Shown piece after piece: positions 1 to 64,000 of a stretch of 64,000 bases of DNA. The number at the start of each line of letters is the position of its first letter. The first letter of the stretch is position 1. This DNA comes from Planctomycetia bacterium (GTDB lineage Bacteria > Planctomycetota > Planctomycetia > Gemmatales > Gemmataceae): NCBI GenBank assembly GCA_005772955.1, contig SXID01000244.1, positions 1 through 64,000 on the forward strand, read 5' to 3'. Both the position numbers and the translations under genes were made by a program. The notes beneath the pieces were generated by a model, which saw nothing but the letters and a program-made list of their open reading frames with translations, searched no databases and was not told the DNA's origin.

Positions 1-214
1 ACACCCTCTTTTATTATTTACTATTTTTTGTCTTTATATCTTTCGGGAAAAGCAGCTTTTAAAATATTTTGCGGTGTTGCTTCTTCACCTTGTTTCGGTT
101 TATTATCTTTTATATCTACTCCAGACCCCGACAACTTTTTTTTTTCGGAATTATCAGCATTATTGCCGTTGTTATTTTCATTTTTTGCGGATAAATTAAC
201 AATAGCTTTTAATT
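1..214. other. AT-rich segment of different composition, abruptly joined to GC-rich DNA
   Basis: Base composition switches from clearly AT-rich (homopolymer T10, poly-A/T tracts) to GC-rich at ~214/215, exactly where the conserved CpaF reading (..[12 protein letters not shown]) is lost. Confidence 0.85.
21..212 (-). CDS. C-terminal fragment of an unknown protein from an AT-rich source (KAIVNLSAKNENNNGNNADNSEKKKLSGSGVDIKDNKPKQGEEATPQNILKAAFPERYKDKK*)
   Basis: Minus-strand frame open from the junction to TAG at 21-23; Lys/Asn/Glu-rich, hydrophilic; not in the ORF track because it has no start inside the window. Confidence 0.5.
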   Translation of the reverse strand, partial: LKAIVNLSAKNENNNGNNADNSEKKKLSGSGVDIKDNKPKQGEEATPQNILKAAFPERYKDKK

Positions 215-1114
215 ACCGCGACACTCGCCGACGATGATCCGCTCCGGCCGCATTCGCAGCGCGTTGCGTGTCAGGTCGCGCGTGGTCACCAGGCCCGATC
301 CCTCAACGTTGGCCGGTCGGGTCTCCAACCGCACAACATGCGGTTGCTGGAGCTGCAATTCGGCGGCATCCTCAATCGTGGCAATACGCTCGTTGGTTGG
401 GATAAACGACGAGAGGGCGTTGAGCAGGGTCGTCTTCCCACTGCCCGTTCCGCCGGAGATGATGAGATTGATTCGGCCCTTGATACACGCTGAGAGGAAT
501 TGAACCATCTCCGGGGTGATCGACTTGCGAGCCAAGAGGTCGGTGATCCGCAGGGGGTGGATGCCGAAACGGCGAATCGACATCGTCGGGCCATTGAGAG
601 CCAGCGGCGGAATGATCGCGTTCACACGGGAGCCATCGATCAACCGCGCGTCGACCATAGGGCTGGTCTCATCCACGCGGCGACCGACCCGGCCGGCGAT
701 CCGCTGGATAATCTGGAGAAGGTGCTGGTCGTTGTTGAACTTCACGTCGGACTGTTCCAACCGCCCATTCCGCTCAACGTAAACCGTCTCGGCACCATTG
801 ACGAGGATGTCGGTTACCTCCGGGTCGTGCATCAGCGATTCGAGTGGTCCCAGCCCGAAGGTCTCGTCGAGAATCTCAGCAACAAGCCGTTCCCGCTCGC
901 CCAGGCTTAACAGTTCGGGACTGCGTCGGCACTGGTCCTCGGCCGCCCGGCGAACCTCCACGCGTAATTCGTCCTCGGTCAGGCTCCCCAGGACCGAGAG
1001 GTCCAGGCTGGAGATCAACTGCCGATGCAGTTCCGCCTTGAACCGTCGGAGACGATCCTCCGGTTCGAGTGTGGGAACTTCGACGGGAACGTGCGTGGGG
1101 TAGACGCGGGGCAT
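209..1114 (-). pseudogene. cpaF: CpaF/TadA-type secretion ATPase, 3' truncated at the composition junction
   Basis: Walker [33 protein letters not shown]; normal continuation (GEALDMLQAMNTGH..) is missing. Confidence 0.9.
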
Positions 1115-1165
1115 GGAATCCTCTCCTTGCTCGTAAACGAACGACCCGGCTGGAACCTGGGTCGT

Positions 1166-2311
1166 TCAATGGGGACGGCCGTTAATACTGGCCGCGAGGC
1201 TGACCAGACTCCGAGACACCCGGCTCGCCGGACTCTCCACCACAACCGGAACCCCGTGATTGTTCGCCCGGTTCACGGACGCGGGATCATCGGGAACGCA
1301 GTGGTGAAGCTTGACGCCCAGTGCGTCCTCGACCTGAGTGCCGGAAAGTTCGCCGGACTGGCCGTGCCGGTTCGCGACAATCCGCATCCGATCGCGGTTA
1401 ACACCCTGCTGCTCCAAGTAATCCACGCTCCGCCGGATGTGGCGGAGGCAGGTGAACTCCAGACGCATCACCAGGAGGAGGATGTCCGCCTGAGTCAGCA
1501 CCAGCAGTTGCTCCGCGCCGAACGTGCGATCGACATCCACCACCACTTTCGGGAACAAAGGGCGGCCGAGGGACAGCGTCTGCCGGACTCCGGCCGCCGT
1601 CACCAGGGCCGGTTCCTCCCTCGTGTTTGGCGCGGCCAGGAGCGAGATTCCACTGGCGTGCTGGGCCAAGGACCGCTCGAACATGGTTCGGTCCAGGTTT
1701 CCCAGGTTCGTACACAGGTCAGCGATGGTGTAGGCCGGTTTCAGGTCGAGCAGCGCGGCCAAGTCACCGGTCTGTAGTTTCAGGTCGATCAGCAGGGCCG
1801 TCTTGTACTGGCGGGCGAAGACCGTGGCCAAGTTCACCGCCAAGGTGCTCGATCCGCTCCCGCCGCTGGGTGCCAGGATCGCATACAAGGTGCCCTGCTT
1901 CTGCGAGGCCACTGTCTCCGACTTGTTCTGGATTCGAGTAATCGCGCTGCGCAGTTCCGTTTCCAGGTCACCGTCGCCCACATAATCGGTGGCCCCGGCA
2001 TGCAACGCGCGCAGCACCAACGAGTAGTCCCCCGTCGGGCCGACGGCAACCACCCGGCAATTGGTCAGCGGACGCAGTCCGTCCAGTACGGCAAAGGCCC
2101 GCTCTGGCTTGGGCGGCAGAACCAACACCATCAACTGTGGCGGCTCCTTCTCCACCCGCTTGGTCGCCCGGTCCAGCGACAGGACGTTCTCCATGGGGTG
2201 TTCTCCTTCCCACGGGAGCAGAGCGCTGACCCGCCTGGCGATGGCGGCGTCGTCACTGACAATAAGCACTCCCATGCCATCCTCACGATTATTTGACTGA
2301 ATGACAGACAC
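1166..2311 (-). CDS. cpaE: CpaE/TadZ-like pilus localisation ATPase with degenerate receiver
   Basis: Receiver-like N-terminus followed by MinD-like region SGGSGSSTLAVNLATVFA..LIDLKLQTGDLAALLDL; next to cpaB/cpaF. Confidence 0.85.
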   Translation of the reverse strand: MSVIQSNNREDGMGVLIVSDDAAIARRVSALLPWEGEHPMENVLSLDRATKRVEKEPPQLMVLVLPPKPERAFAVLDGLRPLTNCRVVAVGPTGDYSLVLRALHAGATDYVGDGDLETELRSAITRIQNKSETVASQKQGTLYAILAPSGGSGSSTLAVNLATVFARQYKTALLIDLKLQTGDLAALLDLKPAYTIADLCTNLGNLDRTMFERSLAQHASGISLLAAPNTREEPALVTAAGVRQTLSLGRPLFPKVVVDVDRTFGAEQLLVLTQADILLLVMRLEFTCLRHIRRSVDYLEQQGVNRDRMRIVANRHGQSGELSGTQVEDALGVKLHHCVPDDPASVNRANNHGVPVVVESPASRVSRSLVSLAASINGRPH

Positions 2312-2333
2312 GCGGCACCCGCTCGAACCGACT

Positions 2334-3305
2334 TCACGGGGCCCGCGTCACCCCCGGTGTCACCCCGCGGAGCGTCCGAACCGGCGGCGGGGGGTATACC
2401 CGCGTTGGTGGCGGAGCAACCGGGACGGCGACCGGAGTCGGAACGGCAACCTGGGCAATCACCAGAGCCGGAGCTGCAATTGGAACCTCGCGAGGCGGCG
2501 GAGCTACCGCCACTTCCACCGTCGGCTTCAACTCGCCGCGCAGCAGCGACCGCCACCACGTTTGCAGATCCACCGAATCCACCGGTTCGCGATGGAGACG
2601 GAGATCACGCAGCGTGACCGGTCTTCCGGTTGCTGACAAGCGGTCGTCGGGGTTCCTGAGAGTGAGGTGGAGGATCCCCTTGTTCTGGCCCAGATCGAGT
2701 TCATTCGCCTGATCCGGCGTCACCAGAAGGGTGACGGAATGCTGTTTGTTCGGCTCGACCTTCGCCTGAGCCGTCGCGTCAACGCGCTGATCGACCGCCA
2801 GGACTTCGACCGCCTGAAGCAGCGTGGTTGTACTCGACCCACCCGTTGGCCCCTTCGGGTCCTGCTCGGTGACTGTCAGCAGCACGTCCACCTTGCTCCC
2901 CGGAATGATGAAGCCGCCCACGGCGGAGGCAGTAGTGGGGGTGCGAATGGTGATGGCACGCAGTCCGGGGGGAATCGCGGCGGCCAGTCCACGGCCCGAA
3001 CCCACCGGCGTCAGCCGGTTATCCAGTAACGCTTCGCCCTTGCTCAGAGAGGTCAGAGCCACCCGATTGTGGACATCTTCCACGGAACCGAACGAACCGG
3101 GCGGAACCAATTCCTTCGGGTAATGGCGCGTCTGGACCATGTCCTTGGTAATCGTTGAGAATCGCGGGACGTCGGTGGCGGTTACCACCACCGGAACAGT
3201 ATTCTTCGGCGTGCGTGTCGCATTCCTGAGGACGCCGACACCAAGTGCGGCCGCAGAACCCACCACCAGTGCCAGGATGACAACCAGAACGGTTCGGATA
3301 GTCAC
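2334..3305 (-). CDS. cpaB: CpaB/RcpC Flp pilus assembly protein (SAF domain)
   Basis: N-terminal TM, VVVTATDVPRFSTITKDMVQ..; RAITIRTPTTASAVGGFIIPGSKVDVLLT; syntenic with cpaE/cpaF. Confidence 0.9.
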   Translation of the reverse strand: MTIRTVLVVILALVVGSAAALGVGVLRNATRTPKNTVPVVVTATDVPRFSTITKDMVQTRHYPKELVPPGSFGSVEDVHNRVALTSLSKGEALLDNRLTPVGSGRGLAAAIPPGLRAITIRTPTTASAVGGFIIPGSKVDVLLTVTEQDPKGPTGGSSTTTLLQAVEVLAVDQRVDATAQAKVEPNKQHSVTLLVTPDQANELDLGQNKGILHLTLRNPDDRLSATGRPVTLRDLRLHREPVDSVDLQTWWRSLLRGELKPTVEVAVAPPPREVPIAAPALVIAQVAVPTPVAVPVAPPPTRVYPPPPVRTLRGVTPGVTRAP

Positions 3306-3388
3306 GGAACACCTCCTTCTCGCCAGCGCGGCTGGCAGGGTTCATCGCTTCCCCACGCGATGCGAATCACTCAGACCGTGGGGGCTGG

Positions 3389-3949
3389 TCACAAACGGCT
3401 CATCCAGACCCAAATCAACAGGCCGATGAACCCGACCGCGATCATCGCCGCGAACGGGATCATGTGGCGACGGCGGTCAGGCCGACGAAGCTCGGACTCC
3501 AGTTCATTTTGAGACCCCAGCAGACGGCCCAGCGATCCCACGCGCCGCCCCAAGACCGCGAAATTGACCATCGTCTCACGGACCCCCTGATACACGAACA
3601 CCAGCACCAGGGCGTAGATGCCCGCCGCCACCGAGCTGGCGAGGATCACGGCCACCGTCAACGGCAAGCCGAGCCAGGCACCAATTCCCGCCAGCAACTT
3701 CACGTCTCCGGCCCCGACCCCGCCCATCAGACATAAGACGAGCAGGATTACGAAGCCGAGCAGCGCCCCGAGAACACTGTCGAGCAACCCTCCCGTTGTG
3801 GCGTGGTAGAGCAGCCCAGACCCCAGGAGGGGGAGCGTTAACCAGTTCGAGATTCGGAACGACCGCAGATCGCCCACAGCGGCGACCAGCGCGGCGACCA
3901 GAACCACAACCAGAGGAAGCCAGGTTACCTTTTCCACGGTCTGCTTCAC
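3389..3949 (-). CDS. cpaA: A24 prepilin peptidase (CpaA/TadV)
   Basis: DLRSFRISNWLTLPLL and GGVGAGDVKLLAGIGAWLG (GxGD protease), multi-TM. Confidence 0.9.
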   Translation of the reverse strand: MKQTVEKVTWLPLVVVLVAALVAAVGDLRSFRISNWLTLPLLGSGLLYHATTGGLLDSVLGALLGFVILLVLCLMGGVGAGDVKLLAGIGAWLGLPLTVAVILASSVAAGIYALVLVFVYQGVRETMVNFAVLGRRVGSLGRLLGSQNELESELRRPDRRRHMIPFAAMIAVGFIGLLIWVWMSRL

Positions 3950-4054
3950 TTTCCGTGCTTGATTCGGGTCGTGAAACCCACCACGTCGGCGGGTTACTCA
4001 GGTAGAAGAACACTCATCTGCAAGACCGATCCGCTTCCTGATCGGCCCACGCTG

Positions 4055-4279
4055 TCAAGTGATCGCGTCGAGTATCCTGCCGCGATTCCTCTCGAGAATT
4101 TCCTTGACCGTGTCGCCAAACAGCGCGATGGCCCCAATGCAAACCACGGCAATCAGGACTACCAACAGGGCGTACTCGAGCAGTAGTGCGCCCTCGCCGT
4201 CGCGAAGCAGATCCCGGATTCGTGTAGGCGTGATTGCCATGGCGGCTCCTCCGGGATCCGGGCTCTGCGACTCCTGCAA
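4055..4279 (-). CDS. flp: Flp-type pilin
   Basis: Short protein with G^ALLLEYALLVVLIAVVCIGAIALFG (Flp cleavage motif G^xxxxEY plus hydrophobic helix). Confidence 0.85.
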   Translation of the reverse strand: MQESQSPDPGGAAMAITPTRIRDLLRDGEGALLLEYALLVVLIAVVCIGAIALFGDTVKEILERNRGRILDAIT

Positions 4280-4383
4280 ACTGGAACTGTGGGTATCCCC
4301 AGTCCTGGAACACCGCGACTGCTCCCAACTCGGTCGACGACCAGGACGGCACCGACCTCACGCATGACACGACATCACCCGGT

Positions 4384-4563
4384 CTAGGTGAGGCCATTTA
4401 CCACTTCCTGGAACTTGTCTCGGATCGTGGTTCCCAGGTCGGTGATCGCGAGGATGCAGACGACGGCGATCAGAGCCACCAGCAGGCCGTACTCGACCAG
4501 TGCGGCGCCCGTGTCACGAGACAGGAGTTTCCGACCGCGATTGTAGATTGCTAACATGGACAT
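4384..4563 (-). CDS. flp: Flp-type pilin, second copy (start trimmed to MSMLAIYNRG..)
   Basis: DTG^AALVEYGLLVALIAVVCILAI; GGAGG-like ribosome binding site just upstream of ATG at 4563. Confidence 0.88.
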   Translation of the reverse strand: MSMLAIYNRGRKLLSRDTGAALVEYGLLVALIAVVCILAITDLGTTIRDKFQEVVNGLT

Positions 4564-4756
4564 TTTCCTCCGCTCTGGGCGCGAGCTAGTGAGAGACGGG
4601 TTCGACACCGGTTCCGAATCGCACAGCCGATCGGCAACCGGAGTTGGCCGAGCCGGCGAGAACGCCCTGAACCGAGACGACGGTAAGGAATAAGGAACCA
4701 ACCCTTGCACTGAGGGGTGGGCGGTCACCATTCTCCGTGTCTTGGTGGAGAAGCAA

Positions 4757-4772
4757 AGCATTCGAGATGCCA
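4757..4772 (-). promoter_or_regulatory. Candidate sigma-54 (-24/-12) promoter TGGCATCTCGAATGCT upstream of the Flp pilin gene
   Basis: Minus strand TGGCA..TGCT with GG-N10-GC spacing, ~195 bp upstream of pilin ATG; adjacent sigma-54 activator gene. Confidence 0.4.
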
Positions 4773-5147
4773 CAATCATCGCCGTGTGTGCGATTCCCCA
4801 GGCTTTCACCGCGATCGCCGCGGAACACCTGGAAAATTAAGGTATTCCTGCAAAGATTCTTCGTGTTATTTCTTGGTGGAAGCGACACGGGAACCGGCGC
4901 CGTTCGATTCTCCGGGTTCCGGTGTAAAAGGAGTTGGACACCCGGCGAATCGTGCGCCTCCCGGTTCTGACAATCCCTGGCACACATCTCCGCCACAACT
5001 GGTTCAGCGATTTGACAGTTGCCCCGGCGGCACTATGCTCCTGGCGAAGGCGACGTGGTCGGACTCAGTTCTGGGCAGGTCGTCGGCACACTCGCGGCCT
5101 TGTCCTTGCGAATGGGTGTGAGCAATTCGCGAACTTCCTGGAGGCCA

Positions 5148-5576
5148 ATGATGCACCCTGTTGCTCAGCACCTTCCGACCCCGCCAGTCATCCCGATGCA
5201 GGAGACATTGGCGCGACGGGTTCTGACCACGATGTTCCTCTGGGTTGGGTTCGGCATCTTCCTCGGCGTCCTCACGGCTCCCGCTGGTCGCGGTCTGATC
5301 CCGATTATCGCTGGAGCAGTTGCGGGGGTTATTGTCCTGTCGCCGCTCGGTATCTTTTTCGGTCTGCTGGGTGGCAGCAGGCGCATAACGCTGGTTTCCG
5401 GCGTGGTTGGTTTGGGGCTGGGGCTGGGCGTGGATCTGACGGGAGTGGTGAGAGACGGTCCGAGTCCAGCGGCTGTCGGCCTGCTGATGGGCGGGTTGAT
5501 TGGAGCGACCGTGGTGTCCCTCTATTACCGGTTGCCGCGGCTGGTTCTGGTTCTGGTTCGGTCGCACGTCCGTTGA
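5148..5576 (+). CDS. Multi-TM hypothetical protein
   Basis: ORF with four hydrophobic segments; ATGATG at 5148 preceded by GGAGG. Confidence 0.6.
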   Translation: MMHPVAQHLPTPPVIPMQETLARRVLTTMFLWVGFGIFLGVLTAPAGRGLIPIIAGAVAGVIVLSPLGIFFGLLGGSRRITLVSGVVGLGLGLGVDLTGVVRDGPSPAAVGLLMGGLIGATVVSLYYRLPRLVLVLVRSHVR

Positions 5577-5633
5577 CCCCCTCCATCGTCCGCGGAGTTT
5601 GTGGGCCGAGGTTCAACCGGGCACGCAAAGTGG

Positions 5634-7097
5634 TTACACCGTTGGACCGGAAGCGGGATCGGGTGGCGGCTCCAGCCCATTGCCGATCCCGTAGCGGTGC
5701 ATCTTGCTGTAAAGTGTCATTCGACTGATACCCAGTTCGAGGGCCGTGCGACTGCGGTTGTTCTGATTTCGCCGCAGTGCCTCAACAATCCGAGTAGCCT
5801 CCGCAGTCTTCTTGACCGTATCGAGAGTATCGTGGGGAGCAGACTCTCCCGGTTCGGCGGTCAGCGTCTCGACCTGGTGCAATAACGGCGCACCCAGGTG
5901 CATGAGAACACTGTCCGGCAAGTCGTCGAGCGTGATGAGGCCCCCCGAACAAACCGCGGCGGCGCGCTCGATTGCGTTGCGAAGTTCGCGGACGTTTCCA
6001 GGCCAGTCATATCGATCCAGCACTTGGAATGCTTCGGGGGCAAGTCCCCGGACGGCACACCCACTCAGTTGGTTGAACTCGTTAATGAACCGCCGCACCA
6101 ATGCGGGAACGAGTTCGCGTTGCTCCCGCAGAGGCGGGAGTGAAAACGACACCACGTTCAGCCGGTAGAAAAGGTCGGAACGGAATCGTCCCTCCGCGAC
6201 CTCGGTTTCGAGCGGGCGATTACTGGCGACGATCAATCGCGCCTGCATCGGCTGAGATTGGTTGGAGCCGACCGGCTCAAAAACGTGTTCTTCCACGACG
6301 CGCAACAGTTTCGCCTGGGTTGTAAGGCTGAGCGAATCGATTTCGTCAAGGAAGAGTGTCCCTTTCCCCACGGCGGCGAACTTGCCGATGTGGTCGCGGT
6401 CGGCTCCCGTGAACGCGCCTTTCATGTGCCCGAAAAGCTCACTCTCAATCACAGTAGGCGACAAAGCCGCACAGTTGATCGTCAAATTCGGCTGGAGATG
6501 GTGAGGCGAGAGCGCGTGGATGACGCGGGCGAGCCGCGTCTTGCCCGTCCCGGTTTCACCTTGCAAAAGGACATTAATATCCAGCCCGGCAACCCGCCGA
6601 ACTCGCTCTATCATCCGACCCAGCGGCTGGGTAGGGGAGAAGAGGAAGCCAGCGTCGTCAGGAGAACTGAGCGACTCGATCCCATTGCTCTCCGACTCGA
6701 GCGGAGTGGGATTGCCGTATCGAACGCGAATTGTGAGGATATCGAGCAGGAAAGCGAGGCGACTCGAATCGAGGGGACGTTCGAGGACATCCGCCACCCC
6801 GAGTCGCAAAAATTCCAGTGCTTGTTCCGGGTCGTAGTCCTCCGAGATTACCACGGTCGACAGACAACGCCGGAAGAAGGCCACGTCCCGAGTGATCCCG
6901 GTGACGCGGCTGACATCATTGTCCTCGACCGAATGGATGAGGAGGACATCGGTCTCGGACCATAGCAACGCCGGACAAGCCTCTTCGATGGAGGGCGAGT
7001 GGCTCAAGTGGATGTGAGAAAGGTTTGCCGCCACCGCGCTGACCGTCTGTATCAACCCGGGGTCTCGTGTGATCAGGAGGGCAACGGCATTCCGCAT
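5634..7097 (-). CDS. Sigma-54-dependent transcriptional regulator (degenerate receiver, AAA+, Fis HTH)
   Basis: GETGTGKTRLARVIH, GAFTGA, LFLDEIDSL, WPGNVRELRNAIERA, C-terminal Fis-like HTH. Confidence 0.93.
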   Translation of the reverse strand: MRNAVALLITRDPGLIQTVSAVAANLSHIHLSHSPSIEEACPALLWSETDVLLIHSVEDNDVSRVTGITRDVAFFRRCLSTVVISEDYDPEQALEFLRLGVADVLERPLDSSRLAFLLDILTIRVRYGNPTPLESESNGIESLSSPDDAGFLFSPTQPLGRMIERVRRVAGLDINVLLQGETGTGKTRLARVIHALSPHHLQPNLTINCAALSPTVIESELFGHMKGAFTGADRDHIGKFAAVGKGTLFLDEIDSLSLTTQAKLLRVVEEHVFEPVGSNQSQPMQARLIVASNRPLETEVAEGRFRSDLFYRLNVVSFSLPPLREQRELVPALVRRFINEFNQLSGCAVRGLAPEAFQVLDRYDWPGNVRELRNAIERAAAVCSGGLITLDDLPDSVLMHLGAPLLHQVETLTAEPGESAPHDTLDTVKKTAEATRIVEALRRNQNNRSRTALELGISRMTLYSKMHRYGIGNGLEPPPDPASGPTV

Positions 7098-7667
7098 TAC
7101 TGCCTCTGGCGGGTTAGGGCTTGGAAGAGTGACTCGCCGCCGTGATTTCGGAGAACCACTCCCGCCGTGTCCGGCAACTTTTGGTTCTGACGCCGTCGGG
7201 TTCCCGACGCCGACCCCCAGATCGAACCCAAGTTGCTTTCTATTATGAATTTACGTCAATCACTGTCGCGTCAACCGAGTAGTCTCCATATTCCTCATGC
7301 ATTAAGTGGGCCAAGCAACCGGTAGTGTCGGGCGTTGGTCGTGCCTGCTTCTCGCCTGCAAAAGTGAGCGCGGTCCATACGCCCGCACCACAAACGCCAG
7401 CACTACCGAGCATTCGTGCGCGGTGGGTGTTTCGAGCGTCAGGCTCGAGCGAAATGCTCGTGAGTTGGATTTGTGGAAGTGGTTACTTCTCCCCCACCGA
7501 CACGATTACTACCCCAGGTTCACTTCCCCGACTCCCCCTCCTCGCGCCGCGGACAGGGACCGACAGCGGGTTCCTAGATCTCGTGAAGTCACACAAAATT
7601 CTGTCCGATAATGTGGAGTGTATCGATAGTGACGACACTTCCGAATCCCCGTAAAGGGAGGACTGAC

Positions 7668-9518
7668 ATGTCCAGTCTGAGTCCATCGAATGCCTCGTCT
7701 GGACGGGAACGGTCCACGTGGCGGTTGGGTCGCCTGGCGCTGTTATTGATGCTGCTCGCGGTGCCTGTTGTCCTCGCGGAAAGCCCGGCTCCACCCGCTG
7801 CCGAGGATGACCCGATGCTCCGCAGTTCCTCGGCGTTACAGCCGATACCGCGCCCGCTGGAGCAACCGCCCACGATAGGCGGCTTCCAGCCGCTGTTGCC
7901 GTTGGCACCCGATAAGCCGCCACGACCCGCCAAGGGGCCTGGTTCAGTCGAGGCCGCGTTGGAAGGCATCAGCCGCAACGATGCCGCCTTCGAGGTGACC
8001 GTCGGTCAGGGGCGAATCCTGACCACGAAGATGGATCTGACGGTTAAGGACAAGGCTGGTCTGGTTGCAGTTGGCGATCCTCTGGTGCTGGACTTTGCCA
8101 TAGTCAGTCCGCGGCAACTTCGGGTGATTGGGCAACGGATTGGGGTGACCGATCTGTCCATCACCACTCCTGATGGTCAGACTTACAACTTCGAGGTGCA
8201 TGTTCTGGCCGACTTGGGGACGCTCCGCTTGCAGTTGCGGACCCTGTTCCCGGACGCGAGTTTGCGGCTGGCACAGATTCGCGACCACATCGTTGTGGAA
8301 GGGCAGGCGCGGGACGCCGGCCAAGTCGGGCGCATCATGGAAACCATCGAGGCGTACCTGCTGTCGGTGCAGCGGGCGCAACCCCGCCCGGCGGGTGGCG
8401 CGGGTCGCCCCGCGGCACCTGGCCCACGTGCGGGCGGCATCGATATGGAACCGGTTCAACCCCCCGCCGGGACTGCCCCTGCCGGAGGCGCCTCCCGCGG
8501 CGCGACGGGAACCGCCGGAACGAGGACGGGCCAAGTCATCAACATGATTCGTGTGCCTGGGTCGAAGCAAGTTCTTCTGAAGGTGCGGGTGGCCGAGTTA
8601 AACCGCACGGCCTTCCGGCAGGTCGGCTCTGACCTGCTCTTTTCTGGATCAAGCGCTACGACTGGGACGCGGTTGGGCCACACCCAGGGAGCCAGTGGAG
8701 CCACGGGCAACGGCGGTCTGGCCGGTTCGATTCAAAGCCTCTTCGGGAGTGGAGTGACCACCTTCGGAATCTTCCCCGAGGCGGATTTCGCGGTCTTCTT
8801 TAGCGCCATGCGTCGGAACTCACTGGTCCGCATCCTGGCGGAACCGAACCTAGTCGCCCTGAACGGCCACTCCGCCAACTTCCTCGCGGGTGGGGAGTTC
8901 CCCGTTCCGGTCACCCAGACAACGGTCAGCGGTGGTGCCACCCCAAACATCCAGTTCCGCGAGTTCGGGGTGCGCCTTGGGTTCCTCCCGACCATTCTGG
9001 ATGGCGACGTAATTCGATTGGCCGTGGACCCCGAAGTGAGCAACATCGATCCGACGCTCGCAACCACATTGGTTGCCGGCGGCTCGCCGGTGCCCGGACT
9101 GAGTACCCGGCGGGCGCACACGGTTGTCGAACTCCGTGAAGGGCAGACGCTTGCGATTGCGGGTCTACTGCAACTGACGATGGACGGGACCACCGCCCGG
9201 ATTCCCGGCCTCGGCGACCTGTCCATCCTCGGGCCGTTCTTCAGCAACACCAGCGGCACCCGGCAAGAGAAAGAACTGATCGTGCTAGTGACCCCCTATC
9301 TGGTGGAGCCTACCAACGCGAACGTCTGCATCCCCACGCCTGGGGACGACGTGCTGACCCCGACCGACTTCGAGTTTTACTTCCGCTCTCGGATCGAGGG
9401 GCGAACCGGGGTCGATTTCCGAGCCACGACCGACTACGACCGCGCCGGCTCGGCGGTGCGACACCGGCTGCAAATGGACGCCAAGTGGTTTCGCGGCCCG
9501 CGTGGTTACGGCGAGTGA
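7668..9518 (+). CDS. cpaC: CpaC/RcpA-type secretin
   Basis: Signal peptide, BON-like region, secretin core (VRILAEPNLVALNGHSANFLAGGEFPVPV.. LREGQTLAIAGLL), start at 7668 with GGGAGG upstream. Confidence 0.92.
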   Translation: MSSLSPSNASSGRERSTWRLGRLALLLMLLAVPVVLAESPAPPAAEDDPMLRSSSALQPIPRPLEQPPTIGGFQPLLPLAPDKPPRPAKGPGSVEAALEGISRNDAAFEVTVGQGRILTTKMDLTVKDKAGLVAVGDPLVLDFAIVSPRQLRVIGQRIGVTDLSITTPDGQTYNFEVHVLADLGTLRLQLRTLFPDASLRLAQIRDHIVVEGQARDAGQVGRIMETIEAYLLSVQRAQPRPAGGAGRPAAPGPRAGGIDMEPVQPPAGTAPAGGASRGATGTAGTRTGQVINMIRVPGSKQVLLKVRVAELNRTAFRQVGSDLLFSGSSATTGTRLGHTQGASGATGNGGLAGSIQSLFGSGVTTFGIFPEADFAVFFSAMRRNSLVRILAEPNLVALNGHSANFLAGGEFPVPVTQTTVSGGATPNIQFREFGVRLGFLPTILDGDVIRLAVDPEVSNIDPTLATTLVAGGSPVPGLSTRRAHTVVELREGQTLAIAGLLQLTMDGTTARIPGLGDLSILGPFFSNTSGTRQEKELIVLVTPYLVEPTNANVCIPTPGDDVLTPTDFEFYFRSRIEGRTGVDFRATTDYDRAGSAVRHRLQMDAKWFRGPRGYGE

Positions 9519-9600
9519 GTGTCCGACCGGTCGGTGCCCGCCAGGAACGCCGACCGACGTGCGTGCGGAATATTTCCCAGGTCTCTAATCGGAGGCAAAT

Positions 9601-10278
9601 ATGTTCGTTCGAGGTAGTGTGAAGTGGTTGACCGCCGGTGTGCTGCTGACGACCACGGTCATGGCGGTGGCCCAACCGGGTTCCCCAATGCGTCCGGCCC
9701 CGGCGACCGGGAAGGTTCCCAGCTTTGGTCAGGTCCGCGTCGTGGCTCGTGGGCAGGCATCCGAACTGTCCCCACCCATGCAGTCGTCGCGATGCGGCAC
9801 TCCCACAGGCCCGGCCCCGTTCGGTGCCTCCGTGTCCGCCCACATCAATGGCCACGTAACAGCCGCCACCGCGGCGCGGATGGCGCTGTACGATTACGAC
9901 TTCCTGCCCGGAAACACTCAGCTCAATGCCCGTGGGGTAGACCGCGTGTGGCAGATCGCCAGAGTCATCGGGAACTTCAACAACCCGGTGGTGGTCGAGC
10001 GCACTTCGCACTCACCGACGCTGGCTGATGGTCGCAGACAGGCGGTGTTGGACGAACTGGCACGCATCGGCTTTGCTGTTGCTCCCGAACGTGTCGTGGT
10101 CGGCATGCCAAGCCCGGTTCCGCTGCAAGGCGTTGAGGCCGAGTCGATTTACGAGAATCTCTTGCTCCAGACGCAGTCGAGTGGCCGCTCGCCGGGCACT
10201 GGGGCTGGAACTTTCGGCGGTGGGTCCAGCACGGGAAGTTCCACCACAAGCGGGAATTCGTCAGACAATCGGCGGTAA
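9601..10278 (+). CDS. Exported protein with OmpA/CpaD-like segment, Tad locus
   Basis: Signal peptide; YDYDFLPGNTQLNARGVDRVWQIARVI..ADGRRQAVLDELARIGFA; Ser/Gly-rich tail; between secretin and TadD. Confidence 0.6.
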   Translation: MFVRGSVKWLTAGVLLTTTVMAVAQPGSPMRPAPATGKVPSFGQVRVVARGQASELSPPMQSSRCGTPTGPAPFGASVSAHINGHVTAATAARMALYDYDFLPGNTQLNARGVDRVWQIARVIGNFNNPVVVERTSHSPTLADGRRQAVLDELARIGFAVAPERVVVGMPSPVPLQGVEAESIYENLLLQTQSSGRSPGTGAGTFGGGSSTGSSTTSGNSSDNRR

Positions 10279-10322
10279 TCCCCAACCCCAGACGGGATAC
10301 GATTCCAACCAGGAGACGAACA

Positions 10323-11087
10323 ATGCGGCGCGGAAACCACGGCAACTGGTATGTGCTGATGGCGCTGGGTCTGACGGTCCTTGTCGGCTGCCGGACCGCG
10401 CACCCGCCCCAGTCCAACGGGCTGACCACCAGTCCCGACTCGACTTCGGCCAACCAATTGACCAACGCCCAGGTTGCTGACCTGCACGTGGCTATCGGCC
10501 GAACCTTGGAGAAGCGCGGGGAACTGGAAGCGGCAGCGGCGAGCTACCAGAAAGCGATGGAGAAGGACGCGACCCGCGCGGACACCAGCGGCCGGCTCGC
10601 CGTGGTGTACGACCGGCAGGGTCGCTTTCGCGAGTCGGAAGAGATGTACCGTGCGGCCATCAAACAACAGCCCCACGATCCAGAGCTTGTCTGTAACTAT
10701 GGTTACAGCCTCTATCTTCAGGGCCGGCTGGAGGAGGGGGCCCGCGTGTTCAACCGGGCGCTCACACTCCGCCCCGACCACGCCCGCGCGCACAACAATC
10801 TCGGTTTAGTTCTGGCTCAGCAAGGCCACTCCGACGAGGCATTGCAGCAGTTCGCGATGGCGGGCTGCAGCAAAGCCGATGCCCATTGCAACCTCGCCTA
10901 CGCGATGACGCTCGACCAGTCTTTTGACAAGGCGATCAAGCATTACCAACTCGCTCTGAATGCCGATCCCAATTCCGAAGTTGCCAACCAAGGTCTTCAC
11001 GCCGCGCGGACGTTGTCGGCGAAAGCGACCGGAGCAACACCAGTTGACGGCGTCGGGGTTACGGCAAACCGTGAAACTCGCCAATGA
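10323..11087 (+). CDS. tadD: TadD-like TPR lipoprotein
   Basis: Lipobox LTVLVGC and several TPR repeats (AAASYQKAMEKDATRADTSGRLAVVYDRQGRFRESEEMYRAA..). Confidence 0.85.
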   Translation: MRRGNHGNWYVLMALGLTVLVGCRTAHPPQSNGLTTSPDSTSANQLTNAQVADLHVAIGRTLEKRGELEAAAASYQKAMEKDATRADTSGRLAVVYDRQGRFRESEEMYRAAIKQQPHDPELVCNYGYSLYLQGRLEEGARVFNRALTLRPDHARAHNNLGLVLAQQGHSDEALQQFAMAGCSKADAHCNLAYAMTLDQSFDKAIKHYQLALNADPNSEVANQGLHAARTLSAKATGATPVDGVGVTANRETRQ

Positions 11088-11102
11088 ATCACCGCGCGGT
11101 GA

Positions 11103-11345
11103 GTGCCACACGACACGCGTGACGCCATTGTCGATTACGTCCGTGACGGGAACTGCAAGAGTGACATCCCGGTGTCACTCTTGTTTCGTTGGGTCGGCAT
11201 CACCCCAGCAAGGATCACGACTGAAGAATGCGATTCGACACGGTCAACACCGCAGGCACTGTCTACTTCCTCTGCTCCGTTCTCGATGGCTTCAGCCGCA
11301 CCGTCAGCCGACACTCCCCAGCATCACGTAACAGGGAATAGGAAC
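11103..11345 (+). pseudogene. Degraded DDE (rve-core, IS3-like) transposase remnant in two frames
   Basis: Frame of 11103 reads DAIVDYVRDGNCKSDIPVSLLFRWVGITPARI; a different frame at 11231 reads FDTVNTAGTVYFLCSVLDGFSR, resembling the rve-core 'VNxxGTFYYLCSILDGYSR' segment; everything between and after is missing. Confidence 0.65.
11156..11183 (+). terminator. Perfect 11-bp hairpin CAAGAGTGACA-TCCCGG-TGTCACTCTTG followed by TTTCGTT, after tadD
   Basis: Perfect inverted repeat ~70 bp after the tadD stop; lies inside the transposase remnant. Confidence 0.5.
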
Positions 11346-11583
11346 TGTGAACTCGGAATCGTTCCAATGACCACGCGGCATACAAACCCGCCGCCCGTAC
11401 CAATCCAATTTCACGCTGAACCGACACAATGGTGCCCCGGTTCGCGTTATAGTGGGCGCTGGAAGCCCGGATTTAGGAGGTCACGGCCGAGTAAGCGAGT
11501 TCGCGACCTCACGGGAGCCAAAGAACAGGAAACCGGTGAAGGCCGGGAAAGGGTGATCACTCCCCTGTGCGGAGAACAGATTC

Positions 11584-13626
11584 ATGTCACCAGTACTTTC
11601 TCAGTCCAAGGATTGGCCGCAAGGCGAGATGGGCGAGATGGGAAATCTCATCCGCACCATGGATTGGTCGAAGACGCCGCTTGGTCCCATCGAGGACTGG
11701 CCTTCCAGCCTGCGTACCACGGTCAACCTGTGTCTGGCCTGCAACTTTCCGATCTCGCTTGCTTGGGGACCACAACGCACTCAAATCTACAACGATGGCT
11801 ACTGGCCGATCTGCGGTGCCAAACACCCGCATTCGATGGGCCAGGATTTTCGTGAATGCTGGTTCACCGCCTGGCCCGTGATCCGCGAGGCGTTCAACCA
11901 GGCCAGCAACGGCCAGCCCGCAGTTCTCTTCAACCAACCGATGACCCTCGATCGCCTCGGCTACCTGGAGGAAACTTTTTTCACGGCCTCTTTTAGCCCG
12001 ATACGGGACGAAACCGGTACCGTCGTTGGAGTGTTCCATCCGGTCCTCGAGTTGACCCAGCAAATCCTGGCCGAGCGGCGAATGCAGATCCTCCGCGTTC
12101 TGGCCGAGTCCACCGGTCCGGCGACCTCGGTCGAGCAGGCCGTGTCCCTCTGCGCCCGCGTTCTGGCGACCAACCCTCTCGACATCCCTTTCGCCCTGTT
12201 CTACCGCAAGTTCGCCGAGAACACCGACGTGCGGCTCGTCGAGTGTGTCGGGTTCCAACCCGGCGAGGCCGCCAGCCCGGAGCGAGTCACCAGTCATCCC
12301 TCGTCCGTTTGGCCCCTTGCGGAAGTAGAGAGGACCGGCAAGGCCGTAGTCGTGTACGACCTCCCGAGCCGGTTCGGGCGGTTCTCCCGCGGGCCGTATC
12401 CCGAGCCACCGCGAACCGCGTTGCTCTTGCCAATGCGCCTGCCGGGTCAGGCGCAGTTGTTGGGAATGCTTGTGGTGGGGGTGAGCGCACGCCGCCCGTT
12501 GGATGATCCCTACCGGACCTTTTACGCCCTGTTGGAGGACGCGGTCTGTAGTGCCCTGGCGAAAGCCCACGCCTACGCGGAGGAACGGTCGCGTGCCGAG
12601 CGAGCTGCCGAGTTGGATCGGGCGAAGACCGCATTCGTCAGCAACGTCAGCCACGAGTTCCGGACGCCGCTGACGTTGATGGTCGGACTGCTCGAGGAAG
12701 AACTGGCTTCGCCCCACCCTCCCGAAAGTGGCCATCGACTCGCGACGATCCATCGCAACGGTTTGCGGCTGCTCAAACTCGCCGATTCGCTGCTCGACTT
12801 TTCGCGGATCGAGGCCGGCCGGATGCAGGCCTCATTTGAGCCGACCGATCTGGCAGGACTCACGCGGCAGGGGTTTGCCAGGGTCCTGCGTCTCGCCAAC
12901 GTGGAGATCCAGGCGGCGAATCGGCACAAGAGCGAGTTCGTCGCCAACATGTCGCATGAACTGCGGACGCCGCTGAACAGCATCATGGGATTTGCCGAAT
13001 TGATGCACGACGGCCGGCTTGGCCCCGTGTCCGCCGACCACAAGGAGTATCTCGGCGACATCCTGACCAGCGCTCGACATCTGCTCGCTCTGATCAACGA
13101 CGTGCTCGACCTGTCCAAGGTCGAGGCCGGCAAGATGGAGTTCCGCCCCAAGCCAGTGGACCTGGCGGCGCTGACGGCCGAGACTACGGCCTGCCTACGG
13201 TCCCAGGCGGCACACAAGCAGATCACCCTCACGACGCACGTCGATCCCACCCTGTGCGACGTGGTCCTCGACGCTTCCAAGTTCAAACAGGTGATATACA
13301 ATTACCTTTCCAACGCTCTGAAATTCACACCTGAGCGCGGGCGGGTAACCATCCGGCTGGAGGCTGTCGAAAACGACCAGTTCCGGCTCGACGTGGAGGA
13401 CACCGGTTGTGGCATCGCCGCGGCCGACCTACCGAAGTTGTTCAGGGAGTTCCAGCAACTAAACCTGGGGTTGTCCAAACAGAATCAGGGAACGGGCCTG
13501 GGGCTGGCGTTGACGAAGCGGATCGTGGAGGCACAGGGTGGACGCGTTGAGGTTCGCAGCGCCCCCGGTCAGGGAAGTACATTCAGCGTCATCTTACCCC
13601 GACACCAGGCGAGCACTGAAGGATAA
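11584..13626 (+). CDS. Sensor histidine kinase: PAS-like, GAF-like, two HisKA segments, one HATPase
   Basis: FVSNVSHEFRTPLTLMVG and FVANMSHELRTPLNSIMG, then a single N/G1/G2 set (NYLSNALKFTPERG, VEDTGCGI, GTGLGLALTKRIV). Confidence 0.9.
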   Translation: MSPVLSQSKDWPQGEMGEMGNLIRTMDWSKTPLGPIEDWPSSLRTTVNLCLACNFPISLAWGPQRTQIYNDGYWPICGAKHPHSMGQDFRECWFTAWPVIREAFNQASNGQPAVLFNQPMTLDRLGYLEETFFTASFSPIRDETGTVVGVFHPVLELTQQILAERRMQILRVLAESTGPATSVEQAVSLCARVLATNPLDIPFALFYRKFAENTDVRLVECVGFQPGEAASPERVTSHPSSVWPLAEVERTGKAVVVYDLPSRFGRFSRGPYPEPPRTALLLPMRLPGQAQLLGMLVVGVSARRPLDDPYRTFYALLEDAVCSALAKAHAYAEERSRAERAAELDRAKTAFVSNVSHEFRTPLTLMVGLLEEELASPHPPESGHRLATIHRNGLRLLKLADSLLDFSRIEAGRMQASFEPTDLAGLTRQGFARVLRLANVEIQAANRHKSEFVANMSHELRTPLNSIMGFAELMHDGRLGPVSADHKEYLGDILTSARHLLALINDVLDLSKVEAGKMEFRPKPVDLAALTAETTACLRSQAAHKQITLTTHVDPTLCDVVLDASKFKQVIYNYLSNALKFTPERGRVTIRLEAVENDQFRLDVEDTGCGIAAADLPKLFREFQQLNLGLSKQNQGTGLGLALTKRIVEAQGGRVEVRSAPGQGSTFSVILPRHQASTEG

Positions 13627-13705
13627 GACCGATGTGGTTTCCCACGGCGCCAGCACGTCGGGTCTACGCCGCGAAGCTCGCCTACAATGGTTATCTGGAG
13701 TTGCC

Positions 13706-14083
13706 ATGCCCAGTACACCAATCCTCGTCGTGGACGATCATCCGCTCAACCTCAAACTGGCCAGCCTGTTGCTGACCGTAGAAGGACATGAGGTGCGGAC
13801 GGCGATCGACGCAGCGGCGGCGCTGAACATCCTGGAATCGTTTATGCCAAGGTTAATCCTCATGGACGTGCAGATGCCCCGCATGGACGGCCTGGAACTG
13901 ACACGGCTCCTGAAAGCCAACCCGGTCCGCAGTAAGATCATCATTGTGGCCATGACCAGTTACGCGATGAAGGGCGACGAGGAGAAGTTCCGGGCGGCGG
14001 GCTGCGATGGTTACCTTGCCAAGCCGATCAACACGCGGACGTTCGCCGCGCAGGTGCAGTCTTTCTTGACGGAAAGCGAGTGA
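13706..14083 (+). CDS. Single-domain response regulator
   Basis: ILVVDDHPLNLKLA..LILMDVQMPRMDGLEL..AMTSYAM..GYLAKPINTRTF. Confidence 0.9.
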   Translation: MPSTPILVVDDHPLNLKLASLLLTVEGHEVRTAIDAAAALNILESFMPRLILMDVQMPRMDGLELTRLLKANPVRSKIIIVAMTSYAMKGDEEKFRAAGCDGYLAKPINTRTFAAQVQSFLTESE

Positions 14084-14177
14084 GCCTCCAACGAGTCACG
14101 GTGCATACGCCGACGTGAAACACACATCGCGCTGACGCGACAACGCTCACCGTGCGTGATTCTGGAGTGATCAATTC

Positions 14178-17102
14178 ATGAACCCCGCCGTCATTCTCAT
14201 CGTCGAGGACAACCCGATCACCCGCAAGATGGTGCGGCTCACCCTGGAGAGCGCCGGCCACGTGCCCCTGGAGGCCGGCACCGGCCAAGAGGCCCAAGAA
14301 CTGCTCGCGAGCCAGCCGGTAGACCTCGTCCTGATGGACCTGCAGTTGCCAGACATGGATGGGAACGAGTTGCTCCGGCGGATGCGTGCCTTGCCGCGGG
14401 GTGCCGACATCCCCATCCTGGCCTGCTCGGGGTTCGAGGCGAGCATCAAGCAGGCGCGCGGCTTGCGCCAGGGCTTCACCGACATCCTCTTCAAGCCAGT
14501 CGAACCGTCGCGATTGTTGCAGGCCACTCAGGCCTATCTGCCGCTTCGACCACTGGTGGAAGGCAAGCCCGGCCGAGCCCGGGCCGTGCTGGTGGTCGAT
14601 GACGACCCGGTTCAGTTAAAGCTGCTGAAAGTTACGCTCACCCAACTCGGGTTTCAGGTCGTGACGGCGACCAATGGCACCGAAGCCCTGCAGCGGATCA
14701 GGCAGCAACCACCGGACGCGGTGGTGAGCGACGTGCTGATGCCGGACCTGGATGGCTACCACCTCTGCCAGGTGCTCCGTAGCGACCCCACTCTGGCGGA
14801 GGTGCCGGTCATCCTGGTTTCGCACTACTTCACAGAGGAGGAGGATCAGCACCTTGCCCGCGACGTGGGCGCCAGCGCCCTGGTGGTTCGGGGCCCAGAT
14901 AGTCAGGCGACGATCAAGGCGATCCTGGCGGGCCTTGACAGGCCGCCGGGAGTTGCCAACCCCCAGGCGAACCGGCAGGATCGGCAGTATCAGCAGCGAC
15001 TCATTCGCCAACTCGAGTGCCAGGCTACCATCAACACCGACTTCGCCAATCGCGTGGCCATCCTGGAGGCGGAACTGGCGATCCTGGCTGGCTTCGTCGA
15101 GGCGTTAAAGGACGGACCGGGGATCGAGAAGGCTCTTCCCGATCTGGTGCAGCGTTGCCTCGATACGGCCGGGGTCTCTCAGGGGGCCGCCTATCTGGTC
15201 GCCCCCGACGGCAGCGTCTACCTCTCCGCCAGGGTCGGGTATTTGCTGACGGACAACGACCCGCTTGGCGACCTGTTCGGCCACACCGAACTGCTGCGGC
15301 AGGCGATCGAGCAGCGGGCCCCAGTGCAGATTCCATCTCCTGTCCTTGCGGAGGAGGCGACCCGCGACTTGCTCAACCGCGCGCGGGCCAGCGCGTTGGT
15401 GCTGATCCCTATCTGCTCGGGCGATGAGTGTCTGGGCGTGTTGCTGCTGGCCGCTACCCGGCAGGACTTCAGCACCAGTTGGCTGAACTTCGCCCGGGCC
15501 ATTGGCGGGCAGATCGGCCAGGCGCTGGCGCTGGCCCGGGCGATGTCCCAGTTGTACGACAGCGAAGCCCGCTGGCGCGGCGTGGTCGAAACCGCCGTGG
15601 ATGCCATCATCCTGATCGATGAACGGGGCAACATCGAGTTCTTCAACCCGGCCGCTCACCAGCTGTTCGGCTACAGTGCCGCCGAGGTGCGGGGCCAGAG
15701 CATCAAACTGCTAATGCCCGACCCGTACCACAGCGAACTCAACAGGTACTTGCAACGCTACCGCACCACGGGCGATCACCGGATCATTGGCGTGAGCCAC
15801 GAAGTCCTCGCACGCAGCAAGGATGGCCGGATGTTCCCCGTGGAGCTGTCCATCAGCGAGGTTGGACTCCGGGACCGCCGCGTCTTCACGGGCATTCTCC
15901 GCGACGTCTCCGAGCGTAAACAGGCCGAGGAGGCTCGGGCACGCCTGGAACAGCAGCTCCTCCAGTCGCAGAAGATGGAGGCCATCGGTCGGCTCGCGGG
16001 CGGTGTCGCCCACGATTTCAACAACCTGTTGACCGTGATCGCAGGCTACGCTGACCTGTTGCGCAGCGGTCTTCACCCCAGCGACCCGATGGCTGCATTC
16101 GTGGGCGAGATCATCAAGGCCGGGGAACGGGCCGCCGACCTGACCAAACAACTGCTGGCCTTCAGCCGCAAGCAGATCATTTCCCCCGTGATACTGAACC
16201 TCAACGACGTGCTGGCTGGCCTGGAGAAGATGCTCCACCGCCTGATTGGCGAAGACATCGATCTGGCCTATGTGCTCGACCCGGAACTGGGCCAGATCAA
16301 GGCTGACCCCGGCCAGGTCGAACAGGTCCTGCTCAACCTCGTGGTCAACGCCCGTGATGCCATGCCCCGTGGCGGCAAGCTGACAATCGAAACCGCCAAC
16401 GTTGACCTCGACGCCGTTGCGCTACAAGGCGCCGAAGGGATGAAGTCGGGGGCGGGCGTACGGCTGGTGGTTTCCGACACAGGCTGTGGCATCGACCGGG
16501 CCACACTGCCTCAGATCTTCGAGCCGTTCTTCACGACCAAGGAGGCCGGCAGGGGAACGGGCCTGGGCTTAGCCACGGTGTACGGCATCGTCAAGCAGTC
16601 CGACGGCCACATCATCGTGTACAGCGAACCGGGTGTGGGCACGACCTTCAACATCTACCTCCCCCGCCTGGCCGCCCCAGCGACGCCCCCGAAGTCCCAG
16701 TTGCAAGAGGAGACCGTATTGCACGGCACGGAAACCGTGATGGTCGTCGAGGACGGAGACGCTTTGCGGGCACTGATGACGCAAGTCCTGGAACGCCACG
16801 GGTACACGGTCCTGTCTGCACGGCACGGTGGCGAAGCCCTGCTACTGTGTGAGCGCCACACCGGGCGGATTGATCTACTGGTAACCGATGTGGTGATGCC
16901 GCAACTGAGCGGACTCGAGTTGGCCCAGCGCCTGGCCCCGCTGCGTCCGAACTTGAAAGTGCTGTATGTGTCCGGCTACACGGACGAGGCCGTGGTGCGT
17001 CACGGGGTCCTCAGTGCCAACATGCACTTCCTGCAAAAGCCATTCACCCCTACGAACCTGGCGCGGAAAGTGCGCGACGTGCTGCAGCGGAAGAACGATT
17101 GA
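14178..17102 (+). CDS. Hybrid histidine kinase REC-REC-GAF-PAS-HisKA-HATPase-REC
   Basis: Tandem N-terminal receivers, PAS ([30 protein letters not shown]), H-box [15 protein letters not shown], HATPase motifs, C-terminal receiver [13 protein letters not shown]. Confidence 0.93.
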
Positions 17103-17665
17103 CCCGGTGCCCCGTGGAGTCCTGGGTCCGGGACAATCGTCGGTACTTTCCCGGTTCGGTAAAGCAGTGATCCGAGCCGGATGTGAGTGTGGTCGGGGTA
17201 CGCTTGGTTTTGGATCGACGCTTCATGGGAGTACTCCATCGTCGTGGCTTGTGCAGCCACCGCTTCGGTTGCCACCGTGCCAGCGGGCCGGTTGGATGGC
17301 GTCGTGGGGTGAAGCACCCTCGGCCAGTCTGGATGGTCGCGCGACAGAGTGTCGCTTGCGTAATGATAGACGACAGAAATCGGGGTGGGTTCGCTTGTTT
17401 GGCGGTGGGGTCTCAAGTTGTCAGGTCTGGGGTTCTCATCGTCTCTCGCGAAAGGTCGGACGACGCCTCTGCCCCTCCCCAAAGGTTACCGACCCGCTTC
17501 CGCTCGGTGGCTCGATGCGTCCCGACGGATCCGTCCAGGCTCACGCCGCAGTGCGGGTGTTGAAGTTCCAGACCGATGACCGACTGCCGCAGGGCACGGC
17601 CCTCACCCTGGAGTACAACGCCATTCGGCGAGCCGTACTTTGCTGTCAGTGTCCCCAAGAACAGG

Positions 17666-19846
17666 TCAGATCCGATCGAGCGAATCCGCCCAGTTCAGGA
17701 AGTCGGTGAAGGTCTTCTGGTCGAAGTACTCCTTGCCCGATTCCTTCATCTCGCGGAAGATCACCGGGAACCGCTTCTCGATGAGCAGGTTCTTGCTCTC
17801 CACGATGTCCTTGATGAGCGGATCTTTGTCGCCGCCGCTAATGAAGAACGCCAGCGGCTGGTTCGCGATGTTCTCCTTCGGCGGGTTGCCGAGCGTAGCG
17901 CCAGTGGTGCAAACGCCGCGGAATACGTCGCGGGCGTTGAACCCGACGTAGAACGCCATCTCGCCGCCGTTGGCCTGACCGTGCGCTACGACCCGCGTCC
18001 GGTCGATCGTGTACTGCGCGATCACCGCTTTCACGTCCTGAACAACCACCTCCGTCTCGGTGGGCCGCCAGCCGGCTTCGGCGCCCGCCTTCGGCCCCAT
18101 GATGATGAAGTGGTTGTCCGCGGCGAAGTCCTCGAAGGTCTTCGACATCTTCTCGCTATCCTTGCCGCCCTGTCCGGCCTGGTGGAACCAGACGATCAAG
18201 CCATGCGACACGTTTGGGTCGTAGTTGTCCGGCACGTACACCCAGTACTCGCGCCCGAGCGCCTCGTTGGCCCGCGTCATCAGCCCGGTTTCGATCTTCG
18301 GCTTGTCCTTCTTCGGCTCTTCCTTCTTGTCGTCCTTCTTCTCGTCTTGCGCGTCGCAGTCGTTGAGCGGTCCTTTCGGCGGGAACGGATCCTTGGGGAA
18401 CGGATCCTTCTTGGGCGGGTCTTTCGGCTTGACGCCCTCAAGTGCTTTGCCCGCGCTCGACGGCAGCGGCAACTTCTCGGCCACGTCATCGGGCGCCGGA
18501 ACGAGCTTCGCCTGCACCGTTTCGACCTTGCCGCCGTCCTTGCGTTTGACCTCCACTTTCACCTCCGTGCCCGGTGCAAGACGCTGAATCGCGGCGATGA
18601 GTGCGGCGCGGTTCTGAATCGCGGGCGGCGTGGGCAGTGTCGCCGCGCCAAACTTCATGATGCGGTCGCCGACCTTGATCCCGGCGGCCTCGGCCGGGCT
18701 TTTCGGGTACACGAAGCGGACCTCGACGCCCGGTCCCGGATCGTCGCGCATCGGCAGAACGCCGAAGTACGCGGCGACGTAGGCAGTCGTCGTCCCAAGC
18801 AACTTCACGCCCTTGAACGCCATCTCCTTGTCGCCGCGCATCACCTTAATTGCGAGTTCGTCCGACTCATACAGCGGGCCCATGATGTGCTGGAGCGTCG
18901 AGTAGTTCGACACCGGCTTGCCGTTGATTTCGATGATCTTGTCACCGACCTGCAACCCGGCCCGCGCGGCGGCGGAGTCCGGCTGAATCGCGCCGATGAC
19001 TGGCGGAGCGTTGTACACGTCGGTTCCCTGCGGCGACACGCCGAGTAACCCGCGACGCAAGTCTTTGCCTTCCTTCAGCCGCGGCAACGACGCAAGGATG
19101 TCCTCGAGCGGGACGGCGAACCCGATCCCGCCGTCGTACACGTCCACGCCCGCAGTTTCGCCCTCGGCGCGGGTGCTGGCCGGCACAACGACGCCGTACA
19201 CCCGGCCATCAATGCTGACCAGCGATCCGCCGTAGTTCACGGGCGAGGTCTTCGCGTCAGTCTGGATCGCTTTGCCCCAGATGCGGTTGGTCGCACTCAC
19301 GATGCCCACGCTCATCGACGGCGGGTGATCCACGTTGTTGTCGAGCGTGCGCCCAAGCGTCAACCCCCACTGGCCGACCTCAACGTCCTTCTTGGGAAAC
19401 GTCTCGGGCACGGGCAGGTCTTTCGCGTCGATCTTCAAGAGTGTCAGCATGCGAGTCTGGTCGTTCGCGACGATCTTCGCGACGAGCCGCTGCGGGCGCC
19501 CCGGCACCGTGACGAAGATGTCCGTGGGCTTGTTCGCGAAGTTGAACGCGCTCGAAATGATGTAACCGTCGGCGGAGACGACGAGTCCCGTCGTGGGGCC
19601 GACGCCTTTGCGGATACCCGCGCCGGGCGGACCCTTGCCCTTCGGCGCACCGGTGATCGTTTCCGTTCCGCCTGCCGTTTCGATCTTCACGATCGCCGGC
19701 GCGACCTTGGCGGAAGCCGCCTTCATCGCCTTCTCGGTCGCGTCGTTGATGTCCGATTTCGGCTGTGCGGAGACCGGCGCGGCGAGCAAGGCCACGGCAA
19801 CGACCGCGACCCACGGCCTTGCGGTTTTCGGAACGGTAAACTTCAT
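17666..19846 (-). CDS. Exported HtrA-like pseudoprotease + PDZ domains + inactive alpha/beta-hydrolase domain
   Basis: Signal peptide; trypsin-fold pattern with SSAFNFAN, QTRMLTLL and SPVNYGGSL in place of the triad motifs; PDZ segments (AGLQVGDKIIEINGKPV; AGIKVGDRIMKFG); C-terminal LIVWFHQAGQGG..VVAHGQANGGEMA. Confidence 0.75.
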   Translation of the reverse strand: MKFTVPKTARPWVAVVAVALLAAPVSAQPKSDINDATEKAMKAASAKVAPAIVKIETAGGTETITGAPKGKGPPGAGIRKGVGPTTGLVVSADGYIISSAFNFANKPTDIFVTVPGRPQRLVAKIVANDQTRMLTLLKIDAKDLPVPETFPKKDVEVGQWGLTLGRTLDNNVDHPPSMSVGIVSATNRIWGKAIQTDAKTSPVNYGGSLVSIDGRVYGVVVPASTRAEGETAGVDVYDGGIGFAVPLEDILASLPRLKEGKDLRRGLLGVSPQGTDVYNAPPVIGAIQPDSAAARAGLQVGDKIIEINGKPVSNYSTLQHIMGPLYESDELAIKVMRGDKEMAFKGVKLLGTTTAYVAAYFGVLPMRDDPGPGVEVRFVYPKSPAEAAGIKVGDRIMKFGAATLPTPPAIQNRAALIAAIQRLAPGTEVKVEVKRKDGGKVETVQAKLVPAPDDVAEKLPLPSSAGKALEGVKPKDPPKKDPFPKDPFPPKGPLNDCDAQDEKKDDKKEEPKKDKPKIETGLMTRANEALGREYWVYVPDNYDPNVSHGLIVWFHQAGQGGKDSEKMSKTFEDFAADNHFIIMGPKAGAEAGWRPTETEVVVQDVKAVIAQYTIDRTRVVAHGQANGGEMAFYVGFNARDVFRGVCTTGATLGNPPKENIANQPLAFFISGGDKDPLIKDIVESKNLLIEKRFPVIFREMKESGKEYFDQKTFTDFLNWADSLDRI

Positions 19847-19909
19847 CGGAGGAGTCTCGTGGCTGTCGGTGTATTGGTTCAGCGTCGGCCCCGGCGGGGC
19901 CACAATGCG

Positions 19910-21085
19910 TCACGGTTTCGGCGGCGGTGGCAGCGGCAGTTTTGGCTTCGGCGGGTGCTGCCCGAGTTCCACCTCAACGGTCTGAAGCGCCTCGCCGCGG
20001 CGCACCTCGAACCGGACTTTCATGCCCGGCCGCGTGTGCTTCTTCATGTACTCGTCAAGCGCCTTGATGCTGATGATCGGCTCGCCGTCGATGAAGCTCA
20101 CGAGGTCGTCGGGCCGCAACCCGGCCTTGTCCGCGGGCGAACCAGGAGCCACGTCCTCGACGTACGCGGGCGTGCGTTCCAGGATGTTCGGCACGAAGAT
20201 GATGCCGTGGTAGCCGCCCTGCCCAATGAACTCTTCCCGTTTCTTCTGTTTGTACTTCCCCTGCAAGGCGAGAGTGACGAACTCCGGCACCGACACCGTC
20301 GATGTCTTCTCCTCTTCAACGTCCTTGCCGTCCTTGTCCTTGACAGTCACCTTCTCCTTGAATTCCGTCTTCCCAACGATCGGGATCGCGTAGTTCATCC
20401 AGGTCTCGGTGAGGCTGTTCTTGAGTTCACGACCGATGATGCCGAGGAGTTCGCCCTTCTTGTCGAGCAGCGCGCCGCCGGCGGCACCGGGGTTGTTGGT
20501 GATCGCGTCCACGACGTACACGTCGCCTGAGTACGGGAACTCGAAGATGCCGCGACGCCCGGCCATCTTCGTGTATGCAGAGACGACCCCGCGCTGCACA
20601 CTCAGCGGTTCGTCACGCAGCGCGATCTCGAACGTATTGGTCATCGCAAGAACCCAGTCGCCCGGCGCCGCGGGGCCGCGTTTCACGGCCGCGTCGAAGT
20701 CGAAGTAGCCCTTGCCCTTTTCCAGGTTCAACCCGTTGTCCTCGTCGATCTTCTTGCCGTCCAGCCGAATCTTGATGAGCGCAACGTCGAGCAACGGTTC
20801 GGTCACAATCACCTGCGCTTTGAGGCGTTGCCCGTCGTACATGTGGACGACGAGTTCGGACGTGTCGAGCAGTTGGCTCGCGACGGTCAGGATGTGACCA
20901 TCGGAGCTGATAAGTATCCCCGTGCCGTAGTTGTTCAGGCGGGAGAACCCACCGGCACCGAAGACTTTCACGAGTTTCTTGTTCGCGTTCTCGACCGTGT
21001 CCGCGAATGGGTCGGCCGCGGGCGCGAGCGCCGGCGTGGCGACAGCCGCGACAACGGCGAGCAAGGCAGAGTATCGCGTAAACAT
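19910..21085 (-). CDS. Exported HtrA-like pseudoprotease with PDZ domain
   Basis: GTGILISSDGHILTVASQLLD, LLDVALIKI, NNPGAAGGALLD, PDZ AGLRPDDLVSFIDGEPI. Confidence 0.75.
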   Translation of the reverse strand: MFTRYSALLAVVAAVATPALAPAADPFADTVENANKKLVKVFGAGGFSRLNNYGTGILISSDGHILTVASQLLDTSELVVHMYDGQRLKAQVIVTEPLLDVALIKIRLDGKKIDEDNGLNLEKGKGYFDFDAAVKRGPAAPGDWVLAMTNTFEIALRDEPLSVQRGVVSAYTKMAGRRGIFEFPYSGDVYVVDAITNNPGAAGGALLDKKGELLGIIGRELKNSLTETWMNYAIPIVGKTEFKEKVTVKDKDGKDVEEEKTSTVSVPEFVTLALQGKYKQKKREEFIGQGGYHGIIFVPNILERTPAYVEDVAPGSPADKAGLRPDDLVSFIDGEPIISIKALDEYMKKHTRPGMKVRFEVRRGEALQTVEVELGQHPPKPKLPLPPPPKP

Positions 21086-21136
21086 GGTGGGGGTGTCGTG
21101 ATGTTGCTTGGTTGGAATCTTGGCGAGCGATCTTTT

Positions 21137-21208
21137 TAGGGTGGGCATTGCCCAGCATCGCCGCCAGTCGCCTTGCGCGGCGCGAAGAGGTGGGCAGTGC
21201 CCACCCTA
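21137..21208. repeat. REP-like element with inverted ends TAGGGTGGGCA...TGCCCACCCTA
   Basis: 11-bp perfect terminal inverted repeat; internal palindromes GGGCATTGCCC and GGTGGGCAGTGCCCACC. Confidence 0.75.
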
Positions 21209-21216
21209 CAAAACAA

Positions 21217-23025
21217 CTACTTGTTGAGCGTCCACTTCGTCGGGGTGAGCACCGCGTACCGCTTGTCGCTGTGGCGCACTTCAATGCGGCCCGGCACCTT
21301 CCGCCCGTCCACGTCCTTGTAATCGTAGAAGGACACCTCGCACGGGTCCGCTTCGTCGGCGTCCTTCGAGTCCTTCGCAACGTATGTCTCAAAACCGAGC
21401 AGTGTGCTGTCCTTCAGCGAGAAGTACCACCTGCAGTTCACCGAACCGTGTTTGGTCAGGATCACGGCGCAATCCACGCGAAGTGATGCGAGCGACTTCG
21501 GCACCGACCCGTCGGCCGGGTACGGGTAGAACGGCTCGTTGCCGCCATGTGCGAACCCGCCCTCGAAGCCCTTCTCGCCGAGCGTTAAGAAGCGGTGGTA
21601 GTGGTACATCGCCATCATCAACCCACCGCTGCCCAGCGGCATCTTCTGCAGCGCGCGGTCGTTCTGCGTGAGTGGCTCGAGCGTCGTTTCGATGTTCATC
21701 TTCAGCGTGACCTTCGCGGTGTCCTTGGCTTCCACCACGTCAATCTTCAGCGCGCCCTCGCGGTCGGGCATCTTGTAGGCACCCTCGATGACCCACACGC
21801 CCGGCACGGTCGAGAAGTCGCCGTGCTTCTTGAACGCGGTCAGGAGCTTGTCGCGTTCAAGCACGTTGAAGTACCAGTTGGAGTAGCCCGGCTTCGCCTG
21901 GTACATCTTCGCGTTCTCGCCGCCGCCGCCCTTGGGCACCGGGACCGGAACCGGCGCCGGCCCCTTCGGGGGCGGCCCGCCCGGCACCGGCGGCTTCTCC
22001 TTGTCCATGTTCCCCATCAGCCGCACCAGAAACTCCTTCCGCTCGTTCTTCCGGCGGACGGTCAGCGGAACCCGCCACTCCCTCGGGTAGATCCCCAGCG
22101 CGTTCTTGTAGTTGTTCGTGCTGCCCACATCGCGGCCAGCGAACACCAGCAGTTGGTCGCCGTCCGCGATGCCCCGGCGGAACGCGTCGCTTTCGTCGAG
22201 TATCTGTTTGACGACCACCGGCGGGAGTTGCGAGTCCTCGTTCGCGGAGCCGACCGCGGCGCCGAGCGTGGCGTGGTCGGAGTCGATCCCCGCCCGCAGG
22301 TGCCCCATGAAGTTCTTGATCTGGTTGATCGAGATTGCGTAGCCGACGCCGGAGTTCACGCGACCGCGCTTCTCGAACGACCCGCGACCGTTGATGCCGA
22401 TCAACTCGCCCTGCATGTTGAACAGCGGCCCGCCCGAGTTGCCGGGGTTGATCGAAGTCTCGATCTGGATGCAGTCGGTGTATTCCAGAAGTCCCTTGCC
22501 TTCCGGGGGCTGGTAGCGGTTCACGCCACTCACCAGGCCGTACGTGACGGTGGGCGTGAAGTCCATCGCCAGCGAGAACGGGTTGCCCATCGCGAGCGAC
22601 CAGTCACCGGCGCGAACCTTGTCGCTGTCGCCGAGCGCCACGAACGGGAACGGTTTGCCCTTCTCCTTCGGCAGCAACCGGATGAGCGCCACGTCACCGA
22701 CCTTGTCGATGCCGCACACAACCGCGTCGTAGAGTTTGCCGTCGGCAAGCCCGGCCTGCATCAGCGGGCCGGTCGGTTGCACGACGTGGAAGTTGGTAAG
22801 CGCGTAGCCTTCCGGGTCGATGATGACGCCGGAGCCGACGCCCTGCCCGCCCTGCATACACACCGCGACAATCGCCGGGTGAACCTTCTTGATCGTGGCG
22901 ATGCGTTGCGATTGCGCGTCGAGAACCGCCTTGTCCACTTCGATTGGCGCGGCCGGCGCCGCGGGCACAACGAGAGCGGCGACCAGAACGGCCGAGGCGA
23001 GTGTGGGAGCGAGAAGACGAGTCAT
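21217..23025 (-). CDS. Exported HtrA/S1C-like serine protease with intact triad and C-terminal extension
   Basis: GSGVIIDPEGYALTNFHVV, VGDVALIRL, NPGNSGGPLFN. Confidence 0.85.
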   Translation of the reverse strand: MTRLLAPTLASAVLVAALVVPAAPAAPIEVDKAVLDAQSQRIATIKKVHPAIVAVCMQGGQGVGSGVIIDPEGYALTNFHVVQPTGPLMQAGLADGKLYDAVVCGIDKVGDVALIRLLPKEKGKPFPFVALGDSDKVRAGDWSLAMGNPFSLAMDFTPTVTYGLVSGVNRYQPPEGKGLLEYTDCIQIETSINPGNSGGPLFNMQGELIGINGRGSFEKRGRVNSGVGYAISINQIKNFMGHLRAGIDSDHATLGAAVGSANEDSQLPPVVVKQILDESDAFRRGIADGDQLLVFAGRDVGSTNNYKNALGIYPREWRVPLTVRRKNERKEFLVRLMGNMDKEKPPVPGGPPPKGPAPVPVPVPKGGGGENAKMYQAKPGYSNWYFNVLERDKLLTAFKKHGDFSTVPGVWVIEGAYKMPDREGALKIDVVEAKDTAKVTLKMNIETTLEPLTQNDRALQKMPLGSGGLMMAMYHYHRFLTLGEKGFEGGFAHGGNEPFYPYPADGSVPKSLASLRVDCAVILTKHGSVNCRWYFSLKDSTLLGFETYVAKDSKDADEADPCEVSFYDYKDVDGRKVPGRIEVRHSDKRYAVLTPTKWTLNK

Positions 23026-23130
23026 GGTGAAGTCCCAGTTAAGCAAGCAATTATAGCACCTGCGCGCGGCACTCAGATCCATCTGCACCACGGTTTGGCG
23101 TCGGACCCGGAGGGGCCGCGCCCTTCGCGA

Positions 23131-24384
23131 TCACTTCTGCACGCGGGCCTCGGCCAGAGTCACGTAGTTACCATTCAGCGGCGTGTCCGCTTCGACAACG
23201 ATGCGCAGTTGTTTGACGCCCTTCACGGCGAGAACCAACCCCTTCGCCTTGTCTTTTCGCTTGAGCGTGTCGGTGAACAGCACCTGCCCGTCGGCCTCGA
23301 TCGTCACGCGGGCGGCGCTGGTCGCGTTCGTGCCGTTCTCGTCGATGCCGATCGTCGCCTTGAACTGCGTGTAATCGCCGCCAAGGTTGAACGTCGCGAC
23401 CGTGTCGGGTGCGAGGCAGATACCCTTAGGGAAGATCGTGTTATCCAGTTTGATCGACTCGTTCGAGAGCGAACGGTCCTTCAGGTATGGCGCGGTCGGG
23501 TTCAACCGCTTCTCATCGGCCGGAATTTCGGGTACTTCCAACTGCGGGTCGAGGTCCGATAGGTACGCCACGTTCCCGAGCGCGTAGTCGAGTTTCACAA
23601 GCGACGCGGTCGAAGCGTACTTGACCGTCGCGCCCGCAACTGTCGTCACCGTGATGCCCGCAGGGGTAATCGAGATAGCAGACGCCGTGAGTGAGTTCCC
23701 GAACACGTCGGTCACCTTGCACAGCGTCGGCGTGATAACCGGCGGTTGCGGTTGGTAGAACACAAGCCCCGCGGCGCGCGACAACTGGAGTTCGTCCTTG
23801 CCGCCGGCTTCCTTCTCGAAGTTCACGATCGGGCGTCCCTTCTCGTCGGACCCGCCGCCAAGAACGGTGCCCTGAATGAACGTGAACCCCGTTTCCTGCG
23901 CGATCACATAGAGGTCTCGCTTGCCGCGAGTGCCGAGCATCTTCTTCCAGGCTTCGCGGCCCTTCGCATCCTCGGCCTTCTTCATCGCGGAGAACACCGA
24001 ACCCATCGGCACGTCGAGTTTCGGCTGCGCAACCCCCTCCGGGCCAGCAATCGGGTCCGCTTCAAACTGCTTGCCCTTGAGCGCGAACTTCGTGACGCGG
24101 AACGTGGAACCGTCGGTCAGTTCGATCTCGGAGTAGGTCGTCACGTCCTTCGGAATCGGTGCGACCCGGTTCCCGAGGTCCACAACCACGATATCGCGGG
24201 CCGAGATCTGAACGTTGCCGCCGCCAGTCGAGAACGAAACACCTTGCCCATCCACCGAGACGAGTTTGCCGTTGAGTTTCTTCCCGGCGCTTGTGGTCAC
24301 GTCGTCGGCGTTCACCTGGGTGACGACGATCGCGAGTGTCAGCAACGCGGTGGCGAGTACAGCGGCGCGGCGACAGAGTCGCAT
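23131..24384 (-). CDS. Exported protein with C-terminal NPCBM-like domain
   Basis: Signal peptide; FPKGICLAPDTVATFNLGGDYTQFKATIGIDENG..VLFTDTLKRKDKAKGLVLAVKGVKQLRIVVEA. Confidence 0.75.
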   Translation of the reverse strand: MRLCRRAAVLATALLTLAIVVTQVNADDVTTSAGKKLNGKLVSVDGQGVSFSTGGGNVQISARDIVVVDLGNRVAPIPKDVTTYSEIELTDGSTFRVTKFALKGKQFEADPIAGPEGVAQPKLDVPMGSVFSAMKKAEDAKGREAWKKMLGTRGKRDLYVIAQETGFTFIQGTVLGGGSDEKGRPIVNFEKEAGGKDELQLSRAAGLVFYQPQPPVITPTLCKVTDVFGNSLTASAISITPAGITVTTVAGATVKYASTASLVKLDYALGNVAYLSDLDPQLEVPEIPADEKRLNPTAPYLKDRSLSNESIKLDNTIFPKGICLAPDTVATFNLGGDYTQFKATIGIDENGTNATSAARVTIEADGQVLFTDTLKRKDKAKGLVLAVKGVKQLRIVVEADTPLNGNYVTLAEARVQK

Positions 24385-24447
24385 GGTGGGTTCCTCGCGC
24401 GTATAAAGGTGCTGGAGCAGTTTCAGGAACGGTGTAGCGTCGTGTAC

Positions 24448-24505
24448 CGAGCCGCGACCGCATGGTAGCGGCTCACCTAGACCACTCCCTTGCGGTCGCG
24501 GCTCG
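24448..24505. repeat. Inverted repeat CGAGCCGCGACCGCA / TGCGGTCGCGGCTCG
   Basis: Perfect 15-bp arms, intergenic. Confidence 0.75.
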
Positions 24506-24591
24506 TTGATAAACTACGCATTTCCTGAACACGCTCCTGAGGCGAGCAGGAAGGCGGGGTTTCCGGGGTCACGACCCGCCGAGAACGTAAG

Positions 24592-24623
24592 AGGCGGTGA
24601 CCGCGAGCGCGCGGTCACCGCCT
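24592..24623 (-). terminator. Perfect 14-bp hairpin AGGCGGTGACCGCG-AGCG-CGCGGTCACCGCCT, 3' of the minus-strand gene ending at 24654
   Basis: Inverted repeat immediately downstream of the stop codon. Confidence 0.55.
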
Positions 24624-24653
24624 TAGATTACACACACGTCAGCAGCCGAAAAC

Positions 24654-25772
24654 TCACTTCTTGTAACCGTGGATCTTGTCCAGGGCCTCGAAGTAGTTCT
24701 TGATCATCGGCTCGAACTTCGGCGGCAGGTCGCGGGTGATGTCCGTGATGACCTTGGCGCGCTTCTCCGGCGGCAGGGTGCCCCACTGCTCGGCGATCTT
24801 GCGGAGGTCCTGTTCAGTCGTCTTGCCCGGACCGCTGCCGCCCATGATCGTACTGTCCGGGGCGTTCTGCATCGGTTGCAGGTTGTTCCCGCTGCCCGGC
24901 TTCTGTCCCTGGCCCGGCTTGTCGCCGCCGCTGGGGCAACTGCCGCCGTTGGCCTGACCATCGCCGGGCTTGCTCTTGGCTTCGAGTTCCTTGATCAACT
25001 CGTCGAGCCGGAACACGATCTTTTTCTGGATGTCCTGGGTCTTCTCGCCACCGCGGGCAAGGTCGAGCCGGCGACCGCTGTTGTCCATCAGACGGCCGAT
25101 GTTCGACAGGTCTTTGGGATCGGTCGCCCAGCCCTGCATCTCGAAGAACATCAGGGTCGCAACCATCTTGTAGCGGTCCGGCGCGTCGGCCACGTCGTCG
25201 AGGAGCTTGACAATCGAGAGGATCGCGGCTTCCTTGTCGCCGGTCTTCATCGCGGTCGCATGGTGCGAAACCGCCTTGAAGAAGTAGAAGCTGGCCGGGT
25301 CGACGGCGAACTCCGGGTTCACGCTCTTTAGCGCTTCCAGAGCCTCTTCGTAGACCTTCTTGCTAGCGGCGGCCTTCGCGAACGCGAGGGTCACGTTGGT
25401 GCGGAAGAAGGCGTCTTGCTTCTCATCCTTCAGGATAGCGGGCACCGCGTCCGGGGCCATCGCTTCTTGCTTGCGGACGTTGGCCAGCATCGCGGCGACT
25501 TCGGTGTTACCCAGCGCGAGCGAGTCGGCGGTACGGTCGAGGACTGTCCGCTTCTCGTCGGACCAGATCTTGTCGAAGGCGGCCTGGTCGAACTTGCCGA
25601 CCGACTTCAGCCACGTCGCGGAGTTGGCCTTGGCGGATTCTGGGGTGGCGGCCTTCAATGTGCTGAATCCGAACGTCGGCTTCTTGGCCGGTTCGGCGGC
25701 AAGTGCAGGGGTCGCGGTGACGGCCAGTCCCGTCGCAATGGTGGCAGCCGCGAACAGCTTTCGGATCTTCAC
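24654..25772 (-). CDS. Exported hypothetical protein, helical with Gly/Pro-rich linker
   Basis: Long ORF with signal peptide MKIRKLFAAATIATGLAVTATPALA. Confidence 0.75.
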   Translation of the reverse strand: MKIRKLFAAATIATGLAVTATPALAAEPAKKPTFGFSTLKAATPESAKANSATWLKSVGKFDQAAFDKIWSDEKRTVLDRTADSLALGNTEVAAMLANVRKQEAMAPDAVPAILKDEKQDAFFRTNVTLAFAKAAASKKVYEEALEALKSVNPEFAVDPASFYFFKAVSHHATAMKTGDKEAAILSIVKLLDDVADAPDRYKMVATLMFFEMQGWATDPKDLSNIGRLMDNSGRRLDLARGGEKTQDIQKKIVFRLDELIKELEAKSKPGDGQANGGSCPSGGDKPGQGQKPGSGNNLQPMQNAPDSTIMGGSGPGKTTEQDLRKIAEQWGTLPPEKRAKVITDITRDLPPKFEPMIKNYFEALDKIHGYKK

Positions 25773-25946
25773 GACTCATGCTCCTTGTGCGGGTGAACGA
25801 AACCAGAAAATTTGTGATCTCGCGAAACACGCGCCAGACGCCATTTAGACGACTGACACGCGCATTATTCACAACGGGAGTCTACCTTTACTTCGAGTTG
25901 GACACAACAATTATTGTGCCCAGCTCTTAACTTCCTCATCAGCGAC

Positions 25947-27965
25947 TCACTGATTGGCCTTCGTCGCGATGTCGTGGATCATCTTCTTGAGGACTTCCTG
26001 CCGGGCCGCGAGTTGGGCCAGTTCCGCCTGAATCAGCGGGTCTTTCGCCTGCTCGCCCGGATCCTGCTTATTGTACATGATCGTCCGCTTGTTCACCTGC
26101 TCCTGGAGCGACTTCACCAGCTTGAGTTCCGCGAGCAGTTCCAACAGCTTGTTGTCCTGCTTCTTCGCGTTCGGGTCAGACGGCTTCGGATCGCTCGGCT
26201 TGCTCTCCATGTCCTGCTTGGCCTTCTTGAGCGCGTCCTTCATCATCGTGAGTTGGTCGATGATGTCTTGCTCAATCTGCTGGGTGTCCGCGCCAACGCG
26301 GGCCTCGTTGAGCCGCTTCTGAACGGCCGTCATGTCACCCATGACTTCCTTCAGCACGCCCGCGAACACAACTGCGCTGCCTTCACCCTCCATCAACTTG
26401 AGCGTGGCTTCGGCAAGCGCGACGATCTGGCTTTCCTTGTCCGCTTCGGTCTGGCTCTTTTGGATCTCCGCGACCGCTGGCTTGTTGCCGCCGAGCGCCT
26501 TCACGGTCTTGTCGATGTTCTCGGTCGCCGCCTTCACTTCGATCTGCATCTTGAGCATCATCGCGACCCGCTTCTCGAGGTTTTCGAGGAGCTTGGCCAG
26601 TTCCTTCTCGCGAAGTTGCTTCAGGCGGGCTTCCAGTTCCTTGAGCGCCTCTTCCAGTTTCTTGATCGCCTCGTCTTGCTTCTTGGTGGCGGCGTCCTTG
26701 TCCTTCTTCTTGATGTTGTCTTCGGCGTCGTTCTGATCCGGGACTGCTTGCTGAACGTTGTCCGCGGCCGGGTCTTTCTTGGCTCCCGGAGGGGGCGGGC
26801 TGCCGCCCGGAGGGGGCGAGCCACCCGGCTTCGACGCGCCCGGAGGCGGGCCGCCGCCCGGCATCGGCATACCGCCCATGCCTTCGCCGCTCATCGGCTT
26901 GCCTTCGCCCCCCGGCATCCCGGCTGACGGCTTCGGCTCGCCCTTGCCATCGCCCTGCGCCTTGCTGTCCCCTGGTTTCGGATCGCCCGGCTTCGGATCG
27001 CCGCCCATCGGCGGCATCTTCGGATCGGTACCCATCGGCTTCGGCTCGCCGCCGGCCTTCGGGTCGCCCGGCTTCGGATCGCCGCCCATCGGATCCTTCG
27101 GGGACGGCTTGTCGCCGCCCGGCATCCCGCCCATCGGCATGCCGCCCATTGGCTTGCCGTCGCCGCCCTTCGGGTCGCCGGCCATCGGCATCCCCGGCAT
27201 CGGCATCCCTTCGCCCGGCTTGCCGTCGGCCTTGTTCTCCTTCGTGTCGGGCTTGGCTTCGGCGTTGTTTTCGCCCGGCTTCGATTCCGGCTTGTTCTCG
27301 GACTTCGGGTCTTGCTTGTCACCAGCGTTTGGCTGGCCCGGCTTGTCGTTCGGGTTCGCGGCCTTCGCAAGCGCGTTCGCAAGGTCTTGCGTCGCTTTCG
27401 AGAGCAGGTTCTGATCCTTCGCGAGTTTGTCGGTATCGCTCTTTGGGTTGAAGGTCCGCGCCAGCAGGTTTTCCTGCTTGGTCTTGATGTCGCGGATCGC
27501 CCGGATCGCGTCTTCCAACTTCTTGATGTCGTTCTTGATGCGCTGCGCATCGTCCTCGGTTTCGAGGAGGTTCAAGATCTCGCTGAGGATGGCAATGAGC
27601 TTCTTGTCCTTGCCGAGCAAGGTCTCGAAGTCGCTACCACCGAGGTTCTTGCCGTTCAAGCCTTCGATGAGTTCCTTGAACAGTTTCTCGGCACCCTTCT
27701 CTTCAGCCAGTTTCAGCACCGCGCGGAGGGACTGGGCGCGGTCCTTTTCTTCCTGGCTGTCGCTCTTCTCCCACTTTTGGGCGAGCCGCAACACCCGGTC
27801 CATGAAGTCCTTGTAGAGCTTCAGGTTGGCTTCCTGGCCACGCTTGGCACCGGGATCGGTGGCGGGAACTGGTGTCGGCTGGGCGGTCAGCACCGAAGTG
27901 AGTGTGAACAAGCCAAGTGTCGCGGCAAAAGTCAGCGACATCAACGTCGGCAACCGGCGGAACAT
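25947..27965 (-). CDS. Exported coiled-coil protein with long Gly/Pro/Met/Lys/Asp low-complexity region
   Basis: Signal peptide; GMPMPGMPMAGDPKGGDGKPMGG..GGDPKPGDPK repeats; Glu/Lys/Leu coiled coil. Confidence 0.75.
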   Translation of the reverse strand: MFRRLPTLMSLTFAATLGLFTLTSVLTAQPTPVPATDPGAKRGQEANLKLYKDFMDRVLRLAQKWEKSDSQEEKDRAQSLRAVLKLAEEKGAEKLFKELIEGLNGKNLGGSDFETLLGKDKKLIAILSEILNLLETEDDAQRIKNDIKKLEDAIRAIRDIKTKQENLLARTFNPKSDTDKLAKDQNLLSKATQDLANALAKAANPNDKPGQPNAGDKQDPKSENKPESKPGENNAEAKPDTKENKADGKPGEGMPMPGMPMAGDPKGGDGKPMGGMPMGGMPGGDKPSPKDPMGGDPKPGDPKAGGEPKPMGTDPKMPPMGGDPKPGDPKPGDSKAQGDGKGEPKPSAGMPGGEGKPMSGEGMGGMPMPGGGPPPGASKPGGSPPPGGSPPPPGAKKDPAADNVQQAVPDQNDAEDNIKKKDKDAATKKQDEAIKKLEEALKELEARLKQLREKELAKLLENLEKRVAMMLKMQIEVKAATENIDKTVKALGGNKPAVAEIQKSQTEADKESQIVALAEATLKLMEGEGSAVVFAGVLKEVMGDMTAVQKRLNEARVGADTQQIEQDIIDQLTMMKDALKKAKQDMESKPSDPKPSDPNAKKQDNKLLELLAELKLVKSLQEQVNKRTIMYNKQDPGEQAKDPLIQAELAQLAARQEVLKKMIHDIATKANQ

Positions 27966-28216
27966 GAGTAGCCTCCCTCCTAAGGGTGCGACGCGGATAA
28001 CCCACGTCACGGAGTGGTCATTCGTCTGCCATTGTGACGACCCGTCGTAGAGCCGCCAACAGTCAACAGGGGAAAAACGGTAAGTGTTCGGGCAAATGTT
28101 ACAGTCTGTTACGAACTCAGCCCACTCTTGCCCGTGATTTCACCAGAGGGCGACTTCTTCTGAGCTTTTCTCGCCTGCTCTTGTGCAACTCCGACGTCAA
28201 GTGGTCAGAGATGGTC

Positions 28217-28279
28217 TTGCCGAGTCGGAAGCGTACGCGACGGATAACGTTGTCCGCCCTCACGCTTCCGGCTCGGCAA
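28217..28279. repeat. Inverted repeat TTGCCGAGTCGGAAGCGT / ACGCTTCCGGCTCGGCAA
   Basis: 18-nt arms with one mismatch; inner near-palindrome GGATAACGTTGTCC. Confidence 0.75.
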
Positions 28280-28311
28280 ATGTGTACCTCCACGGCACCG
28301 ACTGTGCGAGG

Positions 28312-31300
28312 TCACTTCACGATCACGGTCACCTCAACCGGATTGCCGACCGCGGGCGTGAGCGTGATCTTGTAGTTCCCTTCTTTCGCCCCGGCTTTCA
28401 CCTGATAGTCGAAACGGAACTGGTGGGTCTCGAAGTTAAGTTTCAGTTCCGCTGGAACGACCAGCGACGGATCGGACGCTGTCACCTTCACGGTCAGGTC
28501 GTCTTCCTTGTACTTCGCCCAGATGATTGTGTGGCTCAGTTTCTTGGCCTCGTTCTTGTTCAGCGCGACCGCGCCGATCTCGCCGATAGTCGGCTTCTCG
28601 CTGGTATATTTGATGCGGAAGTCTTCTTCCATCTTCTTGATCTGCGCCTCGACACGGCGTTGGTCATCCAGGATCTTTCGGAGGCTCTTGATCAGGAATT
28701 CCCTCTTCTCCGACTCGCCGATTTCCCTGCGGATCTCCATGAGCAGGCGTTCAAGCGCGTAGAGCGATTGTTCGGCGTCGGTGACGCTGCCGAGTGGCGC
28801 CCAGCGGCCCGTGTTCAGCGTGTTCTGCACTCCGTTCATCAGACCCTGTGTCTTCGGGAACGCGACCGAGGCGTTCGGGTCTTCGCTCAAGATGGCTTCC
28901 AGCTTTCCACAGTAGTTCAGGTAGTTCTTGGTGGTGATCTCAACAACGCGGTTCACCTGACACTCGCGAGCGATGCGGCGAAACTCGCGGAGCACCGTTT
29001 GCACGATGTCGCGTGACTTGTCCACGTCCTGCAGCGCGTCCTGGTGACGCACCTTCACCGCGTCCACTTGCTCCGGCGTCTCTTCCTTGAAGCCGTTGGC
29101 GCTACGAACGAAGTCGTACTTGCGCTTCGCAGCCGCGAGCTTCACGAGAGCCTCGTCCAGACGTTCGCCGAGTAACAACTCCTCCTTGCTGATTTCGAGC
29201 AAGAGGTCGCCTTCGGAAACGATACGGAGGCGAATCGGTTCGCTGCTGCGCGTGATGCGCGGGCCTCCGTCCGCGTCCGCGTTGTTGTCCGTCGCCTGTA
29301 CGTACAGATCCATGCGATACGTGGCCTGCACGTCATCACCCGACGGCAGAAGTTTGATGATCTTCTGGTCGTTCAGTTCCTTCAGGTCGAAGTAGTCGCG
29401 GTCTGAGTTCTTCAGTTCGATCTTCCGCACCGCTTCGGGGTTCGTCTCGTCGCCACTTGCGGATCGCAGGCGGTTCTCAAGAGCCTCCTTCGTGTCGCGG
29501 CGGAGCCGGCTGTTCTGGTTCACGAACTCGCTCACGAACACCGACGCGCTGAGCCGGTCGTCGCTCTTGTCGAGTTGCCGGAAGTTCTCCATGTGCAACC
29601 GCGGCAGCAGCAGCGACGTGAGGTACTGCGGTCCGGTCGCGGGTGCGTCGAGCAACGACCGCAGCGCGTACTTGGTGCGCAGTCCGCGGACCACGTCGGA
29701 GTCTTCCGCGTAGTAGTTGAACAGGTACTCGACCTTGCTCAACCCGTGGTCGTCCTTGACGAAACTATCCGGGTTGAACGGGATGCGGGCGAGCGGCGTG
29801 ACGAGGTACACGTTGCCCGACTTGCGAATCACGTCTACTCCGACTTCCACCACCGGCGGCTGATCCTGCGCGACTTGAATGAGAATCGCCCGCGTGGTGC
29901 TCACGTTGTACTTGTTCGTCCAGGTCACCTTGAACTCGACCGGCTCTTTCAACCGGTAGTCGAGGTTCACGGCTTTACCAACCGGCGCAGTGCTGGCCGT
30001 GCCTTCAGCCTGGTTCTTGAAGACAATGGTAAACCCCTTGCCGCCGCCGCTGAGTTGCACGGGCACGGGTGCCTGGGTCGGTTTACCATCCGCGTCCATC
30101 ACCGTGCCGGGGAACCGTCCGGTTACCGGCGTTGCGAACGCGGACACGATCGCGTCGTTGTCCGACAGCACGCCCGCGTCGTCGGTGTAGGCGTCCGCAA
30201 AGATCGTAAGGTGCGTGCCCGCGGGCACGACGAACACGGACCTTTCGCCCGTGAGCGAGAGGTTCCGCTCGCTCATCAACTGCCGCTTGCCCTTCAGGTC
30301 GTCGAAGCTCGCTCCCTGGGGCGGTGCGTGGTGCAGGTACGACGGTTCTTCCTGGATGCGGTACAACCGCTTGAGTGTCGGCGGCGGGATCAGCCGAATC
30401 CGGTGCGGTCGCGTGGCGAAGTCGTCGGCCTTCACGACAAACGCGACGTCTTCCTTTAGACCACTGATGTCGCCATCGAACTCGTTGTTCTGCTTCGCCT
30501 TGAGCGTGCCGTTGCCGCGGTACTTTGCGCCGTAGTACTTGAAGGACACCTCGATCGGTTCATCGACCTTGACCAGGTTGCCTTCCTCATCGATCTTGAT
30601 CACCTGACGCGATAGTTCGAGTTTGCGAAGCGTGCGCCCCATGCTCGGCTGATCTGCTTTCGCGTTAAGCGCCTTCATCACTTCTTGAAGCTCGACAAAC
30701 TTATCATCGCCCAGCGCCGCCGACGGGTGGGACGTCCCCGCGCCCTCGGCCGCAGTGAGCCGGCGTTCGACCGCGTCCACGCTCCACCCGAACGCGGTAT
30801 TCGGTACACTGCCGTGCAGTTCGTCAGGGGATCGCAGCGCCTGGAAGTCGAACTCCGGCACCTTGCCGTCGATGAGGTTCTCGTTCACGTCCGACCACAT
30901 CATCGGGCGCCAGCCCTCCGACACCTTGCGGTCAGCGATGACCCACTTGTACGTGCGGGCGGTAACGGGCACGGAGGCGATGTCGCGGCTGACGGTCGCC
31001 TCGGTTTCTGGGAAGCCAACGAGTTCGACGTGCGCCCGGCGCGGCCACGGTGTGTTCATCAGCGCGACGTTCCGCTCGACGAAGATGCCAGAGACGTGCG
31101 CGAACTTCCACGCGAACCGGTATGGGCTGACGGACTTCGTCGCGATCACGTGACTCGCGAACGACACGGCCACCGTCGAGAACAGCATTGCGAAAGCGAG
31201 GAAGCCCATCACCCACAGTCGCTTCCAGTTGAACACCTTGCTCACGGGCACCTTGGCAACCCGCTCGCGGGCCTCGGCGATGGTCGCCCGGATCATGTCC

Positions 31301-31737
31301 TTCGAGTACCCGAACTTGCCCATCGCTTCCACGTCGGCCATCTCGACCGCGGTGATGAGTCGGTCGCCAAGCAACTTCGGGAACTTGCGTTCCAGGACGA
31401 GCGCGAGCGCGGCGTACGAGAACTCCTTCGTGACGCGCGTCACGATGCGGAACACCAGGATGGCCGCGAACAGACCCAGCGCCGTGATGAGTGCGATGGC
31501 CCGGATTGCACGCGCCCCGTCCAGCGCCCAGTCCCACCCGGTCACTTTGAACAGCCCAAAGTCGAAGATCAGCCCGAGCGTGAACCAGAGGGCCACGAAC
31601 AGGAACGCGGAGATTGCGCCTTCGATGATGACGTAGCGCCTGATGATGCCGCGAAGCTGGTCGAGCGGGTGGTACACCTGCGGATCGCGCGCGAGTTCGG
31701 GGTTCGCGGGCCGGCGGGTTCGTTCCACGGTGGACAT
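28312..31737 (-). CDS. Large membrane-anchored protein, DUF4175-like architecture
   Basis: N-terminal TM segments, extended extracytoplasmic and coiled regions; adjacent to MoxR/VWA genes. Confidence 0.6.
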   Translation of the reverse strand: MSTVERTRRPANPELARDPQVYHPLDQLRGIIRRYVIIEGAISAFLFVALWFTLGLIFDFGLFKVTGWDWALDGARAIRAIALITALGLFAAILVFRIVTRVTKEFSYAALALVLERKFPKLLGDRLITAVEMADVEAMGKFGYSKDMIRATIAEARERVAKVPVSKVFNWKRLWVMGFLAFAMLFSTVAVSFASHVIATKSVSPYRFAWKFAHVSGIFVERNVALMNTPWPRRAHVELVGFPETEATVSRDIASVPVTARTYKWVIADRKVSEGWRPMMWSDVNENLIDGKVPEFDFQALRSPDELHGSVPNTAFGWSVDAVERRLTAAEGAGTSHPSAALGDDKFVELQEVMKALNAKADQPSMGRTLRKLELSRQVIKIDEEGNLVKVDEPIEVSFKYYGAKYRGNGTLKAKQNNEFDGDISGLKEDVAFVVKADDFATRPHRIRLIPPPTLKRLYRIQEEPSYLHHAPPQGASFDDLKGKRQLMSERNLSLTGERSVFVVPAGTHLTIFADAYTDDAGVLSDNDAIVSAFATPVTGRFPGTVMDADGKPTQAPVPVQLSGGGKGFTIVFKNQAEGTASTAPVGKAVNLDYRLKEPVEFKVTWTNKYNVSTTRAILIQVAQDQPPVVEVGVDVIRKSGNVYLVTPLARIPFNPDSFVKDDHGLSKVEYLFNYYAEDSDVVRGLRTKYALRSLLDAPATGPQYLTSLLLPRLHMENFRQLDKSDDRLSASVFVSEFVNQNSRLRRDTKEALENRLRSASGDETNPEAVRKIELKNSDRDYFDLKELNDQKIIKLLPSGDDVQATYRMDLYVQATDNNADADGGPRITRSSEPIRLRIVSEGDLLLEISKEELLLGERLDEALVKLAAAKRKYDFVRSANGFKEETPEQVDAVKVRHQDALQDVDKSRDIVQTVLREFRRIARECQVNRVVEITTKNYLNYCGKLEAILSEDPNASVAFPKTQGLMNGVQNTLNTGRWAPLGSVTDAEQSLYALERLLMEIRREIGESEKREFLIKSLRKILDDQRRVEAQIKKMEEDFRIKYTSEKPTIGEIGAVALNKNEAKKLSHTIIWAKYKEDDLTVKVTASDPSLVVPAELKLNFETHQFRFDYQVKAGAKEGNYKITLTPAVGNPVEVTVIVK

Positions 31738-31818
31738 ATCGTTACCCAGTGTTCGGTGTTCTGATCTTGGCAATCACAGGGCGTAAGCCCTGTTAAACCT
31801 GGACGCTGCGAGTATCGA

Positions 31819-34800
31819 TCACGCGAGCCGCAAGAGCTTCCGCGCGAGCCACTCCGCTGAGAGGAGCGAGACAACCGACAGTAGCGCGAAACTCGTCTGC
31901 ACGCTCGCTCCACTGAAGCCCCAGACGGACGTAGCGAGGAGCGTAACCGCGCTCCCGACGGCGAGTACGCCGAGCATCACCAACCCGCCCACCCACTCGC
32001 TTCGGAAGGCGATCACCTGGGTGACGAATAGGCCGACGCCGATTGCCCAGAACCACCAGTCGAACATGCCCACCAACATCAGCACGCCCAGCGATGCCAG
32101 GGCAAGCAGTTGCAGCGCCAGGATCGGCAGGTTGATCGCGAGCCGCGTGCCAGAACCGAGCTGCTCGATCGCCACCGCCCAGAGCACGCGAGTGAGCAGG
32201 AAACCGATCGCCGCCGCGAGCAGGATGATCAAGCCGACGTTCGTCCGCAGTTGAGTCAACTCGAAGTCCATGAGGCGGACCTCGGTACCCAGAACCGTGA
32301 ACTTGAGCGGCTTGTCCCACAGGTCGTGAACCGGACCGCGATTCTCCATGCTCCGTTTCTCGGTCTTCATGCACTCCGGGATCAGTTTGAGCATCTCGGT
32401 GTCGCTCACCTTGAACGCGAGCCGGTGGACGCCGGCCTCCTTTGGCAGTTTGGTTCCCAGATCGACCCTCAGCTTGTCTGGGAGTCGCGCCTGGAAATCC
32501 TTGTCGAACTCGCTCGCCATGCGGAGCATCGCGGGGAAGTCCGGCTTCTTGTTGTCCATCTCCGGGTCGGCAGCACGAATCTTGAATTCGCCCGTGAGTT
32601 TCTCGCTGGCCGCGTCGGGCACCTCAATCTCAACGCGGTAGAGCGACTCGCCGGGAGTGAAGATCTTCGGATCGAGCAGTACCTGACCGGCGTAGTAGCC
32701 GTCGAATGGGGCGCCGGTGTTGCTGATCTTGGGCGCGAGGTCGTACGGCCCGAACGACCGCTTGTCGCCGCCGCCAATCGGTTCCTGAATAATCGTGAAC
32801 TTCGGCGCGGGCACGGAGATCGCGTAAGGCTTCGCGCTCTCATCGAGGACGCGGGCCTGCACGCGAAGAGGCGCCCCGGCGACCGCTTCCTTACCAACCA
32901 GGATGCGGCCACGCGGCGCCTTGATGTTCCGCTTGCCCGCCATGTATTTGATCATCTTGATCCAGATGCGCTCGAAGTACTCACGCCCGGTCCCCTCGCT
33001 CGGTTCGTAAACGCGCATCTTGTAGAACTCGCCCGATGCCAGGAAACACGTGCGCCACGCGGCCGACGGGTTGTTGGTCACGAGGTACGGGAGTTTAACC
33101 ACCTCGCCCGTATCGCCCACGTCGGCAAACTCCGCGAGCACGGCGCTACCCGCCTTCACCCCGCCGATACCCACGTCCTGCTTCAGTGGGTAACAGGAGA
33201 AGAACCCGCGTTTGGGGAACAGTTCGTTCTTCAGGTCCACGTCCGCGACGTACTTGTCGCGGTCGGTGAAGAACAGTTCCCAGCCCGCAATGGGATCGTC
33301 CTTCACCTTGTCGTCGAGCTTGAGCAGGTCCGAGCCGATGATCGCCTTCGAGTTCAGGTAGAGCCGGCGCGGCGTCTTCGGGATCGGCTTGATCCGCTGC
33401 GCGATGATGTCGGCTGGCTGGACCGGGAGGATCTTGAGCAGCGGGTCGAGCCGGCTGTTCTCTTCAACGCGAGCAAGCTGGAACGTGTTGATCGGGCCGG
33501 CGACGTAGATGAGACCACCACCGCCTTCCTTGACCCAGCGTGCAAGGTCTTCGGCCTGCTGTAGCGAAAGCTCGCTCCAGTCCGGGTCGAACGCGATCAG
33601 CACGTCGTACTCGTTCAGGTTGTACGGCCGGTCTTCGGGAGTGATCTTCCCGGTGGTCTTCAGGTCGAACTTGGTGGGGAACCGCGGGATGACGGTTTCG
33701 TCCTGTTCCGCGGTGAGTTTGCCGCTGGTGCCGGCGTCGTTCTGAACGAACGTGGTGAGCGACGCACGCTTGTCCTGAACTTCACGCACGAGCAGCGTGC
33801 GGAGGAACGTGAACTCACGCGACGGTGCGCCCGCCATCAGCAGGATGCGGAGCTTCTGTTGCACGAAGTTGATCTCGCGCACGGTGCTGATGTGCTCGGG
33901 GTCCGGGAACGCTTCTTGCGGGTCTCGCGCGATCCGGGCGCGGGCGGACCACTTCCCTTCCGGCATTACGCGCTTCTTGATGGCCGCATCCTTCGACTCG
34001 ATCGTGAGCTTCTCCGGCAACTTCGCCGGGTCGATGACGAACTCTGACTGACCGTGCGGCGGGTCGCCCGGTGCGAACATGAGTTTCTGAGTAATCTGAT
34101 GGTCCGCAGCGTCTTTCTTCACGTCCTTCCCTGGCATCCACAGGTCGAGTATCACATCGATTTCCTTGTTCGCGAGGTTGTAGCCGTCGGCCTCGACAAT
34201 GACCTTCGACGCCTCGTCAATGGGCGCGCTATCGGGTGCCTGCACATCGCTGATCGTGATCGCGACTCGCTCGCGGTCCTCGCCGACCGTGATGGTGAAC
34301 ACCGGGATCTTCTCGCGGCTCGCTCGTTCACGCAGTTCCGCGTAGCTCGAATCGGAGCCGAGGTTGCTGCGCCCGTCCGACAACACGATGATGCCCTGCA
34401 CCATGTTGGACGACTCGCGGTTGATCGCGGCCGTGATCGAATCGGGCACGTTGGTGCCAAGCGTGATCGTGCGGGCCACGTCGATGCGCTTGTCGAGCTT
34501 CTCCAGGTTCCTCTTGAGAATCTCAACGTCCGCGTCCGATTCGAGGTTCGCGAGCGTCTTCAGGTCGTCGGTGCCCTTCCGCGCGAACCACGACTGCGCC
34601 CAGTCCGCGGTGCCGGGGCCGTCGCCCCATTCGCGTGACGCGCGGATCTGTTCCTTGCCCGCGTCCGACAGCCCGCGGAGCACAAACGGCTTGAAGTCGT
34701 ACCGGCGGAACGAGTCCCATTCCGCCTTCGCCCACGCCGGCTCTTTGTGGCCGATCATGGTCGGCGTCTCGTCGAGGCGCGTGCCGAAGGCGTACACCGC

Positions 34801-35742
34801 GACCGGGTTCTTCTCCAACAGGTTCTTCATGAACGCGACCTTCTCGTCGGTCAGGAAGTCGATGAGGAGGTCGATGCGCTTCTTCGCGGTCGTGCCGCCA
34901 GTCTCATCGGTCACGTCGGTCACGCTCGGGCTGATGTCGAGCAGGATTATGACGCGCGACTGCTTGTTCGTGTCTTCCCAGGTCTGCATCGCGGGGAGCA
35001 GGAAGACAACGCACAGAATTGCGTAAACGGTGATGCGAAGCAGTGCGAGCGGGATGGCGAAGAACCACTGCACGGTCCGGCAGTCCTTGATGTACATGAG
35101 CACGACGAAAACCGCGCCAAGGAGGAACAGAGCGGAGGTGAACGCATACCACTTCACCACGTTCCCGCCCCCGGCGGTCGTCAGCGACTCGCCCTCGCCC
35201 TTCGACGGCTCCGAGTCCCGCACGTAGTACGCGACCAGCCACCACACGACCGTTGCGCCGACGAGCAGACCCGACGCCAGCGACAGCCCGAGCGCGCCCA
35301 CATCGCGTGGGGCGGCCGTGGCGGAAGTCGGTGCCCGGAAGAACTGAAACATTGCGTACGCGATAGCGCCGAGCGCCGCGAGGCAGAGCGGTTCCGCGAG
35401 ACCGGCGACGATGAGACGCCACAGCGGAAGCGACTGACCGCGGAACACGGTCGCGATCAGCAGGACGGCCTCGTGCAACAGCGCGAAGACCGCGAGAGCG
35501 GCGATCACGCCCCAGACCACGCCGACGGACGTGGCGTCGCTCGTCTTCTGCGACTTACTTGCCGGGCTTGCGAACCGGTACGCCACCCGCGCGACGATCA
35601 CCAGGAACAGCAGTCCCAGTAGCACGAGGGAGAACAGGTTCCCCACGAAGACCGCGAACACGTCCCCTGTGAACTGGTCGAATGAGTCGGCCAGGCGTCG
35701 GAACACGAATTCGGTCTTCTTCGTCGTAGTTGTGTCGTTCAT
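31819..35742 (-). CDS. Large multi-TM protein with VWA domain and GATase-like segment
   Basis: DISPS MIDAS motif (VIILLDISPSVTD), VLSDGRSNLG, NEYDVLIAFDPDW..WVKEGGGGLIYVAGP. Confidence 0.75.
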   Translation of the reverse strand: MNDTTTTKKTEFVFRRLADSFDQFTGDVFAVFVGNLFSLVLLGLLFLVIVARVAYRFASPASKSQKTSDATSVGVVWGVIAALAVFALLHEAVLLIATVFRGQSLPLWRLIVAGLAEPLCLAALGAIAYAMFQFFRAPTSATAAPRDVGALGLSLASGLLVGATVVWWLVAYYVRDSEPSKGEGESLTTAGGGNVVKWYAFTSALFLLGAVFVVLMYIKDCRTVQWFFAIPLALLRITVYAILCVVFLLPAMQTWEDTNKQSRVIILLDISPSVTDVTDETGGTTAKKRIDLLIDFLTDEKVAFMKNLLEKNPVAVYAFGTRLDETPTMIGHKEPAWAKAEWDSFRRYDFKPFVLRGLSDAGKEQIRASREWGDGPGTADWAQSWFARKGTDDLKTLANLESDADVEILKRNLEKLDKRIDVARTITLGTNVPDSITAAINRESSNMVQGIIVLSDGRSNLGSDSSYAELRERASREKIPVFTITVGEDRERVAITISDVQAPDSAPIDEASKVIVEADGYNLANKEIDVILDLWMPGKDVKKDAADHQITQKLMFAPGDPPHGQSEFVIDPAKLPEKLTIESKDAAIKKRVMPEGKWSARARIARDPQEAFPDPEHISTVREINFVQQKLRILLMAGAPSREFTFLRTLLVREVQDKRASLTTFVQNDAGTSGKLTAEQDETVIPRFPTKFDLKTTGKITPEDRPYNLNEYDVLIAFDPDWSELSLQQAEDLARWVKEGGGGLIYVAGPINTFQLARVEENSRLDPLLKILPVQPADIIAQRIKPIPKTPRRLYLNSKAIIGSDLLKLDDKVKDDPIAGWELFFTDRDKYVADVDLKNELFPKRGFFSCYPLKQDVGIGGVKAGSAVLAEFADVGDTGEVVKLPYLVTNNPSAAWRTCFLASGEFYKMRVYEPSEGTGREYFERIWIKMIKYMAGKRNIKAPRGRILVGKEAVAGAPLRVQARVLDESAKPYAISVPAPKFTIIQEPIGGGDKRSFGPYDLAPKISNTGAPFDGYYAGQVLLDPKIFTPGESLYRVEIEVPDAASEKLTGEFKIRAADPEMDNKKPDFPAMLRMASEFDKDFQARLPDKLRVDLGTKLPKEAGVHRLAFKVSDTEMLKLIPECMKTEKRSMENRGPVHDLWDKPLKFTVLGTEVRLMDFELTQLRTNVGLIILLAAAIGFLLTRVLWAVAIEQLGSGTRLAINLPILALQLLALASLGVLMLVGMFDWWFWAIGVGLFVTQVIAFRSEWVGGLVMLGVLAVGSAVTLLATSVWGFSGASVQTSFALLSVVSLLSAEWLARKLLRLA

Positions 35743-35822
35743 CGCCTACTCGCCGGTGTGCGGACCAGTGTTGTTTCGTGTCCCGTGTATCGATTCGTCG
35801 CGTCTCGGAGGAGCGCGCCGAA

Positions 35823-38723
35823 CTATCTCGCCCTTGCAACCGCGTCCGCGGCGTCGCCTGACGAGGCCGGGGTCACGGTTGTGTGGTGCGAGAAGGCCGC
35901 GGCCGCGCTCGGGGCGAGCGCGTCGAGGTCTTCCGGTTTCGTGTGGTAACTGATCCGGACCGCCCACGCTTGCTCCGCGATTAACAGGAGCAAGATGAGC
36001 AGATACAACCAGCGCCGACTCGACATGTCCGTCGGCTTCTGCTTGAGGTCATCGATCCACGACAGGTCTTCGATGTTGTGTAACGGAGCCTTGTTGGTCG
36101 ATTGGGAGATGTCGTCGGTGTTGGCGCGACGCAGGTCGCCTTCGCGCGCTGCGTCCACGTTGAACGCAATGACAGCGTAGTCCGGTTGTTCGGCGGGCGT
36201 ACCAGGCGGATCCTTGTCGCCCCTGAGTCGCGTCAGGCTGAAGATGTACGCGCCGGGAATCTTCGCCTCGGCGTAGGCCAGTTGGAACGGTCGGCGTGGA
36301 GCGTCCGCGGCTGCGCCTGGTTCGTTCGCGGGTTGGTCGAGCGGTTGCTCGCCAAGTTCCTTGAGGACAAGCGCCGCACGCCCACCGGCCGCCTTCACGG
36401 TGTCCGCGGTGAGCAGGTGGCGCGCCGTGGACGGCTTGTATCGACCGGCCTCGAATTCCGCGAAGTAACGGTCGCCGAGCGACAGGTTGCTTTCGCCACC
36501 GCCGCCGGACAGGAACCGCTGCATCTCGCTGACCACCACGACCCAACCCGGGCTGCCCTTACCGGACGGCCAGTCGGTCCACTGCTTGGTGCCGGGGCTG
36601 TGAACCCCGCCCGCGTCGGTGGTCATCACCGCGACGCGTCCGCGACCGAACTGCTTCGCGATGTACAGCGGGTCGCCGTACTTCGCCTCGTCGCGGAGCT
36701 GCATCGCGAGCGGCTTGACCTCGGCCAGTTCTGGCTGGTTCCAGAAGTCGCGCAGGATCGGCTCGCTCTCGTCGCCGTCGTTGATCAGGTCGCAGATCAA
36801 CTGATCGAGATAACGCGCGAGAATCGAGAGCGGGAGACCGGGAACCGCGGGCGAATCGTTGACGTTCTTGAGGATCGGGTCGAGGAACTTGCGAGCCTTC
36901 TCGAATTTTGGTTCGGTGTATCTCTTCTTGATCTCGTTCACGAGCGCCCGGGAGCGTTCCTCGAACTCCGCAATCGGCTTCTCGTTCGGCATGCAGTACA
37001 GTTCCTGCACCGACTTGTCGTCACGCCAGCCGCCGCGCCGCGCCACCGGCCAGTAGAAGTCGATGTTGGTGAACAGGAAGTATCGTTCGACGTCGCTGTC
37101 CTTCGCTGTACCGCCGCGCTCGTTGGTGTAGATCGAGTACAGAGCCGGGTGCATCCGGTTGGCCGGGTCGCGGAGAATCACGCGCTTGCCGAACGCGAGT
37201 TCTCGCGCCGTCTTCTCGATCGGTGTCAGTTCCTTGGTGAACCCGGTCGCTGGCAGCGGCACCGGGAAGAAGCCTTGCCCGCCGCGATACATCCGCTTGG
37301 TGTAGTCGTCCGGCTTCACGTCCGGCCCGAGGAACACGCCCACGCCGCCGCCGCCCTGCACGAACCGTTCGAGGTTCGCGACCGCGCCATCGCTGAGTTG
37401 CGGGACATTGAGCAAGTACACCGTTGTGAACGGCCGCAGGTCGTAGCCGTCGAGCTTCGGCGCTTCGGTCGTAACCCAATCGATACCGCCGAAGGAGTCG
37501 ATGAACAACTTGCGGAGATAGAAGCTATCACCCTCCTGCTTGTCACGCTTGTCGACTCGCCCATCGACGACGAGGACTTGCAACTTCGGGCGCACCTCGA
37601 CGACCGCGTGTCTCGCGTTATCGACCTGAAGACCGCCCGGTTCGGGCGTGCCGAGAACCGCAGTCACCAGGTTGAACCGGTCCAGCGGTTTCTCACGCGA
37701 CCCGGTCTGCGTGAATGTCCCCTGCACGGTCAACACGCGTTCCTGGTTGGCCGGGAGGCTGGGGAACACGAGCGACGGGATCAGGTCTTTCACGCCGTTC
37801 AAGTAGAAGTCAACGCGGACCTCCTTGAGGTCGGTCGCGCCGAAGTTCTTGACCCGCACCTCGATATCGGTCTGTTGGTTAGCTGCGACGACGCGGTTAC
37901 GCGGCTTGACCTCGATGATGGAGACGTTGTCGCTGAACTGCGGCGACTTGCGGTCTGGCTTGCGTGCGGGGTTCACCACGTCGATCAGGTGAACCGTGAC
38001 GCCGATGTCTTTCAGTTCCGTGAGTTTGTCCGTGATCGCTTGCCCGTCTTCGGCCCAGTCCACATTGCGCAGATCGGCGACGACGTGAAGCACCTTCGCG
38101 TCGGAAGCAGCGGCGTTGCCGAACAGCCCCTTCGCCTGGTCAAGTCCGTCCTTCAACGTCTTGCGAATAGTCGAAATCTGGAGCGGCTTGAGGTGCCCCT
38201 CCATCGCGTCGATGGCCGCGGCGTTCACCTTGCCGTCTTCAAGTTTCGCCGGAAACGGCTTGTCGAGTTCCGACAGGCGTACGACCTGGAGCGTCTGGCT
38301 CGTGGTCGCCTCCCCCGCGGCCGGCATCAGCTTCTCGTAAATGAGCTTCTTGCCTTCGGTGTAGGCATCGGTCTGCACACCGTCTTCGCGGCGCCAGCCG
38401 TCGGCCATGCTCGGCGTGTCGTCGAGGATGACGAGGTGCGTGGTCGGGCGTGTCTCCATGCCCTGCTGGCTCCCGCAACCGCCGAGGAACCGCGCGAAGA
38501 GGATACCCGCGAGAAAGACGAGCAAGCATCGCATGAAGAGCAGGAGCAGTTGCTCCAGGATCTTGCGCCGGCGCATGCGTTTCTGGGCTTTGAGCAGGAA
38601 CTCCATCGCCGCCCACCGAACCCGCCGGAACCGTATCCGGTTGATGAGGTGGATAATGATGGGCGCGCTGACGAGAGCCGCGCCGGCCAGGAACGTCCAC
38701 GGATTGAGAAACAGCGACATCAT
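35823..38723 (-). CDS. BatA N-terminal (aerotolerance-type) membrane protein with VWA/GATase-like regions
   Basis: FLNPWTFLAGAALVSAPIIIHLINRIRFRRVRWAAMEFLLKAQKRMRRRKILEQLLLL; THLVILDDTPSMADGW. Confidence 0.82.
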   Translation of the reverse strand: MMSLFLNPWTFLAGAALVSAPIIIHLINRIRFRRVRWAAMEFLLKAQKRMRRRKILEQLLLLFMRCLLVFLAGILFARFLGGCGSQQGMETRPTTHLVILDDTPSMADGWRREDGVQTDAYTEGKKLIYEKLMPAAGEATTSQTLQVVRLSELDKPFPAKLEDGKVNAAAIDAMEGHLKPLQISTIRKTLKDGLDQAKGLFGNAAASDAKVLHVVADLRNVDWAEDGQAITDKLTELKDIGVTVHLIDVVNPARKPDRKSPQFSDNVSIIEVKPRNRVVAANQQTDIEVRVKNFGATDLKEVRVDFYLNGVKDLIPSLVFPSLPANQERVLTVQGTFTQTGSREKPLDRFNLVTAVLGTPEPGGLQVDNARHAVVEVRPKLQVLVVDGRVDKRDKQEGDSFYLRKLFIDSFGGIDWVTTEAPKLDGYDLRPFTTVYLLNVPQLSDGAVANLERFVQGGGGVGVFLGPDVKPDDYTKRMYRGGQGFFPVPLPATGFTKELTPIEKTARELAFGKRVILRDPANRMHPALYSIYTNERGGTAKDSDVERYFLFTNIDFYWPVARRGGWRDDKSVQELYCMPNEKPIAEFEERSRALVNEIKKRYTEPKFEKARKFLDPILKNVNDSPAVPGLPLSILARYLDQLICDLINDGDESEPILRDFWNQPELAEVKPLAMQLRDEAKYGDPLYIAKQFGRGRVAVMTTDAGGVHSPGTKQWTDWPSGKGSPGWVVVVSEMQRFLSGGGGESNLSLGDRYFAEFEAGRYKPSTARHLLTADTVKAAGGRAALVLKELGEQPLDQPANEPGAAADAPRRPFQLAYAEAKIPGAYIFSLTRLRGDKDPPGTPAEQPDYAVIAFNVDAAREGDLRRANTDDISQSTNKAPLHNIEDLSWIDDLKQKPTDMSSRRWLYLLILLLLIAEQAWAVRISYHTKPEDLDALAPSAAAAFSHHTTVTPASSGDAADAVARAR

Positions 38724-38768
38724 CGGTGCGAGTCTCGGCGTCGGTGGTCGTGTCTTATAGTCGTCTTC

Positions 38769-38817
38769 TGTAGCCGGGGTCTGTGACCCCGGACCGGCCT
38801 CACAGAGGCCGGCTACA
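38769..38817. repeat. Compound palindrome: TGTAGCCGG...CCGGCTACA enclosing two hairpins
   Basis: CCGGGGTC-TGT-GACCCCGG and CCGGCCTC-ACA-GAGGCCGG side by side inside 9-bp outer arms. Confidence 0.8.
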
Positions 38818-38832
38818 GCAAGAAATCGAAAG

Positions 38833-39780
38833 TTAGCGGCGGGCGGGGTTGGCCCGCGTCGCCATACGCTGGAAGAGGAACTTCGAGAGAACCGCGTCCA
38901 TGTAGTCGCTTGTGCGGAGCAGCGTGTAATCCACGCCGATTCGCGTGCAACCGCGGCGCACTTCCGTCAGGTACAGTTCCAGTTCTTCCAGATACCCTTC
39001 GCGGAGCGAGCGTGGGTCGCACAGCAGATCCGGTTGCTGCTCCAGTCCTTCAAACTTGGTCATCCCGGAGAACGGGAACTGCAGTTCGTCGTCGTCGAGG
39101 ATGTGGAACACCATCACGTCATGCCGCCGGTGGCGGAGCATCTCCAGACCCTTGAACAGCGGTTCGCGGTCGCAGAGCAGGTCCGAGAAGATGAGCACCA
39201 GCCCGCGATTGGGCATGGCCTCCGCGACCTGCCGCAAGATCTTGAGAATGTCGGTCTTCTCACGCGGGTTCGACACGTGGAGCGCCTTGGTCACGGCATC
39301 CATATGCCGGATCGAACTCCGCGGCGGGATCGCCTCGCGCACGTCCGAGTCGAACGTGATGAGACCGCACGAGTCCTGCTGCTTGACCGTGAGGTACGCC
39401 AAACACGCCGCGGCGGTGGCGACGTAGTCGTACTTGTAGAGGCCACCGTTCTTACGGTACTTGTCCGCGCCGTAGAGCATGGATTCGCTGGCGTCCACGA
39501 CGACGTATGAGCGGAGGTTGGTTTCCGCTTCGTACTGCTTGATGACGAATTTGTCGGACCGCTGCCACACCTTCCAGTCGATGCGGCGAAGGTCGTCGCC
39601 GGGCATGTACTCGCGGTGCTGGACGAACTCGACGCTCTGCCCGTAGACGGGGCTTTTGTGCATCCCCGAGATGTAGCCCTCGACCACCTGGCGTGCCCGC
39701 AGATCTAACTGCGAGATGCGCGCGATGACTTTGGGGTCAAGGAACCGGCGTGGGTTATCGAGGTCGGATTTCTTGGCCAT
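38833..39780 (-). CDS. DUF58 protein (VWA-like)
   Basis: [45 protein letters not shown]. Confidence 0.92.
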
Positions 39781-39815
39781 TTGTGTTTCGTCTTGTGGTG
39801 CGAGCCAGACGTATT

Positions 39816-39877
39816 CGTTTAGCGTTCGCCCCGCAGGGGCGAGTGCGTCATCGCCCCTGCGGGGCGAACGCTAAACG
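39816..39877. repeat. Perfect 27-bp inverted repeat
   Basis: CGTTTAGCGTTCGCCCCGCAGGGGCGA-GTGCGTCA-TCGCCCCTGCGGGGCGAACGCTAAACG. Confidence 0.9.
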
Positions 39878-39902
39878 AGGCGCGATGACAATTGGAAACT
39901 GC

Positions 39903-40961
<1,059 letters not shown>

Positions 40962-41075
40962 CGTTGCTGGCTCTCGAAAGTTAGGTAAGGGTGGTCGAGT
41001 GTAAGGATAGAGATATGCGATGCCGTGAGGTGGCGTCGCAAGGAAAACGCGGAATTCGCGGCACTGCCAACGCGG

Positions 41076-41112
41076 ACCGGCAGACCGGGTCGTTAAAACC
41101 CCGCCTGCCGGT
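41076..41112 (-). terminator. Hairpin ACCGGCAG...CTGCCGGT downstream of the minus-strand gene ending at 41125
   Basis: 8-bp perfect arms immediately 3' of the stop codon. Confidence 0.4.
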
Positions 41113-41124
41113 ACGTTCGCGGGC

Positions 41125-42291
41125 TTACTTCTGGTAGATGGGCAGGATGCCCTTCTCCAGTTGCAAGATGCAGAGGTTCACGCTGGTGGCGAACGCCGGC
41201 CCGATGTAGCCCCCGCTCCACGCGCCACTTGTCTTATCTTGGTTGTCGAGAATCCCCTGGAACGTGCCCTCCTTGAAACGAGTCCACGTCAGCCACGTGT
41301 CCTTCGCTTCTTTCGGGAACATCTCACCGTACTTCTCGTCGCCGATCGCGTACATGGCCTGGGCGAAGTAGTACGTCTGGTACTCGTCGTGGCTCTGGCG
41401 ACCCTTCCCGATGGGGATGTTGTCCTTGCAGTACTTGAGCCACCTCTTGGGGAGTTCGCTCTTGTACTGGCCGGCGCTGAATCCGCAGCAAATGGCCGCA
41501 GCCGTCAACGGCGGACGCCCGTTCTCGCCGATCCCACCGCCGCCCTGGTTGTAACTATAAATGATCCCGCCCTTGGGGGTCGTGCAGGCCTCGAGGTAGT
41601 CCACGGCACGGTCGATGTTTTCCTTTGGGACCGGGATACCAGCGTTACGAGCAGCGCGAAGCCCCTGCAACGCGGTGATGGTGACCGACCCTTCGTCGAA
41701 GTTGCCGCCGTCGGCCGCGCTCACGTAGCCCCAACCGCCGATGCTCACTTCCTTGCCCTCCGGCTTCTTGTGCTTCTTCAGCGTTTGGGCCTTGCAGATG
41801 AACTCGACGGACTTCTTGAGGAGTTTTTCGAGCTTTTCGCGTTGCTCCTTGTCCTCTTCCTCACCGTAAACGCTGGCGAGGAACATGGTGCCGAACCCTT
41901 GTCCGTACATGTAACGGGTGGACTCGGTCGGGTTACGCACGTCGCCGATCATCCCGTTGGGCTGCTGACGCGCTGCTGCCAGGAACCAGTCCACGGCCTT
42001 CTTCACCTGATCGGAATACTTGCCTTCCTTCAGTGTGCTGCCTTCCATCAGGAACGCCATCCCCGCGAGCGCCGTCATGGTCGTGGGGTACTGCCCGCCT
42101 TGCGCCTCCCAGTGCCCGTCCTGCGCTTGCGTCTTTTTGAGATACTCCAAGCCCTTCTCGATCGCCGTCTCGATGTCTTTCTTCTGGTTCTTCTTGTCGT
42201 CGGCAGCTTGAACATGTTGAGGACAGGGGATGGCAACCACGCCTCCCGCCACACAGACCGCCAGGGTCGCGAGCAACCAACTGCGGGGCAT
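41125..42291 (-). CDS. Exported prenyltransferase/squalene-oxidase repeat (alpha/alpha toroid) protein
   Basis: [61 protein letters not shown]. Confidence 0.8.
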
Positions 42292-42471
42292 GAGAACTCT
42301 CCACTGGTGTGCCGCAGCTCAGACGGTCCGTGCACGACCGACCGAGAAGCGGGGTGTAGGTAAAAGACGACTGACGAGCAAAACATTAACACTGGTGGTC
42401 GGCAACTGCCCACCGGCGCGAAGCGGGTCTGCAACGCTGGAGAGGAGAAACCGGGGGAGGCTGCGAATTTT

Positions 42472-42525
42472 GCCGTCTGTGGCTTCGCGAGTACGCTGGT
42501 ACGCACTCGCGAAGCCACAGACGGC
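42472..42525 (-). repeat. Perfect 21-bp inverted repeat, possibly a terminator for the gene ending at 42536
   Basis: GCCGTCTGTGGCTTCGCGAGT-ACGCTGGTACGC-ACTCGCGAAGCCACAGACGGC. Confidence 0.85.
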
Positions 42526-42535
42526 TCACAATCAC

Positions 42536-45500
42536 TTACTTCTTCGGTTCTTCTGGCTTCTTCGGCTCGTCGGGCGTAATCAGGATGCGGGTGTCGTACC
42601 GGTTCATGCTGATGGTCCCGTTCTTCGAGTCGATCACGAGATTCATGAACATGTTCCCGTTGTACACCACCGACTTCTCGAGGATCAACCGGCCGCGTTC
42701 CTTCTCGATCACCACGATCGAGTGGTTGTAGCCGTTGCTACTCGCGTTCATGATCGGCGCGGAGGAGGCAATGAGCACGGGCAGTTCCGCGAAGTGTTCC
42801 ACGACCAGCAACTGCTGGTCGAACAGCCCCTCGAAGAACCACAGTCGCTTGCCGGATACGCGGTCGAACGCGTAGAGCGGCCCGTTCACTTTCTGCGACC
42901 GGACCGCGACCTGCCCTCCGATGTTGAGCACACGGTTGTTGACGTTCGGGTCGCGGTCGAGGGTCAGGTAGAACCGGTCGGAGTCCGCGAACACCTGGGC
43001 GCTGACACAGGGTTCGAGGTGCGCCTTCAGGTTCTTGTCGTCGATCTTCATCGTCGCGATGGTCTCGCCCGTGCGAACGGAGAACACTTCCGCGCTGCCG
43101 TCAGCCTTGATGAACCCGGCCCACTCGCTCTTCAGCGGCGACGTGATAGGCACGGCCTTCGCGTCGTACTCCTTCTTCCACACGTCCTTGCCGGTCGCGA
43201 GGTCGTAGAGACGCAGAACGCGAGGCTGGACGTCGGTGCCCGACGTGATGAGCGCCGTACGACCGAAAATGCGGTACGACTTCGCGTCGGCAAGTACGCG
43301 CCCAGAGTCGGGCGAGTTTTCGACCTGCATCCCGTCCACCGCGCGGAGCAGTTTCGTGGACACCGGTTTACGGGTGTTGGGATCGGACTCGATGAGCACG
43401 ATGTAGCGTCCGTCGCCGTGGATGTGAGTTCGCTCGGGCACGCCCTTGCGGGTCCATAACACACGGCGCGTGAGCGGTTCGACGCACTCCAATCCGTCGG
43501 TGGTCAGAAGGCAGGCGTAGCTCGCCTGAAGGATCGCGGACCGACCCATGGGCATCTTCACGCCGTTGGACATCCACAGTTCGCACTCGCCGTCCGGCAG
43601 AATCTCCACCTGGTAGCTCATGCCCGGCTGGAGTTGGTTATCGATGAGCAGGTTCTTGTTCCACACTTCCTTCTTCTCGGCGAGGTCGAAGCAGTACACC
43701 GTCATGCCGAGTTGAACGAGCATCAGGTGCCCGTTGCCTTGCACGAACTTCGACCACGGGATCGGCATGCCGTTCCGCGAGTACATGTTCGGGTTCTGCA
43801 TGTTCGGGAACCGGACGCGTTCGTTGGCCGTGGACCGATCGAACCCGCGGAGCGCCCACTGGCCGTTGCCGCTGATGTTCTGGTCGAGAACGAAGCGGTA
43901 CTGGCGGAACGCGGGGAACAAGTCCGCCGGCGATTCGATCTCGAACTGTGCACCGTAGTTGACGTTCGGCATCGCCTCGCGTTGTTCGGCCTTCATCCGG
44001 GTTGGCAGCGGGTAGCGGCTCGGTTCCAGGAACGGGAGCAGACGCTTGTCGGTGAGCAGATTCGTGAGGAAGTCGGCCCCGGTCTTGCCGTCGCGGATGA
44101 CGACGTTGGGGTATTCCTTGCCGAGTTGCACGTAGAGGCCGACCGCGTCCTCCATCATGCGACTCTTGATCATCAGTTGTGCGAGCGCCTCGGTGGCACG
44201 AGCGCGAACGGCCGGTTCATCGGAAGTCACGCGGAGTTGCGACAGGTGCGTCTGCGCCTCGCGTGTATCCGCGTCGTTGTTGGTCGAGAGCAGCACGTCG
44301 GCAAGTTTGAACTGTGCCTCGGTGCCTGTAGCGAAGAACGGTCCGAACACCGCGACGAACTCGCGCAACCGTTGGATGTTGTTCCCGTCCTTCACCGCGT
44401 TCCATTCCTTGATGACGCGGTCTTCGAGCGTTTTCTTCGCTTCGGGCGTCGCGGCACGGCGGATCATCGATTCGATGCGTCCGCGTGCCCACACGTCGGG
44501 CCGCATCCGCACGTTCGGTTCGTCCGGCATTTCGAGCAGTTGCTTGCCCTCACCAAGGTTGGCGAGCGCGAGGTAGTGGTCGAATGCCTCCGAGAGCCGG
44601 CCCTGCGTTTCGCGACCGCGTGCGAGCAGGTAGTAGTGCAACCGCTTGCGGCGTTTGGTTTCGTCCTCGCGACGGATCTTGTCTTCCGGCGTCTCCATCG
44701 GGACGGTCGGGAGTTCGCAGAGCGCCTCGTACTCCTTGAGGAACGATTCTGCGGTGTTGAAGTCGGCGCGAAGCATTTCCGTGTACGCGATGTACAGTTT
44801 CTCGCGCAACAGCGGCATCTTCTCGATCGGGAGGTTGTTCTTCTCTGAAGACTTGAAGTCGGCGACTGCTTCTTTCAGTTTGCCGTCGTCGAGGTTGAGT
44901 TCGCCGCGAGCCAGAAGGCCAAGCGGGTCGTTCGGGTTGATCTTGAGGAGTTTGTTCATCTCCGCGATCTTGAGTTCCAACTGTGGGTACGCCGCGATCT
45001 CCCACGGTGACTGCGTGAACACCATGCCGTCCTGGAACACGAGGTTGCCGATGCCGTACTTCGCGAGTTCGGCGGTGTCGTTGCGCTTGCGTGCGCCGGT
45101 CTTCGAGACGATCCTGCCGTCCTCGATGTTGATGGCCCAGATTTCGCCGGCGGGGGTGGTGTCCCTACCAGCGGTGTCCTGGCGGACCGGGATGTAGAAC
45201 GAATTCCGACCGATGGCCCCGTGGCCGGTCGGGGTCGGGATTCCGTTGGACTCCCACGCGAGCTTCGGCTTGGCCGTGTCCTTGTCCTCGCCAGTCAGGT
45301 GGTACGCCTTGACCTGGTTCTTGCCGACCACGACGACGCGGTCGTTCACCACGCCGCCGACATAGAGGTCGTTGGCGTCTTGCGGCACCCACCAGTGGAT
45401 CTTCCCGGTGCGCAGGTCGACGCACTCCAGTTTGCGCGAGTCATAGGCGGTGAGGATAACTCGCCCGCCGCTGATGATTGGCCCCGAGGAGCGCCAGCGG

Positions 45501-47566
45501 TCGTTCGGCAGTTGCTGCGGGATGATGGGTTGCCCAGTCTGTGGGTCGAACGTGCGGGTCGTTGGAGCGATCTGGCGATAACCGTGCGCCCACAACAGGC
45601 TGCGGGACATGGTGTCCACGGCGACGACCACGCCGGAGTTGGTCGGGCAAATAATGATGCCGTCGCTGGCAGCGAGAGTCGCGCCCTGGAAGCGGCGAAC
45701 GGAGTCGGTTGGGAGCGTGCTGTTCGGACGACCGAGCTTCTGACTCCACACGAGCGTGGGCTTCGGCGTCGGGTCCGGTCCGGCGGCTTTCACGAGGTTC
45801 TTCGGGTCGAGACACAGTAGGCGAATCACACCGGCCTGCTCGATGAGCACGTAGAGTTTCCCGTTAACTGGGAGCGGTGCACTAAGGAACACCGCGTCGA
45901 GGCACAGCCGAAACGCGTCGGTACTCTTATCCGCTTCTTCTTCGTTGAGGCGTGCTGGCAGCGGTATCGGGGCCGCGGCCTTCGCGTCGCGGTCCGGTTC
46001 GGTGACCTTCACGCGGCCAAGTTCCCACTTGAGGCTGCCGCTTCTCATATCGACGGCGGCCAGGCGTCCGGCGCGGACCATGTCCGCGAGGTCGCCGCTG
46101 TGCCGGAACTGCGGGCCGCCGTTGATGCCGAAATCCGGGTTGTTGTAAACCGGTGGCGGGGTGATCGCGAGATCGTCCACGAAGTAAACGTTCTGCCCGT
46201 CGTGGGCCAGCGAACCGATCAGCGGGTTCTCGTACAGGATGCTCGACACGTTCACCTGGCGGCTGTTGTAGGTGCCCCACCAGTTCTTCGCGTCGCGGCT
46301 CATGTCCACGTCGTTGGTCTCTTCGCTCTTCACCAGTTGGTAGAGGCCAGCGGTGGTCTTCGAGCGCCACACGATGTCACCCGCACGGACGATGCGACCA
46401 GTCGTCGCGACGCGGTCCTTGGTAGCAACGCCATAAACGCCGTCGTAACTGCGGAACATGATCAGATCGGACGTGGTGACCGGGAACGTCGCCGGCAGCG
46501 GGATGCTCTTGGGCGCCTTGCTATCGCGGGCAAAGAGTTTCTCCAGTTCGCCCTTGATCCAAAGGTTGGCATCGTCATCGCCGCCGTAGAACATCGGGAA
46601 GCCGAAGGTCTTGTCGAGGAAAGGCGGGCCGCCGTCCACGACCGCGTTGCGGCTGGGGTTGCCCCCCCGCTGCGACCACTCGCCGACGAGGACGTTGGCC
46701 CGCATCAACTCGATGGGTCGGATGAGTTCCGTACGCAACATTTCCGGCGTGTACTTCTTGCGGCCGATGGTGAGGCCGTCCTTCGCTACCTTGAACAACT
46801 TCTCCTCGGCGATCTTTGCCAGTTCCGCGAGCCGTGGGTCACCGCTCCGCTTGAAGGCGAGCGCCGCCTTGAACAGCGTGCGGGGCGTGAGCAGTTCGTC
46901 CACGTCCTTGCGCGAGAAGAGTCGCTCGAACGAATACGCCGCTTCGAGGAAGTTGCCGCGTTCGAGATAGAGCGTACCGAGCAGAATCTTGGCTTCGGCC
47001 CCGGCCTTGGTGTGGAAGTACCTCTGCGAAACGTCGGCGAGAATCGGGATGTCGTAGTTCGCCTTGATCCCCTCGTCGAGCATCGCCGACGCGGTGGCAC
47101 CGTACGCCTGCTGGTAGAACTGAAGTCCCTCGGGCCGGAACTCCGCGATGATGCGGTTCGCCTCGGTCTTGACGCTGATCCGGTTGATCCGGATCTGATC
47201 GCCAACCTTGACCTTCACGTCGAAGAACGAGTCACTCTTCGCGTCCAGAATGCCCTGAAGAAGCGGGCAAATGGTGTTGTACGGCGGATCCTTGAACTCA
47301 AGGTAATCGCGTGCGGCGATGAGTTGTTGTTTGGAACTGCGGTCGTAAGGCACAGAGAACGGCAGGTTCTCGTCGAGCGATGAGATATCGTCTTTCTTGT
47401 CGTCCTTCGTGCCCTTTTTGCCGGGCTGACCGGGTTGGATCGCACCGCCGATGACCGGCTGCCCGTTCACCGCGTGGCCGCCCCACGTAACGAGCCACGT
47501 GAAGAGCGTGACGAGCAATCCGCACGACAGCAGCCGCATATTGTAGCCACGCATGGCGGTTCCCAT
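42536..47566 (-). CDS. Giant exported TPR-like / PQQ-type beta-propeller protein (1676 aa)
   Basis: Signal anchor; PQQ-like segments (IWAINIEDGRIVSKTGA; LYDLATGKDVWKKEYDAKAVP; LKWELG) and helical repeats. Confidence 0.75.
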   Translation of the reverse strand: MGTAMRGYNMRLLSCGLLVTLFTWLVTWGGHAVNGQPVIGGAIQPGQPGKKGTKDDKKDDISSLDENLPFSVPYDRSSKQQLIAARDYLEFKDPPYNTICPLLQGILDAKSDSFFDVKVKVGDQIRINRISVKTEANRIIAEFRPEGLQFYQQAYGATASAMLDEGIKANYDIPILADVSQRYFHTKAGAEAKILLGTLYLERGNFLEAAYSFERLFSRKDVDELLTPRTLFKAALAFKRSGDPRLAELAKIAEEKLFKVAKDGLTIGRKKYTPEMLRTELIRPIELMRANVLVGEWSQRGGNPSRNAVVDGGPPFLDKTFGFPMFYGGDDDANLWIKGELEKLFARDSKAPKSIPLPATFPVTTSDLIMFRSYDGVYGVATKDRVATTGRIVRAGDIVWRSKTTAGLYQLVKSEETNDVDMSRDAKNWWGTYNSRQVNVSSILYENPLIGSLAHDGQNVYFVDDLAITPPPVYNNPDFGINGGPQFRHSGDLADMVRAGRLAAVDMRSGSLKWELGRVKVTEPDRDAKAAAPIPLPARLNEEEADKSTDAFRLCLDAVFLSAPLPVNGKLYVLIEQAGVIRLLCLDPKNLVKAAGPDPTPKPTLVWSQKLGRPNSTLPTDSVRRFQGATLAASDGIIICPTNSGVVVAVDTMSRSLLWAHGYRQIAPTTRTFDPQTGQPIIPQQLPNDRWRSSGPIISGGRVILTAYDSRKLECVDLRTGKIHWWVPQDANDLYVGGVVNDRVVVVGKNQVKAYHLTGEDKDTAKPKLAWESNGIPTPTGHGAIGRNSFYIPVRQDTAGRDTTPAGEIWAINIEDGRIVSKTGARKRNDTAELAKYGIGNLVFQDGMVFTQSPWEIAAYPQLELKIAEMNKLLKINPNDPLGLLARGELNLDDGKLKEAVADFKSSEKNNLPIEKMPLLREKLYIAYTEMLRADFNTAESFLKEYEALCELPTVPMETPEDKIRREDETKRRKRLHYYLLARGRETQGRLSEAFDHYLALANLGEGKQLLEMPDEPNVRMRPDVWARGRIESMIRRAATPEAKKTLEDRVIKEWNAVKDGNNIQRLREFVAVFGPFFATGTEAQFKLADVLLSTNNDADTREAQTHLSQLRVTSDEPAVRARATEALAQLMIKSRMMEDAVGLYVQLGKEYPNVVIRDGKTGADFLTNLLTDKRLLPFLEPSRYPLPTRMKAEQREAMPNVNYGAQFEIESPADLFPAFRQYRFVLDQNISGNGQWALRGFDRSTANERVRFPNMQNPNMYSRNGMPIPWSKFVQGNGHLMLVQLGMTVYCFDLAEKKEVWNKNLLIDNQLQPGMSYQVEILPDGECELWMSNGVKMPMGRSAILQASYACLLTTDGLECVEPLTRRVLWTRKGVPERTHIHGDGRYIVLIESDPNTRKPVSTKLLRAVDGMQVENSPDSGRVLADAKSYRIFGRTALITSGTDVQPRVLRLYDLATGKDVWKKEYDAKAVPITSPLKSEWAGFIKADGSAEVFSVRTGETIATMKIDDKNLKAHLEPCVSAQVFADSDRFYLTLDRDPNVNNRVLNIGGQVAVRSQKVNGPLYAFDRVSGKRLWFFEGLFDQQLLVVEHFAELPVLIASSAPIMNASSNGYNHSIVVIEKERGRLILEKSVVYNGNMFMNLVIDSKNGTISMNRYDTRILITPDEPKKPEEPKK

Positions 47567-47799
47567 TTCTGTCCGTGACGGCGCGCCGTGAATAAACAGC
47601 GGCCCGTGCTGATTTTGTCACTTCCCCGGACGATCCACAAGGAGAAATCTACTCACGGCTGTTCGGCCGGGAAGTGGTGGCCCACACAACCCGTTACATG
47701 AATGAGACGGGGGTGAGACTGTACGACGAGCCTGCAAAGCGATTCTAACTTCGTTAAGAACTCGCGCGATTCGCGGCGCGTCGTAGCTAAACTGAACCC

Positions 47800-48903
47800 A
47801 TGAACGAATCGATCCCACCGCTGACGAGGGGCGAAGCACGCTCCGTGAAGAAACGAACCCGAACGTTTCGGCCGAATTATTTGTCGTTCGCGGGCACATA
47901 TCAGTGCAACCTCGCGTGTCCTCATTGCTGCGTGCCGATTGAGTGGACCGACCGACTCGACGTCCCGAGCGCGGTTCGATTCCTCGAACAGGCGCACGCG
48001 GCCGGTATCGAAACGCTCGGCTTCACCGGCGGTGAACCGTTCCTGTACCCGGAGTTTCTCAACACCCTCACGAAACGCGCCGCGACGCTTGGCTTCAAGT
48101 TCGACAAACTGATGACGAACGGCGTGTGGCATCGCGACGCCGCGCACGCGACCGTGGTGCTTTCCGCACTCCGCGACGCCGGTTTCAGTGGCAAGATCGG
48201 GTTGAGTGTGGACAAGTTCCACGGAATGGACATCGCTAAACTTGCGGAGTTCTGTCACGTCACGCGAGCGGTCTTCGCCCGCGACACCATCCTCTCGTTG
48301 AGTTACGCGAGCCGCGAACCGGACAAGGGACTTGAGCCAATCCGCCGGCTCGCGGACGCGCTCGGTGGCGTCGTCGAGTGGTCGAAGTTGCTTGGTCGCT
48401 ACTTGCTCGTGAGCGACGACCTGACGATGACCGCGTGCTGGAACCACCTCGCGACCGTCGAGCGCGCCGAAGGGTTGCCGGGCAACCCGTGGGACGGCGT
48501 GTGGTTTGTGGAGGACTATTGCGAGGGACCGGGGCAGGCGCTCATCGTGAACCCGAAAGGCGAGGTGAAGCCGTGCTGCGGCTTCGCGTCGGACCTGGAC
48601 CAACTCACCATCGGCAACATTCACACCGACAGCGTGGAAGACATCATCGGGTTCGCGCGGAACCACCCGATCGTGGGCACGATCTTCCGCGACGGGCTAA
48701 CGGCACTGCGCGACGAGATACTGGGTCGCGACCCCTCCGCCCTTCCCGGTGCGACGAGCAACCATTGCTTCTTCTGCTGGTACGTTCTCACGCGTGGCCT
48801 CGCGGCCGGTGCGAACGGCGGTGGCGGGAAGGCGGGCGCGTGGACCACGACACAACCGAACTACACCGGTGAACTGATTCAGTTGGGGCTTCGCGGCGAC
48901 TGA
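47800..48903 (+). CDS. Radical SAM/SPASM protein
   Basis: CNLACPHCC (CX3CX2C), GFTGGEPFLYPEF, SPASM-like KPCCGFASDLDQLTIGNIHTDS..CFFC. Confidence 0.9.
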   Translation: MNESIPPLTRGEARSVKKRTRTFRPNYLSFAGTYQCNLACPHCCVPIEWTDRLDVPSAVRFLEQAHAAGIETLGFTGGEPFLYPEFLNTLTKRAATLGFKFDKLMTNGVWHRDAAHATVVLSALRDAGFSGKIGLSVDKFHGMDIAKLAEFCHVTRAVFARDTILSLSYASREPDKGLEPIRRLADALGGVVEWSKLLGRYLLVSDDLTMTACWNHLATVERAEGLPGNPWDGVWFVEDYCEGPGQALIVNPKGEVKPCCGFASDLDQLTIGNIHTDSVEDIIGFARNHPIVGTIFRDGLTALRDEILGRDPSALPGATSNHCFFCWYVLTRGLAAGANGGGGKAGAWTTTQPNYTGELIQLGLRGD

Positions 48904-49096
48904 TGCTGCTATCTGCTCTCGCGGTCGGTGCGGAGTGAGGCACGCCGCGAACATCGCAACGAAGTTATTTGAGATCCGCTGCCGACAGACGGTTCACCCA
49001 GTCCATCACTCCCGATCCCCGACCGGAGCGCTTGACGACCGGCGGGTTCCACCGACAATTCGCTCACACGACCTATTCCCGCCAACGGGGTTCCTC

Positions 49097-52000
49097 ATGC
49101 TTCGCTTCATGCTCCTCGTGCCGCTCGCACTTGCGTTCGGCACCGGTCCTGCTGTTGCCGCGCCCGACGAGGCGCGGCTGCTCAGATTCCCCGCGATCCA
49201 CGGCGACCAGATCGTCTTCACCTACGCCGGCGATCTATACACGGTAACCGCGAGCGGCGGCACGGCGAGACGGCTCACGTCGCACCCCGGCTTCGAACTG
49301 TTCCCGCGCTTCTCGCCGGACGGCACCCAGATCGCCTTCACCGGGCAGTACGACGGCAACACCGAAGTATTCGTGGTGCCGGCCGCCGGCGGCGAGCCGA
49401 AGCGCCTCACGTACACCGCCACGCTCGGACGCGACGAAGTGTCCGACCGCATGGGGCCGAACAACATCGTGATGGGCTGGACACCCGACAGCAAGAACGT
49501 GCTGTTCCGCTCGCGGATGCGGTCGTTCAACGACTTCATCGGGCAGCTTTACACGGTGCCGGTCGAAGGCGGACTTGCGGAACCGCTGCCGCTACCGCGT
49601 GGCGGGTTCGCGAGCTTCTCGGCCGATGGCAAGCAACTCGTCTACAACCGCATCTTCCGCGAGTTCCGCACCTGGAAGCGCTATCGCGGCGGCATGTGCG
49701 ATGACGTGTGGCTCTACGACTTCGCGACCAAGAAGACCGAGCAACTCACCGACGACCCAGGCCAGGACATCATCCCGATGTTCGCGGGCGGGAAGATCTA
49801 CTTCCTCTCGGATCGCGGCAAGGAACAGCGATTCAACCTGTACTCCGTCGATCCCGCGACGAAGCAGGTGACGCGCCACACCGAGTTCACCGAGTTCGAC
49901 ATCAAGTTCCCGTCCGCGAGCGAAACCGCGATCGTGTTCGAGAACGGCGGCTACATCCACCGGTTCGACGTGAAGACCGGCAAGGCCGAGAAGGTGAACG
50001 TGAAGATTCTGGAGGATCGGCTCGGCGCACGTGGCGTGCTCACCGACGTGAGCAAGAACGTGACCGCGTTCGAGATTTCGCACGATGGCAAACGCGCACT
50101 GTTCGGCGCTCGCGGCGACGTGTTCACCGTGCCGAGCGGCGAGGGCGTCACTCGCAACCTCACACATTCGCCCGGTGCGCACGAGCGGAACCCGAAGTGG
50201 TCACCGGACGGCAAGAGCGTGGCGTTCATCTCCGACGTCACCGGCGAGGACGAGATTCACGTCGGACCGGCCGACGGCAGTTCGCCCGCGAAAGCGATCA
50301 CCACACACGCGGACACCTACAAGTACGAACTATTGTGGTCACCCGACTCGAAGAAGCTTCTCTGGAGCGACAAGAAACTGCGCCTGCAATTCGTGGACGT
50401 GGAGTCGAAGAAGGTCACGCTGGTGAACCAGGCGAAAGCCTGGGAGATTCGCGATTACGTCTGGTCACCGGACTCGCGGCTGGTCGCGTTCGGGCGGCAA
50501 GAAGTGGACGCGATGCCGAAGGTTCACCTGTACTCGCTCGAAGCGGGCAAGGCCACCGAAGTCACCGACGGCTGGTACTCGTCCGGGTCGCCCGCGTTCA
50601 GCAGCGACGGGAAGTATCTGTTCTTCGTGTCCGCACGCGATTTTAACCCGACGTTCAGCCAGACGGAATGGAATCACTCATACCGCGACATGTCGCGCAT
50701 CTACTTCGTGACGCTCGCGAAGGCGACGCAGAACCCGCTGCGCCCGAAGCTCGACGACGAACCCGAAGCGAAGAAGGACGAGAAGAAAGACGGCCCGCTG
50801 TACGCGAAGGTCGATCTGGAAGGACTCGCGGGTCGCATCGTCGCGCTGCCCGGACCCGCGGCGAACTATCGCGGGCTCACGTCAGCGGGCAACTCGCTGT
50901 ATTACTTCCGCGCCAGCAGCAGTAGCCCGTCGCAACTCTACGTCTTCGACTTTGGCTCGAAGAAAGAGACCGCGCTAGGCAACGTCGGTGGGTACGAAAT
51001 CTCCGCCGACGGTAAGAAGATGCTGGTTCAGCAGAGCGGTAAGTACGCGATCATCGACCTACCGAAAGCACCGGTCACGATCGGCGATGCACTCAACCTG
51101 TCCGGGCTAGAAGTAACGCTCGACAAGCGCGCCGAGTGGAAGCAGATGTTCCACGAGTGCTGGCGGCAGATGCGCGACTTCTTCTACGACCCCGGCTTGC
51201 ACGGTGTTGACTGGGTGAGCGTCCGCAAGAAGTACGAGCCGTTGGTGGAACACGTTTCGCATCGCGCCGACCTCACGTACATCATCGGCGAGATGATTAG
51301 CGAGTTGAACGTCGGGCACGCCTACGTCGGCGGCGGCGAACTGCCCGAGGTGCGGAAGGTGTCGCAAGGGTTGCTCGGCGCGGAGTTCAAGCGCGACGAG
51401 AAGACGGGGTTCTTCCAGGTGGTGCGCATTCTTCCGGGCGAGAACTGGAACGCGAAGCGCCGCTCACCGCTCACGGAGGTCGGCGTGAGTGTGAGCGTCA
51501 ATGAATGGATCGTCGCGATCAACGGTCAACCCACGAGTGCGGTGAAGAACATCAACGAACTGCTCGTGAACACCGCCGGCAAACTGGTGGTGCTATCGGT
51601 GGGTGCGAAGCCGACCCCTGAAGGCGCGCGACGCGTGGTCGTCACGCCCACTGCCGACGAAGCGGACCTGTACTACTACGCGTGGGTGCAGTCGAACATC
51701 AAGAAAGTGTCCGACGCGAGCGGCGGCAAACTCGGCTACATCCACGTGCCGGACATGCTCAGCACCGGGTTGAACGAGTTCGCGAAGCACTACTATCCGC
51801 AGTTGAAGAAGCAGGCGCTGGTGATCGACGTTCGCGGGAACGGTGGCGGCAACGTGTCGCCGATGCTAATCGAACGTCTGCGGCGCGAGGCCGCGATGGT
51901 GGGCATCGCGCGCAACGCGGAGCCGACCATCGACCCGTCGGGCACGTTCGTGGGGCCGATGGCGTGTTTACTCAACGAGTTCTCCGCGTCCGACGGCGAT

Positions 52001-52327
52001 ATCTTTTCGTACCGGTTCCGGCATTACAAACTGGGTCAACTCATCGGCAAGCGGAGTTGGGGCGGCGTGGTGGGTATTCGCGGCACGCTTCCGCTGCTCG
52101 ACGGTGGCACGCTGAACCGACCGGAGTTCTCGCGCTACGACCTCGGCGGCAAGGAGTGGATCATGGAGAACGTCGGCGTGTCGCCCGACATCGTGGTGGA
52201 CAACGACCCGGCAAAGGAGTACGCGGGCGACGACCAGCAGCTAAACAAGGCCATCGAGGTGCTGCTCGCGGACCTGAAGAAGAACCCGCCGAAGGTGGTG
52301 ACCCCACCACCGTACCCGAAGCGATAA
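49097..52327 (+). CDS. Tricorn-like protease (beta-propeller, PDZ, S41 catalytic domain), exported
   Basis: WD/TolB-like repeats (RLTSHPGFELFPRFSPDGTQIAFTG), LGYIHVPDM, LNEFSASDGDIFSYRFRH, KRSWGGVVGI. Confidence 0.9.
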   Translation: MLRFMLLVPLALAFGTGPAVAAPDEARLLRFPAIHGDQIVFTYAGDLYTVTASGGTARRLTSHPGFELFPRFSPDGTQIAFTGQYDGNTEVFVVPAAGGEPKRLTYTATLGRDEVSDRMGPNNIVMGWTPDSKNVLFRSRMRSFNDFIGQLYTVPVEGGLAEPLPLPRGGFASFSADGKQLVYNRIFREFRTWKRYRGGMCDDVWLYDFATKKTEQLTDDPGQDIIPMFAGGKIYFLSDRGKEQRFNLYSVDPATKQVTRHTEFTEFDIKFPSASETAIVFENGGYIHRFDVKTGKAEKVNVKILEDRLGARGVLTDVSKNVTAFEISHDGKRALFGARGDVFTVPSGEGVTRNLTHSPGAHERNPKWSPDGKSVAFISDVTGEDEIHVGPADGSSPAKAITTHADTYKYELLWSPDSKKLLWSDKKLRLQFVDVESKKVTLVNQAKAWEIRDYVWSPDSRLVAFGRQEVDAMPKVHLYSLEAGKATEVTDGWYSSGSPAFSSDGKYLFFVSARDFNPTFSQTEWNHSYRDMSRIYFVTLAKATQNPLRPKLDDEPEAKKDEKKDGPLYAKVDLEGLAGRIVALPGPAANYRGLTSAGNSLYYFRASSSSPSQLYVFDFGSKKETALGNVGGYEISADGKKMLVQQSGKYAIIDLPKAPVTIGDALNLSGLEVTLDKRAEWKQMFHECWRQMRDFFYDPGLHGVDWVSVRKKYEPLVEHVSHRADLTYIIGEMISELNVGHAYVGGGELPEVRKVSQGLLGAEFKRDEKTGFFQVVRILPGENWNAKRRSPLTEVGVSVSVNEWIVAINGQPTSAVKNINELLVNTAGKLVVLSVGAKPTPEGARRVVVTPTADEADLYYYAWVQSNIKKVSDASGGKLGYIHVPDMLSTGLNEFAKHYYPQLKKQALVIDVRGNGGGNVSPMLIERLRREAAMVGIARNAEPTIDPSGTFVGPMACLLNEFSASDGDIFSYRFRHYKLGQLIGKRSWGGVVGIRGTLPLLDGGTLNRPEFSRYDLGGKEWIMENVGVSPDIVVDNDPAKEYAGDDQQLNKAIEVLLADLKKNPPKVVTPPPYPKR

Positions 52328-52361
52328 GGCGATCGGCAGCAAATTATTTCCCTCTCGCGGC

Positions 52362-52477
52362 GATGTCTTCATGGTAGTCCTCACGCTCCGCGTGAGGTCT
52401 TCGCGTTGCAGGTGGTTCCGCGTGAGTACCTCGTCACGCCACATCACGCGGAGCGTGATGACTACGGTGAAGACATC
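52362..52477. repeat. REPIN-like inverted repeat with 34-nt arms, third partial copy to 52490
   Basis: GATGTCTTCATGGTAGTCCTCACGCTCCGCGTGA vs reverse complement of 52444-52477: 31/34 matches; further copy ACATCACGCTCCGCGAGG. Confidence 0.8.
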
Positions 52478-52544
52478 ACGCTCCGCGAGGCGAGATTTCA
52501 TCCGACCACACGCCTAACGTTGCTCCCGAAGTAGTTCGTTTGGA

Positions 52545-53534
52545 TCACCAGCGAAACGCGGACCGGACCTCGGGGTTCACCACCTTCTCGGTCGGCCACT
52601 CGCCGCGCCGCAGCGATGCAATCGCTTCCGCCGCCGAGCGCGCCATGTCTTCGAGCGAGCGCACATCCACACCCGCCGCGTGCGGCGTCAGCACCACGTT
52701 CGGCAGTCCCCGTAGCGGATTGTCGGCCGGTGTCGGCTCCACCTCGAACACGTCCAGCGCCGCCCCGGCCAGTCGCCCGTCACGGAGCGCCGGGAGGAGA
52801 TCGGCTTCGCACACCAACCCACCGCGAGACGTGTTCACCAACACCGCGCCCGGCTTCATTTGTGCCAGCGTCGCGCGGTTGATGACGTGCCGCGTCTCCG
52901 CCGTGAGCGGTAAGTGGAGCGAGAGAAAATCGGATTCGGCGAGCAACCGGTCGAACGGGACGAGTACGACCCCGTGAGCGGCGCAGAACGCGGTATCCGG
53001 GACCGGATCGAACGCCAGCACCCGCATCTCGAACGCGGCGGCACGGAGCGCAACGGCCTTTCCGATTCGCCCCAACCCGGCCAGCCCAAGCGTGCGCCCG
53101 CGCAGCGGAACACTCATCAACCGGTTCCACCCACCCCCCGCGAGGGTCGCGTGGCGAGCGGGGATATGGCGGGTCAACCCAAGCATCAGCGCGAACGCGT
53201 GTTCAGCGACCGACCCCTGGTTGGTGCCCGGCGCAATGGTGACTGCGGCACCGGCGGCTGTGGCAGCGGGCAAATCGACCGCGTCGTACCCGACACCGCA
53301 CCTGGCGATGACGCGCAACTGCGGGTTCGCGGCCAGCACTCGCGGCGTGTACGGCTCGGACCCGGCGACGACCGATTCGATGCCGTGGAGGGCGACGAGC
53401 AGTTCGTCTTCGGTCGGTATGTTCGCCTCGGCCGGCGGCAGCACGACGACATCGAGACCGGCCCCTTCAAGGACGTTGCGGAATTTGTCCGCGAACTTGG
53501 CCACTTCTCGCGGAGAGATCAACACCTTGGGCAT
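52545..53534 (-). CDS. D-isomer 2-hydroxyacid dehydrogenase (phosphoglycerate dehydrogenase-like)
   Basis: GRTLGLAGLGRIGKAVA, HLPLTAETRHVINRATLAQMKPGAVLVNTSRGGLVCEADL, NVVLTPHAAG. Confidence 0.92.
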   Translation of the reverse strand: MPKVLISPREVAKFADKFRNVLEGAGLDVVVLPPAEANIPTEDELLVALHGIESVVAGSEPYTPRVLAANPQLRVIARCGVGYDAVDLPAATAAGAAVTIAPGTNQGSVAEHAFALMLGLTRHIPARHATLAGGGWNRLMSVPLRGRTLGLAGLGRIGKAVALRAAAFEMRVLAFDPVPDTAFCAAHGVVLVPFDRLLAESDFLSLHLPLTAETRHVINRATLAQMKPGAVLVNTSRGGLVCEADLLPALRDGRLAGAALDVFEVEPTPADNPLRGLPNVVLTPHAAGVDVRSLEDMARSAAEAIASLRRGEWPTEKVVNPEVRSAFRW

Positions 53535-54065
53535 CTAACAGTTCCCGATGAGGTTGGGGCGACGGATCGCGCCCCTCGTCGCATTGTTCTAGCAGAAGTC
53601 GGGAGTTGATGCAGGCCGACGAGTAGGACGCGGCCCGATTCGCCTTGTTCGCCCAGCCGATCAGTGGGAAACAACAGATCGAGAACGAAGAGCCGTTGTC
53701 GGCAGCTCAATCTCAGCCGGAACCGCACCCGAGGTCCACGGGACGCGATCCACTATTCCATTGCGGGGGGCCGGCGGACGGCGTATACTCCACCCACTAT
53801 CTGAAAAACGTGCTGCGGAGTGACGTCCCAATCCGGGCCACCTCCCGGCACGATTTGGTTTTTGGCAGAGATCTGATCGGCGTCGCTGCCCTCGCGGTTT
53901 TGAGGAGCGAGCGGACCGGCGGGTTCGGGTCGGTTTATCACGACCCGAAAACCCAGATCCTACTCACTCCACACCTCCGGCCCAGAGCGGGTCGCACGGC
54001 TTTCTGTTGAAAACGCATTCGCGTTTCGGAACACCATTCTCTCCGTGTTCGACAGGAGACGTGTC

Positions 54066-54449
54066 ATGTCTACCCTTGCGCCTGCGGCCGAACCGGCCCT
54101 CCGCTCCGCGCTGGAAAGCATCCAGGGAGTTTGGGTCTCGGTGGCCGGTCCGCGGGAGGCCCGGTTTCTCATCGTCGGGCACCGGTTCACCTGTGAGTTC
54201 GTCGGCAGCGACATCTACATGGGCACGTTCGATCTGGCCCCCGGACAGATGGACATGCGAATCGAAGCCGGACCAGCGGAACATGTCGGGCGCTGGTCGC
54301 GCTGCATCTACCAACTTGAGGGCGGCGTTCTGCGGTGGTGCCCCGGTCGCCCCGGTGCGGACCGCCGGCCGACCACGTTCCCTGACGTGGACGACCCCCG
54401 ATACTTGTCACTTGTATTTAGGCGCGCCGTGCGCCCAACCCGTCGCTAA
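54066..54449 (+). CDS. TIGR03067-like planctomycete domain protein
   Basis: LESIQGVWVSV..YMGTFDLAPGQMDMRIEAGPAEHVGRWSRCIYQLEGGVLRWCPGRPGADRRPTTF. Confidence 0.6.
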   Translation: MSTLAPAAEPALRSALESIQGVWVSVAGPREARFLIVGHRFTCEFVGSDIYMGTFDLAPGQMDMRIEAGPAEHVGRWSRCIYQLEGGVLRWCPGRPGADRRPTTFPDVDDPRYLSLVFRRAVRPTRR

Positions 54450-54524
54450 CCGAGTTTTGCCCGCGACGACGCGGGCGAACAACGCGATCCTTTCCCACAT
54501 TTCCGTCCCCAGAAAGGGCCCTCC

Positions 54525-56519
54525 ATGACCGTCGCTGCAGTCGAACGTCCCGCCCGAACCGCGGAGCCGCAGAAAGAATCCGCGGAGACCACCTACCAGT
54601 ACCCCGGCATCCCCACCACCTGCGACGGCGCCGAAGCCGTCGTTCACGTCGAAGTGAAAATCAGTCAGGCCGCCGGCGCCTACCCAATTACCAGTTCCAC
54701 GACGATGGGCGGCGGGTTCAACGCCTCCGTGATGAACGGGCAGAAGAACCTCTGGGGCGACACCCTGATGTTTTTCGAGCCAGAGAGCGAACACTCCGCC
54801 GCCGCCGTGTGTGAAGGCTTCGCGGTCGCTGGCGGGCGCGTCACCAACTTCACCAGCGGGCAAGGCCTCGTTTTGATGAAGGAAGTGCTCTACACGATCA
54901 GCGGGAAGCGCCTCCCGGTCGTGATGAACATCGGCGCCCGCGCGCTCACGAGCCAGGGGTTGAACGTTCACGCTGGTCACGACGACGTGATGAGCGTTGC
55001 CGACGTGGGTTGGGGGATGACCTTCGCCCGCAACGCGCAGGAAGCCGGCGACTTCTGCCTCATCTGCCGCCGCGTCGCGGAGGCGTCCCAGACCCCGTTC
55101 TTCAGCGTTCAAGACGGCTTCCTCACCACGCACACGGTCGAGACAGTGCGGTTGATCGAGCCTGAGTTCATGAAGGAGTTTGTCGGCGACCCGAAGGTGA
55201 AACTCACGAACATGATGGACCCGGGCAACCCGCTGATGTCCGGCGTGGTACAGAACCAAGACTCATACATGAAGGGCAAGATCGCGCAGCGCTGGTACTA
55301 CGACCAGATCGGTGAGAAGTTGCAGGAGGCGTTCGACGAGTTCGGCCGCAAGACCGGGCGGCACTACGGGAACGTCGAGGCGTATCGGTGCGAGGATGCG
55401 GAGTACATCCTCGTCGGTATGGGTTGCTACATGGAGACAGCCAAGGCGACCGTCGATTACCTGCGCGAGAAAAAGAACATCAAGGCGGGTTGCTTGACCG
55501 TCTTCGTGTTCCGCCCGTTCCCGGCTCGGGCCATCGTGGACGCGCTAAAGGGGTGCGAAGCGTTCACCGTTTTCGAGCGAATGGACGACCCGCTGTCGAC
55601 CACCGGCAACCACCTCACGCGCGAAGTGAAGGCCGCGTTCTACGACGCGATCACCGGTCAGAACGGGCAAGAGAAGTTGATCGACGACGCCCCAAAGGTC
55701 TACCACTGCGCGGCTGGGTTGGGCAGCCGCGACGTGCGCCCCGGCGACATCATCGCCGCGTTCCACAACATGATGATCGGCGGACCGGACTTCTTCTGCG
55801 TCGGCATCGACCACAAGACCGCGCTCCCACGAAAGGACGACCCGGACCTGCGCCCCAAGGGTGGCTTCTCGATGCGCGGCCACTCCGTCGGCGGCTTCGG
55901 CTCGGTGACCACCAACAAGATCATCGCTACCATCGCCGGCAACGTCTTCGGTAAGGATGTGCAGGCCTACCCGAAGTACGGTTCCGAGAAGAAGGGGCTG
56001 CCGACAACGTACTACCTGACCATCGCGGAGACGCACATCTACATGCACTCCGAGTTGGAGAAGGTCGAACTGCTCTGCGTGAACGACCCGACCGCGATGC
56101 TCAGCCCACTCACACTCAAGGGACTGGTTGCCGGCGGTGCCGTGTTCATGCAGACGCCGTACGCCGACCCAGTGGACGTGTGGAAACGCATCCCGCACGA
56201 AAACCAGCACGCGATCCGCGAGAAGAAGATTCGCGTGTACTACTGCGACATGGTCCGCATCGCCCGCGAAGAAGCGGACGACCCCGACCTGCAAATGCGT
56301 ATGCAGGGGATCGTCCTCTTGGGCGCTTTCCTCAAACTCACGCCCTACGCGAAGGAAGCCGAGATGTCCGATGCGCAGGTGGACATCGGCGTCGAGAAAG
56401 CGCTCCGCAAGTACTTCGGCAAACGCGGTGACAAGGTGATCCAGGACAATCTGAAGTGCATCAAACGTGGCTCCGAAGAGATGAAAGAGATTCCCCAAGA
56501 TGTGATCTACGCCTCGTAA
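54525..56519 (+). CDS. Pyruvate:ferredoxin/flavodoxin oxidoreductase, N-terminal (alpha/gamma) polypeptide
   Basis: AAGAYPITSSTTMGGGFNASVMNGQKNLWGDTLMFFEPESEHSAAAVCEGFAVAGGRVTNFTSGQGL; NifJ-like order of domains. Confidence 0.88.
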   Translation: MTVAAVERPARTAEPQKESAETTYQYPGIPTTCDGAEAVVHVEVKISQAAGAYPITSSTTMGGGFNASVMNGQKNLWGDTLMFFEPESEHSAAAVCEGFAVAGGRVTNFTSGQGLVLMKEVLYTISGKRLPVVMNIGARALTSQGLNVHAGHDDVMSVADVGWGMTFARNAQEAGDFCLICRRVAEASQTPFFSVQDGFLTTHTVETVRLIEPEFMKEFVGDPKVKLTNMMDPGNPLMSGVVQNQDSYMKGKIAQRWYYDQIGEKLQEAFDEFGRKTGRHYGNVEAYRCEDAEYILVGMGCYMETAKATVDYLREKKNIKAGCLTVFVFRPFPARAIVDALKGCEAFTVFERMDDPLSTTGNHLTREVKAAFYDAITGQNGQEKLIDDAPKVYHCAAGLGSRDVRPGDIIAAFHNMMIGGPDFFCVGIDHKTALPRKDDPDLRPKGGFSMRGHSVGGFGSVTTNKIIATIAGNVFGKDVQAYPKYGSEKKGLPTTYYLTIAETHIYMHSELEKVELLCVNDPTAMLSPLTLKGLVAGGAVFMQTPYADPVDVWKRIPHENQHAIREKKIRVYYCDMVRIAREEADDPDLQMRMQGIVLLGAFLKLTPYAKEAEMSDAQVDIGVEKALRKYFGKRGDKVIQDNLKCIKRGSEEMKEIPQDVIYAS

Positions 56520-56526
56520 CTCACGT

Positions 56527-56546
56527 TTCGCCGCTCGCGGCGTTGC
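56527..56546. repeat. REP-like palindrome TTCGCCGCTCGCGGCGTTGC
   Basis: Close match to the arm of the palindrome at 58256-58276 (TTCGCCGCTTGCGGCGCTGC). Confidence 0.55.
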
Positions 56547-56577
56547 GATTCACAACATACATACAGGACCAACACAT

Positions 56578-58242
56578 ATGATTGCAACCGACCCACACGC
56601 CCCGTCCATGAACGAGGCGACCGACAAAGATCCCTTCAACAACAACTGTTATGGCACACTCGTCGACCGGCCCTACAAGCCGGTCACGGGGAAATCCAAC
56701 CTCAGCCTGCCAGTGCTCGACGTCGGCGACTTTAACGAGCGGATCATTCGCGGGTACGAGGAGGGCTACGGCGAGAAGGAACTGCCCGCCGACCTCACGC
56801 TCGCCCGGTCGCTCGTCCCGGCTGGCACTGCGTCACTACGCGACTTCAGCTACATCGCGCCCGAACTGCCCGAATACATCCCATCGAACTGTACTGGGTG
56901 CATGGACTGCGTCACCGAGTGCCCGGATACCGCGATCCTCGGCAAGGTGCTCGGTGAGGATGAATGGGAGCAGAAACTCGCGACTATCGCGGAAGCCGAC
57001 CGCGAGATGTTCAAGGCCCAATGGTCGAAGACGAAGAAGTACTACGACAGCGGAAAGAAAAAGCAGGGCGTCGGCGGGATGTTCAACATCATCATCGACC
57101 CTTCCAAGTGTAAAGGGTGCGCGGAGTGCGTGACGGTCTGCGACGACGACGCGCTGAAGATGGTCGCGAAGACCGACGAACTGATGACGAAAGCCCGCAA
57201 GAGCCATCGTCTGTTCAAGAACATGGGGCCGAGCAACGAGAAGTACATCAGCGGCAACCTGCTCATCGACATGATGCTCAAGGAGCAGACGCACATCTAC
57301 ACCGGCGGGGCCGGGTCGTGCGCCGGTTGCGGCGAAGGCACCGCGCTGCGGATGATGTGCGCCGCGACCGGTAGCAAGTACGGCGAGGATTGGGGCATCG
57401 TCGCGGCAACGGGGTGCAACACGGTGTACACCTCGACGTACCCGTACAACCCATACATGGTGCCCTGGACGAACTCGCTGTTCGAGAACGCCCCGACCTA
57501 CGCCATCGGCGTGCGGATGCGTTGGGATCAGATGGGGTGGAACAACAAGCCGCTGTGGGTCGTCGGCGGTGACGGTGCCATGTTCGACATCGGCTTCCAG
57601 GCGCTTTCGCGACTGTTCGCCAGCGGCATGAACATCAAGGTGTTCGTGCTGGACACGCAGGTGTACTCGAACACCGGCGGACAGGCTTCGACCGCGAGCT
57701 TCACGGGTCAGAACACGAAGATGTCGGTCCACGGCAACGCGTTCGGCGGGAAGCAGGAGCGGCGCAAAGAAATCGCGCAGATTGCGATGATGCACCCGCG
57801 GACCTACGTCGCGCAGACAACGTGCGCCCACATCAACCACTTCTACAAGTCGGTGCTCGGCGCGCTGGAGTTCGACGGTCCCGCGATCGTCGTCTGCTAC
57901 ACCACGTGTCAGCCGGAACACGGTGTGGCCGACAACATGGCTGGTGAGCAGGCGCGACTCGCGGTGGATACGCGTGCGTTCCCGCTGATCATCTACGATC
58001 CCCGCGCTGGAGACACGATCAAGAGCCGCATGTCGCTTATGGGTAACCCGAACATGAAGGGCGACTGGTTCATCCACCCGAAGACGGGCCAGGAGGTCAC
58101 CTTCGTGGACTTCGCACGCAGCGAGGGCCGGTTCGTGAAGCACTTCGACAAGGACGGCAACCCATCCGAGACGATGCTGATGGCCAAGCAGGATCGCCTG
58201 GAGAACTGGCACACTCTCCAAGACTTGGCAGGGTTGAGGTAA
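56578..58242 (+). CDS. Pyruvate:ferredoxin/flavodoxin oxidoreductase, C-terminal polypeptide (2x[4Fe-4S] + TPP domain)
   Basis: CTGCMDCVTECP, CKGCAECVTVC, GGAGSCAGCGEGTALRMM, VVGGDGAMFDIGFQALSR, NTGGQASTASFTGQNTKMS. Confidence 0.92.
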   Translation: MIATDPHAPSMNEATDKDPFNNNCYGTLVDRPYKPVTGKSNLSLPVLDVGDFNERIIRGYEEGYGEKELPADLTLARSLVPAGTASLRDFSYIAPELPEYIPSNCTGCMDCVTECPDTAILGKVLGEDEWEQKLATIAEADREMFKAQWSKTKKYYDSGKKKQGVGGMFNIIIDPSKCKGCAECVTVCDDDALKMVAKTDELMTKARKSHRLFKNMGPSNEKYISGNLLIDMMLKEQTHIYTGGAGSCAGCGEGTALRMMCAATGSKYGEDWGIVAATGCNTVYTSTYPYNPYMVPWTNSLFENAPTYAIGVRMRWDQMGWNNKPLWVVGGDGAMFDIGFQALSRLFASGMNIKVFVLDTQVYSNTGGQASTASFTGQNTKMSVHGNAFGGKQERRKEIAQIAMMHPRTYVAQTTCAHINHFYKSVLGALEFDGPAIVVCYTTCQPEHGVADNMAGEQARLAVDTRAFPLIIYDPRAGDTIKSRMSLMGNPNMKGDWFIHPKTGQEVTFVDFARSEGRFVKHFDKDGNPSETMLMAKQDRLENWHTLQDLAGLR

Positions 58243-58255
58243 GATGAATTGGTTT

Positions 58256-58304
58256 TTCGCCGCTTGCGGCGCTGCCAAAACTGGGCAGCGCCGCAAGCGG
58301 CGAA
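58256..58304. repeat. Perfect 21-bp REP-like palindrome upstream of the RAYT gene
   Basis: TTCGCCGCTTGCGGCGCTGCC-AAAACTG-GGCAGCGCCGCAAGCGGCGAA. Confidence 0.9.
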
Positions 58305-58321
58305 GAGATGAGGAGAACCCT

Positions 58322-58969
58322 GTGAATCACCCTCTGGTGATTGGTTACCACTTGGTCTGGACTGTGTATGGCACGTGGCTCCCCAATGACCCACGTGGTA
58401 GTGGGTCGCGCACTGTCGAGAGCGCGTCGCTCGCCGAGTTAGGTAACGTCCACCACGGCCGCAAGAAGATTCAGCCGCCGCGCTACGAGGTTCGAGAGTT
58501 TTACGAACGGGCCGTCGAATTACTCCGACACCCAGTGCTGACTTTCAACGATGAAGATCGCGCAACCATCGGCGAGGCCTTCGCCACAGTCATCGCGACT
58601 GAGCGATATACGTGCTATGCCTGCGCTGTGATGCCGGACCACGTCCACATCCTGATCCGCAAGCACAAACACACGGTCGAGGAGATAGCCGAGAACCTGC
58701 TGCACGCCAGCAAGACGCGGTTGATCCAGGCCAAGCGGCGCGAGCCGGGCCACCCAATATGGGTAGGCGGAACCCCTTGGGGCGATTTTCTCGATCACCC
58801 CGACGACGTGCGCCGCGTCATCGGCTACATCAAACGCAACCCAACCAAGATTGGCCTGCCAGAGCAGAAGTGGCCTTTTGTGTTGGCCTACAACAACTGG
58901 CCACTACACAAAGGGCACAGCCCAAATTCGCCCTACGCCAGGCGCCTGCGCGAACTGGGAAGATACTAA
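58322..58969 (+). CDS. REP-associated tyrosine (Y1/HUH) transposase, RAYT-like
   Basis: GTG start with GAGGAG upstream; YACAVMPDHVHILI (HUH), VIGYIKRNPTKIGL (catalytic Tyr context). Confidence 0.82.
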   Translation: MNHPLVIGYHLVWTVYGTWLPNDPRGSGSRTVESASLAELGNVHHGRKKIQPPRYEVREFYERAVELLRHPVLTFNDEDRATIGEAFATVIATERYTCYACAVMPDHVHILIRKHKHTVEEIAENLLHASKTRLIQAKRREPGHPIWVGGTPWGDFLDHPDDVRRVIGYIKRNPTKIGLPEQKWPFVLAYNNWPLHKGHSPNSPYARRLRELGRY

Positions 58970-58976
58970 ACGCTAC

Positions 58977-58988
58977 GCCGCAAGCGGC
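58977..58988. repeat. Half-REP GCCGCAAGCGGC downstream of the RAYT gene
   Basis: Core identical to the upstream palindrome arm. Confidence 0.6.
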
Positions 58989-58995
58989 AACTCCC

Positions 58996-59307
58996 ATGCT
59001 CACACCACTCGCTACCCACGACTTCAGTGATCTCAACGCTGCGATTGAATTCATCAAGCGCACGAGATGGGAACTGCGCGAGCTGTGGATGGTTCGCGTG
59101 TGGAAGGACCGGTATCAACTCATCGACGTGAACAAGGACTACTTCGAGATTCGCGTCCTTGGCTACCCAGACGCGGACATCGTGCCGTTGCTCCGCATGG
59201 TCAACGCGGCGTTCGACCCCGCGACAATTCACGACCCCACCGAAGTGGAGTACAAGGAGTTCCTCACCGGCCGTCGCTTCCCGTGGGCGCACGACCGGGT
59301 GATGTAA
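58996..59307 (+). CDS. Small hypothetical protein
   Basis: MLTPLATHDFSDLNAAIEFIKRTRWELRELWMVRVWKDRYQLIDVNKDYFEIRVLGYPDADIVPLLRMVNAAFDP; plausible composition. Confidence 0.6.
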   Translation: MLTPLATHDFSDLNAAIEFIKRTRWELRELWMVRVWKDRYQLIDVNKDYFEIRVLGYPDADIVPLLRMVNAAFDPATIHDPTEVEYKEFLTGRRFPWAHDRVM

Positions 59308-59342
59308 CTACCAACAGACGCTCACCCCTACCCCACAAACTC

Positions 59343-61307
59343 ATGCGACTGCTCGCACTCTTAGCCTTGCTCGTCGCCGCACCCGCGTTTGCCGCCGAAC
59401 CGGATACGCACTGGTCACTGCGCCCTCGCACTCGCGCCGCCGTGCCGGAGATTCGGAACCCGAAAGGCGCGATCCGAACACCCGTTGACGCCTTCATCCT
59501 CGCGAAGTTGGAGAAAGACGGACTGTCTCCGGCACCGGAAGCGGACCGAGGAACGCTCATTCGTCGCGTCACGTTCGACCTGACCGGACTTCCGCCCACC
59601 CCGGCCGAGGTCGATGCGTTTCTGAACGACAAGGCAGCGGACGCTTACGAGAAACTGGTCGAGCGGCGGCTCGCGTCGCCGCGTTACGGTGAGAAGTGGG
59701 GCCGGCACTGGCTCGACCTTGTGCGCTACTCCGAGACGGAAGGATTCGAGTACGACCGCTACCGCTCCGGGGCGTGGCGATACCGTGATTACGTGATCGA
59801 CGCGTTCAACGCCGACAAGCCTTACGACAGGTTTGTGTTGGAGCAGATCGCGGGCGATGAACTCTCCTCCGAGAGCGACGAGGTGCGGATCGCGGCCGGC
59901 TTCAACCGCCTTGGCCCTGTGCGTCGGAACGCGGGTAACCAGGAACTCGCGTTCAGCCGCAACGAAGTGTTGACCGAGATGGCCGATGCCACCGGCACCG
60001 TGTTCCTCGGGCTGACCGTCGCCTGTGCCCGCTGTCACGACCACAAGTTCGACGGGATCACGCTGGCCGATTATTACAGTTTCCAGGCGTTCTGGGGTGC
60101 GACGCACGAACGCGATGTCATTCTTGCAACCCCGGTCGAACAGGCCGCGTGGAAGGCGAAGACGGACACGATCCAGGCCGAGATCAAGAAGGTCCAACAG
60201 ACGATCGCGAGCGTGGCTGGCAGCGCGCGGACACAGGCTGAAGAGAAGTTGAAGGAACTGGAAGCGAGTCTGCCGCCACCGCTGCCGGCCGTCAGCACGG
60301 TTCGGAACGTCGCGTCCGACCGGACTCCGGTTCACGTGCTCAAGCGCGGCAACACCGACAAGAAGGGGCAACAGGTAGGCCCGAAGTTGCTCGACATCGG
60401 CTTCCGGGGGAAGGTCGCGGAGTTGCCCACCGCCACCGCGAACCCGCGGACGATTCTAGCTCGGGCGATCGTGAACCCTGAGAATCCGCTCGCGGCCCGC
60501 GTGATGGTGAACCGCATCTGGCAGTGGCACTTCGGCACGGGGATCGTGGACACCGCGAACGACTTCGGAATCAACGGCGGTCGGCCGAGCCACCCGGAAC
60601 TGCTCGACTGGCTCGCGAGTGAGTTCGTGCAGCCAAAGAACCTCTCCCCCTGGAGCATCAAGCACATCCACCGGTTGATCGTGTTGAGCAGCACGTACCG
60701 GCAGGCGGTGCGACACCCTGACCCAAAACCGGGCGCGCTGAAAGATCCGCTGGACCGCTCGCTCTGGCATTTCCCGCGACACCGACTGACCGCCGAGGAA
60801 GTTCGCGACGCGATGCTGATGGTCTCCGGCCGCTTGAACCTCAAGACCGGTGGCCCGAGTGTCGTTGTGCCATTGGATAACGATCTGGTGAAATTGCTCT
60901 ACGCCCCGTCGCAGTGGACCGTCACACCGGACCGGAAGGAACACAACCGGCGGTCGGTCTATCTTCTCTCGAAACGAAACCTGCGGCTCCCGTTCCTGGA
61001 AGCATTCGACCAGCCGGACGCGGCGACGAGTTGTTCGCGCCGCGAGTCGAGTACACACGCTCTTCAGGCGTTGGAGTTGCTAAACGGGGCGATCGCAAAC
61101 GAACTCGCTGAGGTGTTCGCGAACCGACTCCAGCGCGAAGCCGGGGCAGACCCCGCGGTGCAGGTCGAACTCGCATACCGGCTCGCCACCGGTCGCCCGC
61201 CGAGCGCGAAGGAAAAGGAATTGGCCGTCGCGTTCCTGAAGACGCAGTCGCTCAAGGAGTTCGCCATCGCGGTCTTCAACCTGAACGCCTTCCTCTACGT
61301 GAACTGA
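59343..61307 (+). CDS. DUF1549/DUF1553 (PSCyt2-PSD1) protein
   Basis: RVTFDLTGLPPTPAEVDAFLND..YGEKWGRHWLDLVRYSET; NPENPLAARVMVNRIWQWHFGTGIVDTANDFG. Confidence 0.93.
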   Translation: MRLLALLALLVAAPAFAAEPDTHWSLRPRTRAAVPEIRNPKGAIRTPVDAFILAKLEKDGLSPAPEADRGTLIRRVTFDLTGLPPTPAEVDAFLNDKAADAYEKLVERRLASPRYGEKWGRHWLDLVRYSETEGFEYDRYRSGAWRYRDYVIDAFNADKPYDRFVLEQIAGDELSSESDEVRIAAGFNRLGPVRRNAGNQELAFSRNEVLTEMADATGTVFLGLTVACARCHDHKFDGITLADYYSFQAFWGATHERDVILATPVEQAAWKAKTDTIQAEIKKVQQTIASVAGSARTQAEEKLKELEASLPPPLPAVSTVRNVASDRTPVHVLKRGNTDKKGQQVGPKLLDIGFRGKVAELPTATANPRTILARAIVNPENPLAARVMVNRIWQWHFGTGIVDTANDFGINGGRPSHPELLDWLASEFVQPKNLSPWSIKHIHRLIVLSSTYRQAVRHPDPKPGALKDPLDRSLWHFPRHRLTAEEVRDAMLMVSGRLNLKTGGPSVVVPLDNDLVKLLYAPSQWTVTPDRKEHNRRSVYLLSKRNLRLPFLEAFDQPDAATSCSRRESSTHALQALELLNGAIANELAEVFANRLQREAGADPAVQVELAYRLATGRPPSAKEKELAVAFLKTQSLKEFAIAVFNLNAFLYVN

Positions 61308-62716
61308 TGATGCACCCCTCAATAACTCAGGGTCGCCGCGAGTTCCTGACCGGCGCGTTCGGCGGTTTCGGCGCACTTGCGCTAACCTCGCTGTTCGCGG
61401 AAGGTGCTCGCGCCGCACCGGAAGATCCGCTCGCACCCAAGAAGCCGCACTTCGAGGCGAAGGCGAAGAGCGTCATCTTTCTGTTCATGGCCGGCGGGCC
61501 AAGCCACATTGATACCTTCGACCCGAAACCGCTGCTGAACAAACTCAACGGTCAGCCGCGACCGGCCGAGTTCGGGGAGGCGAAGTACCAGTTCGTGCAG
61601 AAGGGCGCGAAGTTGCTCGGCTCCGCCCGCAAGTTCGCGCACCACGGCAAAAGCGGTGTCGAGGTGTCCGACTTGTTCCCTCACACGGCGAAGCGCATTG
61701 ACGACATAGCCGTGGTCCGGTCGTGCCGGTGCGACAAAGTGGTTCACTCGGCCGCTCAGTACGAGTTGTTCGGCGGGCGCGTGGTGCCGGGATTCCCAAG
61801 CATGGGTTCGTGGGCGGTGTATGGGCTGGGGTCGGAAAGCCGGTCGCTCCCGGCCTACGTCGTCATGCCCGACCCGCACGGCGCGCTCGAAGCCGGCCAA
61901 CCGATGTACTCCAACGGATTCCTGCCCGCGGCCTACCAGCCGACGATGCTCGGCGGCGGTCCGCGCCCGATCCGCAATTTGGATCTTCCGCCGGGCGTGA
62001 CCGTGGAAGAGCGACGGAAGACGGTCAAACTGATTCGCGACCTTAACGAAGCAGGCGGCGACGCAGAGGACGAGTTCGCCGCGCGCATCCGCTCGTACGA
62101 CCTCGCGTTCAAGATGCAGACCGAGGCACCGGAGTTGTTCGACATCGCGAATGAGAGGAAAGAGACGCTCGACCTTTACGGCGTCGGGACGAAACCGACC
62201 GACGACTATGGCCGTCGGTGCCTGCTCGCGCGTCGGCTCGTCGAAAAGGGCGTGCGGTTCGTGGTCGTGGTAAGCGGCGGCGGGCCGGCGGGCGAGCAGT
62301 GGGATGCCCACAAGGACATCGAGGAGAACCACAAGCGGATGGCCAGCCAGACGGATAAACCGGTCGCGGGGCTTCTGACCGACCTGAAACAGCGCGGCCT
62401 GCTCGACAGCACGCTCGTTCTGTGGGGCGGGGAATTCGGCCGGTCACCGGAAGCGCAAGACGGAGTTGGTCGCGACCATCACAACCTGGGGTTCACGATG
62501 TGGCTGGCTGGCGGCGGGGTGAAGGGCGGGCAGGCGGTCGGCGCGACCGACGCGATCGGACTGCGTGCGGTCGAAGACCCCTATCACGTTCGCGACGTTC
62601 ACACCACGATTCTGCACCAGCTCGGGCTGGATCAGGAACGACTGACGTTCCCGCACCTCGGTCGCCGCGAACGGCTCACGCTCGTCGAGGGGCAAGTCAT
62701 CAAGGGCATCGTGTGA
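61307..62716 (+). CDS. DUF1501 (sulfatase-fold) protein, probable Tat substrate
   Basis: GRREFLTGAFGGFGALALTSLF; FLFMAGGPSHIDTFDPKP; VLWGGEFGRSPEAQDGVGRDHHNLGFTMWLAGGGVKGGQAVGATD. Confidence 0.95.
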   Translation: MMHPSITQGRREFLTGAFGGFGALALTSLFAEGARAAPEDPLAPKKPHFEAKAKSVIFLFMAGGPSHIDTFDPKPLLNKLNGQPRPAEFGEAKYQFVQKGAKLLGSARKFAHHGKSGVEVSDLFPHTAKRIDDIAVVRSCRCDKVVHSAAQYELFGGRVVPGFPSMGSWAVYGLGSESRSLPAYVVMPDPHGALEAGQPMYSNGFLPAAYQPTMLGGGPRPIRNLDLPPGVTVEERRKTVKLIRDLNEAGGDAEDEFAARIRSYDLAFKMQTEAPELFDIANERKETLDLYGVGTKPTDDYGRRCLLARRLVEKGVRFVVVVSGGGPAGEQWDAHKDIEENHKRMASQTDKPVAGLLTDLKQRGLLDSTLVLWGGEFGRSPEAQDGVGRDHHNLGFTMWLAGGGVKGGQAVGATDAIGLRAVEDPYHVRDVHTTILHQLGLDQERLTFPHLGRRERLTLVEGQVIKGIV

Positions 62717-62922
62717 TGTGCCCATTCACGACAGGACAGTGATTGGGGCCAGTCGGCGAAAACAACCGGCTGCGGCGAGTGTTCTGGATCGGCTTTCGCC
62801 ACAATAAAGGAAGTGTTGGTCAGGTTACGGTCCGCTTGAGACGCGATTTCTCGACAGTTGAATGGCACCTAAAACCCCGGAAAGGGCGGAAATGGCGGAA
62901 CCAGCGGACGAGCACCAATGAA

Positions 62923-62948
62923 AAAACCCCTGGTTTCCCAGGGGTTTT
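62923..62948 (-). terminator. Rho-independent terminator of the tRNA gene
   Basis: AAAACCCCTGG-TTTC-CCAGGGGTTTT, perfect 11-bp stem immediately 3' of the tRNA on the minus strand. Confidence 0.8.
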
Positions 62949-62951
62949 AAG

Positions 62952-63026
62952 TTGCGGCGGTAGGATTTGAACCTACGACCTCCAGGTTATGAGCCTGGCG
63001 AGCTGACCGGGCTGCTCCACGCCGCG
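62952..63026 (-). tRNA. Initiator tRNA-fMet (CAT)
   Basis: CGCGGCGTGGAGCAGCCCGGTCAGCTCGCCAGGCTCATAACCTGGAGGTCGTAGGTTCAAATCCTACCGCCGCAA; full cloverleaf, C1xA72 mismatch, A11-U24, CAT anticodon, no encoded CCA. Confidence 0.96.
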
Positions 63027-63210
63027 TCTTGTGTGGGTATGTTATCCACCGACCCCCGGACCGAAAAGGCCAGCTTCCGGTTCTTGCCAGAATCCGCACG
63101 CGACCCGCTTCGCCTCAGGGCCGAATTGACCCCTTAACCGCCGCAACCTAAGATGAGCCGAATACTTTCGTCGCGCCCCTGCCGACGACACCCCGACGGG
63201 GACCGGTGAC

Positions 63211-63909
63211 TTGGCAGTTCCCTACATCCTCGTCGTCTGCCTAGCGGGCGTGTTCTGCCTCATCCCGCTCGCGATGTACCTACTCTGGCTCGCCCAGATC
63301 ACCCGGCGTGACCACCCCACCACAGTGTCCGGGTCGTGGGACTTCGCGGGTCTCGCCGTCGGGCTGTCGGGGTTCATCCTCTTCGGTGGCGGGATGTTGC
63401 TCACACTCCTCCAGTCTAACTTCCGCTTCTGGATGCGCGGCAACTTTGAAGCTTTTCGCGCCGTGTGGATTCAGGAGCGCGTCACCTGGTCGGTGCTCAT
63501 CTTCTTCTATCTCGTAGTGGTGTTCGGCGGAATCGCGATCGCGCTGCTTGCGCGGCGGCGATCGCTGGTCGTCTACAACGTCGAACCGGCCGTGTTCGAG
63601 GCGCTGCTTACGGAAGTGTTCGATCAACTCGGCCGCGCCGTCGAGCGTCGCGGCAAACTCTGGGTCGCCGGCGCGCCGCTCTTCGAGTTGGACACATTCG
63701 AGGGCGGACGCACGGTTACGCTCCGCTGGATCTCCGACGATCAGCGACTCTTTGAAGACGTGACGCGACAACTCCGCGCGGCGCTCGCCACGCAATCAAC
63801 ACCCGAGAACGCGGTAACCCGGTGGCTGATGGCCGCCGCAGTCGGGAGTGGAACCGTTGTGGTCTGCTGCTTCGGACTTCTCATCTATGGGCTGTCGCTC
63901 ATCCGTTGA
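63211..63909 (+). CDS. Membrane protein of unknown function (alternative start)
   Basis: ORF with several TM helices and a cytosolic segment between TM2-3 and the C-terminal TM. Confidence 0.65.
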   Translation: MAVPYILVVCLAGVFCLIPLAMYLLWLAQITRRDHPTTVSGSWDFAGLAVGLSGFILFGGGMLLTLLQSNFRFWMRGNFEAFRAVWIQERVTWSVLIFFYLVVVFGGIAIALLARRRSLVVYNVEPAVFEALLTEVFDQLGRAVERRGKLWVAGAPLFELDTFEGGRTVTLRWISDDQRLFEDVTRQLRAALATQSTPENAVTRWLMAAAVGSGTVVVCCFGLLIYGLSLIR

Positions 63910-64000
63910 ACGATTCGCGAAGAAGACTCGCGTTTGGCTCGCCTACTTGCCGATACAGACGGTATCGACCGGACCGAGTTCGGGCCGGGGTCGCGAGGAT

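Follow-up and report, generated by a model that had tools for sequence, protein, structure and literature searches.

Background

HtrA proteases are trimers in which neighbouring protomers influence one another's active sites, and they are known mainly as trimers and cages of identical subunits. Other proteolytic rings combine live and dead chains: in ClpP/ClpR and in the eukaryotic 20S proteasome, catalytic and non-catalytic paralogues have been kept together for a very long time. The nearest precedent among HtrA proteases is the MamE/MamO pair of magnetotactic bacteria, a live HtrA and a pseudoprotease encoded close by; MamO is inactive yet needed for MamE-dependent proteolysis, i.e. proteolysis by the live partner depends on the presence of the pseudoprotease and not on its triad (PMC4794232). 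Active/inactive pairs evolved repeatedly in magnetotactic bacteria and the authors infer selection for such a pairing (PMC4794232). The documented HtrA pseudoprotease partners that we found in the literature are those of magnetosome islands.

The window analysed here, a stretch of 64,000 nucleotides, encodes three tandem HtrA paralogues: HtrA1 with a live-type triad, followed by the dead HtrA2 and, as last gene, the dead HtrA3. As in MamE/MamO, a degenerate triad is paired with a live HtrA, but the planctomycete set has two dead partners and is kept as a trio across the phylum. Furthermore, HtrA3 has a fixed Tyr at the nucleophile position and carries PDZ and hydrolase-like domains where MamO has TauE; neither a TauE domain nor a match to the MamO family was found in HtrA3 with Pfam and NCBIfam. 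The trio lies in a MoxR/VWA operon, whereas MamE and MamO are encoded among magnetosome genes. With the HtrA/Deg proteases (DegP, DegQ, DegS) HtrA3 shares the trypsin fold followed by PDZ, the apparent secretion and the best structural matches, but it has F-M-Y in place of the catalytic triad and an additional hydrolase-like tail. This tail matches short-chain PHB depolymerases and LpqC-like esterases weakly (residues 549-666) and differs from them in lacking the GxSxG nucleophile and the His and in scoring below the family cut-offs. From ClpP/ClpR and the 20S proteasome the trio, a putative complex, differs in fold and oligomer. Live/dead pairing as such is already known; the phylum-wide set of one live and two dead HtrAs is new, and no description of it was found in the literature searched, the coverage of which was incomplete.

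One live and two dead HtrA paralogues close a MoxR/VWA operon

The operon comprises the following genes, all on the minus strand:

39903-40961, minus: MoxR AAA+ ATPase (PF07726, 1e-60)
38833-39780, minus: DUF58 protein (PF01882, 4e-45)
35823-38723, minus: BatA-type membrane-anchored protein (PF07584, 2e-13; TIGR02226)
31819-35742, minus: orf8, conserved operon member with a weak VWA match (profile search, synteny)
28312-31773, minus: orf7, conserved operon member without Pfam match (Pfam search, synteny)
25947-28010, minus: orf6, conserved operon member without significant Pfam match (Pfam search, synteny)
24654-25772, minus: orf5, conserved operon member without Pfam match (Pfam search, synteny)
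23131-24384, minus: NPCBM-domain protein, operon member (Pfam, 6e-20; synteny)
21217-23091, minus: HtrA1, intact triad H102/D133/S219 in the motifs FHV, GDVAL and GNSGG (Pfam, alignment)
19910-21148, minus: HtrA2, second pseudo-HtrA, Trypsin_2 and PDZ (Pfam, alignment, AlphaFold)
17666-19846, minus: HtrA3, pseudo-HtrA, predicted secreted, two PDZ domains, pseudo-alpha/beta-hydrolase tail (ORF, Pfam, AlphaFold)

The trio thus closes an operon of the order MoxR-DUF58-BatA, orf8 to orf5, NPCBM, HtrA1, HtrA2, HtrA3. Adjacent MoxR, DUF58, BatA and VWA genes upstream of the trio resemble the Bat aerotolerance operon of Leptospira (PMC3557215). The trio also occurs without these genes. To our knowledge, no HtrA trio is part of the described Bat operons. 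From orf8 to HtrA3 the gene order is identical across several families of the class and largely kept in other classes. On one contig (L178, 5279-12385) MoxR and DUF58 genes are located between the NPCBM gene and HtrA1, which ties the Bat genes closer to the trio. Directly upstream of MoxR, window positions 41125-47566 (minus) encode a SQHop_cyclase_C-like protein and a protein of 1676 residues with BamB/PQQ and weak TPR matches.

HtrA1 probably starts at the ATG at 23025, and all 92 readable orthologues keep H, D and S. HtrA2, with the ATG at 21085 as likely start, has lost the His and has the nucleophile motif NPGAAGG; its AlphaFold model (pLDDT 87.9) has a DegP-like fold. The Ser is present in one of 115 HtrA2 orthologues (L056), which has no His, and none has a complete triad. 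An active HtrA2 in those orthologues in which an NNH motif occurs is ruled out as well, none of them having the Ser.

HtrA3 is an intact HtrA chain without catalytic triad

The first-pass annotation had described HtrA3 as an HtrA-like protease fused to an alpha/beta-hydrolase-like half in an unbroken frame of ~2.2 kb, and this description holds. The frame is intact from 17666 to 19903 if an upstream GTG is the start, and the product has 726-745 residues depending on the start chosen; the ATG at 19846 corresponds to residue 20 of the GTG-started protein and is near-invariant among orthologues. The following features, all on the minus strand, are numbered from the GTG:

19766-19846, minus: predicted Sec signal peptide, MKFTVPKTARPWVAVVAVALLAAPVSA/Q (read by eye from the sequence)
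19076-19600, minus: trypsin-like domain, residues 102-276 (Pfam Trypsin_2; profile match to solved HtrA chains)
19544-19546, minus: F120 at the catalytic His position (profile alignment; 126 orthologues)
19448-19450, minus: M152 at the catalytic Asp position (profile alignment; 126 orthologues)
19232-19234, minus: Y224 at the nucleophile Ser position (codon reading; 127 orthologues)
18806-19051, minus: PDZ 1, residues 285-366 (Pfam)
18503-18766, minus: PDZ 2, residues 380-467 (Pfam)
17669-18292, minus: pseudo-alpha/beta-hydrolase, PHB-depolymerase-like, residues 538-745 (sub-cut-off profiles, AlphaFold, orthologue alignment)
17972-17974, minus: A644 at the hydrolase nucleophile position (codon GCC, 17974-17972)

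Pfam matched Trypsin_2 (4e-14) and two PDZ stretches (3e-21), which together with the profile and fold matches gives the HtrA/Deg (S1C) architecture of a trypsin-like domain followed by PDZ domain(s); a proline/lysine-rich linker separates the PDZ domains from the tail. Against TIGR02037, HtrA3 scored 144.6 bits, below the curated cut-off of 416. An AlphaFold comparison had been proposed in the first-pass annotation, and the model (mean pLDDT 85.7, pTM 0.76) does resemble DegP/DegQ, the closest solved structures in a fold search against the PDB.

In a family-profile alignment with solved DegP, DegQ and HtrA chains, F120, M152 and Y224 take the places of His, Asp and Ser, so that the loss of all three triad residues read from the sequence at first is borne out, as are the codons TAC (19234-19232) for the Ser of the protease and GCC for that of the hydrolase. 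F120 was assigned from a sequence-profile alignment that has an insertion of one residue close by, and the adjoining N121, which is nearly invariant (Asn in 112, His in 2 of 126), could be the site instead; even then the alignment would give no triad, because the nucleophile is Tyr throughout. Orthologues were taken from genomes related at ranks from genus to phylum and from GTDB genomes (127 distinct proteins), the GTDB part being the best 80 of 559 relatives, nearly all planctomycete (Gemmata, Limnoglobus, Fimbriiglobus, Schlesneria). The nucleophile position was Tyr in 127/127 and Ser in none. At the His position an aromatic residue was found in all 126 readable rows (F 115, Y 6, W 5), and at the Asp position Asp was found in none of 126 and Met in 93. 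Of all windows of the trypsin domain, the nucleophile loop (214-227) and the strand 256-265 rank among those with the lowest entropy. Since the signature occurs phylum-wide, a recent or lineage-limited loss of catalysis is ruled out.

The hydrolase-like tail also lacks its catalytic residues, but its nucleophile position varies

Pfam Esterase_PHB and Peptidase_S9 match the tail below cut-off, as does the NCBIfam family of short-chain PHA depolymerases (1.9e-12). AlphaFold modelled residues 540-745 confidently as alternating helices and strands; the full-length fold search listed only HtrA chains. The nucleophile Ser is replaced by A644, and a catalytic His was neither seen near residues 721-726 nor conserved among orthologues, in agreement with the initial description of this half. 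Neither the GxSxG nucleophile nor the catalytic His of PHB depolymerases is thus present, and a live hydrolase making up for the dead protease is ruled out by these losses and by the variability of position 644. This position is not conserved by alignment entropy: of 106 orthologues, 70 have Gly here, 13 have Ala, 2 have Ser and the remainder have various other residues. Of the two substitutions whose conservation was to be surveyed, the Tyr of the protease is therefore fixed and the Ala of the hydrolase (13/106) is not.

Most orthologues examined outside the class Planctomycetia lack the tail and end after one PDZ domain; one full-length, tail-bearing case beyond the confirmed class members comes from a genome labelled to phylum only (G167). 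The second PDZ domain and the tail therefore look like later additions centred on Planctomycetia. The earlier notion of two independently dead domains is right in that both sites are lost, but they differ in kind. To judge from the alignments, it is the dead protease, phylum-wide and with its fixed Tyr, that carries the argument for selection, and the drifting tail adds little because its nucleophile position varies.

HtrA3 is under purifying selection

Among close relatives, dN/dS was 0.10-0.17 for the trypsin and PDZ part of HtrA3, 0.15-0.28 for its tail and 0.13-0.19 for the live HtrA1; in the closest pair the values were 0.009, 0.034 and 0.018, respectively. HtrA3 is under purifying selection as strong as that on HtrA1 and is not decaying, as the first-pass annotation had argued from the open frame.

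The trio is ancient and its members are retained together

A tree was built from the paralogues of 20 genomes and the remaining HtrAs of this genome. In it, each of HtrA1, HtrA2 and HtrA3 formed one clade with 100% bootstrap support, within which the groupings largely track taxonomic families. Since each paralogue is a single clade across the phylum, the trio predates the split of the sampled lineages. A survey of 199 genomes of the class found HtrA3 in 148, HtrA2 in 150 and HtrA1 in 148; all three genes were present in 147 and none in 49, and the three discordant genomes (G437, G431, G284) are drafts. Most of the genomes surveyed, all within Planctomycetota, are drafts and the co-occurrence is phylogenetically clustered: the genomes without the trio come mainly from one family (f3), which leaves few independent co-losses, in roughly four lineages. 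In four complete genomes (G143, G383, G323, G428) the trio is wholly or partly dispersed, all three genes are kept and their live/dead states are unchanged. These genomes set co-retention apart from mere operon linkage, which is weakened as its sole cause. In addition, a single reading frame of 979 residues in one genome (L185) joins HtrA1 to HtrA2; the HtrA1 part has kept its triad, and the HtrA2 part no longer has the Ser.

With a trypsin-only profile searched against 246 genomes of the phylum, strong matches (at least about 330 bits) were found in 41 genomes, and a few matches lay at 233-260 bits; ordinary HtrAs scored 226 bits or less. The matches at 233-260 bits and two lower-scoring cases belong to HtrA-like gene clusters in other families, without Bat genes. 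Each of the five fully recovered clusters of this second trio type contains one complete and two incomplete triads, and two partial clusters fit. In a tree, their live copies join HtrA1 (98/89), the dead copies of FN type join HtrA3 (97/95) and the third member is placed weakly near HtrA2. One HtrA3-like protein of FN type (L239, 6594-7664) keeps Ser and Asp and lacks only the His, which suggests that the His was lost first on the path to the dead HtrA3, with this protein as a possible intermediate. Three contigs with planctomycete-type genes (L088, L114, L124) carry the MAG titles Bacteroidales and Candidatus Kuenenia and are probably mislabelled or mis-binned.

A proposed non-catalytic partner of a live HtrA

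We propose, with a probability of roughly 0.6, that HtrA3 is a secreted non-catalytic HtrA subunit which, together with HtrA2, is an obligate partner of the live HtrA1 and tunes its activity. One live and two dead paralogues remain in the same genomes even after losing their linkage, and this is most simply explained by a mixed assembly or by an obligate partnership in regulation. The functional unit is then probably the trio: the binding or scaffolding role first suggested for HtrA3 stands in so far as a non-catalytic role fits the data far better than any other, but not as a role of HtrA3 on its own. Since HtrA proteases are built from trimers, we infer that the physical complex would most likely be a mixed trimer, in which one live chain is combined with two dead ones. 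In such a complex, the dead protomers would most likely recruit or position substrates via their PDZ domains and their conserved, blocked active-site grooves, and would set the activity of HtrA1 in the way MamO does for MamE. To judge from the neighbouring genes, the complex might be assembled or put to use together with an inner-membrane MoxR-VWA machine. In HtrA3, Leu stands where the GNPF motif of HtrA1 has its Phe; this residue is at the trimer interface in HtrA proteases, so the trimer contacts of HtrA3 may be altered. More tentatively, the trio may be an obligate mixed assembly with two permanently dead, distinct protomers, older than the split of the planctomycete classes, in which the plugged sites (Phe-Met-Tyr in HtrA3) serve as dock for a substrate or partner; such an assembly would be the equivalent, among HtrA proteases, of the proteolytic rings that combine live and dead chains. 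On the other side, co-retention would also be expected of three proteins that share a pathway without contact, HtrA1 may form a homotrimer to which HtrA2 and HtrA3 merely dock, and the HtrA1-HtrA2 fusion is a single case from a draft genome.

Other roles for the dead chains were weighed against this proposal. HtrA3, with or without HtrA2, could serve the MoxR/VWA machine by binding peptides or envelope ligands, without dealing directly with HtrA1; the operon with MoxR, DUF58, BatA, VWA and NPCBM genes, partly conserved across families and other classes, and the two PDZ domains and hydrolase-like tail of HtrA3 would fit such a scaffold, but the trio stays together without Bat genes in the second trio type and when scattered, and the fusion joins HtrA2 to HtrA1, so that we regard a stand-alone scaffold as unlikely. 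It is rather improbable that the dead trypsin fold now binds a metal, lipid or small ligand and has no role in proteolysis. MamO shows that such a change is possible (PMC4794232), and the pseudo-active-site loops of HtrA3 belong to the best-conserved stretches of its trypsin domain, but HtrA3 has neither the TauE domain nor the family match of MamO, the residues in its groove (F, M, Y) are hydrophobic, and a ligand-binding role would leave its constant pairing with a live HtrA unexplained.

That HtrA3 is inactive at all could also be questioned. Pseudoenzymes with migrated catalytic residues are known in general and Tyr224 is invariant; catalysis by other residues is nevertheless very improbable, given 126 orthologues without His at the site and without Asp at the Asp position, and a hydrolase-like half that also lacks nucleophile and His. 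A protease gene decaying towards a pseudogene after duplication would have lost its catalytic residues as HtrA3 has, but the frame is open in nearly all full-length orthologues listed, and the Tyr fixed across the phylum, the invariably aromatic His position, the missing Asp and the low dN/dS exclude chance decay; the chance that HtrA3 is a decaying gene is negligible.

If the partnership of HtrA1 with HtrA2 and HtrA3 is real, the trio would be one of the more broadly conserved bacterial pseudoprotease systems, kept phylum-wide despite the scattering of its genes, and the role of dead protomers for an HtrA would become directly testable by experiment. For the planctomycete MoxR/VWA operon, an operon of unknown function, the trio also supplies a partner and a hypothesis to start from.

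Other features of the window and the genome

Elsewhere in the window, an ORF at 11584-13626 (plus) encodes a histidine kinase with two H-box-like motifs (SHEFRTP and SHELRTP) and one ATPase tail and may be an internally shortened hybrid kinase. The product of 58244-58969 (plus), judged by eye, resembles a REP-associated (Y1-type) transposase. Another contig of this genome (G000:C130; L202, L203) contains an ORF of ~686 residues with two tandem Trypsin_2 domains and the motifs GDSGG and GSPGG.
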